A DNA stretch of 37,779 nucleotides from an uncultured Oscillospiraceae bacterium (lineage in GTDB: Bacteria; Bacillota; Clostridia; Oscillospirales; Oscillospiraceae): contig CANQBA010000040.1 in the NCBI GenBank assembly GCA_947589545.1, forward strand, positions 1 to 37,779. The letters are read 5' to 3'. Under the pieces are notes generated by a model. That model ran no database searches. It worked only from the letters and a program-made list of their open reading frames with translations, and was not told the DNA's origin. Made by a program: the position numbers and the translations under genes. Shown in pieces: positions 1 through 37,779 of this stretch (its first letter is position 1; each line of letters opens with the position of its first letter).

Positions 1-153
1 GGATTAAGTTCATCTACATTAAATAAATCCAAGCGCCATGATAAATATGGAAAACCTAAATGGATTGGCACAAATACGCTTACTAAAATATTAAATAAGT
101 TTAATATGACTATTATAGATTTCTATAAATATTTCCCTAAACACGATGATTGA
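1..153 (+). CDS. Small HTH DNA-binding protein, C-terminal part only
   Basis: An open frame runs from the first base to a TGA at 151-153 and encodes about 50 residues; the start lies outside the window. It contains SSTLNKSKR, then a KWIGTNTLTKIL segment and a C-terminal FYKYFPKHDD. These line up with TTFNKSKR, HWPSTYSIYKIL and FIKFLP of the two complete 80-residue HTH proteins at 250-492 and 6182-6424, so it is a diverged third paralogue. The family resembles the N-terminal DNA-binding domain of alphaproteobacterial S24/LexA-like repressors, without the peptidase domain. It faces the copy at 250-492 across a strong stem-loop. Role inferred: transcriptional repressor. Confidence 0.7.
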   Translation, partial: GLSSSTLNKSKRHDKYGKPKWIGTNTLTKILNKFNMTIIDFYKYFPKHDD

Positions 154-168
154 TTGTCGATAGCAAAC

Positions 169-198
169 ACCCCGCAAAATCGTATGATTTTGCGGGGT
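169..198. terminator. Stem-loop between convergent HTH genes
   Basis: A perfect 13-bp stem (169-181 with 186-198) closes on a GTAT loop between two convergent HTH genes. The 3' T tracts are short on both strands, so it is a probable bidirectional terminator, not a textbook one. Confidence 0.6.
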
Positions 199-204
199 TG
201 TCTG

Positions 205-236
205 GAGTGATTAATCCTACTGCACGATGTCGCAAG
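205..236 (-). pseudogene. Leftover 3' end of another HTH copy
   Basis: Bases 205-236 repeat, with a few changes, the sequence at 237-268 that encodes the last residues and stop of the HTH gene. They match the 3' end of the distant copy near 6176-6202 more closely (shared ATTAATCCTACT). This tandem 3' end looks like a scar from recombination between HTH gene copies. It encodes nothing useful. Confidence 0.45.
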
Positions 237-249
237 AGTGCGATTAATC

Positions 250-492
250 TCACTTAACGATATCACAAGGTGGCAGGAATTTAATAAAATCCTGTAGTGT
301 GGTATTAGTCGCCTGAAGTATTTTATAAATACTGTAAGTAGATGGCCAGTGTTCTTTGCCGGTCGAAGTGATGCGCTTTGATTTGTTGAAAGTGGTTTTA
401 TCTAGCCCGCTTAATTTAGCCAGTGCCGAGCAACTCAAGTTTTTGCTTTCTGCAAACTTTTCAATGGATTCCCATAATGCATTACAATTCAT
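250..492 (-). CDS. Stand-alone HTH regulator (S24-repressor-like N-domain)
   Basis: An 80-residue protein. Residues about 18-40 (SCSALAKLSGLDKTTFNKSK) form a helix-turn-helix with the TTFNKSKR recognition-helix pattern I associate with alphaproteobacterial S24 repressors, followed by WPSTYSIYKIL and TTLQDFIKFL. No S24 peptidase domain follows, so SOS-type self-cleavage is not expected. The ATG at 492 has a strong AAAGGAG site. It differs at only two of 80 positions from the copy at 6182-6424. An inverted repeat upstream (543-570) is a candidate autoregulatory operator. Because the two copies flank the DpnII-like operon, a control-protein role for that operon is possible but not shown. Confidence 0.8.
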   Translation of the reverse strand: MNCNALWESIEKFAESKNLSCSALAKLSGLDKTTFNKSKRITSTGKEHWPSTYSIYKILQATNTTLQDFIKFLPPCDIVK

Positions 493-542
493 TTATATCT
501 CCTTTCTTTTATCTATATGAATTATTTCATAAAAACATTAAT

Positions 543-570
543 AAACCTAGGAGATTAAAATCCTATGTTT
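543..570. promoter_or_regulatory. Candidate HTH operator, left copy
   Basis: An imperfect inverted repeat, AAACcTAGGA - 8 bp - TCCTAtGTTT, lies about 50 bp upstream of the HTH start codon. It is conserved exactly at 6475-6502, right up to where the two long repeats diverge. Position and symmetry suit binding of a small dimeric HTH protein. Operator function is inferred. Confidence 0.45.
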
Positions 571-575
571 TAGGC

Positions 576-603
576 ATAAAAAAGCCCCCGGAGAAGAGGC
601 TCA
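576..603 (-). terminator. Terminator downstream of tRNA-Asn remnant
   Basis: On the minus strand AGCCTC pairs with GGGGCT (including G-T wobble) across a short loop, followed by TTTTTT. It lies 34 bp beyond the 3' end of the tRNA-Asn remnant, where a native tRNA terminator would be. This suggests the ancestral chromosome continues to the left of 637. Confidence 0.55.
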
Positions 604-636
604 ACTAACTAAAGATGTATAAAAATGGGTATAAAC

Positions 637-687
637 TGGCTCGGGCAGCTGGACTCGAATCAGCGACATACATACGGATTAACAGTC
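637..687 (-). pseudogene. 3' remnant of tRNA-Asn(GTT); candidate attachment site
   Basis: Read on the minus strand this is the 3' part of a tRNA: anticodon loop CTGTTAA (anticodon GTT), 3' anticodon arm TCCGT, T-arm with TTCGAGT, acceptor strand TGCCCGA, discriminator G and encoded CCA at 637-639. The 5' half is missing; the bases before the loop do not pair with TCCGT. Truncation of this kind is typical where an element has integrated into a tRNA gene. A related but not identical remnant on the opposite strand is at 17392-17431. Confidence 0.75.
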
Positions 688-1233
688 AATTGTATAGGCG
701 GCCAAAAAAAATCGCCGTAAGCGCTTAGAAATACTAAGGTTTTTTATTTTGACGCTATTTTTTATGTGTTTTTTTATGTGCAAATATGTGTTTTTATAAT
801 ACAACTCAGGGAAGTTTCAGGAACCTCCAGAAATCAAAAAGTAAAGTTTGTAATGCATTACATGTGATTTCTACTCTGAAATCAGATGAGTTTCAACTTA
901 TACTAGAATTTACATTTGTATTATGAAAATAACGATAACCCATTACGGCAGATTTTTATTACGAAATAAATCCCCAAATCATTATACATATCACCCCAGA
1001 CAGACTTAACATTGTTTGCATATTGATACTTCATAGTTATGAAAAATTCAAACTATGAAGTAATCAAACAATCGATTCAACCGAATAAATTTGATATAGT
1101 GTCGAACACAAGACGAAAATAATGTGTGCAGTCGGTGTTGTTTTTTTTGGAGCAAGGTAATTCTCAAATTAGATTGAAATAACATATGGCTGTCGCTATA
1201 CTTTTTATTAAGAAAAACGAAAATAGGATACAT
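688..1233. other. Gene-poor AT-rich stretch
   Basis: No convincing gene was found on either strand in these 546 bp. Visible structure: repeated TTTTTTATGTG units around 745-795, and a perfect 11-bp inverted repeat at 1028-1061. The interval follows the tRNA-Asn remnant, where attachment-site arms or a lost integrase gene would be expected. No integrase fragment was recognised. Confidence 0.5.
1028..1061. repeat. Perfect 11-bp inverted repeat
   Basis: ACTTCATAGTT (1028-1038) and AACTATGAAGT (1051-1061) are exact reverse complements around a 12-bp spacer. No T tract follows, so a protein-binding site is as likely as a terminator. The nearest downstream gene on the plus strand starts at 1234. 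Confidence 0.5.
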
Positions 1234-1362
1234 ATGATGGTGAAAAGAACAGGAAACAGAAAAGCAATATTTATCAAAAAAGGATGGTTCGTATTCTGGT
1301 GCCTTGTGTGTCCACCAATTGCTTTTTTGTACGTCGTTTGCGCAGACGGAGTGGAGATATAA
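1234..1362 (+). CDS. Putative 42-residue single-span membrane protein
   Basis: An ATG at 1234 opens a 42-codon frame ending in TAA at 1360-1362. The product starts basic (MMVKRTGNRK) and continues into a hydrophobic stretch, WFVFWCLVCPPIAFLYVV, long enough for one membrane span, with a short acidic tail. A weak purine-rich site (AGGATA) precedes the ATG. It lies 36 bp upstream of another membrane-anchored protein on the same strand, so the two may be co-transcribed. No family recognised. The evidence is the charge/hydrophobicity pattern and position only. Confidence 0.35.
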   Translation: MMVKRTGNRKAIFIKKGWFVFWCLVCPPIAFLYVVCADGVEI

Positions 1363-1398
1363 GCTTTAAACAGGTATAATATAGATGAGGTATAAAAG

Positions 1399-1839
1399 AT
1401 GTCTGAAACAATAATCGCTTCTTTGGTAGCTGCCGGTGGGGTTGTAGTTGGCTCAATAATCACTTTAGTTGGACTCGGTGTTCAATATTGGTTACAAGCT
1501 CGCAATGAACGAAAGTTACGTATAATGCAAAAACGAGAAGAATTGTATATCAATGCCTGTCAGGTGTTAATGGAACATGATAAATATCGTCGTAATCATC
1601 AATGGCCCCAAAAGTGTAAGGATATGTTCAATTCACTTCAAGGACAAATGATAATATATGCCTCTAAGAAAATTTATGACGAATATTATAAATTAGATTC
1701 CGAAATATGGCAATGTTATGATAAAATGAATGAACGTGAAGCAATAGAAGCTAAAGCGGATGAAATAGCAGATAAAATTGTGGTGTTTGGAACAAAAATG
1801 CGCAGAGAACTAGGAATAAGAGGTGGGCTGAATAATTGA
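1399..1839 (+). CDS. Unknown protein with one N-terminal membrane span
   Basis: A 146-residue protein with a glycine- and valine-rich hydrophobic segment at about residues 5-32 (GGVVVGSIITLVGLGVQYWL), followed by a basic charged region (ARNERKLRIMQKREEL) and a soluble, mostly helical C-terminal domain. The positive-inside rule predicts a cytoplasmic C-terminus. GAGG lies 8 bp before the ATG. It may be co-transcribed with the tiny membrane protein at 1234-1362 and is convergent with the DUF3644-like gene. Small membrane-anchored helical proteins of this shape are common in mobile islands, but I recognise no specific family. Confidence 0.65.
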   Translation: MSETIIASLVAAGGVVVGSIITLVGLGVQYWLQARNERKLRIMQKREELYINACQVLMEHDKYRRNHQWPQKCKDMFNSLQGQMIIYASKKIYDEYYKLDSEIWQCYDKMNEREAIEAKADEIADKIVVFGTKMRRELGIRGGLNN

Positions 1840-1920
1840 TTTATGTTTGGCTCTTTAATATTTATTGCAAATAGATATAATCCGATACAATAGATTCCTA
1901 ACTACTAGACAAAGGTATGT

Positions 1921-3192
1921 TCATTTTTTTGTAGGTTTCTTATTTAATTGTTTCCATTTTTCAAAAACTTCTTTTGATGCAAAACTTTTTAAGAGTTTCT
2001 CCGGATTTTTATGAAGTTCTTTTTCAATTTCTCTTTCTGCGCCTTCTTTGTACCTAGTGGCTACAGTTTTTGCTCCTGTTTTTTCCTGATCCATGAAAGA
2101 ATGATTTATTATTTGTTTATCTTTTATCCATTTCATGTGTTTTGCAATTTTTGCTAAATGACTAGTGTCAAATTTCATCTGACCATATTTTTCAATAATT
2201 GTCGGTTTAATCATAACAACCATTTCAGATGGCAAAATCTTTTTTGGTGTAGCAACCATGATAACTTTGTCTTTTTCTGCTAGCTGTTCTGCAATAATTG
2301 GATCGTCAACAAAAACGGCCGTCTGTCGTAAATCTTCATGCGCAATATTTTTATATGGTACTATGCGAACTTTTAGTTTAAAAAATGGGCTCTCTAGAAC
2401 AGATGCAGACAGAGTACCATAAAATTCTTTATGAAACTTATCTAATTCCTGACAGGTGATGGGCTTAGAAAATTCGTGAGAAAATTGTATCGCGGATGTC
2501 AACAAAGTTTGCAGCGAAGAGCTTGTACCGAATTCTGTTTTTATTATATTTTCATAACAATATAACCAGGCCTGACAATGACCATACGTATAGTCATCAA
2601 CATTGTTTAATTGATGTTCTATTAAATCTCTAGCCGCCTTAAAATATGCAATTAAGGCATCAAAAGCGTCTAAAAATGCTTTGTCATATTTTTTTATTGT
2701 ATTTTTATCACTACGAAAAAGCTGAAAACATTTAGAATGATCAAATAAATATGTTTCGTCTGCTTTTTTCTCAGTGTAATTCCAACTGTTTTTTTCAAAA
2801 ATTGCATGAAATAGTGACGTAAAACCAATGGTCATTAGAACTATGAAACTTTCTGTTTTAAAAGTAGTCAGAGGATTGTTGTAATGTTGTACTGCCGATA
2901 ATATAGCATTTCTTGATTTTTCTAAAAACTTTTCACACCGATAAGAGTTCTTTGTTTTTAAGCGGGTTTGAGAAAAGAATTGTTTAAATTGTTCCAACGT
3001 TACTATGTGCCCAAAGTTGTTAATTGGTATATAATTCTTTCCATCTCGATGTACAATGTTGCCTATCTTCCATAAGCTTTTTTCTGTGGTTTTAACAGTC
3101 CAACCAGAGGCTTGTGCCAGTTGAGACAAAGTGAAGGATGTGTGACTTTTAATGAATTTATAAGCGTTCTCAATTTTAGTAGTTTGTCCCAT
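1921..3192 (-). CDS. DUF3644-like protein with N-terminal winged-helix-like domain
   Basis: A 423-residue soluble protein. Residues 1-55 look like a winged-helix fold (FTLSQLAQASGW then VHRDGKNYIPI). Residues about 85-220 resemble DUF3644: EKSRNAILSAVQHYNNP followed by a helical ESFIVLMTIGFTSLFHAIFE block. The C-terminus is Lys/Glu-rich. DUF3644 proteins recur near restriction-modification and other defence genes, with unknown biochemistry. It is the last gene of the leftward GATC-type operon, 9 bp after the nuclease gene, with AAGGA before the ATG. An accessory defence role is inferred from position. The domain assignment is from memory of the family and moderately secure. Confidence 0.6.
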   Translation of the reverse strand: MGQTTKIENAYKFIKSHTSFTLSQLAQASGWTVKTTEKSLWKIGNIVHRDGKNYIPINNFGHIVTLEQFKQFFSQTRLKTKNSYRCEKFLEKSRNAILSAVQHYNNPLTTFKTESFIVLMTIGFTSLFHAIFEKNSWNYTEKKADETYLFDHSKCFQLFRSDKNTIKKYDKAFLDAFDALIAYFKAARDLIEHQLNNVDDYTYGHCQAWLYCYENIIKTEFGTSSSLQTLLTSAIQFSHEFSKPITCQELDKFHKEFYGTLSASVLESPFFKLKVRIVPYKNIAHEDLRQTAVFVDDPIIAEQLAEKDKVIMVATPKKILPSEMVVMIKPTIIEKYGQMKFDTSHLAKIAKHMKWIKDKQIINHSFMDQEKTGAKTVATRYKEGAEREIEKELHKNPEKLLKSFASKEVFEKWKQLNKKPTKK

Positions 3193-3201
3193 AATTTATC
3201 C

Positions 3202-3744
3202 TTAATTACTTTTCGGCACCGGCAGCCCGAATTTTTGCAATGGGATATATTCAAAATAGTACGAACAACCAACCGAAATGATGTAATCCAATACATCTTG
3301 ATAGCACGGTTGTTTGAACCAGTCGCTGAGCAGGTAGATATATTCCACCTCCATATTCAACTGTGCCAACAGTTTCTTATATTGCTTTTTCTTAAAATCA
3401 CAGGTTTGCAATTTTTCGTCTACAGAACCAGCAACCTGTTGGAACTTACATTCAATTATAAAGAACGTGTTGTTGATGACGACATATATGGAATCGTCCG
3501 GCAACAAGCGTTTGGATAAAATAGAACGCCACTCAATTCCGCGATATTCTAAAAATTTATATAATGCTGTTTTCTTGAAAATGAATGCAACATCTTCGTC
3601 TTTATACAAAACGGTGACCCAACCTTGTTTGTTATCCACACAACTATATCCAGGTTGAGAACATAAAAAAGTGCGCAAATCAGTCTTGCCTTCAAAGACT
3701 AACCCTGTTTTCGTGTTCGCGCCACCAATACCATTTGCCTTCAT
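3202..3744 (-). CDS. PD-(D/E)XK restriction endonuclease, short form
   Basis: A 180-residue protein with a recognisable PD-(D/E)XK core: PDD at 82-84, then a strand and IIECK at 96-100, with Glu18 in TGLVFEGKTDL as a possible extra metal ligand. It sits directly after two DpnII-type adenine methylases, overlapping the second by 4 bp (ATGA), the usual position of the cognate endonuclease. Cleavage of unmodified GATC is therefore inferred. It is much shorter than MboI/DpnII endonucleases (about 280 residues) and shows no obvious alignment to them, so it may be a different nuclease lineage recruited to this methylase pair. AAGGA lies 6 bp before the ATG. Confidence 0.65.
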   Translation of the reverse strand: MKANGIGGANTKTGLVFEGKTDLRTFLCSQPGYSCVDNKQGWVTVLYKDEDVAFIFKKTALYKFLEYRGIEWRSILSKRLLPDDSIYVVINNTFFIIECKFQQVAGSVDEKLQTCDFKKKQYKKLLAQLNMEVEYIYLLSDWFKQPCYQDVLDYIISVGCSYYFEYIPLQKFGLPVPKSN

Positions 3745-4526
3745 TTTTTATCCTTCTTTTCAGATGCATCATATAATCTTTTTTCGGCCAATTCAACAAA
3801 TTGTGATTCCATGTCTATGCCGACAAAGCGTCGTCCGTGTTTAAGTGCCGCGACACCGGTGGTGCCACTGCCCATAAAGGGATCCAAAATCAAATCGCCC
3901 GGATTTGTGGATGCCAGAACAATACGTTCTAATAATTCAACCGGTTTTTGGGTCGGGTGTTTGCCATATACCTTTTCAGACTTTGTTGGCGTTCCGATTG
4001 CCCAGACACTACGCATTTGGCAATCCGGCTTTTTTATAAAATCCTTTGGGAATGAACCGTTTTTCATCGCCTCATAATTGAACGTATGTTTTGCATTTTT
4101 TGACTTTCGCGCCCACAGCAGCGTTTCATGACTAGCCGTGAAATAGCGACACGACATGTTCGGGCTGGCATTCGGCTTAAACCAAGCAATGTCGTTCAAT
4201 ATATGAAACCCAAGCAACTGCATTGCAAAGCCACACGAATATATACTGTGATATGTACCACTGACCCACAGGGTTCCATTCGGTTTCAATACGCGATGAC
4301 ACGCGCAAAGCCATTTCTTATGGAATTCAAAATCATCGCTTAGGCCATGCGATTTATCCCAGTCACCTTTGTTTACAGAAACCACGCAACCATTTTGACA
4401 CGTAATACCGCCATTGGACAGCAGGTACGGAGGGTCTGCAAAAATCATATCAAATGTATTTTCTGGGATTTCTGCCAATTTTTCCAAGCAATCGGCACAA
4501 TAAAGACGGTATTGCTTTTTAATCAT
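3741..4526 (-). CDS. DpnA-like (M2.DpnII) adenine-N6 methyltransferase
   Basis: A 261-residue methylase of the beta arrangement: the DPPY catalytic motif (FADPPYLLSNGGI) near residue 30 and the AdoMet motif DPFMGSGTTG near 213. VVSVNKGDWDKSHG, SCRYFTASHET and GKHPTQKPVELLERI are characteristic of the DpnA/M2.DpnII group. In Streptococcus, DpnA methylates GATC on single-stranded DNA and protects incoming transformation DNA; that is family knowledge, not shown here. It overlaps the DpnM-like gene by 8 bp and the nuclease by 4 bp and has no clear ribosome-binding site, so translational coupling is likely. Confidence 0.88.
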   Translation of the reverse strand: MIKKQYRLYCADCLEKLAEIPENTFDMIFADPPYLLSNGGITCQNGCVVSVNKGDWDKSHGLSDDFEFHKKWLCACHRVLKPNGTLWVSGTYHSIYSCGFAMQLLGFHILNDIAWFKPNASPNMSCRYFTASHETLLWARKSKNAKHTFNYEAMKNGSFPKDFIKKPDCQMRSVWAIGTPTKSEKVYGKHPTQKPVELLERIVLASTNPGDLILDPFMGSGTTGVAALKHGRRFVGIDMESQFVELAEKRLYDASEKKDKK

Positions 4527-5451
4527 AATTCGTAATCAACAACTCATGAATCTCGCCGCGGCCATCCGCCTTGGCGTTTATCATACGCTTGGCCAGAATC
4601 CGATTTATGTTATAGTCCCGGTATAAGTCGTCAAAGAACAAGTCATTAGCATAATTTGTTGGATCTGAATTGCTGAGCATCTGTAATGCGCCAGCATGAT
4701 GGCATTTATCAAATATTGTTTTCAGACGTATTTGTTCTTCATCATCAAAGTCGCCAACTGCATACGAATTAAATGATGATGTTTCACGGATTGGGCGATA
4801 CGGTGGGTCATAGTATATAAATGTGTCCGGTGTCACAAAATCAACCGCACACGCAAAATCGCATTGCATAATGGTTGCAATTTGCAAGGCCTCGGACACA
4901 TTGCGCAGGTTGTCTTCGTCCAAAATGCGCGGATTTGTATATTTGCCCATCGGAACGTTAAACAGATTCTTGCTGTTCACACGGAACAAACCATTAAAAC
5001 AAGTTCTGTTCAAGAATATAGTCAACGCCGCTCGGCGAACAAATGACGTCCGATAAGCGTTGACATCAATGTTTTTATCCAGTGAATTATATTCATCTCG
5101 TCTGGCGTAATAATAAGCCTTGGCGTCTTCTGTCAAACGATATTCGGTCTGAATCTTATTTAGTTCCAGTATCAGACTTTCAACATCGCGTTTTATGACA
5201 TTATACAGAATGACCAGTTCCGGATTCACATCAAACAGAAAAGCTTCCTGGATTGGATAATTGTTATAGATATCAAAGAATACGGCACCGCCACCAACAA
5301 ATGGCTCTATATACCGCTTGATTCCACCCATTTTCAGTTTTAATGGCAATTTTTGTTCAATTTGGTCTAGCAATTGACCCTTGCCACCGGCCCATTTTAA
5401 CACGGGCTTGCAATCTGAATATTCTGGCAATCGCGCAGGTATAGCAATCAA
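4519..5451 (-). CDS. Dam-family GATC adenine methyltransferase (DpnM-like)
   Basis: A 310-residue Dam-family N6-adenine methylase. KWAGGKGQLL (about 19-28) and EPFVGGGAVFFD (about 49-60) bind AdoMet, YYDPPYRPI (about 211-219) is the catalytic motif, and GRVNSKNLFNVP-type residues precede it (FRVNSKNLFNVPMGKY). The expected reaction is methylation of GATC in duplex DNA. No ATG is available before the first motif. The best start is TTG at 5451, which has AAAGGA six bases upstream; the next Met falls after the first motif. First core gene of the DpnM-DpnA-nuclease-DUF3644 operon, probably read through from the two small genes upstream. Confidence 0.9.
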   Translation of the reverse strand: MIAIPARLPEYSDCKPVLKWAGGKGQLLDQIEQKLPLKLKMGGIKRYIEPFVGGGAVFFDIYNNYPIQEAFLFDVNPELVILYNVIKRDVESLILELNKIQTEYRLTEDAKAYYYARRDEYNSLDKNIDVNAYRTSFVRRAALTIFLNRTCFNGLFRVNSKNLFNVPMGKYTNPRILDEDNLRNVSEALQIATIMQCDFACAVDFVTPDTFIYYDPPYRPIRETSSFNSYAVGDFDDEEQIRLKTIFDKCHHAGALQMLSNSDPTNYANDLFFDDLYRDYNINRILAKRMINAKADGRGEIHELLITNYD

Positions 5452-5521
5452 TCCAAATCCTTTCTTTAAGACGATTGTAGAAAAAAAGACTGATACAAAT
5501 CAAGGTATTTTACGAGTGTGA

Positions 5522-5732
5522 TTACATATCAAACGGTGTTTTTTGTTCGTCGATTTCTTCGGTGGGGCGCAGTTTATAGCCTTTGCAATTCCAGAAAGAG
5601 TCACAAGCCACAGTTTTGTTTTTTGGGGCTAAATAAGGCGTATGCTTGACATCTGTCTGGAATTGCGCGATATCGATAGCACATATCCTGAAGAGGACAT
5701 TTTTTATTGGCACACATTGTTATGTCTGGCAT
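5522..5732 (-). pseudogene. Cys-rich mini-protein split by a frameshift
   Basis: An ATG at 5732 with AAGGAG eight bases upstream opens a frame starting MPDITMCANKKCPLQDMCYR, which stops at 5601 after 43 residues. The next frame continues without a break as ACDSFWNCKGYKLRP to a stop at 5522. Joined at the CCCCAAAAAAC run (near 5628), the two give about 69 residues with paired cysteines (CxxxxC, C, C, CxxxxxC), as in small phage/bacterial zinc-binding-like proteins beginning MPDITMC. Restoring the frame needs one base removed. Possibilities: decayed gene, sequencing error or +1 frameshifting at CCC-A. It starts 5 bp after the gene at 5738-5962. Confidence 0.55.
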
Positions 5733-5737
5733 TTTAG

Positions 5738-5962
5738 TTACTCCTTATATTTATCTTGTTGCGATTTCCAAATGGCAACCATCTGAGTAAACTTGCGCTG
5801 GAGGTGGAGTAGGAGACCAGCCTGACGGCCGGTAAGACGGTCCTCGTTTGTTTTACTGATGGCGGCCTCTGATTTATGCATATTGCGTATAGCGGCAAAG
5901 TACAGCATCGCAAAGTCTGTGTGGTTATTGGGCACAATATCAACAAAATGAGTGTAATTCAT
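5738..5962 (-). CDS. Small leader-operon protein, paralogue of 33063-33272
   Basis: A 74-residue helical protein, MNYTHFVDIVPNNHTDFAML..., with a clear paralogue at 33063-33272 (shared YTHF-D-P, TDF-MLYFAA, RQA-LL, Q-K-TQM). A TTG two codons earlier is open, but AAAGGA lies only one base before it and six before the ATG at 5962, so the ATG is chosen. The ribosome-binding site is inside a stem-loop (5964-5983) that recurs at two other loci. It is the first gene of a probable operon leading into the GATC methylases. Function unknown; conserved control suggests a dosage-sensitive regulator. Confidence 0.6.
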   Translation of the reverse strand: MNYTHFVDIVPNNHTDFAMLYFAAIRNMHKSEAAISKTNEDRLTGRQAGLLLHLQRKFTQMVAIWKSQQDKYKE

Positions 5963-5963
5963 A

Positions 5964-5983
5964 GACAATCCTTTCTGATTGTC
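5964..5983 (-). promoter_or_regulatory. Stem-loop over a ribosome-binding site, copy 1
   Basis: In the minus-strand mRNA GACAATC pairs perfectly with GATTGTC around loop AGAAAG. The AAAGGA site spans loop and 3' stem, immediately before the ATG at 5962. Folding would hide part of the site. Two further copies are at 33274-33294 and 34198-34218. Confidence 0.6.
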
Positions 5984-6130
5984 GCATTTGTCCTGTGTTT
6001 CGTTTTGCGCTGGCCGTCTAGGGACGCCCAGCCGTCATGTTCTTTCTGTATAGCTGCTATGTAGAAACATGTGTATTTCCGAGTGTATCGTGGTGTGTCT
6101 AAAACAGTCTAAATCCGAAAGTGTTAAATC

Positions 6131-6162
6131 AAAAAAACCGCTAAATCATATGATTTTGCGGT
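6131..6162 (-). terminator. Terminator after right HTH gene
   Basis: On the minus strand a 13-bp near-perfect palindrome (6137-6162, one T-T mismatch) runs into seven Ts (6131-6137), 20 bp beyond the HTH stop codon. It shares its core with the stem-loop at 169-198. A standard intrinsic terminator. Confidence 0.7.
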
Positions 6163-6181
6163 GTGTTGAGTGCGATTAATC

Positions 6182-6424
6182 CTACTTAACGATATCGCAA
6201 GGTGGTAAGAACTTTATAAAATCCTGCAGTGTAGTATTCGTTGCCCGAAGTATTTTATAAATACTGTAAGTAGATGGCCAGTGTTCTTTGCCAGCTGAGG
6301 TGATGCGCTTTGATTTGTTGAAAGTGGTTTTATCAAGTCCGCTTAATTTAGCCAGTGCCGAGCAACTCAAGTTTTTGCTTTCTGCAAATTTTTCTATGGA
6401 TTCCCATAATGCATTACAATTCAT
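6182..6424 (-). CDS. Stand-alone HTH regulator, second copy
   Basis: An 80-residue near-twin of the protein at 250-492, differing at two positions (SAGK for STGK, ILRAT for ILQAT). The same helix-turn-helix (LAKLSGLDKTTFNKSKR) and C-terminal helices are present and no S24 peptidase follows. Start, AAAGGAG site and upstream inverted repeat are identical to the other copy. Most nucleotide changes between copies are silent, so both probably stayed functional after duplication. It lies upstream of the small leader gene and GATC operon on the same strand, separated by its terminator at 6131-6162. Its target is unknown; autoregulation is plausible. Confidence 0.8.
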   Translation of the reverse strand: MNCNALWESIEKFAESKNLSCSALAKLSGLDKTTFNKSKRITSAGKEHWPSTYSIYKILRATNTTLQDFIKFLPPCDIVK

Positions 6425-6474
6425 TTATATCTCCTTTCTTTTATCTATATGAATTATTTCATAAAAACATTAAT

Positions 6475-6502
6475 AAACCTAGGAGATTAAAATCCTATGT
6501 TT
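6475..6502. promoter_or_regulatory. Candidate HTH operator, right copy
   Basis: The same imperfect inverted repeat as at 543-570 (AAACcTAGGA, 8 bp, TCCTAtGTTT), about 50 bp upstream of the HTH start. The duplicated block ends exactly at its last base, so the operator was copied together with the gene. Confidence 0.45.
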
Positions 6503-6630
6503 GTAACAGCGTTATTTCTGGACATTTAGCACAATATTAAAATCATAAAACCGCCAAACAATAGTTAAGATATTATTCATTGATTTATAAACCCGCCACT
6601 GATAACATAAAATAACCCAGAGGAGAGTCA

Positions 6631-6970
6631 ATGAATACCAAAAATATTTGTATAAAATCGTTACTGTAAAAATTGTTCAGCCAGTCTGCACCAAACACCC
6701 TAAGCACGGTTGGGAATCCCCGGTAAATTACGGATATATCCCCGGAACCTTTTCTGGTGATGACGAAGAACTAGATGCATACGTTCCGGGGCCCGATTTG
6801 CCACTGAATGAGTTTACAGGACGTTGTATCACCATAATCCATAGCACAAACGATAAAGACGATAAACTGGTTGTAGTTCCTGACAGTCTTGATTTAGATG
6901 AAAAAATGAGATAGAACAAGAAACCGCTTTCCGAGAACAATGGTTTGAACACATTATTATCAGGGAATAA
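6631..6970 (+). pseudogene. Small inorganic pyrophosphatase, twice frameshifted
   Basis: Three consecutive frames encode one protein of the short (~113 residue) pyrophosphatase group. MNTK starts at an ATG (6631) with GAGGAGA upstream. The main frame carries HPKHGW, PVNYGYIPGTFSGDDEELDAYV and DKLVVVPDS, and a third frame carries EIEQETAFREQWFEHIIIRE to a TAA at 6968-6970. Adding one A to the A5 run at 6640-6644 and one A to the A6 run near 6901-6906 restores a single frame. PVNYGY and DGEE-D (here DDEELD) are family active-site motifs. Either a decayed gene or two homopolymer errors; both breaks are A-tract contractions. Confidence 0.7.
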
Positions 6971-7086
6971 TGAATACAATCAAAGGATTAACATGCCAGA
7001 AATATGTTAAAAATTTTGATAAAACAAAAACTCTTTTTGAAGCGCCCGATGCGTCTGAAAATTTTATTTTGATTAATAATTTTTAA
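6970..7086 (+). CDS. 38-residue ORF coupled to the pyrophosphatase gene
   Basis: An ATG at 6970 overlaps the TAA of the pyrophosphatase frame (TAATG), a layout typical of translational coupling, and opens MNTIKGLTCQKYVKNF... ending at TAA 7084-7086. AGGGA lies three bases before the start, which is close. The product has no membrane span or motif I recognise. It could be a small conserved protein or a chance frame. Confidence 0.3.
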   Translation: MNTIKGLTCQKYVKNFDKTKTLFEAPDASENFILINNF

Positions 7087-7148
7087 TTTTTGCACTTTTC
7101 AAGATGACTGTTGATTATTGACGCAACACCCAACATAATTATGACGAC

Positions 7149-7574
7149 ATGCCAAAAATATTTACGATTGGTTTTAGTGGTAAAAGCCCAGACGCGTTTA
7201 TAGATGTGCTAGACGCGGCGCGTGTGCGCGCTGTTTGGGATATTCATTTGTGGAGAACGAGCACATACGTACCATTTTACAGTGGCGTTAATTTGCGCGC
7301 TGTGCCGAGGTCACTATATGAATACCACCCGGAGTTTGCGCCGAGCACAAAAATTCTGACCGATTACAAAAACGGTCGCATTACTTGGCCCGATTATGAA
7401 CGCATGTATCATGAACTGCTGACTACACGCCACCCGACCGCGAGACTCACCCCAACCGACCTTGACCGCATTTGTCTGTTGTGCACAGAAAAATCCGCTC
7501 TGCAATGCCACCGTCGCCTTGCCGCCGAATACATCGCCACCCAATTCCCAGACATCGAAATCTTGCATTTATAG
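7149..7574 (+). CDS. DUF488 family protein
   Basis: A 141-residue soluble protein of the DUF488 type: N-terminal KIFTIGFSGKSPDAFIDVL, a central WDIHLWRTS strand and the diagnostic C-terminal block CLLCTEKSALQCHRRLAAEY, whose Cys and His-Arg-Arg residues are the family signature. DUF488 proteins are widespread; their biochemical role is unsettled. The ATG at 7149 has no convincing ribosome-binding site. The gene is richer in G and C than its surroundings, with many GCG/CGC codons, which suggests a different origin. It closes the left block and converges on the type I restriction operon. Confidence 0.85.
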   Translation: MPKIFTIGFSGKSPDAFIDVLDAARVRAVWDIHLWRTSTYVPFYSGVNLRAVPRSLYEYHPEFAPSTKILTDYKNGRITWPDYERMYHELLTTRHPTARLTPTDLDRICLLCTEKSALQCHRRLAAEYIATQFPDIEILHL

Positions 7575-7802
7575 AAACATTCAACAAGATTCCTGTAGTG
7601 CTTTCTATATACTTTCTATAATTTGAACGTTAGTATAATATAAAAACTTACAAAATGACGCTCTTGTAAAAAGCAGCCTATTCCAGTATTCCTATTAAAG
7701 GTATTTTTTGATTTTGCAATAATATTTTACACATTTTTTAATATTGGGAGATTGTATATATCTAATAATGGAATAAATTTAACCAAAACAGATTAAAACA
7801 AA

Positions 7803-8495
7803 CTAATTATTTGCTAGAAGCTTCTGTTCCATTTTCGTTTCTATTTGTTTCCAGTTTGGGAATTTAGATTCTAATAAATTGTAAAACGAGGAATTATGCT
7901 CTTTATAATAATAATGACACAACTCATGCGCTATTATAAAATCTATCGCTGACTTTTGAGCCTGAATTAGACATGGGTTTAAAATAATTGTGTTGGTTTT
8001 ATGTAAATAACTTCCCCATCGCCGACTTAATTTACGAATTTTTATTTTTGACATTGGTGTTTTATCAAACATAGAATGCACATAAATCAATCGTTCTTGA
8101 AATATCATAGATGCGCGACTATATAACCATTCTTCTAAAAATTTTCTGTTTTCAACATCTTTTTTAACAAAAGGTGTATATAAAACGATTTTATTTTTTT
8201 CTATTTTAATAGTTTTTTGTAAATTTTTAACAACCGATAATTTATACTGTCGTCCCAAATACAATATTGAACTTCCAGATAATTTGGTCAAAACCATACA
8301 ATTACAGAATTGTTTAAAATATCTGAGTTGTTTTATTAACCATGTTCGTTTCTTGTTTATGAACGTGTTTATTTCCTCATCACTTGCTTGGTGTGGGACT
8401 TTGATAACAACATGCATATCAGGGAACACGCGAATAGATAGGCTTTTTCGCGTTTCCTTGATAAGTTCCGCCGAACAAATTCCTTTGATTTCCAT
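7803..8495 (-). CDS. YgjP/M48-like zinc metallopeptidase of the type I RM operon
   Basis: A 230-residue protein of the DUF45/YgjP group. An N-terminal beta-rich region (SIRVFPDMHVVIKVP) is followed by KIRKLSRRWGSY and the zinc motif HELCH near residues 190-194, with a downstream FYNLLESKFPNW that carries the third-ligand region. These peptidase-like proteins are often encoded beside hsdR. Its start overlaps the end of hsdR (TAATG), so it is the last gene of the leftward operon. A role in processing or turnover of the restriction complex is often assumed but not established. Assignment secure, function inferred. Confidence 0.85.
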   Translation of the reverse strand: MEIKGICSAELIKETRKSLSIRVFPDMHVVIKVPHQASDEEINTFINKKRTWLIKQLRYFKQFCNCMVLTKLSGSSILYLGRQYKLSVVKNLQKTIKIEKNKIVLYTPFVKKDVENRKFLEEWLYSRASMIFQERLIYVHSMFDKTPMSKIKIRKLSRRWGSYLHKTNTIILNPCLIQAQKSAIDFIIAHELCHYYYKEHNSSFYNLLESKFPNWKQIETKMEQKLLANN

Positions 8496-11400
8496 TAAAT
8501 GTTACTCTTGTTTTCTACTGCTATTTCCCAACATTTGTTAGCAATTATTTCAGCCTGTTGTGTGGTAATATCAACTTTTATATCATCTAATAAGAAGTCT
8601 TCAATTTCAATTATGACGGATCGTTTAACAGATAAATTTGTTTCAAAATCAACAATTTTATGCTCTTGAATGATTCCAACTATATGTTTAATAACATCTG
8701 CGAAATCATCTTTACTAATCCCAGTGCCTTCTACATATTCCCAAGTATTTCTAAAAAAAGCATGTGTGTGTTTTTGATTATGTAAAGATTCCGGAATATC
8801 TGAGTCTTCATAATTTTCAACTTGTACTTGAATACATTTTGCTTTATCAAATAGTGCAGCAATATCTTCTGATTTTGCGTTTCGCAATTCTTCTAATAAT
8901 TTGTTAATTCTGTCTGAAAAATTTTTATAAAATACTTCATCTTGTTTATAACGTTCACTTATAACTCGGCTAGTTTGTGCAGCAATTGCTTTGGCCTGAG
9001 ACCGCTTGGATAATCCATGTTTTTCATCTTCTATAAACTGGTTAAATTCTCTCATATCAGTCAAACTAATTTCTTGGGATAACACCTCTACATCATTAGC
9101 AGTCACATATTTGTCTAATAATTTACGTAATTGGTCTTTATATTTTGAAAAATCAACAGTTTCACCATTTGCAAGTTGTGCTGTTTTTTTTATTTCTACA
9201 AATCGTTTTAAATCCAATTTATAGCGTTTAAGCTTTTCTTCATCAAATTTTTCATAAAAATCATATAAACATGAGCAAGCATAAAATGTTTTTATAAAAT
9301 TATTTACATTTTCATAGAATTCTTTTTTCAATTCCTCGTTTTTTGGATCTAATAATTTTTGAACATAAGCATCAGTATTATGAACATCTTTAATATCCGC
9401 AAACGCACTGTATAATTTTTGATACAAACTTTCTAACATTTCTATTTGTTCGTCTGTATCCAGTAAGGCACGATTTATATCACTGGGATCATAGTTAGAA
9501 AATAATTCCAACGCATTTTTCAAATTTTTGGCATTTTTAGAATAATCTATAATCAGACCATTTGTTTTTGCTTGTTTGTCTTTGTCTCCATCAAATAAAC
9601 GATTGACCCTAGCAATTGCTTGTAATAAATTATGGTCTTTCAACTGTTTAGCTAAATACAGGACCGTATCGCGTGGGGCATCAAACCCTGTTAGCAATTT
9701 ATCAACAACAATCAATAATTCTATACCTTCGGGATTTTTCTTATAATCTTGAATAATTTGTTTTTCACGAGATTCTAACGAACCATATTTGCGTTTTTCT
9801 TCTTGTAGATAACGTTCTACTATTGCTTTTTGTTCTGGCAATTTATCTTCATCGTATTCACTTGTTTGTGAATCAGAAATGACAACAGCAGTTTTTATAT
9901 TACCGAGCAATTCTAACGCATTTTGAAACATAACCGCTGCATATTTAGATGGCGCAACTAATTGTCCTTTTAATCCAGTTCCTTGGAAATATTTAGTGTA
10001 ATGATCATAAACGTCTGTTGCAATCATATCTATTCGTTGAGATGTTTCTTCTAGTACTGCTTTGGAAATACATTTTTTTTCAAAATCTTTACGCGCAGAT
10101 TCTGACAGTGGCTGTGATATGCGATCATAGAATTTATTTACGATTGGATTTATTTCTTGGTCTACAAATCGTCCTTGATAAATCAAAGGCAATATGGCAC
10201 CATCTGCCTCGGCTTCTGATATTGTATAAGAATCAATAATGCCACCAAATTTTGTTTCTGTTGTACGTTTTTTCTTTGTCATTAACGGTGTGCCAGTAAA
10301 AGCAATTTGACACGCATTGGGTAATACCAAGTTCATATTGCTATTATCTTCACCACCTTGGCTACGATGCGCCTCATCAATAAGAATAAATATATTATTG
10401 TCTGTATCCTTGAATTTTGTTGGTTCAAACTTTTGTACCAATGTTGTTATAACATCTGTTGTTTTTGATTTGATTTTATTTATAAGATCTTTACAAGATG
10501 TTGCCTGTTGAACCCCAACTTTGATATTACATGCTTTGAATGTATCACGTATTTGTATATCAAGATCTGTTCTATCTGTTACAACTATGATGCGTGGGTT
10601 TTGAATGTGCTCGATCAAATTCTTGGTCAACATAACCATAGTCAACGATTTCCCTGAGCCCTGAGTATGCCAAATAACCCCACCGTGTCTTTTGCCTTTA
10701 TTGTCTTGTTTTTCTATCTGTTCTAAAGTCTTTTTTATTGCAAAATATTGTTGATAACGTGGTAATTTTTTTATTCCATTGTCATAAATTATAAAATTAC
10801 GAACAATATCTAATAAGCGTTTTGGCTCTAATAAACTATAAATGCCATAATCTTGTGCTGTTAAATTTTCTTTTTTACCCTGTACATAATTATTTCTTAA
10901 TAAATCGGCAGATATTTGTCGTATTTGTTCGTTTGGCAAAACTCTATTTACCGAGTTAAACACATCATCGTTAAATGTTGGGGCTTTGTATTTTTCTTTC
11001 CACACAGAATAAAATTCACGTGGGGTCAACATAGTCCCATATTTTAATTCATTGATATTTGTTGCTATTAAAATTTGCGGATAAATAAAGAATTTTGGCG
11101 TTTGGTTACCAGATTGGTTACGTATCATTTGTTTGACAGCCTCGTCCACAAGAACAGATGCTTTTTTATTTTCTATTACCGCAAAAGGGATTCCGTTTAC
11201 AAATAAAACAATATCTGGACGACGATTTTGTTCTTCGGATATTTCAAATTCTGAAGAAACATGAAATTGGTTATTTTCTGGATGTTCCCAATCAATGAAA
11301 CGCAATTGTGGTGATGTTTTTTTACCATCTATTATTTCAGACGCACTTACCCCAGCCAATAAATTAGAAAATAAAATTTCAGACGCTTTGATAATACCAT

Positions 11401-11662
11401 CGTCCATCTTTATTCTTTCTAAATCTATAACAGCCTCACGAATACTGGCATCAGATATTTTAGCAATATCGTTTATACTACGCAATGCTTCAAAGGCTAT
11501 ATCGCGCAATATATACTGACCGTGGGATTCGCGCATTTTATCAATTTCATGTCGTGGAATATATTTATATCCCATGTTTATCAATTGAATAATCGCAGGA
11601 ATTTGGCTGCTGGACGCCTCGTCAAAATCTGGTAAATAAAATGGATTATCAATATTTGTCAT
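8495..11662 (-). CDS. hsdR: Type I restriction enzyme R subunit (HsdR)
   Basis: The ATP-dependent translocase and nuclease of the type I complex, 1055 residues. An N-terminal PD-(D/E)XK nuclease (RRPDIVLFVNG then AVIENKK near 160-165) is followed by helicase lobes with Walker A HTQGSGKSLTM (about 330-338), DEAH in ILIDEAHRSQGG (about 428), AFTGTPL, and motif VI LLQAIARVNRLF (about 685). A long helical C-terminus docks on the M/S core in this family. A longer frame begins at 11698, but AGGAG lies seven bases before the ATG at 11662, which also avoids overlap with the preceding gene. Length and motifs look complete. Confidence 0.95.
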   Translation of the reverse strand: MTNIDNPFYLPDFDEASSSQIPAIIQLINMGYKYIPRHEIDKMRESHGQYILRDIAFEALRSINDIAKISDASIREAVIDLERIKMDDGIIKASEILFSNLLAGVSASEIIDGKKTSPQLRFIDWEHPENNQFHVSSEFEISEEQNRRPDIVLFVNGIPFAVIENKKASVLVDEAVKQMIRNQSGNQTPKFFIYPQILIATNINELKYGTMLTPREFYSVWKEKYKAPTFNDDVFNSVNRVLPNEQIRQISADLLRNNYVQGKKENLTAQDYGIYSLLEPKRLLDIVRNFIIYDNGIKKLPRYQQYFAIKKTLEQIEKQDNKGKRHGGVIWHTQGSGKSLTMVMLTKNLIEHIQNPRIIVVTDRTDLDIQIRDTFKACNIKVGVQQATSCKDLINKIKSKTTDVITTLVQKFEPTKFKDTDNNIFILIDEAHRSQGGEDNSNMNLVLPNACQIAFTGTPLMTKKKRTTETKFGGIIDSYTISEAEADGAILPLIYQGRFVDQEINPIVNKFYDRISQPLSESARKDFEKKCISKAVLEETSQRIDMIATDVYDHYTKYFQGTGLKGQLVAPSKYAAVMFQNALELLGNIKTAVVISDSQTSEYDEDKLPEQKAIVERYLQEEKRKYGSLESREKQIIQDYKKNPEGIELLIVVDKLLTGFDAPRDTVLYLAKQLKDHNLLQAIARVNRLFDGDKDKQAKTNGLIIDYSKNAKNLKNALELFSNYDPSDINRALLDTDEQIEMLESLYQKLYSAFADIKDVHNTDAYVQKLLDPKNEELKKEFYENVNNFIKTFYACSCLYDFYEKFDEEKLKRYKLDLKRFVEIKKTAQLANGETVDFSKYKDQLRKLLDKYVTANDVEVLSQEISLTDMREFNQFIEDEKHGLSKRSQAKAIAAQTSRVISERYKQDEVFYKNFSDRINKLLEELRNAKSEDIAALFDKAKCIQVQVENYEDSDIPESLHNQKHTHAFFRNTWEYVEGTGISKDDFADVIKHIVGIIQEHKIVDFETNLSVKRSVIIEIEDFLLDDIKVDITTQQAEIIANKCWEIAVENKSNI

Positions 11663-11663
11663 A

Positions 11664-11951
11664 TCATTTCTCCTGATTCTTAGCCATATGTTCTGCAACC
11701 TTTGAGGCTTCGTTTAGAGCCCGTGAAATTCCCAACAAAAATTCGCCCCATTCTTGAAATTGTTGTTCTTGTTTAAATCTGTTCAATATAGCAAAAATCA
11801 AACAGTCTTTTACATCATCGGGTAGATTCTGATTTGACAAAATGCACTCTATTTGATTTTCGGCTTCTTTAGCATTATAGCTTTTACTTTCCTTGATACT
11901 ATTTTCTAAAAATTCATGCAGAATATCACGCAATATATTACTTGAATCCAT
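11664..11951 (-). CDS. Small unknown protein between hsdS and hsdR
   Basis: A 95-residue, highly charged, helical protein (MDSSNILRDILHEFLENSIK..., ending EHMAKNQEK) with no membrane span or recognised motif. It sits 2 bp after hsdS and immediately before hsdR in the same direction, so it is certainly in the type I operon. Possibilities include a small antirestriction-control or assembly protein, but nothing in the sequence decides this. Ribosome-binding sequence is AAAGGAT-like at the end of hsdS. Confidence 0.65.
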   Translation of the reverse strand: MDSSNILRDILHEFLENSIKESKSYNAKEAENQIECILSNQNLPDDVKDCLIFAILNRFKQEQQFQEWGEFLLGISRALNEASKVAEHMAKNQEK

Positions 11952-11953
11952 CT

Positions 11954-13165
11954 TTAATCCTTTTTATCCACCTTTACACGAATTTCACCAGTTAGTAATT
12001 TCTGCATCAGACCGCGTTTTTGCTCCTTCAGTAGATCCAATTGCTGATTTAATAATTCAATTTCTGAATCCGCAACAAACAAACAGTCTGATAATTTGTC
12101 CATTTCTTTTTCATCATCTGGCACATAAATTTGCAGTTTTATTAACGAATTATATTTCAATGATTTTCGTGTTCCACCTTGTGCCTCTTTTAACAATTCA
12201 TAGCCAAAACGTCCCGAATTCAAAATGAATTTTAGTATATTTCCTGGTATCTTCTTCGTTTGAAAAACTGCATAAGCCGGGCTAACAATTCCTATTTCAA
12301 GATCAGTAAGTTGATTAAAACAGAATTTATCGTCATCCGTCATTGCACGATATGTAAAATCACCGTTATGAATGATTTTATAACCGATATTATCTTGACT
12401 TGCCACTTGTTTATCAAAATAATCTTCCTGTTTAAAAATACCGCGCCTTGATGACGTTAAAATGTCGTATTGGTTATTTATAGTGGTTGTTTCTGTACAT
12501 TCTTCCAAAACATCTGAAAGTTTAATTTTTTTCCACGGTTTAGTAAAACCTGGCAGGCGTTGGGCACCCGTCAACAATTGTTGCATCAGGCCACGTTTTA
12601 ATTCCTTCTTTTCTGCGATCAGTCCTGTCAATTCTTCAATCGCCCGATCCCATGTTCCCAATATCTCCGCAATCTTTTTTTGTTCCTTGATCGGAGGTAC
12701 AACACACGGAACACTTCCCAAATCTTCTAAATACACACCCGGTTGTGCCGATACGCTTTGGCGTTTTTTTAATTCGTTCTGAAAACTAGTTGATTGAATT
12801 TGCGCATGCAAGAATTCTGGCAAAATAAATTCGCTTGGCCTTAAAATAGCCACACTTCTCTGGAATGTATATTCTTGATTATAATTGTTGATTATAGCAG
12901 AACGACCAACGGTACCAACTATCGTCAAAACGATATCTCTATTTTGTAATTTATACCTTGCATGAATCGAATTAAAATCTTCATCGGATATTATGCGAGA
13001 ATCTTCAGAACACAAAACCCGACCTTCAACCACATCTTTGGCACTTAATAAAAACTTACCTTGGACACAATCTTTATGTGTCCCATGCGTTCCATCCTTT
13101 AACAACAAAAGGACTTGCTTAAGTTTTTTTATTTTCCAATTGATTGGCACATTAGTGTTTTGCAT
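11954..13165 (-). CDS. hsdS: Type I specificity subunit, two recognition domains (HsdS)
   Basis: 403 residues with the classic HsdS layout. TRD1 begins at NWKIKKLKQVL, followed by a conserved helix with EQKKIAEILGTWDRAIEEL (about 165-185) and LKRGLMQQLLTGAQRLPGF; TRD2 begins at PWKKIKLSDVLEE, and a second spacer ends LKEQKRGLMQKLLTGEIRV. The duplicated RGLMQ-LLTG repeat marks the two half-sites. Each TRD reads one half of a bipartite target; the target cannot be predicted here. GAGG lies six bases before the ATG. It overlaps the preceding small membrane gene by 14 bp. A second, half-size S gene heads the same operon at 15978-16541. Confidence 0.93.
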   Translation of the reverse strand: MQNTNVPINWKIKKLKQVLLLLKDGTHGTHKDCVQGKFLLSAKDVVEGRVLCSEDSRIISDEDFNSIHARYKLQNRDIVLTIVGTVGRSAIINNYNQEYTFQRSVAILRPSEFILPEFLHAQIQSTSFQNELKKRQSVSAQPGVYLEDLGSVPCVVPPIKEQKKIAEILGTWDRAIEELTGLIAEKKELKRGLMQQLLTGAQRLPGFTKPWKKIKLSDVLEECTETTTINNQYDILTSSRRGIFKQEDYFDKQVASQDNIGYKIIHNGDFTYRAMTDDDKFCFNQLTDLEIGIVSPAYAVFQTKKIPGNILKFILNSGRFGYELLKEAQGGTRKSLKYNSLIKLQIYVPDDEKEMDKLSDCLFVADSEIELLNQQLDLLKEQKRGLMQKLLTGEIRVKVDKKD

Positions 13166-13421
13166 TTTTACCTCGACTTTTTTGTTCTTTTGGTGAGTGA
13201 CTCATAAACAATTTCAATACAGCATATCCGAAAATCAATATTATTAAATTTGATGAGAACCAAAAGAGCAGATATGTTTGCATAAAACTAAAATTATTCG
13301 CACAACCTGGCTGTACATCGTTATTCAAAACACCGTACAATGCTATAATAGAAACGATACACGACAAAACACCAGCGATTATAGTCACCCATAAAGCCAA
13401 TTTATTATACCACGTTTTCAT
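13152..13421 (-). CDS. Two-span membrane protein inside the type I RM operon
   Basis: An 89-residue protein with two hydrophobic segments (WVTIIAGVLSCIVSIIALYGV, about 11-31, and YLLFWFSSNLIILIFGYAVL, about 50-69) and a basic tail (PKEQKSRGKNAKH). Both termini are predicted cytoplasmic. It lies 10 bp after the coiled-coil membrane protein gene and overlaps hsdS, so the operon makes two membrane proteins between its M and S genes. No family recognised. It could be a partner of the 344-residue protein, for instance in a membrane-acting defence module. Confidence 0.65.
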   Translation of the reverse strand: MKTWYNKLALWVTIIAGVLSCIVSIIALYGVLNNDVQPGCANNFSFMQTYLLFWFSSNLIILIFGYAVLKLFMSHSPKEQKSRGKNAKH

Positions 13422-13431
13422 TGTGCCGCTC

Positions 13432-14466
13432 CTATTGTGTCACCACTGTTGGTTCTTTTGTAATGTTTTCTTCTGCTTGTTTATTAGTTTTTGGTACATC
13501 AATATATGTATTTGGCACAATATTTTTAAGTTTTGCTATCTGAGCTAGCGTCTTTTCCAACATTGTAATTTTATTTTTTGCCTGTTCTAATTGGTACTTA
13601 TCTGCCTTATCCGCCGCATTATCCAATACCTGACAAAATGCACTGTTGGTCATATCCATCTGTTGCTTTTCTGAAAATGCGTCATTATGACTTAAAAATT
13701 CAAAAAACGCAGAATATGAAGATAATGTCAAACCTTTATGATTATATTGATCGCGCAACCCCATTTCTCTTTTTACCTTTACCGCTTGCAACCACGCGTA
13801 TAACCCCAGAGGTATAGCAAGAGAAAGTCTAAACATAACAATTCCCGGCGATAAATTTAATAAATCATTTGTTATAAATATATTCTTAAAAAATAATACT
13901 ACAAAACACACAACCAATGCAATCAATGTACCAAACAACCATCTTTCCGCATCACGAGATTTATTTTCACTCTCTGTTGCAAGAGCAAAAGCTTTTTTAC
14001 TCAACACATTCTGTGTTGTAATGTTTTCTGCCAAGTCTAACAATTCTTTTAATTTCTCATCAACTTTTTGCCTTTGCTCTGTTAACATCTGCTCATTTTT
14101 CTTATCTCCATCACTACGAACTGTTGATATAGTATCTTGAAAAACCCCCTGTAATGTGTTTATTTCCGTTTTTAAAGAATCCTTAGTTTTTATAAGTTCA
14201 TTTATATGGGATTCTGTATTTGAAACCATCCCATTTATAGACTTATTTATTTCGTTTAATTTGTTGTTTGTCTGTACATCAAAATCATCACCTTTTTTCT
14301 GAATAAGGTTAGTAAATTGAGTTTTTTCTTGATTTAATAAATCTTCTGATTTGGATTTTATATCAGAAAAAACTTGTTGCGTTTCTGTTTCTATCGTAGT
14401 TCTAAGCTGTCTGACATTCTCCAGTTCTTTTAACAATTCATTACGAATATCGTTTGCTCTTGCCAT
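13432..14466 (-). CDS. Coiled-coil membrane protein inside the type I RM operon
   Basis: 344 residues. Residues 1-170 are a long heptad-rich coiled coil (ELLKELENVRQLRTTIE..., TKDSLKTEINTLQGVF). Two membrane spans follow at about 176-196 (LFGTLIALVVCFVVLFFKNIF) and 206-222 (IVMFRLSLAIPLGLYAW), then a soluble domain with YNHKGLTLSSYSAFFEFL and a C-terminal coiled coil. The short extracytoplasmic loop places both large domains in the cytoplasm. It sits between hsdM and hsdS. No enzyme motif is visible. It may be a membrane-anchored sensor or effector carried by the operon; that is inference. Confidence 0.65.
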   Translation of the reverse strand: MARANDIRNELLKELENVRQLRTTIETETQQVFSDIKSKSEDLLNQEKTQFTNLIQKKGDDFDVQTNNKLNEINKSINGMVSNTESHINELIKTKDSLKTEINTLQGVFQDTISTVRSDGDKKNEQMLTEQRQKVDEKLKELLDLAENITTQNVLSKKAFALATESENKSRDAERWLFGTLIALVVCFVVLFFKNIFITNDLLNLSPGIVMFRLSLAIPLGLYAWLQAVKVKREMGLRDQYNHKGLTLSSYSAFFEFLSHNDAFSEKQQMDMTNSAFCQVLDNAADKADKYQLEQAKNKITMLEKTLAQIAKLKNIVPNTYIDVPKTNKQAEENITKEPTVVTQ

Positions 14467-14482
14467 AATTATTTCCTTTGCT

Positions 14483-15985
14483 TTACAACCCCAATTCTTT
14501 CAAATATTTTTCCATTTCTGCGGTGGTTTTGGACAGTTCGGCGGTTAGTTCGGCGATGCGTTTGCGGGTTGCCGGAATGTCCACTGGTGCTTCTTCTTCG
14601 AATGTATCAACATAGCGTGGAATATTCAGATTGAAATCGTTTTCCTTGATTTCATCAAATGTCGCCACGTGTGAATATTTTTCAATTTCACTGCGTTTTT
14701 TATATGTATCCACGATTTTTGCAATATTTTCGTCCGACAATGTATTTTGATTCTTGCCGGCTGTAAATTCACGGCTGGCATCTATGAACAAAACCTCTTT
14801 GCGATTTTCATTTTTGCCACCTGGCTCACGACTTCTGTCGAAAATCAACACCGCAACCGGGATACCAGTTGTCTGAAACAGTCCCGACGGCAGGCCAATA
14901 ACCGCATCCAGGATATTTTCTTGTATCAACGCCTGACGAATGCGACCTTCGGACGACCCACGAAACAGCACACCATGCGGAACAATCACTGCAACGCGTC
15001 CTTCTTTGGCTTTGGCCGTTTCAACCATGTGGGATATAAAGGCATAGTCGCCTTTGCTGGCCGGCGGCATGCCGCGCCAGAAACGATTGTATTTATCATT
15101 TTCCAGCGATTTATCGCCCCATTTATCCAATGAAAATGGCGGATTGGCAACCACAACATCAAATTTCATCAATCCATTACCATCACGCAGCAACGGATTG
15201 TTTAATGTGTCACCCCATTCAATACGCGCAGAATCCAGTCCATGCAAAAACATATTCATACGCGCCAAATTGTATGTTGCGCCCGTCTTTTCCTGACCAT
15301 AAAGTGCATAATCTTTGGATCCTGTTTTTTCTATCTCGGCACCGGCCAGTAATAACAACCCACCAGAACCACATGTTGGGTCACATATTCTGTTACCAGG
15401 TTTAGGGTCCGCTAATTTTGCAACTAATTTACACAATGTACGTGGGCTGAAAAATTCTCCTGCTTTCTTGCCAGCCTCGGTTCCAAAGCGTTCAATCATG
15501 TACATATATGCATTTCCAAGAATATCATCATCTACTTCGCTTAAATCTACTTTGTTAAAATCGTTTAACAAGTCGCGTATCATTTTATTACGTTGGGCTG
15601 TTGGTCCAAGAATCGGCTGTGAATTAAAATCCACTGTAAATATATCGTGCAATTTTCCATCGTTGGCATCTTCAATCTGTTGTAAAGCAACATTTAATAT
15701 TTCACCAATATTATCTGCTGATTGTTGGGCGTACACATCATAAAAACTTGCTCCGTCTGGCATTACAAATCGGGCGTTTTTTAAGCGCATTTCTATACGA
15801 TCTTTATCATTACCATAACGTTCGACTAATTTTGCCCGTTCAACCCGATGCATATCAGACATATATTTATAGAACAACAATGTCAAAACATAATCTTTGA
15901 AAACACCGCCATCTACTGTCCCACGCGCGGAATCTGCCGCCGCCCACAATATCTTATTTAAGTCATCTTGAGTAATTTTAGCCAT
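14483..15985 (-). CDS. hsdM: Type I modification methyltransferase subunit (HsdM)
   Basis: A 500-residue N6-adenine methylase subunit. The N-terminal HsdM helical domain (ILWAAADSARGTVDGGVFKD) is followed by FFSPRTLCKLVA, AdoMet motif DPTCGSGGLLLLAG (about 200-213), catalytic motif NPPFSLDKWG (about 279-288), and VPHGVLFRG. With HsdS it forms the modification enzyme; with HsdR also the restriction complex. It overlaps the upstream half-size hsdS gene by 8 bp. Length and motifs are normal. The C-terminal coiled-coil helix (TAELSKTTAEMEKYLKELG) probably contacts the S subunit. Confidence 0.95.
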   Translation of the reverse strand: MAKITQDDLNKILWAAADSARGTVDGGVFKDYVLTLLFYKYMSDMHRVERAKLVERYGNDKDRIEMRLKNARFVMPDGASFYDVYAQQSADNIGEILNVALQQIEDANDGKLHDIFTVDFNSQPILGPTAQRNKMIRDLLNDFNKVDLSEVDDDILGNAYMYMIERFGTEAGKKAGEFFSPRTLCKLVAKLADPKPGNRICDPTCGSGGLLLLAGAEIEKTGSKDYALYGQEKTGATYNLARMNMFLHGLDSARIEWGDTLNNPLLRDGNGLMKFDVVVANPPFSLDKWGDKSLENDKYNRFWRGMPPASKGDYAFISHMVETAKAKEGRVAVIVPHGVLFRGSSEGRIRQALIQENILDAVIGLPSGLFQTTGIPVAVLIFDRSREPGGKNENRKEVLFIDASREFTAGKNQNTLSDENIAKIVDTYKKRSEIEKYSHVATFDEIKENDFNLNIPRYVDTFEEEAPVDIPATRKRIAELTAELSKTTAEMEKYLKELGL

Positions 15986-16541
15986 CTATTGCCCCTTTGA
16001 TTATTTGATTTATTAAACTTTGGTTTTGATTTTGTATTTCTAAAACAATATTTTTGCATCGTTGTGATACATCTAACGCCTTTGATAACAAATCTTGTTT
16101 TTTTCTTGAAATTACTGGTATTTCTAATTCTTGTATCCGCTTAATAGTTATAGCAGGCACGGTCATTGATTCTTGTTTTGTCATAATCTGACGCTGTCCG
16201 ATATCAGAATTGATATATAGTGCAAGATATTCTGGTGTTATATCAGAATTAGGCTGCAACATAACGACAAATACCCCACTGGTTGTAATTGCCTTAAACT
16301 GTTCATTAAAAACACATGCACAAAACACACCTCTATTGGTTACAAGTACCGAACCACGTTCCAAAATATGACGCTCGGAAACATGGGCAGACTTGATGTG
16401 AACAAAATCACCACCAAAGCCAGAGATCACATCCTTTGGTTGAATTACGGCTAACTTCCCATCTGCATCGTCTAAAATAGAGCTGCGAAAGGCGTACCCT
16501 GACTTTATTGTAGAAAAAGATCCTAACTTTTTATTTTCCAT
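15978..16541 (-). CDS. Half-size type I specificity protein (one recognition domain)
   Basis: 187 residues: a single TRD (LGSFSTIKSGYAFRSSILDD, later VLVTNRGVFCACVF and ITPEYLALYINSDIGQRQIM) and one conserved helix (ISRKKQDLLSKALDVSQRCK...NQSLINQIIKGA). It is half the length of a normal HsdS. Half-S proteins can dimerise to specify palindromic bipartite sites; that is family knowledge. It is the first gene of the operon, overlapping hsdM by 8 bp, while a full HsdS is encoded downstream. The promoter -10 lies seven bases before the ATG and there is no ribosome-binding site, so its mRNA is probably leaderless. Confidence 0.82.
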   Translation of the reverse strand: MENKKLGSFSTIKSGYAFRSSILDDADGKLAVIQPKDVISGFGGDFVHIKSAHVSERHILERGSVLVTNRGVFCACVFNEQFKAITTSGVFVVMLQPNSDITPEYLALYINSDIGQRQIMTKQESMTVPAITIKRIQELEIPVISRKKQDLLSKALDVSQRCKNIVLEIQNQNQSLINQIIKGAIDG

Positions 16542-16548
16542 GCTTTAT

Positions 16549-16577
16549 AATATAATCAGTCTAAAAATAAAAGTCAA
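16549..16577 (-). promoter_or_regulatory. Sigma70-like promoter of the type I RM operon, leaderless
   Basis: On the minus strand TTGACT (16572-16577), a 17-bp spacer and TATATT (16549-16554) form a near-consensus promoter. Only seven bases separate the -10 from the ATG at 16541, so transcription should begin at or next to the start codon. Confidence 0.75.
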
Positions 16578-16795
16578 CAAAAAAACACAATATTTATATA
16601 TTGCTAATTTTAATATTGGTTTTACAATATTAAAATACTAAACATTTTTAGCACAAAAAATATATACAGGGTCGTATAACATTGCATACACTAGCCCCAC
16701 CAAAGAAAAACCAATCTTATCAGGGAAATTATAAACTGCTGTTAATGATTTGTTTTAGGTGGTAAAAGGTAATCAATTATTACAAATGCTTTCAA

Positions 16796-17166
16796 CTAAA
16801 AATGTATAAAGACTACAAAAATAACTGTTGCATCTACAAACAATTTTGCTTGATAAGCAGCAAGCGTTATTCTTGTTGAACCCAATACATGAGAATCACT
16901 GGCAATATTGCGCATTTCAGAAACAGAGGACACGATTTTGTTTAATCCAGACAATAAATCCTTAATTCGTCTGTCTATATCTTTATTCCGATGCATATTA
17001 TATAATGCTTTAAATTGATCATAAAGCTGAACCACATTACCATTCTTAGGTGCATTTTGCCCTCGTTTTTCAATCGCCCATATTAAAGCTTCCTCTAAGT
17101 CTGTTCTGGCTTTTGTTATCGCACTGTCATAATAAGAAGCTTTAGTAAATTCGTATGCTTTAGACA
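16796..17166 (-). CDS. Abi-C-like (abortive infection C-terminal domain) protein
   Basis: A 123-residue protein. The end, LLSGLNKIVSSVSEMRNIAS followed by DSH, resembles the Abi C-terminal domain found at the tail of AbiJ-like and other defence proteins, where RN-x(n)-H is the conserved core. The frame is open to 17320, but that part runs through a tRNA-like scar and a terminator, so the internal ATG at 17166 is the better start; no ribosome-binding site is evident. Only the tail domain is present, so this may be a truncated gene or a small stand-alone version. It follows the type I operon's promoter region and has its own transcript. Confidence 0.5.
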
Positions 17167-17240
17167 TGGTATTATTTATATAATTTTTGTTTATGTTTAC
17201 ATGTTTTTTTATTAAATCGTTAGTGTTTTTATGGAGCATA

Positions 17241-17272
17241 AAAGAACATCTCGCGGAAACTCCACGAGATGT
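17241..17272 (-). terminator. Terminator next to a tRNA-like scar
   Basis: On the minus strand ACATCTCG pairs with CGAGATGT, extended by three more pairs across one mismatch, and a T-rich tract follows. Layout and sequence (shared AAAAGAACATC on the plus strand) match the tRNA-Ser terminator at 37660-37695. Confidence 0.55.
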
Positions 17273-17282
17273 ATAAATTTCC

Positions 17283-17312
17283 TGGCGGAGTTGTAAGATT
17301 TGACGGTGTTGG
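17283..17312 (-). pseudogene. Possible decayed tRNA 3' end
   Basis: Minus-strand sequence ends TCCGCCA at 17283, preceded by a CAAATCTTAC stretch resembling a decayed T-arm. The terminator begins 10 bp further on; in the intact tRNA-Ser at 37704 the equivalent gap is 8 bp. Only seven to eight bases match exactly, so this is tentative. Confidence 0.3.
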
Positions 17313-17391
17313 ATATCCAATATCTCAAAAATAAAATGGGAAATAATGGGAATTTTGCATCATTTTTAGAGTGCAAATTTTATGCATAAAC

Positions 17392-17431
17392 AATCCATAT
17401 GTCACTGGTTCGAGTCCAGTTGCCCGAGCCA
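17392..17431 (+). pseudogene. 3' remnant of tRNA-Asn, plus strand
   Basis: Forty bases carry the 3' anticodon arm (AATCC), T-arm ACTGG-TTCGAGT-CCAGT, acceptor TGCCCGA, discriminator G and encoded CCA ending at 17431. Nothing upstream forms the 5' half. It shares the acceptor and T-loop with the minus-strand remnant at 637-687 but differs in the stems, so they come from different tRNA-Asn copies or have drifted. Its terminator at 17438 follows directly. Confidence 0.75.
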
Positions 17432-17437
17432 CTATTT

Positions 17438-17465
17438 CCGCAGTTTTTTGCGGATTTTTTATTTT
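17438..17465 (+). terminator. Intrinsic terminator after tRNA-Asn remnant
   Basis: CCGCA pairs with TGCGG around a T-rich loop, followed by ATTTTTT. It begins six bases after the encoded CCA, as expected of a tRNA's own terminator. Confidence 0.75.
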
Positions 17466-17479
17466 CTTTCTCTAACGAA

Positions 17480-17506
17480 ATACCGCCCATCCTGGGCGGT
17501 ATTTTA
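17480..17506. terminator. Strong GC-rich stem-loop
   Basis: ATACCGCCC (17480-17488) pairs perfectly with GGGCGGTAT (17494-17502) around ATCCT, with TTTTAT after it on the plus strand. Probably terminates plus-strand transcription, or minus-strand transcription from the gene at 17682. Confidence 0.6.
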
Positions 17507-17681
17507 TAAAACATACCCTTGAACAACCTATAACAAACGAACCATTACGATAGTGTCTTGGCCGCAGTATTCATGCAGGTTCTGCATCATCTGATTTTGA
17601 TATCTTGAACATCACGAAACCTTTATTCTTCCCTTATAATAGTACCAAAGCAAATGATCAAAACCATTTTTGCTTATCTTG

Positions 17682-18365
17682 TTACCTGCTTTTTTTATAA
17701 TTTTCTCTATCGTTTCCGAATATACCGCATAGTCTTCCAGTTCTTGCTTTTTTTACATCAATTCCATAGTAATCGATATACAGTGGTAATGCGTTTTTTA
17801 ATATTGAGTCATATATCGAGTAATTGTCTTGCTCTTTCTTGCCCTCGAACAGATAAAAGCATGCATAGTGACAGAACTTGCTTGCAAACGACTTGTTTTC
17901 CCTGGGCCTTATGGTTGCACTGGTTTTCCTTGCTATTATTTCTACCAGTTTATATTTCGTGTCATGTGGGTCTTGTAGATAATGTAGTAGTTTTTCTAGT
18001 GGAATCCTGCATATTCTTTCTGTTATTTCATCACGTCCAACACCGTCTGCGTTCAGATGTGTGGAATTATCTCGATCTACAGCTATCACAGCATTTGCTA
18101 TGATGTTCTTATATATTTTTCTGTCCGTCATGTTTTTTTTAATGTAATCCCTTAACTGACACATCCAATATGCTGTTGAACCACCTTTGCCATTCTTGTC
18201 CGGCCCATACTCTTTGTTGCCGGAGTTTAAGTATGCAGCATCATTTTGAATCATAGCCTCAACCCTGGCCACATTCTTTTGGGTTATTTTTACAAGTCCC
18301 TTATTTTCTATGGTCTTGAGCATATATTTTTTTGCTATTTCTAGTTCATTTCCGATCTTATTCAT
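17682..18365 (-). CDS. Unknown protein divergent from the PLD-helicase gene
   Basis: A 227-residue soluble, basic protein. Recognisable patches are KITQKNVARVEAMIQND, a central ICRIPLEKLLHYLQDPHDTK, and SFASKFCHYACFYLF followed by YSIYDSILKNALPLYIDYYG. I recognise similar unnamed proteins from gut bacteria but no characterised family. The frame is open from a TTG at 18392; AAAGG six bases before the ATG at 18365 makes that the better start. It is transcribed away from the helicase-methylase pair across a shared 164-bp intergenic region, so common regulation or a role in that restriction system is possible, unproven. Confidence 0.6.
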   Translation of the reverse strand: MNKIGNELEIAKKYMLKTIENKGLVKITQKNVARVEAMIQNDAAYLNSGNKEYGPDKNGKGGSTAYWMCQLRDYIKKNMTDRKIYKNIIANAVIAVDRDNSTHLNADGVGRDEITERICRIPLEKLLHYLQDPHDTKYKLVEIIARKTSATIRPRENKSFASKFCHYACFYLFEGKKEQDNYSIYDSILKNALPLYIDYYGIDVKKARTGRLCGIFGNDRENYKKSR

Positions 18366-18529
18366 TGATTGCCTTTCCATTGATTGTGCCAATTATAATT
18401 CTTCATAGGAATAAAAGCAATCTGTATCAAGATTGTTTTTTGCTCATTTTTCTTATAAAAGTCTGGAATTTTTTCCATTCAATGGTATAGTAAAAAGGAT
18501 ATTTAATTCTAGACACAAATGGATATGAT

Positions 18530-21500
18530 ATGGCCGACACTGATTTCCGATTTTTCACGAATACTGATAGGGATTCTCTGCTTTCTCGATTTCAAACGAC
18601 ATTAAAAGATGCACGGTATTTTGATGTCCTGGTCGGGTATTTGCGTGCCAGTGGTTTTAACAATCTGTACAAGGCTTTTACTAAAATTGAAAAAATGAGG
18701 GTTTTGGTTGGTCTAAGTGCTGACCGTCAGGTTGTTTCCTTAGTCGAAGAATCTAATCCCCAGGGGCAACTAAGGTTGTCACGCCATGATTTGAAGCAAA
18801 ATTGTGCGGAGCATGTCAAAAAGGAATTTGAGAATTGCGAGGATTCCCCCGAAACCGAAGACTCTGTTGCCTCTTTGCGACAGATGATTAAGGACGGCAA
18901 ACTTGAAATTCGTGCGTTCCCAGAGCGGAACATTCATGCCAAGGTATATATCACCCGTTTCCCTGATGACGATCGTGATTTTGGCAGTGTCATTACTGGA
19001 TCTAGCAATTTTAGTGAAAACGGGTTAAAGGCAAACCATGAATTCAATGTTGAATTAAAAGATACGCCGGATGTAAAATTTGCCCTGGAACGCTTTGAGC
19101 AACTTTGGGAGCAAAGTGACGATATTACCAGTGAATACATCGATACAATCGACACGCAGACATGGCTAAACCCCAATATTACACCTTACGAAATCTATCT
19201 GAAGTTCCTGTACGAATATTTCAAGGAGGAAATCAATTTCGATAAGGAAGGTGGCTTTATGTTGCCAGATGGCTTTATGGAATTGGAATACCAGAAACAG
19301 GCTGTTACAGCGGCTAAAAAGATCCTGAATGCATATAACGGTGTATTCCTTGCGGACGTTGTTGGTTTAGGAAAAACATATATTACTGCGCTATTGTTGC
19401 AACAAATGCCTGCCGAACGTAAACTGATTATTTGCCCACCTGTCTTGATGGATGGTTGGAAGGCTGCTATTCGGGATTTTCGTGTTGGCGGTGCGGTCGT
19501 GGAATCTCTGGGCAAGCTGGATAAAATTGAAAAACAGGCTGAAAACTACGATATTATCGTGATTGACGAAGCCCACCGTTTCCGCAATGAAGTTACATTT
19601 GGCTTTGAAAAGCTACAGCAAATCTGTCAGGGCAAAAAGGTTGTTCTGGTTTCTGCTACGCCAATCAACAATAAATTTGATGATTTACTTTCCCTGATCA
19701 AGTTGTTTCAGCCAGTGAAACGCAGCACCATCCCTGGTGTAGTCAACTTGGAAGAATTCTTTAAGAGACAGTCTAGAAAACTAAATGGTCTGCAAAAAGG
19801 CACGCCTGAATATCGTGCTGCTGTTTCTGCTGCCTCTGCACAAATCAGAAACAAAGTTCTATCTCATCTTATGGTTCGCCGCACTAGAACCGAGATCAAA
19901 AAATACTTTGATAAAGACATTAAAAATCAGGGACTTCATTTCCCAGAAGCGGCCGATCCACGTCGTATTATTTACCAGTTTGATGAGCAGATCGACAATG
20001 TCTTTAATCAGACAATCGATTTGTTAAAGGAATTTTCATATTCCCGTTATACGCCACTGCTTTTCTTAAAGGAAAAACTTAGTGATTTTGCCGCACAACG
20101 TCAAAAGAATATTGGTGGCTTTATGAAGGGCATCCTTGTAAAACGTCTGGAAAGTAGTTTCTATGCATTTAAGCAGTCAACTGACAGGTTTGTCTTATCT
20201 TATGAACGCTTTATTGACATGTTCCAAAAAGGAACTGTGTACATCAGCAACAAGGTGAATGTTTATGACCTGCTGGACAACGACCAGGAAGACAAGCTCT
20301 TGAAGCTGGTTGAGGATGAAAAGGCGGAGATGTATTCTTCCGATCAGTTTAATGATGATTTTCTACCGGCTCTGCGAAGTGATCTGACCATACTGAGACA
20401 TATCCAAAAGTTATGGAAAGAGATTGATCAAGACCCAAAAGCGGATGAGTTTGTCCGCATGCTGAAAAAGGACAAGGACCTTGCCGGTAAGAAAGTTATC
20501 GTCTTTACGGAATCCAAGGAAACATCCGACATTGTGTACAAACGCCTGGCCAAGGAATTCAAGGGCCGTGTTATTCGCTATTCTAGTGAGGGTGGCGACT
20601 TTGATGGCCGAACGTTATCTACCGAAGATGCACGCCAGCGCATCAATGAAAACTTTGATCCACGTGAAAAAACACAGTCGGACGACATTGATATTTTGAT
20701 TACCACTGACGTGTTGGCTGAAGGTGTGAATCTGCATCGTTCTAATATCTTGGTCAATTATGATCTGCCTTGGAATCCAACCAGGGTTTTACAGCGTGTC
20801 GGTCGTGTAAATCGTGTTGGTTCATCGTTTGCTGAATACTTTGTCTATAACTGTTTCCCAACATCGGTATCAAATGATCACCTGCATTTAGAAGAAAACA
20901 TTATATCTAAAATCCAGGCATTCCACGATACCCTGGGCGAAGATGCTAAATATCTTTCCGAGGATGAGGAAATTGAAAGTCACGAACTGTCTGGTCGTGG
21001 TGCCAACTTCTATAAGAGATTGAACGATAAAAACGGCTTTGATGATGAAGATGAAAACGCAGAATCTGAACTTAAATACCTGAATATCATTCGTGATGTT
21101 CGTGACAAAGACCCTGCGTTGTTCGATAAAATCAAGCGTTTGCCTAAGAAAGCACGTACTGCATCTGTCAGCAAGAAAATGCCAAATGCTCTGATTAGTT
21201 TCTTCCGCCGTGGTGCTTTGAAAAAGTTTGTGTATTCAGATGCACTTAAATCCGAAGAAATTGATTTTATGACTGCGGCAAAAGCATTTGAATGCGGTAA
21301 AGATCAGGTAAAAAAATCCACTCCTGCAAATTTCTTTGATTTGCTGAAACGCAACAAAGCTTACCTTGATGGCTTGGATGTTGCAGAGGATCTAACCCCT
21401 GTTGCCAACTCCGGCCGTTCTAACGAGGCAAAATTACAAAAGGATGTGATGTTCTTATTGAGAGACACATCTCAGTACACTGAGGAGGACGAGGAATTCC

Positions 21501-21730
21501 TGCGTGAATTGTCTGAAGCTCTTGAAATGGGTTCTGTTCCTAAAAAGACCGTTCAAGAAGCAAAAAAGGCTCTGGATAAACAGAGATACATTTTGCTCGA
21601 GAATATTAAGGCTGTGCATTTCCTAAAATCTTGGTTCTCAAAATGTGTCTATTCGAGAAATAACACAGCCAATTATAATGTAAACGATGCACGTGAAATC
21701 ATCTTGTCAGAATACTTTTATGGGGAATAA
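18530..21730 (+). CDS. PLD nuclease - SNF2 helicase, restriction subunit
   Basis: 1066 residues. The N-terminus is a phospholipase-D-type nuclease half-site: HAKVYI (His135, Lys137) and GSSNFSENG (about 156-164). The SNF2 helicase follows with Walker A LADVVGLGKT (about 270-279), IDEAHRFRNE (about 343), VSATPINN (about 374), an inserted helical region, then lobe 2 with DVLAEGVNLH, NYDLPWNP and RVLQRVGRVNRVG (about 748-760). Three bases separate its stop from the methylase start, so both are co-translated. Together they resemble an ATP-dependent restriction enzyme in which a PLD nuclease replaces PD-(D/E)XK. With one HxK half-site the active nuclease is probably a dimer. The ribosome-binding site is weak. 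Confidence 0.88.
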   Translation: MADTDFRFFTNTDRDSLLSRFQTTLKDARYFDVLVGYLRASGFNNLYKAFTKIEKMRVLVGLSADRQVVSLVEESNPQGQLRLSRHDLKQNCAEHVKKEFENCEDSPETEDSVASLRQMIKDGKLEIRAFPERNIHAKVYITRFPDDDRDFGSVITGSSNFSENGLKANHEFNVELKDTPDVKFALERFEQLWEQSDDITSEYIDTIDTQTWLNPNITPYEIYLKFLYEYFKEEINFDKEGGFMLPDGFMELEYQKQAVTAAKKILNAYNGVFLADVVGLGKTYITALLLQQMPAERKLIICPPVLMDGWKAAIRDFRVGGAVVESLGKLDKIEKQAENYDIIVIDEAHRFRNEVTFGFEKLQQICQGKKVVLVSATPINNKFDDLLSLIKLFQPVKRSTIPGVVNLEEFFKRQSRKLNGLQKGTPEYRAAVSAASAQIRNKVLSHLMVRRTRTEIKKYFDKDIKNQGLHFPEAADPRRIIYQFDEQIDNVFNQTIDLLKEFSYSRYTPLLFLKEKLSDFAAQRQKNIGGFMKGILVKRLESSFYAFKQSTDRFVLSYERFIDMFQKGTVYISNKVNVYDLLDNDQEDKLLKLVEDEKAEMYSSDQFNDDFLPALRSDLTILRHIQKLWKEIDQDPKADEFVRMLKKDKDLAGKKVIVFTESKETSDIVYKRLAKEFKGRVIRYSSEGGDFDGRTLSTEDARQRINENFDPREKTQSDDIDILITTDVLAEGVNLHRSNILVNYDLPWNPTRVLQRVGRVNRVGSSFAEYFVYNCFPTSVSNDHLHLEENIISKIQAFHDTLGEDAKYLSEDEEIESHELSGRGANFYKRLNDKNGFDDEDENAESELKYLNIIRDVRDKDPALFDKIKRLPKKARTASVSKKMPNALISFFRRGALKKFVYSDALKSEEIDFMTAAKAFECGKDQVKKSTPANFFDLLKRNKAYLDGLDVAEDLTPVANSGRSNEAKLQKDVMFLLRDTSQYTEEDEEFLRELSEALEMGSVPKKTVQEAKKALDKQRYILLENIKAVHFLKSWFSKCVYSRNNTANYNVNDAREIILSEYFYGE

Positions 21731-21733
21731 GTT

Positions 21734-24700
21734 ATGAATATAGATGCTGCTAAAAATTTGGTTACCAAGGTTCTGAAGAACGCATACGATGAAGAAAACT
21801 TTCGTGAGTTAGTTCGTAATCTGTTTGACAACTACACCCCTCTTCAGGAACATCCTGTATCTGGTGCTTATATCTGGGACTCTTTCAAGGAGCATATCAT
21901 TTCCTATAAGAGACTGGCAAAATATGAGACGAACGGTCAAACGGTTGATGTCCTAGCAGTCTGTGTTCAGAATGGCAGCAAACTTGAGCATGCACGTACG
22001 ATGCTGCGTAATTTCATATCTAAATATCTGAACGCAGGTCGTGGAGGCAAACTCCGAGATGCGGCCTTGGTTGCGTTCTATGCCCCTGATTCGACCGATT
22101 GGCGGTTGTCTTTGGTCAAGATGGACTATAACTATGACGTAAACAAGCAGAAAATAGAGAATGTCTTTACGCCTGCACGACGTTATTCTTTCCTGGTCGG
22201 AACAAATGAACAGGTTCATACTGCCTGCAAGCAGTTCTTGGATGTTCTTGTTACTGGCGGCAACCCAACCCTGCATGAGTTAGAAAAGATATTCAGTATT
22301 GAAACCGTATCAAATGAGTTCTTTGAAAAGTATAAGGAACTGTTCCTACGTTTGACTGAATCCATCGATGAAATTCGCAAGAAAAACTCTGGGATAAACA
22401 TTGATTTTGAACTAAATAATATATCCACACAGCTTTTCTGTAAAAAACTATTGGGGCAGATTGTTTTCCTTTATTTCCTGCAGAAGAAAGGGTGGCTTGG
22501 CGTTGATAAAGATAAGCTTTGGGGAACTGGCAACAAGCAATTCTTGCGCTCTTTGTTTGATAAAGCTGCTGCGGATGGGAAGAATTATTTTGATGAATAT
22601 CTGGAACACCTATTCTATGAAGCTCTAGCAACAAAACGTCCTGACAGCTATTTTGAACGCTTGGGCTGCCGCATTCCATTCCTGAATGGAGGATTGTTTG
22701 AACCTATCCAGGGCTATAAGTGGGATGAATACAATATCATGATTCCTAACGATATTTTCTCAAATTCCAATCCTACCAAGGAAGGTGATATCGGTGATGG
22801 CATCTTGGATGTTTTTGATCGCTATAATTTCACAGTTCGTGAAGACGAAATGCTGGAAAAGGAAGTTGCTGTTGACCCTGAAATGCTTGGTAAGGTATTT
22901 GAAAACCTGCTTGAAGTCAATGATCGTAAATCCAAGGGTGCGTTCTATACCCCACGTGAAATCGTTCATTTTATGTGCCAAGAATCACTTATAAATTATC
23001 TTTATAACAAGGTTAATTGCGTTCAAAAAGAATTGGCTCAAGACCAACAGCCATCGTTCTGTGTATTCCCGAAACAACAGCTAACACTGGCAGAGGATAT
23101 TTGCGAAGAACGTGTCAGCAAGCAAGCCCTGTCTGACTTTATCCGCTATGGTGATATCTTTCGTGAACATGAACGTGCCTCTGGTAAAAACAATACAGGT
23201 ACGTATGAGCATAAAATTGCCCCAGAAATTAAGAAATACGCAGAGGAAATAGATCAGGCATTGGCGGATGTTCTTGTCTTGGATCCTGCCATTGGTTCCG
23301 GCGCATTCCCTGTGGGCATGATGAATGAGATTGTACGAGCAAGATTAAACCTGCTTGAGTATGGTTATATCTGTTGCGAAGGTGACATTCGCAACTCATA
23401 CACATATAAACGACATGCTATTGAACGTTCGCTGTATGGCGTGGACATAGAAGACTCTGCTGTTGAGATTGCAAAATTGCGTTTCTGGTTGTCTTTGATT
23501 GTTGATGAATACGAACCAAAATCAATCAACCCATTACCAAACTTGGATTATAAAATTCGCTGTGCCAACTCTTTGCTGCGCATCCAGGGGTCTTTATTCA
23601 ATGCCCAAGACATCGTGGATTTGGAACGCTGGAAGGATGAATTTGTACAGGAGTCGGATGGGCGCAAAAAGAAAGGGCTAAAAACAAAAATTGATGACGG
23701 GTTGTCAAAACTTGCAAAGGATGGTGAATTTGATTACAACATCTTCTTCTCTGAAGTTTTCCGCTCTAACGCAGGTTTTGATATTGTCATTGGGAATCCA
23801 CCTTACGTTCAATTGCAAAAAATGAAGAATGATATAATCAAGCGTGGTGTTCATGCTGGCAAATCATTCCAGGATCTCTATCGAGAACAAAATTTCAAGA
23901 CCTATGAGGCTACTGGCGACATATACTGCTTGTTCTATGAAAAAGGGTTATCATTATTGCGCAACCGTGGTGTTCTTTGTTACATAACATCTAGAACGTG
24001 GATGAAGAGTAATTTTGGAGAGCCTCTGAGAGACCTTTTTGTAAAGCACAACCCATTGTTGCTTGTTGACCTTGGTGCTGGTGTTTTCACAACTGCAACT
24101 GTTGATACTAACATACTACTTGTCGAGAAAAAAGGTTATGAAGGGAAAACGCTATCTTGCGACTATAAAGATCGTTCACAAGATATGAGCGTTTATATTC
24201 AACAATATGGCAGCGAGTTGAGTTTTACATCGGATGCTTGGGCGATACTTAACCTGTTGGAACTGTCTATAAAATCCAAAATAGAAAAATACGGAACCCC
24301 ATTAAGAGATTGGGACATATCTATAAACTATGGAATAAAAACAGGTTGTAATGATGCTTTCATTATTGATGGTGCAAAACGAGCAGAACTGATTGCAGCG
24401 GACCCAAAATCTGACGAGATTATACGACCGATTTTGCGTGGCAGGGATATCAAAAGATATGGATATGATTTTGCAGATTTATGGTTGATCAATATTGAAT
24501 GCGGTTCAACAAATGCCAATCGTAGCACCTTAGAACCAGAAGAATATATCAAGACTTCATATCCTGCAATATACGAACATTTTATTGATATTGCAAATAG
24601 ACCAACTAGGGGTAAAGGTCTTAAAGGTCGTGATGATATGGGGGATTACTGGTGGGAGTTGCGTAGTTGTGCATATACGAACGATTTTTCTAAACAAAAA

Positions 24701-25078
24701 ATAGCCTACAGAGAGATAAGCGATGAGATGGGGGCTTGTCTTATTGATGACGAGTATTTCTTAAATAATAAATGTTATATTATAACAGGTAATATAGATC
24801 TCAAACCCCTTGTTGCTTATCTTAATTCAAATTTGTTCACGCAGATTGTTCTACAAATGGTGAACACAACTGGTGGCAAGGGTGCAGATTTTATTGACAA
24901 GTTACACGCCCCAAATCTTACAGCTAATCAAGTCAATAAGCTTAGCACACTCGTTGAACAAATGCAGGTATGTCAATCAAACGTTCTGGATGAACAAATC
25001 GATCAAATAATCTACGAGGCTTTCAATTTATCTTTGGATGAAATTGATTCCCTTAACAAGAGAAAGCGTTCTCAATAA
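21734..25078 (+). CDS. Eco57I-like adenine methyltransferase with invertible C-terminus
   Basis: 1114 residues. An N-terminal domain (about 1-170, containing VDVLAVCVQNGSKLEHARTM) and a helical region precede the methylase core: GAFYTPREIVHFM, AdoMet motif VLDPAIGSGAFPVG (about 514-527), YGVDIEDSAVEIAKLRFWLS, and catalytic IGNPPYVQLQKM (about 685-696). From about residue 810 the TaqI-like target-recognition half follows (TGCNDAFII, ILRGRDIKRYG, YWWELRSCAY). No PD-(D/E)XK motif was seen, so cleavage presumably needs the PLD-helicase. From Met818 on the sequence can be replaced by the 299-residue copy lying inverted downstream (25053-25952). The architecture resembles BREX PglX, but no other BREX gene is present. 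Confidence 0.88.
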   Translation: MNIDAAKNLVTKVLKNAYDEENFRELVRNLFDNYTPLQEHPVSGAYIWDSFKEHIISYKRLAKYETNGQTVDVLAVCVQNGSKLEHARTMLRNFISKYLNAGRGGKLRDAALVAFYAPDSTDWRLSLVKMDYNYDVNKQKIENVFTPARRYSFLVGTNEQVHTACKQFLDVLVTGGNPTLHELEKIFSIETVSNEFFEKYKELFLRLTESIDEIRKKNSGINIDFELNNISTQLFCKKLLGQIVFLYFLQKKGWLGVDKDKLWGTGNKQFLRSLFDKAAADGKNYFDEYLEHLFYEALATKRPDSYFERLGCRIPFLNGGLFEPIQGYKWDEYNIMIPNDIFSNSNPTKEGDIGDGILDVFDRYNFTVREDEMLEKEVAVDPEMLGKVFENLLEVNDRKSKGAFYTPREIVHFMCQESLINYLYNKVNCVQKELAQDQQPSFCVFPKQQLTLAEDICEERVSKQALSDFIRYGDIFREHERASGKNNTGTYEHKIAPEIKKYAEEIDQALADVLVLDPAIGSGAFPVGMMNEIVRARLNLLEYGYICCEGDIRNSYTYKRHAIERSLYGVDIEDSAVEIAKLRFWLSLIVDEYEPKSINPLPNLDYKIRCANSLLRIQGSLFNAQDIVDLERWKDEFVQESDGRKKKGLKTKIDDGLSKLAKDGEFDYNIFFSEVFRSNAGFDIVIGNPPYVQLQKMKNDIIKRGVHAGKSFQDLYREQNFKTYEATGDIYCLFYEKGLSLLRNRGVLCYITSRTWMKSNFGEPLRDLFVKHNPLLLVDLGAGVFTTATVDTNILLVEKKGYEGKTLSCDYKDRSQDMSVYIQQYGSELSFTSDAWAILNLLELSIKSKIEKYGTPLRDWDISINYGIKTGCNDAFIIDGAKRAELIAADPKSDEIIRPILRGRDIKRYGYDFADLWLINIECGSTNANRSTLEPEEYIKTSYPAIYEHFIDIANRPTRGKGLKGRDDMGDYWWELRSCAYTNDFSKQKIAYREISDEMGACLIDDEYFLNNKCYIITGNIDLKPLVAYLNSNLFTQIVLQMVNTTGGKGADFIDKLHAPNLTANQVNKLSTLVEQMQVCQSNVLDEQIDQIIYEAFNLSLDEIDSLNKRKRSQ
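24183..24194 (+). repeat. 12-bp invertase-site candidate, left
   Basis: ATATGAGCGTTT within the methylase gene, spanning codons for Met-Ser-Val (residues 818-820). Its exact reverse complement is at 25943-25954, at the start codon of the silent cassette. Both pairs of repeats (12 bp and 328 bp) have the same midpoint, about 25068.5. Confidence 0.65.
24380..24707 (+). repeat. 328-bp perfect inverted repeat, left arm
   Basis: Read by eye, this segment is base-for-base the reverse complement of 25430-25757. It encodes the conserved middle of the recognition half (from RAELIAADPKSDEI to NDFSKQKIA). Identity stops sharply at both ends, where the two alternatives diverge. Exact identity over 328 bp implies ongoing exchange between the arms. 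Confidence 0.9.
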
Positions 25079-25952
25079 ATGCGATTTCCTCTTCTGTTAG
25101 GTGGTAGGCTTTGTATACAATCTGATCAATTTTAGGTATATAACTTTGGTCATTGTTTTCTATAATCTGGCTTATATAGTCCCTTAGAATTAAGTATAAT
25201 CCTTCATCAAATTCTGGTAAGCTTAACTGCTCGATGTTGTACTTGTAGTGTCTGTAAGCCCCGCCCGACCCAAGCTTTAGATCTTTGCTGTTAATCCAAA
25301 ATGTCAATAATTTTGAGTTTAGGAATGCCAAAAAGTATTCGGGGTGTTCGCAGGCAAAGAAATAATTTGTATCCAGCAAATACATATCTTTGTCTATTAG
25401 TGAATAGTATGTTTCGCCAACACTTGCCCAGGCTATTTTTTGTTTAGAAAAATCGTTCGTATATGCACAACTACGCAACTCCCACCAGTAATCCCCCATA
25501 TCATCACGACCTTTAAGACCTTTACCCCTAGTTGGTCTATTTGCAATATCAATAAAATGTTCGTATATTGCAGGATATGAAGTCTTGATATATTCTTCTG
25601 GTTCTAAGGTGCTACGATTGGCATTTGTTGAACCGCATTCAATATTGATCAACCATAAATCTGCAAAATCATATCCATATCTTTTGATATCCCTGCCACG
25701 CAAAATCGGTCGTATAATCTCGTCAGATTTTGGGTCCGCTGCAATCAGTTCTGCTCGCTTGGCCCCGTCAATTATGAACGCCTCATTGCAGCCAGTAAGG
25801 ACACCACGATAGATATTTATCCCCCATTCTTTTAATGGTGTGCCATATTTTTCAATTTTATCTTTTATAGACTGTTCCACGGTATCTAAAATTGCCCAGG
25901 AGTCCTTTGTAAATTTTATTGGCACTGCATGGTGACTAGTAAAAACGCTCAT
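25053..25952 (-). CDS. Silent alternative C-terminus of the methylase
   Basis: A 299-codon frame, opposite to the methylase and overlapping its last 26 bp. It has no methylase motif. It is a second version of the recognition half, from MSVFTSHHAVPIKFTKDSWA through TGCNEAFIIDG, the shared ILRGRDIKRYG block and a different distal part (WASVGETYYSLIDKDMYLLD, LKLGSGGAYRHYKYNIEQLS). It has no plausible ribosome-binding site and begins exactly at the 12-bp repeat. Inversion there would join it in frame after residue 817, giving 1116 residues. The active version has 297 residues after that point. Best read as a silent cassette. Confidence 0.85.
   Translation of the reverse strand: MSVFTSHHAVPIKFTKDSWAILDTVEQSIKDKIEKYGTPLKEWGINIYRGVLTGCNEAFIIDGAKRAELIAADPKSDEIIRPILRGRDIKRYGYDFADLWLINIECGSTNANRSTLEPEEYIKTSYPAIYEHFIDIANRPTRGKGLKGRDDMGDYWWELRSCAYTNDFSKQKIAWASVGETYYSLIDKDMYLLDTNYFFACEHPEYFLAFLNSKLLTFWINSKDLKLGSGGAYRHYKYNIEQLSLPEFDEGLYLILRDYISQIIENNDQSYIPKIDQIVYKAYHLTEEEIAFIENAFSC
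25430..25757 (-). repeat. 328-bp perfect inverted repeat, right arm
   Basis: Reverse complement of 24380-24707, inside the silent cassette. Confidence 0.9.
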
Positions 25953-25954
25953 AT
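25943..25954 (-). repeat. 12-bp invertase-site candidate, right
   Basis: AAACGCTCATAT on the plus strand, the exact inverse of 24183-24194. It overlaps the cassette's start codon and lies 58 bp before the invertase gene, the usual place for one site of an invertible segment. Confidence 0.65.
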
Positions 25955-26012
25955 ACCGTATCCAATTTTTGTTTATAAAATGTAAGGGCTGTATGAAACA
26001 AAGGAGTCAGTA

Positions 26013-26612
26013 ATGATATACGGCTATATTCGGGTCAGTACCGATAAACAAACTACTGAAAACCAGCGTTTTGAAATCAGTCAATACGTGGATAAAAACA
26101 ACCTGGTTATTGACCAGTGGATCAATGAAACAATCAGTGCGACAAAAGCACTTAGCAAACGTCAACTGGGAAAACTGTTAAAGCGGCTCGAGAAAGGCGA
26201 TATACTAATTGCCTCGGAACTATCCAGGCTTGGTCGTAACCTGCTGCAGGTGATGAGTATTCTTCATTTATGCATGGATAAGGATGTCCAGGTCTGGACC
26301 ATTAAGGACGGTTACCGTCTGGGGGCCGACATCCAATCCAAGGTTCTGGCATTTGCTTTCGGCTTGTCTGCCGAGATTGAGCGTAATCTGATAAGCCAAC
26401 GTACCAAGGAAGCTTTGATGCGTATGAAGGCTGAAGGCAGGATTCTTGGTCGTCCAGTTGGTCGCAAAAATACATATGTCAAACTTAGCGGCAAAGAGAC
26501 CTTGGTTAGGGAATTGCTTAACAATAACATCTCAAAGAGTGGTATTGCTCGTATCACTGGTGTTCACAGGATAACCGTTTCAAAGTTTATTCGTGAGCGT
26601 GTGTCCATTTGA
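26013..26612 (+). CDS. Serine DNA invertase (Hin/Mpi-type)
   Basis: A 199-residue small serine recombinase. The resolvase domain starts IYGYIRVSTDKQTTENQR (catalytic Ser9) and continues with LIASELSRLGRNLLQVM, carrying the conserved Arg residues, then AFGLSAEIERNLISQRTKEAL (helix E). It ends with GRPVGRKN and a Hin-type HTH (ISKSGIARITGVHRITVSKF, about 175-194). The size matches inversion enzymes, not transposon resolvases with large C-termini. AAAGGAG lies seven bases before the ATG. Position beside an inverted duplicate of the methylase end makes this cassette its obvious substrate. Confidence 0.9.
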   Translation: MIYGYIRVSTDKQTTENQRFEISQYVDKNNLVIDQWINETISATKALSKRQLGKLLKRLEKGDILIASELSRLGRNLLQVMSILHLCMDKDVQVWTIKDGYRLGADIQSKVLAFAFGLSAEIERNLISQRTKEALMRMKAEGRILGRPVGRKNTYVKLSGKETLVRELLNNNISKSGIARITGVHRITVSKFIRERVSI

Positions 26613-26692
26613 TATGGTTCATCTGCGATTTTTTAGGGGGGGGATTAGCGGTAATTCAAATGGACGGCTTAGGTCGTCTTTTTCTTTTTTGC

Positions 26693-26716
26693 ACCACCCC
26701 TTTGTGGGTGGTTTTT
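26693..26716 (+). terminator. Intrinsic terminator after the invertase
   Basis: ACCACCC pairs with GGGTGGT around CCTTTGT-like loop bases, followed by TTTTTCTTT. It lies 80 bp after the invertase stop codon and ends the phase-variable block. Confidence 0.8.
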
Positions 26717-27073
26717 CTTTAGGTCATTTTGTGTAAATCTGGATATAGTTCCAAATGGGTATGGTTTAGACTGGTCTGTATTTTACACAGCCGCTACACA
26801 GCAATCAAAAAAACGGCTATTTTTTACATTTTTTAATTCGCTAGAACACGCAGAAATATGCGAAAAAATTGAAATTTTACATCCCTCTGAATCGCAGGTG
26901 CTGTTAAAACCTGTATATTACGATATTTTTACACACAAAACCAACCACTAAATAAGATTTTGTCCAAAAGTAGTAATTTTTGGGTGTTTTCTAGAACCCG
27001 CAGAAATTCGGCGATTTTTTGAACTAACTTTCGTTGCACCTTATATATAGGGGGCAAAGGTCTTTTTTTGACC
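26717..27073. other. Intergenic region upstream of the ParB-methylase gene
   Basis: No gene is supported in these 357 bp. A direct repeat beginning CTAGAACnCGCAGAAAT occurs at 26841-26873 and 26991-27023, both copies ending TTGAA. TTTTACA occurs four times between about 26780 and 26935. Promoter, packaging site or replication-type repeats are all possible; nothing decides between them. Confidence 0.5.
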
Positions 27074-27137
27074 GCCTCCTGAAGAAGAAAAAATGGCAAC
27101 GGGATAGCCATAAAAATATCCCCTAAAACAAGGAGGC
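27074..27137 (+). promoter_or_regulatory. Leader able to sequester the ParB-methylase ribosome-binding site
   Basis: GCCTCCT (27074-27080) is the exact complement of AGGAGGC (27131-27137), the ribosome-binding site of the gene starting at 27142. Between them ATGGC/GCCAT and GGGATA/TATCCC can form competing inner stems. A translational switch is plausible. Confidence 0.45.
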
Positions 27138-27141
27138 AAAT

Positions 27142-28404
27142 ATGCCAAATTTACAAGTTGAAAATATAGACGTTCAAAAATTGAAAATTCATGACAAGAA
27201 TCCAAAACAACACAGCAAGAAACAAATCGGTCAAATAGCACAATCTATCAAGGAGTTCGGATTTGTGTCGCCAATATTGGCAGATGAACAACTCGAAATC
27301 ATTGCCGGTCATGGGCGGTTAGCTGCCGCAAAGATGTTAGGTTTTACACAGGTACCTGTGATAATTTTGTCGCATTTAACAGCACAACAAAAAATCGCGT
27401 ATGCCATAGCTGATAATAAACTTACCGAGTTGGGAACTTGGAATATGGAACTGTTGCAAGATGAGTTTCAATTATTAATGGCGCAAGATTTGGACTTTGA
27501 TATGACGGTAACAGGCTTTGAAACTGGCGATATCGACCTTATTGTCAATCCGGCAAACAAAAACATTGATACAAAAGCGGATACACTACCCGAACTAAAT
27601 GACGCAGATAAGGTATGCCAGAGTGGAGATATTTGGCAACTGGGGCATCACCGCCTTGTTTGTGGTAATTCACTCCATAGATGCACTTATAATTCGTTAT
27701 TTGGCGACAATAAAGCGCAACTTGTCATAGCCGACAGCCCATACAATGTAAAAATAAGCGAAATCGGTTCTATGGGACGTATAAAGCATGATGATTTTCA
27801 AATGGCTTGTGGAGAAATGTCATCCGATGAGTTTGTACAATTTTTAATGTCTGTTATGGAATTAACCAAAGACTATTCCAATGATGGTTCTTTACATTAT
27901 TACTGGATTGACTGGAAACATGTCCGAGAGATGACCAACGCGGGTTCCCAGGTTTATACAGAATTAAAAAATATCTGTATTTGGAACAAATTAACTGGTG
28001 GAATGGGATCTTTATACAGATCACAACATGAAATGTGTTGTGTATTCAAGAAAGGCACAATTGCACATGTAAATAATATAGAACTTGGAAAACACGGCCG
28101 TTACAGAACCAATGTTTGGGATTTTCCAGGGGCCAATCATTGTGCAGAAGGTCGTGAAACCCTTAAAAGCCACCCCACACCCAAACCAGTACAATTAACA
28201 AAAGACATTATCTTAGACGTTACAAAACGTGGCGATATTGTGTTTGATCCTTTTTTAGGTTCTGGCACAACCATATTGGCTGCAGAACAAGCAGGACGTA
28301 TTGGTTATGGAATAGAAATTGAACCCAGATATTGCGACTTAACAATAAAACGATTTGAAAAACTAACTGGTACAAAAGCTACAAAAATAGGAGAAATAAA
28401 ATGA
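27142..28404 (+). CDS. ParB-like nuclease domain fused to adenine methyltransferase
   Basis: 420 residues. The N-terminal part (about 1-130) is a ParB/Srx-like domain: KIHDKNPKQHSKKQIGQIA, FVSPILAD, IAGHGRLAAAKMLG and AYAIADNKLTELGTW. The C-terminal part (about 150-415) is a beta-type methylase with DSPYNVKI as the DPPY-class catalytic motif (Ser for the first Pro) and DPFLGSGTTILAAEQAGR as the AdoMet motif. This fusion is typical of alphaproteobacterial prophages, where it lies next to terminase and modifies phage DNA; chromosome partition is unlikely. A strong AAGGAGG site precedes the ATG. It overlaps the next gene by 4 bp. Confidence 0.9.
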   Translation: MPNLQVENIDVQKLKIHDKNPKQHSKKQIGQIAQSIKEFGFVSPILADEQLEIIAGHGRLAAAKMLGFTQVPVIILSHLTAQQKIAYAIADNKLTELGTWNMELLQDEFQLLMAQDLDFDMTVTGFETGDIDLIVNPANKNIDTKADTLPELNDADKVCQSGDIWQLGHHRLVCGNSLHRCTYNSLFGDNKAQLVIADSPYNVKISEIGSMGRIKHDDFQMACGEMSSDEFVQFLMSVMELTKDYSNDGSLHYYWIDWKHVREMTNAGSQVYTELKNICIWNKLTGGMGSLYRSQHEMCCVFKKGTIAHVNNIELGKHGRYRTNVWDFPGANHCAEGRETLKSHPTPKPVQLTKDIILDVTKRGDIVFDPFLGSGTTILAAEQAGRIGYGIEIEPRYCDLTIKRFEKLTGTKATKIGEIK

Positions 28405-28775
28405 CAGGATATTGTAATCCACCGATTGAAACGCGTTTTAAAAAAGGTCACAAACCTGTTTCTGGTGGGCGACCCCAAAATTCAAAAAATTGGTCAACAA
28501 TTGTTAACAAAGAGCTTAATGAATTAATAACAATAAAAGAAGGTGGAAATACAAAGAAAATAACCAAAAAGCTAGCTGTTTTGAAAAAGTTGTTACAGAA
28601 CGCACTTAATGGGAAATCGGCTGATATTAAAATGGCCTTGGAACTTGCCGATAAGATTGAGAACGATTTATCACGTACTCAATTTGATGATAATGAACAA
28701 AGTAAAATTGATTCAGAAATAATTGAAAATTACAGAAAATCAATTTTACAAGAAAACAAAGAGGTTGAAATATGA
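28401..28775 (+). CDS. DUF5681 protein, possible small-terminase equivalent
   Basis: 124 residues. The first 45 match DUF5681: ETRFKKGHKPVSGGRPQNSK then NWSTIVNKELNELI; a helical region and an acidic C-terminus follow. DUF5681 proteins regularly lie directly upstream of phage large-terminase genes, the position of the small terminase, so a DNA-recognition role in packaging is plausible but unproven. ATGA overlaps join it to the methylase upstream and to terminase downstream (4 bp each), so the three are one transcription and translation unit. Confidence 0.8.
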   Translation: MTGYCNPPIETRFKKGHKPVSGGRPQNSKNWSTIVNKELNELITIKEGGNTKKITKKLAVLKKLLQNALNGKSADIKMALELADKIENDLSRTQFDDNEQSKIDSEIIENYRKSILQENKEVEI

Positions 28776-30205
28776 ATACCGATTTATCAACAGCTTTAAT
28801 AAGGCAAGATTTTTTCAGTTTCTTTCAACGTGCTTTTTATGAAACCAGTGGGGGACAATTTATTGTCCCCGCATGGTATTTTTACGTATTGTGTGATAAA
28901 TTAGAAAAGGTTGGACGTGGTGAAATAAAACGGCTTATTATAAATCTGCCACCAAGAAGTCTAAAATCACAACTTATCAATGTTGCTTTTACTGCGTGGA
29001 CTCTTGCGAAATCACCGAAAAAGAAAATTATAAGTGTTTCTTATTCTGCGGAGCTAGCAGATGAATTTGCACGTGATACGAAACGTATCATGACATCAGA
29101 TTGGTATAAAACGTTATTTCCAAAAAGCCAGATTGCAAATGAGCAATCATCGGCTACAGATTTTAAGACGCATTCCCATGGTGGGCGATTTACAACATCT
29201 GTTGACGGAACTATAACGGGGCGCGGGGGTAATTTGATTGTTATTGACGATCCTATCAATACATCAAATACAACCAGTGAAACTACATTAAACAAAGTCA
29301 ACGAATGGTATAAAAAGACATTGTTAAGTCGTTTGGATAATCAAGAAACCGACAGTATCGTCTTAATGATGCAACGAGTTCACGAAAACGATTTAACCGG
29401 TTATTTATTAGAAAACGAACCAAACAAATGGGACGTTATAAAAATACCACAAATTGCCATAGAAAACGAAACATGGATTGTTGGTAATAAGACTTTTATT
29501 CGTGCCAAGGGGCAAGTTCTAAACCCTAGTTATACTGGTTTAGAAAAGTCTCTTGAATTGAAACAAAGTTTAGGTTCATATGTTTGGGAATCTCAATATC
29601 AACAAAATCCAATAGCAGTTGAAAGCGGTATAATTAAACCAGAATGGCTACACTACGAAGATCAAACAACTTTTGATAGAAATGATGTACGAGAAGTGTA
29701 TTTAAGTTGGGATACCGCAAGCAAAACAGGGGCAGATAATGCATATTCTGCATGTGTGGTTATTGTCATGACCAGAGATAGAAAATTACATCTCGTAGAG
29801 GTGTATCGTGATAAATGGGAAATACCGGATTTAATCAAAGAAACTAAAGATATTTACAATCAATGGGCAAGCAATCTTGGCAATCGAGGACGAATAACTT
29901 TGTTGGTGGAAGAAGCCGCAAGTGGTGTCGCATTAAATCAGTTCTTGGCAGCAGAATATAACAATGGTGGTTCTTATTTTAATACAGTAGCTATAAAACC
30001 ACATGGCGATAAAGCATCTAGATTGATAAATAGTAGTGTTGTCATAGAAAGCGGACGTTTGTTGTTTCCAGCAGAATCACGTAATTTGAATTGGTGGCCT
30101 GAATTCAAGAAAGAATTATTGGGTTTCCCGGGAACAAAATATAAGGATCAGGTTGATGCACTAAGCCAAGTGATAAGGTATATATTGGATGAAGAATCTC
30201 AATAA
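28772..30205 (+). CDS. Phage large terminase subunit (TerL)
   Basis: 477 residues with a complete packaging motor. The ATPase has a Walker A variant LPPRSLKSQ (59-67) and Walker B LIVIDDP (155-161), plus MMQRVHENDLTG as the coupling region. The RNase H-like nuclease has SWDTASKTGADNA (Asp314), VEEAASGV (about 379) and DQVDALSQ (about 459), the three acidic metal ligands. Length is normal and no frameshift is seen. Oddly, no portal, protease or capsid gene follows; the next gene is convergent and unrelated. Either a prophage remnant or a packaging module kept by a satellite-type element. Confidence 0.93.
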   Translation: MNTDLSTALIRQDFFSFFQRAFYETSGGQFIVPAWYFYVLCDKLEKVGRGEIKRLIINLPPRSLKSQLINVAFTAWTLAKSPKKKIISVSYSAELADEFARDTKRIMTSDWYKTLFPKSQIANEQSSATDFKTHSHGGRFTTSVDGTITGRGGNLIVIDDPINTSNTTSETTLNKVNEWYKKTLLSRLDNQETDSIVLMMQRVHENDLTGYLLENEPNKWDVIKIPQIAIENETWIVGNKTFIRAKGQVLNPSYTGLEKSLELKQSLGSYVWESQYQQNPIAVESGIIKPEWLHYEDQTTFDRNDVREVYLSWDTASKTGADNAYSACVVIVMTRDRKLHLVEVYRDKWEIPDLIKETKDIYNQWASNLGNRGRITLLVEEAASGVALNQFLAAEYNNGGSYFNTVAIKPHGDKASRLINSSVVIESGRLLFPAESRNLNWWPEFKKELLGFPGTKYKDQVDALSQVIRYILDEESQ

Positions 30206-30987
30206 TCGCCTTTTTCAAACTTGTCGATAATTGTTAACAAATCATCTGGAACGTATTTGCGGGCGGTTTCTATCATTTCTTTTGGAATGCCATAGTAAGC
30301 CCCCGCAACCGCCCCAGTAATTGCACCTATTGTGTCAGAATCACCACCAATAGATATCGCATTGCGTATTGCGTCTTCAAACGACGTTGATTCTATGAAA
30401 CATTGCAAGGCCTGTGGAACTGTTCCCTGACACGAACCATCCCAACTATAATTTGCTTGTAATTCAGCCACAGACGAACACCAATCGTAATAATTGTCAG
30501 TAATGTATTTTGCGATTTCATTTTTATCTTTACCCATACGTGCCAGATATACACATACGGCGGTTGCTTCGGCGCCTTTGATACCTTCTATATGATCGTG
30601 ACTCACCGATGTCACCATATATGACAGACGTTTAACTTCCGGGATACTGTTGCCAATCCAACCAACCGCAGATATACGCATTGCGGCACCATTACCCCAA
30701 CTGTTATACGGCTCAGATTCTTTATTAAAAAGCCATTTCGCAAAACCAAACCCATATCCCATGTTGGGATGTTTAAAACCAATTTGTCTCATGGATTGAA
30801 TTGTTAGTTGTTGCAAGTCGCCACCATCATGTTTCCATTTCATCAAAGCATCGGCAATGGCAATCGTCATACAAGAATCATCCGTAATATAACCATTCAT
30901 AGGAAAGAATGGGAATTTCTTTGTTTTTATGTTAGAGAACTCATAAATAGAACCCACTATATCACCAATAATCGCACCCCAAAGCAT
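30199..30987 (-). CDS. ADP-ribosylglycohydrolase (DraG-like)
   Basis: 262 residues of the ADP-ribosylglycohydrolase fold: GAIIGDIVGSIYEF at the N-terminus, the metal motif TDDS (about 35-38), GNGAAMRISAVGW, and the C-terminal GGDSDTIGAITGAVAGA (about 214-230). These Asp residues bind two divalent metals and remove ADP-ribose from proteins or nucleic acid. The ATG at 30987 has AAAGGA six bases upstream; the ATG two codons earlier would be directly on that site. It converges on terminase with a 7-bp overlap. As cargo it might reverse ADP-ribosylation used in defence, which is inference only. Confidence 0.9.
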   Translation of the reverse strand: MLWGAIIGDIVGSIYEFSNIKTKKFPFFPMNGYITDDSCMTIAIADALMKWKHDGGDLQQLTIQSMRQIGFKHPNMGYGFGFAKWLFNKESEPYNSWGNGAAMRISAVGWIGNSIPEVKRLSYMVTSVSHDHIEGIKGAEATAVCVYLARMGKDKNEIAKYITDNYYDWCSSVAELQANYSWDGSCQGTVPQALQCFIESTSFEDAIRNAISIGGDSDTIGAITGAVAGAYYGIPKEMIETARKYVPDDLLTIIDKFEKGDY

Positions 30988-30997
30988 AGTCATTCCT

Positions 30998-31360
30998 TTA
31001 CAAACAAACTCTTTCGTTCAAATCGTTTATAAATCCAGATATTGCCTGTCTGCATTTTTCCGACATATCCTGTTTATAAGTATAATATAAAAATACAGGA
31101 TGGCTTACTTCTTGTCTATTATAAATTTTGGTGTTCGCACAAATGCGACGTGTCATATCGTATTTATCCGATGCAAGACCAATCACATCATTACTAAAAT
31201 GATCGAACCATAAAATGCTACCTTTATCAGCTTTAGCACATTCAGGAAAATCTTGAAACGATGATTTTTCTACTATTGGTTCTTCTGGTTGGTTTACAGA
31301 ACTTTGTTCATTAGCAATTTGGCAACCACACAACAATAAACATAATAACAGTTTTTTCAT
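30998..31360 (-). CDS. Putative small lipoprotein
   Basis: 120 residues. The N-terminus is a lipoprotein signal: MKKLLLCLLLCGC with the lipobox ending at Cys13 (LLCGC), followed by a Ser/Glu/Pro-rich linker. The mature domain contains four further cysteines (PECAKAD, RRICANT, SEKCRQ and the C-terminal VCL), which could form two disulfides in the periplasm. No family recognised. It directly follows the 31361-31885 gene and precedes the glycohydrolase gene by about 10 bp, so the three may form a leftward operon. Confidence 0.65.
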   Translation of the reverse strand: MKKLLLCLLLCGCQIANEQSSVNQPEEPIVEKSSFQDFPECAKADKGSILWFDHFSNDVIGLASDKYDMTRRICANTKIYNRQEVSHPVFLYYTYKQDMSEKCRQAISGFINDLNERVCL

Positions 31361-31885
31361 TTATAACACCTCTTGTAGAAATTTGTATAATTCTTTGCAT
31401 TTTGATTTTTTGAAACGATTTCGACTTTTATAAAATAACTTATAATCTTTCAGTTGCGGAACTTCGCGTATCCAATGCGAATAGTAATATCCAAACACAG
31501 GGATGTTTTTATACATAAATTTACTTAATAATTTCTTGTTTTCTGATAATGCCGTTTTGGCATAATCTGTCCATTGATTGCAATTTGGCATCAAAGACAT
31601 ATCGCATGTATGATACGGATAATATTCTAAAACCAAGACATCAGATGATTTTAATTTTACTTTCTTAAACACATCAAAGAAATCATCCCACCAATCGTTA
31701 TATTTACAGGCAATATCAAGTGATAACCCCGCATCTTTATATTCGCCTTTTAAATACATTGTATAATCGGATAATCGTTCATACTTTAATGGATCATCAC
31801 CAGGATTACATAGCAAAATTACCAGCTTTGGATTACGTTCATTACCATATCGTTTAACAGGTAAAATATACGGATTCCTTTGCAT
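31361..31885 (-). CDS. Unknown soluble protein, possibly glycosylase-like fold
   Basis: 174 residues, cytoplasmic. LVILLCNPGDDPLKYERL near the N-terminus and VLVLEYYPYHTCDM in the middle look like two core strands with motifs reminiscent of uracil-DNA-glycosylase-like folds, but the match is weak and from memory. FGYYYSHWIREV follows, and the C-terminus is Lys-rich (FYKSRNRFKKSKCKELYKFL). The frame extends to 31915 with a TTG start; the ATG at 31885 with GGGGA upstream is preferred. It is adjacent to the lipoprotein gene (no gap). Function unassigned. Confidence 0.55.
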   Translation of the reverse strand: MQRNPYILPVKRYGNERNPKLVILLCNPGDDPLKYERLSDYTMYLKGEYKDAGLSLDIACKYNDWWDDFFDVFKKVKLKSSDVLVLEYYPYHTCDMSLMPNCNQWTDYAKTALSENKKLLSKFMYKNIPVFGYYYSHWIREVPQLKDYKLFYKSRNRFKKSKCKELYKFLQEVL

Positions 31886-31908
31886 GTCAATCCCCGAATA
31901 AATATTGA

Positions 31909-32097
31909 CCGCCAATTAAGAATTGGCGGCCGGGGAGTTCCTAATCAGTTTATCATTGATTCCGTGGCTTTCGGGTTGCCCCTATTGTATGGCACACGAC
32001 TCCCCGACCATAACGTCAGGGACATTACGGTGCAAAAAGCACCGAAACATCAGTAATAACGATGCTTTCGCACCGGATAAACGGGCTAGGACAGCCC
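31909..32097 (-). ncRNA. Patch of five consecutive hairpins, likely structured RNA
   Basis: Five stem-loops lie within 190 bp: GGGCT/AGCCC (32083-32097), CGGTGC-GAAA-GCATCG (32060-32075), CGGTGC-T5-GCACCG (32028-32044), CCCTGAC/GTCGGGG (32002-32021) and a perfect 9-bp CCGCCAATT stem (31909-31929). Two stems use G-U wobble on the minus strand where the plus strand would have A-C mismatches, and one has a GAAA tetraloop on the minus strand, so the RNA is probably read leftward. The patch is much more GC-rich than its flanks. Confidence 0.5.
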
Positions 32098-32131
32098 CGA
32101 ACCCAACTCTCATTGGATTCATCAAAAACAT
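31982..32131 (-). CDS. Possible 49-residue phage-type ORF overlapping the RNA patch
   Basis: An ATG at 32131 opens 49 codons including RVGFGAVLARLSGAKASLLL and HRNVPDVMVGESCAIQ. I recall similar short frames (xVPDVMVG) in Ash/Icd-like phage and P4-type immunity regions. There is no ribosome-binding site, and the opposite strand is also open (31923-32138), so conservation may reflect an RNA or DNA element and not a protein. Confidence 0.35.
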   Translation of the reverse strand: MFLMNPMRVGFGAVLARLSGAKASLLLMFRCFLHRNVPDVMVGESCAIQ

Positions 32132-32169
32132 AGCTTAAAATAAAGGAATAATCAAGTTATTAAAATATA

Positions 32170-32766
32170 TTAATGCATAATTTTTATGATTAATGTATTC
32201 AGCTCTTCTATGTCACCAAAAGTAGTACCGTGCATGTATCTTTCATACACGCGTGCATCGTCCATTGGGTTTAAGTCCAAAGAATAACCTTTTTGTATGG
32301 CCAATTCCCGAATGAATTCTCGTTGTGTACGACCGTTGCCTTCACGAAAGAAATGACCATAATTAACATTATCTAATATTTCAGCCAGTTTACGAGAAAT
32401 CGCATTTTTATCGTCTTTTGGTATGGACGCATATTCATCCAATAAAGAATCTATAAAATTAAATGCCGTATCAAAAGAATTTGTAAATAAGAATTTACGA
32501 CCAGATTTGCTGATTTCTACTTTACGCGGTTCACCCGCCCAGTCGTACACGTCTTGGAACAAATGTTCATGAATCTTTAATAGATCTGATGAATTTTTTA
32601 CATCAAACGGTTTCTTCTGTAATTCTATCAAACGTTTTTGAACAGCGATACTTTCGAACAAAACCAGTTCATCATAATTTGTTATACCGGCTTTATTCTT
32701 TAAAACATCAGTATCTGGATATACATACAAGGAATCTTTATCAATATATTTATACTTATCTGACAT
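32170..32766 (-). CDS. Fic-domain toxin (FicT/VbhT-like)
   Basis: A 198-residue single-domain Fic protein. The active-site loop HFFREGNGRTQREF (His138, then the Gly-Asn-Gly-Arg-Thr phosphate clamp) is intact, with Phe in place of the more usual Pro after His. Upstream are IHEHLFQDVYDWAGEPRKVE and the flap region KFLFTNSF. Fic proteins transfer AMP from ATP to target hydroxyls; FicT toxins AMPylate DNA gyrase and topoisomerase IV (family knowledge). It follows its presumed antitoxin gene by 1 bp, in the class I layout where the inhibitory helix is on a separate protein. Confidence 0.92.
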   Translation of the reverse strand: MSDKYKYIDKDSLYVYPDTDVLKNKAGITNYDELVLFESIAVQKRLIELQKKPFDVKNSSDLLKIHEHLFQDVYDWAGEPRKVEISKSGRKFLFTNSFDTAFNFIDSLLDEYASIPKDDKNAISRKLAEILDNVNYGHFFREGNGRTQREFIRELAIQKGYSLDLNPMDDARVYERYMHGTTFGDIEELNTLIIKIMH

Positions 32767-32767
32767 A

Positions 32768-32980
32768 TTATTTCTTTATAATCTTAACTAATTCTGACAA
32801 AGAAATTGCACCACTGTTATAATCACGAATAAGAGCAATCGTATGAGGCGTCGGCTTAAATCCCTCATACATATTAGAAGCAATAGCAGATGCAGCTAAA
32901 TCTAATGAAATAGCATCAGGGAATTTTACACCCATAATTGTAAGGTTCTTTCTGTTAAAATCTATATTTTGTAATGTCAT
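32768..32980 (-). CDS. Fic antitoxin (FicA/VbhA-like)
   Basis: 70 residues from the ATG at 32980. The helix LAASAIASNMYEGFKP contains the class I Fic inhibitory motif (S/T)xxxE(G/N): Ser35, Glu39, Gly40. In VbhA this Glu blocks ATP binding in the toxin's active site. A C-terminal helix pair (TIALIRDYNSGAISLSELVK) matches the rest of the VbhA fold. A TTG six codons earlier is in frame, but a perfect TATAAT lies six bases before the ATG, suggesting a leaderless transcript. It precedes the toxin in one operon, as expected for antitoxins. Confidence 0.85.
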   Translation of the reverse strand: MTLQNIDFNRKNLTIMGVKFPDAISLDLAASAIASNMYEGFKPTPHTIALIRDYNSGAISLSELVKIIKK

Positions 32981-32986
32981 AGGTTT

Positions 32987-32992
32987 ATTATA
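32987..32992 (-). promoter_or_regulatory. -10 box of the Fic operon, leaderless
   Basis: TATAAT on the minus strand, six bases before the antitoxin ATG. The -35 (TGGATT, 17 bp upstream) is weak. No ribosome-binding site is present. Confidence 0.5.
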
Positions 32993-33062
32993 AGGCAAAA
33001 AACTCTATAAATCCAGTCTTTTATTATTGCTCCAGTTTTAAGTACAATAGTAAACATATTGT

Positions 33063-33272
33063 TTATTGTATGTTTTTCCATTTGCTAGCCATTTGTGTCA
33101 GTTTGTATTGAATGCGTCGAAGTAACCATGCTTGGCGACAGTTCAATTTCCCACCGTTTGTTCGGCGAATTGCAGCCTGTAGCTCGTGTAAAGAGCGACA
33201 TGCGGCAAAGTATAGCATAACAAAGTCTGTGCGATGGTTGGGCAAAATATCGTCAAAATGCGTATATTTCAT
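33063..33272 (-). CDS. Small leader protein, paralogue of 5738-5962
   Basis: 69 residues from the ATG at 33272: MKYTHFDDILPNHRTDFVML..., clearly related to the 74-residue protein at 5738-5962 (shared YTHF-DI-PN, TDF-MLYFAA, AAI--TN, RQAWLL, Q-K-TQM). A TTG two codons earlier is in frame, but the AAAAGGA site fits only the ATG. The site lies in a stem-loop (33274-33294) also present at the paralogue and at 34198-34218. It is followed by the Fic operon on the same strand, as the other paralogue precedes a methylase operon. Function unknown. Confidence 0.6.
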   Translation of the reverse strand: MKYTHFDDILPNHRTDFVMLYFAACRSLHELQAAIRRTNGGKLNCRQAWLLRRIQYKLTQMASKWKNIQ

Positions 33273-33273
33273 A

Positions 33274-33294
33274 GACAATCCTTTTAAGGTTGTC
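33274..33294 (-). promoter_or_regulatory. Stem-loop over a ribosome-binding site, copy 2
   Basis: In the mRNA GACAA pairs with TTGTC, and after one mismatch CTT pairs with AGG of the AAAAGGA site. Same position relative to the ATG as copies 1 and 3. Upstream GGACAAATACGACAA is shared with copy 1. Confidence 0.6.
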
Positions 33295-33366
33295 GTATTT
33301 GTCCGTACTTTCTGTCAAAAGTCCGATTGTTTTTACTTGATTTTTTGATGACTATAACATTGTGTC

Positions 33367-33492
33367 ATGGAGGATGAAAGACTCTCCATTAAATTTCCAG
33401 GACATAAAAAACAATTCCTGAATGAGCTCAAAAGATGTCCTAGATTTAAGATTTATATTTGCGAAAATACTTCAGGTAATGATTTGTCATAA
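33367..33492 (+). CDS. Possible 41-residue basic protein
   Basis: An ATG at 33367 opens MEDERLSIKFPGHKKQFLNE... to a TAA at 33490-33492. The product is basic and soluble. It overlaps the end of the convergent 33453-34082 gene and has no ribosome-binding site, so support is weak: plausible composition and the only open frame in the gap. Confidence 0.25.
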   Translation: MEDERLSIKFPGHKKQFLNELKRCPRFKIYICENTSGNDLS

Positions 33493-34082
33493 TAAAGGTC
33501 TGTGTCACAATTACACGGTTCTAATTGCGCATCTCCAGCAATAGTGAACACCCCTATAACTTGTTTTTTATTATCCCACAACAAATAAACAGAAATATCA
33601 AACATAGATTTTTTGCGTTTCATAGATGTCAAACTGGCGAAACCATTTTTATATCCTATAATTTCCTTTAATTGTTTCTGTTTATGTGTAAGAACTTTTA
33701 TTATTTCTTCATCACCAATATACTCTAAATTCATTGGATTGGTATATGTGTCAGGAATTTCGAGTACAGTTTCTGCGAGTGGCATTCCATTATTTCTTAG
33801 CATTGCGTTTATCAAACCAATCGGTAGTTTTGACTCTTTGATTATAAAAGCATTTTTATAATAATCTTCTTTGTTTACGTAATTAGTATTCCTATCTATA
33901 ATGTCAACAATAGCAAATATAGGCCAAAAAACACAAGATAAAAACCATATAATCAATTTGTCTTCTTGTTCAGAACCGTTTTTTGATTGATCGGAGTAAC
34001 GCCTGTTGTAGCTAACAAAAGCATAAACTATCCCAATTATAAAATATGGTATTACAGCGATGCCAAATATTTTTTCTCGCAT
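33453..34082 (-). CDS. Unknown membrane protein with two N-terminal spans
   Basis: 209 residues from the ATG at 34082. Hydrophobic segments lie at about 5-21 (FGIAVIPYFIIGIVYAFV) and 42-59 (LIIWFLSCVFWPIFAIVDII), joined by a basic loop. A cytoplasmic domain of about 145 residues follows (LPIGLINAMLRNNGMPLAET, KQKQLKEIIGYKNGFASLTS). The frame is open eight codons further with a TTG start, without a better ribosome-binding site. No family recognised. It stands alone between the leader paralogue and the orphan stem-loop. Confidence 0.6.
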   Translation of the reverse strand: MREKIFGIAVIPYFIIGIVYAFVSYNRRYSDQSKNGSEQEDKLIIWFLSCVFWPIFAIVDIIDRNTNYVNKEDYYKNAFIIKESKLPIGLINAMLRNNGMPLAETVLEIPDTYTNPMNLEYIGDEEIIKVLTHKQKQLKEIIGYKNGFASLTSMKRKKSMFDISVYLLWDNKKQVIGVFTIAGDAQLEPCNCDTDLYYDKSLPEVFSQI

Positions 34083-34133
34083 TATCTTGCCTTTTACTCC
34101 AATCAAAACTATTTTAACGTCGGTGTCAAATTA

Positions 34134-34196
34134 TCAAAAAAATACAAATAAGACAAGTATTTTATAACAAAACAAATAACCATCCATGTGATTCAT
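34134..34196 (-). pseudogene. Leader with a degenerate 20-codon frame
   Basis: After the third stem-loop copy an ATG at 34196 opens only MNHMDGYLFCYKILVLFVFF before a TGA at 34134-34136. It begins Met-Asn like the paralogue at 5962 but does not continue like it. Either a truncated relic of the same gene family or an unrelated tiny hydrophobic peptide under the same control. Confidence 0.35.
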
Positions 34197-34197
34197 A

Positions 34198-34218
34198 GAC
34201 AATCCTTTTTAGATTGTC
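34198..34218 (-). promoter_or_regulatory. Stem-loop over a ribosome-binding site, copy 3
   Basis: A perfect 7-bp stem, GACAATC/GATTGTC, holds AAAAAGG in its loop, followed by TCTATG exactly as in the other copies. TATAAT lies about 15 bp upstream in the same direction (near 34233). No full-length gene follows. Confidence 0.55.
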
Positions 34219-34326
34219 GTATTGATGATTATATTCCCGCGAAAGTCCGGTCATTTTATTATCTTTATTAACTTGACTTCTGGCTACTTTAGAGCGGTAA
34301 TTGCGTGACGTTATAAAGGAGTCGAT

Positions 34327-34767
34327 ATGTCATATAAAGACAACCTGCCTAAGACGATGGATGAGTTAAAAGCACTATCTTTTGATGAACGAGCGCGATT
34401 ATGGGCAAAATACTCACAATATCCATTCAAACGGCAAATGCGGTCGCTTTGGTATTATATTCAATGCGACAGGTTAAATCTTCGAATTGAACATAAATAT
34501 CTAGTAAAAATTCGTAAATATAAGGATAATCCAGAACAATGTTTAGACCATGCGTGCCAAAACAAATATAATTTTGTCCCAGGTACAATTTTAACACGAT
34601 ATTTCAAAGGGATAAAATACACCATCCTAGTCAATGATGATGGCAGTTTTTCTTATAACGGTGATAAATATTCAACTTTATCAGCAGTTGCAACCAAGAT
34701 AGCCGGCATGAAAATGTCTGGTAATTTCTTCTTTGGTATAAACAAAAGGTATAAACATGACAATTAA
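34327..34767 (+). CDS. DUF2924 protein, partner of a large serine recombinase
   Basis: 146 residues. The N-terminal half is helical (TMDELKALSFDERARLWAKY). The C-terminal half is the DUF2924 signature: PGTILTRYFKGIKYTILVND, FSYNGDKYSTLSAVATKIAG and SGNFFFGI. DUF2924 genes are habitually placed directly upstream of large serine recombinases in alphaproteobacterial mobile elements; a role as recombination directionality or accessory factor is possible but unproven. AAAGGAG lies six bases before the ATG, and the gene overlaps the recombinase by 11 bp. Confidence 0.88.
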   Translation: MSYKDNLPKTMDELKALSFDERARLWAKYSQYPFKRQMRSLWYYIQCDRLNLRIEHKYLVKIRKYKDNPEQCLDHACQNKYNFVPGTILTRYFKGIKYTILVNDDGSFSYNGDKYSTLSAVATKIAGMKMSGNFFFGINKRYKHDN

Positions 34768-36376
34768 GTGCGCTATTTATACACGCAAATCAACCGAACA
34801 TGGATTGGAACAAGAGTTTAATTCTCTGCAAAACCAAGAAGAATCCTGTAAAGCGTATATTGCTTCACAAGCGTTTAATGGCTGGCAATATTATAAAACA
34901 TACAGAGATGCTGCGATTTCTGGCGGAACTATGGAACGTCCTGCGTTAAAGCAAATGCTAGATGATATGGCGCATGGCTTGGTCAATACTGTGGTTGTTT
35001 ATAAGGTTGACCGATTATCGCGCTCAATCCTGGATTTCCACAATATGATGAAGTATTTCGAAAAATACGGTGCGAACTTTGTGTCCATAACCCAATCGTT
35101 TGACACCAGTACATCTATGGGTAAATTGACGCTGAATATGCTGTTATCATTCGCCCAATTTGAACGTGAGGTGTCCAGCGAACGTGTGCGTGATAAAATC
35201 CGGGCATCAAAAGCCAAAGGCCTATGGATGGGTGGTGCCCCACGGCTGGGTTATGACCTGATAAACAAAAAGTTGGTAGTAAACCCAACCGAAGCAGAAC
35301 AAGTTCGTCATCTATTTGAAAAATACTTGGAATTGCAATCTGTAAATGATTTGACCGAATATGCAAAACAAAATGGCATATTTGGCAAAAGATGGGAGAC
35401 AGCAAAACAACAAATTCGTGGTGGCAATCCTATTGCTAAAATGAGTATGCACCGTATATTGCGCGATAAGATTTACATCGGGCAAATCGAAAATAAAAAA
35501 GAAGGCACTTTTGCCAAAGGTGAACACGAACCGATTATTTCTACAGAACTATTTAATCGTGTCCAAATTGCGCTGGCTAATAATACAAATAATAAATCAG
35601 CCAGCACACGTGCCCCTAATATATTGACCGGAAAATTATTTAATCACAATGGCACAAAGTTCATCAACCAAATGACCAGTGGTAAAGGTAAAAGAAAAAT
35701 TCATTACTATGCAACCAAGGGATTTTATTTGACTGCCGCGTGTGTGGATGAGATTGTTATAAAAACAATAACCAATTTTCTGAACAGTGATATGTCTGAT
35801 CTGCCCATCAATTTGGCCACCGTATTAAAACGAATTGATGTAACAAATATGAATTTCTCAGAAAAACGCAACCTAATTCAATCATTGGTTGAAAAAATTG
35901 TGTATTCGCAAGAACAACTGATTTATACACTGACTATAGATGCGCAAAAATTACAGCCGTTTATCAAGGGGCATTATGTAAATCAAAATGTTGAGCCCAT
36001 GGAATATATAATTGGCGACAACAGCATAACAATCACGGAAAAAGTATTCTTACGCAAATACGTCAACACGGTATACGACCGTGGTAAAAACGGTGTATTG
36101 AATGTCACCGACAATAATCATTTAATTTTGAAAGCATTTGCAACGGCATGGAAATATAGGGAATTATACGAACAAGATGGCAATGTAGACAATGTGATAC
36201 GTTCTGTTCGCACATCACCAAGATTATTTTATAAATATTTATCTCTCTCGTATCTGAGTCCGTCAATCGTAAATAAACTATTAAGCGGTAAAATTAATAT
36301 GGCAGTTAGAGATATTTTGGATAGAGCATCAAGAAGTGATGACTTTGAGTATCAAGTCAAACTATTTAATCTATAA
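34757..36376 (+). CDS. Large serine recombinase (integrase/excisionase)
   Basis: 539 residues. The catalytic domain begins AIYTRKSTEHGLEQEFNSLQ (Ser12) and carries YRDAAISGGTMERPAL, VVYKVDRLSRS and FAQFEREVSSERVRDKI. The recombinase domain (about 160-260, LGYDLINKKLVVNPTEAEQV and MHRILRDKIYIGQIEN) is followed by a basic DNA-binding region (FNHNGTKFINQMTSGKGKRK) lacking the usual Cys4 zinc ribbon. Proteins of this type integrate and excise elements at specific att sites. It is the only recombinase in the window able to move an island, and may have inserted the 34-37 kb block or more. Looks complete. Confidence 0.9.
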   Translation: MTIKCAIYTRKSTEHGLEQEFNSLQNQEESCKAYIASQAFNGWQYYKTYRDAAISGGTMERPALKQMLDDMAHGLVNTVVVYKVDRLSRSILDFHNMMKYFEKYGANFVSITQSFDTSTSMGKLTLNMLLSFAQFEREVSSERVRDKIRASKAKGLWMGGAPRLGYDLINKKLVVNPTEAEQVRHLFEKYLELQSVNDLTEYAKQNGIFGKRWETAKQQIRGGNPIAKMSMHRILRDKIYIGQIENKKEGTFAKGEHEPIISTELFNRVQIALANNTNNKSASTRAPNILTGKLFNHNGTKFINQMTSGKGKRKIHYYATKGFYLTAACVDEIVIKTITNFLNSDMSDLPINLATVLKRIDVTNMNFSEKRNLIQSLVEKIVYSQEQLIYTLTIDAQKLQPFIKGHYVNQNVEPMEYIIGDNSITITEKVFLRKYVNTVYDRGKNGVLNVTDNNHLILKAFATAWKYRELYEQDGNVDNVIRSVRTSPRLFYKYLSLSYLSPSIVNKLLSGKINMAVRDILDRASRSDDFEYQVKLFNL

Positions 36377-36580
36377 ACACATTGATTTTTTATCTGTTTT
36401 ATGTTATGTTGTGTATATGCCTGTTGGAAGGCTAGCCCGTTCGTGTAAAGATTTCATCATCCAACAAATAAAATAATATAAACCTCCGAGCTTATTATCT
36501 AAGCCAAGAGACTACGAACGCAAAATCAATATTAGATAATGAACTTGGGCAACTCCGCAAATGCGGTAAAGGATTATATT
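36377..36580. other. Structured intergenic region after the recombinase
   Basis: TGTTGGA (36422-36428) is complementary to TCCAACA (36460-36466), and ATTATCTAA (36494-36502) to TTAGATAAT (36532-36540), the latter a perfect 9-bp pair 29 bp apart. These could be an attachment site for the recombinase, or leader structure for the next gene. No gene is supported. Confidence 0.4.
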
Positions 36581-37261
36581 ATGAAAAATATAGACTACTT
36601 TAAATTACAAGCAAAAAATTTGCTTAAAGACTACCAAACCCGCTATCTTTCTGAAGATGGTGATATTTATGAATACGAACCAAAGTTTTTTGATATCGTA
36701 GGTATATTCCTTGAATATGGAATAATGGACGATGATAAAAACTTTGAATTTAAACTAGGCAATGCGCAACATCTGATTGCACAAATGGCCGGTTTTAATG
36801 GTTGGAAAGATTTAATAACATCGACAGAGGCAGAACAGTCAAAAGCTCGAAAACTTCTGGAAGAAAGTGTTCATAATGAATACGGATGTACAAGTTTTAT
36901 ATCGCATAATTTTACACCTGATGGTCGTGAAATAACAGAATATTCACACGAACCATTGGATAGTGATGTGCCTTATCATGAAGAATTGTCTGGACAGGAT
37001 TGGCAAGACGGAATTGATGAATGCAGGAAAAATGGTATGGGCTTTGAACCAGACGAAATCGTTGAATGTCTGCATTGTGGAAATCGGTTTCCATTTAAGG
37101 AAGTAAAGGTTAGACGATTGAAACCCGAGTACAACAATGGCAAAGAAGATGATTTTAAAGAAATTGTATGCAAACACTATCCGGAATGTAATGGTAATTT
37201 ACTAGATTTAATACCGGTGGAAATGATTGATGCGAAAGGAGGTGATGAAAATGAGGAATAA
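36581..37261 (+). CDS. Unknown protein with C-terminal zinc ribbon
   Basis: 226 residues from the ATG at 36581, which has AAAGGA seven bases upstream; an earlier ATG at 36539 lacks one. The N-terminal domain (IDYFKLQAKNLLKDYQTRY, then LGNAQHLIAQMAGFNGWKDL) resembles a small helical domain common in uncharacterised gut-bacterial proteins. The C-terminal part has a zinc-ribbon pattern: CLHCGNRF (CxxC), then CKHYPEC. The middle is acidic. It overlaps the HNH gene by 11 bp, so the two are translated together. Probably nucleic-acid or protein binding; no specific role assigned. Confidence 0.65.
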   Translation: MKNIDYFKLQAKNLLKDYQTRYLSEDGDIYEYEPKFFDIVGIFLEYGIMDDDKNFEFKLGNAQHLIAQMAGFNGWKDLITSTEAEQSKARKLLEESVHNEYGCTSFISHNFTPDGREITEYSHEPLDSDVPYHEELSGQDWQDGIDECRKNGMGFEPDEIVECLHCGNRFPFKEVKVRRLKPEYNNGKEDDFKEIVCKHYPECNGNLLDLIPVEMIDAKGGDENEE

Positions 37262-37544
37262 ATTTGCATCTTATTCTCGCAGTACGTCAAAAACATATAC
37301 TAATGCCAATGGATATAGAGTGTACAAAGATTCAGGGCAGCTAGTTCATCGTCATATGGCAGAAATAAAACTTGGTAGACCTTTGCAATCTGGTGAAGTT
37401 GTGCATCATATAAACCGAAACAAACAAGACAATCGTCCATCAAATTTGTATGTGTTCCATGACCAACAAGCACATTGGGCAGCTCATAAACAGGATGCCC
37501 AAAATTATGGAAAAGATTATAGTTTTAAAGGCAAAAATCATTAA
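37251..37544 (+). CDS. HNH endonuclease
   Basis: 97 residues from the ATG at 37251 (AAAGGAGG eight bases upstream; a frame open to 37227 is not needed). The nuclease motif is VVHHINRNKQDNRPSNLYVF (about 55-74): the His-His, Asn and following Asn-Leu pattern of phage HNH enzymes, ending with HDQQAHWAAHK. A short basic N-terminus precedes it. Such small HNH proteins serve as homing-type nickases or packaging-associated nucleases. Given its position at the end of the recombinase block, a mobile-element role is likely. Confidence 0.85.
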   Translation: MRNKFASYSRSTSKTYTNANGYRVYKDSGQLVHRHMAEIKLGRPLQSGEVVHHINRNKQDNRPSNLYVFHDQQAHWAAHKQDAQNYGKDYSFKGKNH

Positions 37545-37659
37545 AAGTGCCTCAACGAAAATGACCAAAGTATATCAATGCATGCTATTTGGGCTGGTTT
37601 GATAAATTTGGCGATATACATTGGAAATATCGTTGTCAAAAACTGCCGGAAACGGGGCG

Positions 37660-37695
37660 AAAAAGAACATCCCGTGGAATTACCACGGAATGTTC
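37660..37695 (-). terminator. Terminator of tRNA-Ser
   Basis: On the minus strand GAACAT-t-CCGTGG pairs with CCACGG-g-ATGTTC (12 pairs, one mismatch), followed by TTTTTC. It lies 8 bp beyond the tRNA 3' end. Confidence 0.8.
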
Positions 37696-37703
37696 AATAT
37701 TAC

Positions 37704-37779
37704 TGGCGGATGGGGAGGGATTCGAACCCCCGGTGGAGTTGCCCCCACAGCGGTTTTCAAGACCGTCGCATTCGACCGC
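37704..37779 (-). tRNA. tRNA-Ser(TGA), 5' end cut by the window
   Basis: Minus-strand sequence has anticodon loop CTTGAAA (anticodon TGA), a long variable arm (GTGGGGGCAACTCCAC) typical of serine tRNAs, T-arm GGGGG-TTCGAAT-CCC, acceptor ending TCCG and an encoded CCA at 37704-37706. The D-arm and 5' acceptor strand lie beyond the window. It is a possible right-hand integration target for the adjacent island. Confidence 0.93.

Follow-up and report, generated by a model that had tools for sequence, protein, structure and literature searches.

Invertible specificity genes are already a known kind. In type I restriction systems, recombination among inverted specificity genes (hsdS) alters the methylation motif, as described for the Streptococcus pneumoniae cod/SpnIII locus (PMC4948785, PMC6620402), and another report names PsrA as the pneumococcal hsdS recombinase (PMC11709252). 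In the BREX locus of Lactobacillus rhamnosus, a full-length/partial PglX pair is accompanied by a site-specific integrase, with phase variation mentioned (PMC7513527), and the Mpi invertase of Bacteroides fragilis is described as inverting at least thirteen regions (PMC5903667). Among the matches listed, the titles and abstract openings hold no description of an Mpi-switched Eco57I-type methylase, subscription papers lying mostly outside this scope. A 2023 survey of gene-altering programmed inversions by Milman et al. reportedly predicted a novel family of inverted genes in Type II restriction-modification.

The window, i.e. the whole stretch of 37,779 nt that was analysed, covers positions 1 to 37,779 of contig CANQBA010000040.1 from an uncultured Oscillospiraceae bacterium (GCA_947589545.1; 3.83 Mb in 148 contigs). 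Judged from its sequence, it very probably carries an Mpi-driven specificity switch acting at a site 1, with a second site pair that would exchange the C half, so that up to four enzymes could be made. The features concerned are the following:

18530..21730, forward strand: PLD-nuclease/SNF2 helicase, 1066 aa, the likely restriction effector
21734..25078, forward strand: Eco57I-like N6-adenine methyltransferase with a C-terminal TRD, 1114 aa, open frame
24183..24194, forward strand: site 1, active copy, ATATGAGCGTTT, putative crossover point at methylase residue 818 (MSVYI)
24185..24379, forward strand: N module 1, of the YGIK class, sharing 57% identity with N module 2
24380..24707, forward strand: M module, active copy of the perfect 328-bp inverted repeat
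24679..24702, forward strand: site 2-like sequence GAACGATTTTTCTAAACAAAAAAT, active copy, at DFSKQKI
24708..25075, forward strand: C module 1, sharing 23% identity with C module 2 where the two align
25053..25952, reverse strand: silent inverted TRD ORF, 299 aa, with N module 2 (RGVL class), the same M module and C module 2
25430..25757, reverse strand: M module, silent copy of the perfect 328-bp inverted repeat
25435..25458, reverse strand: silent copy of the site 2-like sequence, placed by mirroring 24679-24702 about the symmetry centre 50137
25943..25954, reverse strand: site 1, silent copy, exact 12-bp inverted repeat of 24183..24194
26013..26612, forward strand: Mpi-family serine invertase (NCBIfam NF009949), 199 aa, open frame

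The helicase matched PLDc_2, SNF2-rel_dom and Helicase_C in Pfam and HKD+Snf2 in PADLOC (E 1.7e-58), and contains a HAKVY...GSSNF stretch. Of the 66 relatives with at least 2.5 kb of upstream sequence, 64 have a homologue of it there in the same orientation. The methylase matched REase_MTase_IIG in PADLOC (E 8.9e-276), exceeded the Pfam cut-offs for Eco57I and TaqI_C, and is taken by us to be a gamma-class N6A enzyme of Type IIG (Eco57I-like); across 43 sequences, motif I (DPAxGSGA) is mostly invariant and motif IV (NPPY) fully so. Pfam matches along the methylase chain include no nuclease domain, the PLD domain sitting in the partner protein. The intact invertase, about 60 bp away from the silent arm, scored 317.5 bits against NF009949 (cut-off 272), and its R7, S9, R72 and R75, to which we ascribe a catalytic role, are invariant columns in seven homologues; its next best match within its own genome is 34% identical. 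The original prediction of a silent second TRD in opposite orientation, followed by an invertase, is upheld by these open frames and by the NF009949 match. Three other assignments scored below their cut-offs, namely BREX (PglX, 58.8 bits against a cut-off of 500), DISARM (DrmD, 145.5 against 610) and the phospholipase D-like anti-phage protein NF042964 (163.5 against 1100), and BREX and DISARM were rejected on this ground. Pfam found PglZ, BrxC or other BREX core families in none of the 29 distinct ORFs scanned out of the 43 listed for the window, HsdR being covered in addition.

The sequences and frames were observed directly, and when the repeats, the frames and the centre shared by the 12-bp and 328-bp repeats (coordinate sum 50137) were recomputed, every coordinate proposed earlier was borne out. 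A larger homologous arm of 450 nt (24258-24707/25430-25879) is 92% identical, and the active and silent TRDs share 60% identity. The exact 12-mer of site 1 has only two copies in the 3.83-Mb assembly, the other 13 matches each carrying one mismatch, and an exact inverted match of at least 12 outside the homologous arm arose by chance in 5 of 2000 mononucleotide shuffles. In-silico inversion at the 12-bp sites left an open methylase of 1116 aa, confirming the in-frame swap (1114 to 1116 aa) that had been predicted; inversion at the 328-bp repeat likewise gave an open methylase of 1116 aa, and inversion at both repeat pairs one of 1114 aa. The pairing of N half and C half in the window assembly may be the assembler's choice, because the 328-bp repeat exceeds short-read length.

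Modules were mapped via HMMER alignments to CamA (Clostridioides difficile; 7lni/8cxz) and BseCI (7qw5), whose solved structures come nearest, by profile, to the catalytic half plus TRD (E 7e-67 and 5e-49, respectively). The 328-bp repeat of the window ends on the site 2-like sequence, which is similar to inverted repeats of 24-27 bp in relatives; such an inverted site 2 lies within the TRD of six loci (L035, L112, L154, G446, G447, G524). There are probably two nested crossover points, with up to four enzyme versions. When candidate positions were ranked by the site-1 profile, site 2 of the window came only 416th of 8518 and the exchange point of L201 only 2650th of 16222, which tells against the favoured model. 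The idea of one motif for all Mpi sites was dropped, given this poor fit of L201 and the different repeats seen by eye at Mpi loci near phage fibre-like repeats. Among the positions at which the N-module classes differ, two correspond, by manual count, to Gln346 and Ile349 of CamA, which contact the A3:T3 pair, and eight of nine active/silent pairs are of opposite class at this base-reading loop (six of six before G446 was added).

The window locus is not an isolated case as far as sequence comparison goes. Recurrence of both architecture and sites was directly observed: the layout of invertase, methylase and inverted TRD part was found at 16 further loci from several phyla, in nine of which a site 1 resembling GAGCG (GAGCC for L133) marks the start of the silent copy, this start falling, as in the window, on GAGC or at most four bases before it (L031, L032, L035, L129, L133, L154, G446, G447, G524). 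The invertase is present in 6 of the 57 relatives with at least 1.8 kb downstream. Against the switch reading, it is absent in the other 51, and GAGCG is present with no invertase found in L065 and L207/L208. Also weighing against it, Mpi-family invertases often reside away from such switches: three of four class-level Mpi matches had no methylase or TRD match in flanks of about 1.5 kb (about 100 bp upstream for L119), and five of six non-Lactococcus Mpi plasmid regions were without such a switch by annotation only, L202, one of these five, having a helicase and a methyltransferase annotated downstream.

Alternatively, the exchange might be the work of homologous recombination of the RecA type between the 328-bp inverted repeat copies, with the invertase acting elsewhere or being a passenger. 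A perfect identity of 328 bp is ample for homologous recombination, inversion there preserves the frame, the fact that M is identical while its flanks have diverged shows recent exchange or conversion, and site-1 arms are long (54-297 bp) in several relatives. We nevertheless regard this explanation as improbable, as the N module of the window would lie beyond its reach, the exact repeat is just 24-27 bp at site 2 in some relatives and only 12-25 bp at site 1 in L031, L032 and G524, in several phyla the invertase sits next to the silent copy, and the source genome holds no third exact 12-mer.

Opposite module states between related loci, again a direct observation, accord with a switch driven by the invertase. 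Two Lactococcus plasmids (L031, L032) that encode an identical invertase protein (WP_021164920.1) carry the same modules with active and silent positions swapped: the N and M modules active in L031 and silent in L032 are 93/89% identical, and those silent in L031 and active in L032 are 97/96% identical. Opposite N+M states are thus held by Lactococcus JM1 and UCCL629. In Lachnospiraceae, G447 has in silent position the M modules that G446 and G524 have in active position, and vice versa (83-85%). The methylase contigs of the MAGs G446 and G447 stop at the last base of the 24-bp site 2 repeat and overlap the next contig by 77 bp; such an overlap despite a 24-bp repeat suggests that the reads of both hold mixed junctions at site 2. 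The switch reading has thereby gained 16 further loci, opposite states in relatives and breaks at site 2, although it had overlooked the probable second crossover. The comparison of related genomes that it called for revealed opposite states in Lactococcus plasmids and Lachnospiraceae, but none for the window locus itself, as the 33 other genomes of the genus are without the locus, G005 of the same genus having part of the invertase only (81% over 134 bp). One scan of viral contigs with one junction pattern found no inverted junction of the window locus.

That no opposite state of the window locus appeared in either search could also mean that the silent TRD is a duplicate in decay, with a switch that no longer works at this locus, and in the closest relative, L033, the contig is without the middle of the element, with a truncated methylase of 892 aa and the silent copy partly left. 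This is slightly more doubtful still than recombination by RecA, since the silent frame is open over all 299 aa and in frame at the crossover, and the invertase is intact and 100% identical in L033. Expression of the inverted ORF alone, as a second specificity subunit and not a silent store, is very unlikely: its frame does start with an ATG at site 1 in the window, L035 and G447, but the same codon is TGG in L031, L032, G446 and G524, on which ground we rejected the reading, and the ORF has no catalytic half. An assembly artefact is barely conceivable even for a 148-contig assembly with a repeat longer than short reads, as N2 and C2 each have a unique sequence and an open frame, and the same architecture stands in complete Lactococcus plasmids.

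In the favoured mechanism, the Mpi-family invertase would synapse the inverted site 1 copies (ATGAGCGTTT) and flip the 1.77-kb segment between them, which would swap residues 818-1114, the whole methyltransferase TRD, for the silent version in frame, so that the same catalytic half and PLD-SNF2 partner would act on a different DNA motif. The second site pair at DFSKQKI, at the end of the M module, would permit exchange of the C-terminal TRD half alone, by the invertase or, in the case of the window, through homologous recombination between the 328-bp repeat copies as well, and the resulting enzymes could number up to four (N1C1, N2C2, N1C2, N2C1). We infer, then, that the invertase acts on these sites, that the window locus inverts and that specificity changes. 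We see roughly even prospects for a broader reading, in which a combinatorial mixer of one invertase, two nested in-gene site pairs and matched opposite-class N modules has spread horizontally. A single-chain methylase would thus be reassembled from N(+M) and C modules that can be swapped independently of each other; as the stored versions would usually be opposite at the base-reading loop (YGIK versus RG(V/I)L), loci would keep matched alternatives and not random spares, the matched versions sharing some recognised bases and changing others.

If true, the switch model predicts, residue by residue, which recognised bases change, and invertible DNA recognition, known from type I S subunits, would extend to single-chain methylases that have a nuclease-helicase as partner; such putative switches occur in several phyla, in lineages from the gut and the environment. 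The model also raises the question of how a cell would survive switching to a motif not yet methylated in its own genome.

Like the hsdS switch, the window locus has inverted specificity sequences from which several combinations could arise; a separate S subunit is switched there, whereas here the switched part would be the C-terminal half of a methylase in which the functions are fused. The recombinase also differs, being PsrA, a tyrosine recombinase, in the pneumococcus and an Mpi-type serine invertase at the window. With the BREX pair, the window shares the grouping of a recombinase with a complete adenine methylase gene and a partial copy of it, but BREX has its own gene set and a recombinase termed an integrase, and the window has a PLD-SNF2 partner and BREX scores far below cut-off. 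Switching does not figure in the accessible part of the description of CamA and BseCI (PMC8187626), whereas it is predicted for the window. The window invertase falls in the NCBIfam Mpi family, as does B. fragilis Mpi; compared with the many regions described for the latter, the window invertase has an exact pair of sites that occurs just once in the genome, one of the two sites being within a coding sequence.

An inversion-based specificity switch, of putative activity in this organism, is well supported, and combinatorial switching at two sites is probable. In the window, the unit pairs a PLD-SNF2 helicase with an Eco57I-like methylase whose target-recognition domain (TRD; N, M and C modules) is of the TaqI_C type, and adds an inverted TRD copy and an Mpi-family invertase:

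18530-21730, PLD-SNF2 helicase
21734-25078, methylase carrying the active TRD
24183-24194 and 25943-25954, 12-bp inverted repeat (site 1)
24679-24702, counterpart of the second inverted repeat inside the TRD (site 2), close to the end of the 328-bp repeat (M module)
25053-25952, minus strand, silent TRD
26013-26612, invertase

Recomputation on the sequence bore out every coordinate of the original prediction, including the common centre (50137) of the 12-bp and 328-bp inverted repeats and the open frame of the silent TRD, which is 60% identical to the active one and joins the methylase in frame at residue 818. The predicted in-frame swap was likewise reproduced in silico, as inversion at site 1 yielded an open methylase of 1116 aa; inverting the 328-bp repeat also gave an open frame of 1116 aa, and inverting both gave one of 1114 aa. 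The site-1 12-mer has two exact copies in the 3.83-Mb assembly, both at this locus.

With the window included, 17 loci share the layout.

Loci sharing the layout besides the window (genome scan: L033-L112, the best 80 of 541 matching stretches)
L033, alphaproteobacterium SIG46; genome scan, Mpi invertase and methylase
L035, Melainabacteria; genome scan, Mpi invertase and methylase
L092, Endomicrobiaceae; genome scan, Mpi invertase and methylase
L102, alphaproteobacterium; genome scan, Mpi invertase and methylase
L106, Treponema berlinense; genome scan, Mpi invertase near methylase, with intervening genes
L112, Balneola; genome scan, Mpi invertase and methylase
L031, L032, Lactococcus plasmids
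L129, L133, L154, viral contigs (3 of 80 viral-contig loci retrieved with the invertase)
L201, Prevotella nigrescens
G446, G447, G524, G880, Lachnospiraceae genomes

Thus, 6 of the best 80 stretches, or 6 of the 57 with at least 1.8 kb downstream, have an Mpi invertase adjoining the methylase or close to it. The silent part is a full TRD in most of the 17 loci, comprises only the M and C modules in G880 and only a C-terminal portion in L112 and L102, and starts at the NPPY motif in L092, L106 and L201. Additional genes separate the methylase from the silent cassettes in L201 (9001-17131) and L106 (6010-14061); in the former, with one intervening gene annotated as an ATP-binding protein and two partial Eco57I-domain ORFs, the arrangement is perhaps a three-way switch. 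Counting against the recurrence, close invertases are rare, occurring in 4 of 391 genomes of the class, and in three of these four neither a methylase nor a TRD matched in the flanks examined. In the family of G447, 2 of 397 genomes gave an invertase match at E 1e-60, both with a methylase adjoining. A search at E 1e-20 detected no invertase in three other genomes, G448-G450, whose methylase contigs end early. Nine viral contigs (L134, L137, L138, L141, L143, L151, L158, L169, L181) carry Mpi-family invertases adjoining inverted C-terminal repeat families with tail-fibre-shufflon-like units of about 80-110 aa, differing in repeat sequence.

The helicase and methylase form a stable system, since a helicase homologue lies upstream on the same strand in 64 of 66 usable loci (the best 80 of 541 minus six lacking a single long NPPY frame and eight with less than 2.5 kb upstream). 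Two Lactococcus plasmids (L207, pLLUC147A; L208, pUCCL635A) carry the same pair and a GAGCG site, with neither silent copy nor invertase in the annotation, and are apparently locked derivatives. The nearest relative, L033, shares 97-98% DNA identity with window positions 17585-24365 and 25774-26720 and encodes a 100% identical invertase; its contig lacks the stretch between the equivalents of 24365 and 25774, and its methylase therefore stops at 892 aa. At L033 6001-8679, this cassette without its middle has a junction forming a 15-bp palindrome. The gap may be a deletion or an assembly collapse, the data fitting either.

Opposite states, of the kind that the original prediction proposed to seek in related genomes, occur at related loci of Lactococcus plasmids and of Lachnospiraceae genomes, as differences between lineages and not within one clone. 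The N/M modules are 93/89% identical between L031 active and L032 silent, and 97/96% identical between L031 silent and L032 active, against 42-53% for the M modules of unlike versions; the four C modules are all distinct (23-35% over aligned parts), and invertase WP_021164920.1 is listed for both plasmids. Among Lachnospiraceae, the active M modules of G446 and G524 fall into one class with the silent M module of G447 (83-94%), and their silent M modules into the other with the active one of G447 (83-88%). Two M classes (THNG...DTPYNLR and TFPS...KWFETQDS) recur across distant hosts, the TRD pairs of L035, L129, G446, G447 and G524 holding one of each; the window pair has a single common M.

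Inversion at site 2 predicts an assembly-graph branch in G446 and G447. In both, the methylase contig stops exactly at the final base of site 2 (24 bp), and the contig that carries the C module together with the silent TRD and the invertase opens with the same 77 bases. This overlap of exactly 77 bases would be the trace of a graph assembler (k=77) at a branch, and a contig name (NODE_483) is of SPAdes style; a 24-bp exact repeat should not branch such a graph unless reads carry a second continuation. That continuation could alternatively come from a second strain with a different C module. The two MAGs share a project name (Lapin), and the method is not independent between them. Two of eight contigs ending within an NPPY-containing methylase frame end at this base; G524, L035, L112 and L154 are assembled unbroken through site 2.

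Besides the window, the exact inverted arm begins at GAGC, or at most 4 bases earlier, in nine loci (L031, L032, L035, L129, L133, L154, G446, G447, G524), at codons for [M/L/W]S.[Y/F] regardless of arm length (12 to 297 bp), reading GAGCC in L133 and GAGCG in the other eight. No GAGC stands at that position in L042, L094 and L099, which are intact and carry the same N module without an invertase; L065 and L207 have GAGC, though no invertase was found with either. Site 2 is a 24-27 bp repeat (GGASGATTTTT...) at [ED]DF...KI codons in L035, L112, L154, G446, G447 and G524; in L133 it is 18 bp long, and G880 has a divergent version of 28 bp. Scored in ten loci with a site-1 profile leaving out the locus in question, site 2 ranked from 5/8490 to 416/8518, the latter, weakest rank being that of the window. 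The full profile placed the unrelated L102 exchange point at 1/9674; the two loci scored from the NPPY group, L092 (368/9542) and L201 (2650/16222), were not outstanding. Given these ranks, a recognition sequence common to site 1, site 2 and the L102 exchange point is likely, a likelihood that does not extend to the NPPY group.

By profile, the closest solved relatives are CamA and BseCI, and residue equivalences were counted along the alignment to CamA. Two of the residues distinguishing two recurrent N-module classes, YGIK and RG(V/I)L, align with CamA Gln346 and Ile349; the M module covers Arg425, Gln438, Trp439 and Arg441, and the C module Tyr455, Lys456, Ser472, Ala473, Ser514, Ile517 and Tyr521, all described as DNA contacts in PMC8187626. 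Because the modules cover these contacts, N1/N2 exchange should alter one recognised base and C1/C2 exchange the bases beside the target adenine, while a common M module should keep the remaining ones. Of nine active-silent pairs compared, eight differ in N class (window, L031, L032, L035, L129, L154, G447, G524) and G446 does not; L031 and L032 are related to each other, and the count excludes L033 and L133 as well as loci whose silent copy is only partial. Both classes are common in loci without a recognised switch, so the difference is only suggestive. In the viral contig L154 (8049-8203), the active methylase frame is broken within the M module.

The 37.8 kb hold five DNA methylase genes (3741-5451, 14483-15985, 21734-25078, 27142-28404), one a ParB_N-N6_N4_Mtase fusion. 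A Type I system (8495-16541) comprises HsdR, HsdM, a 403-aa HsdS in which Methylase_S matches once, and a further, separately encoded Methylase_S ORF of 187 aa, with no strong repeat found between the latter two. An AbiJ/Abi_C abortive-infection-like ORF (16796-17320) adjoins the cassette, and a terminase-like ORF (28772-30205) and a large serine recombinase (34757-36376) suggest an adjoining prophage or integrative element.

Switches of this kind are already known for hsdS and PglX. Milman is said to have placed Type II genes among inverted families in 2023. As far as literature searches tell, the novelty lies in the Mpi/PLD-SNF2 combination found in several phyla, an in-gene site that recurs among loci, a second site nested inside the first pair, and a prediction of recognition at residue level.
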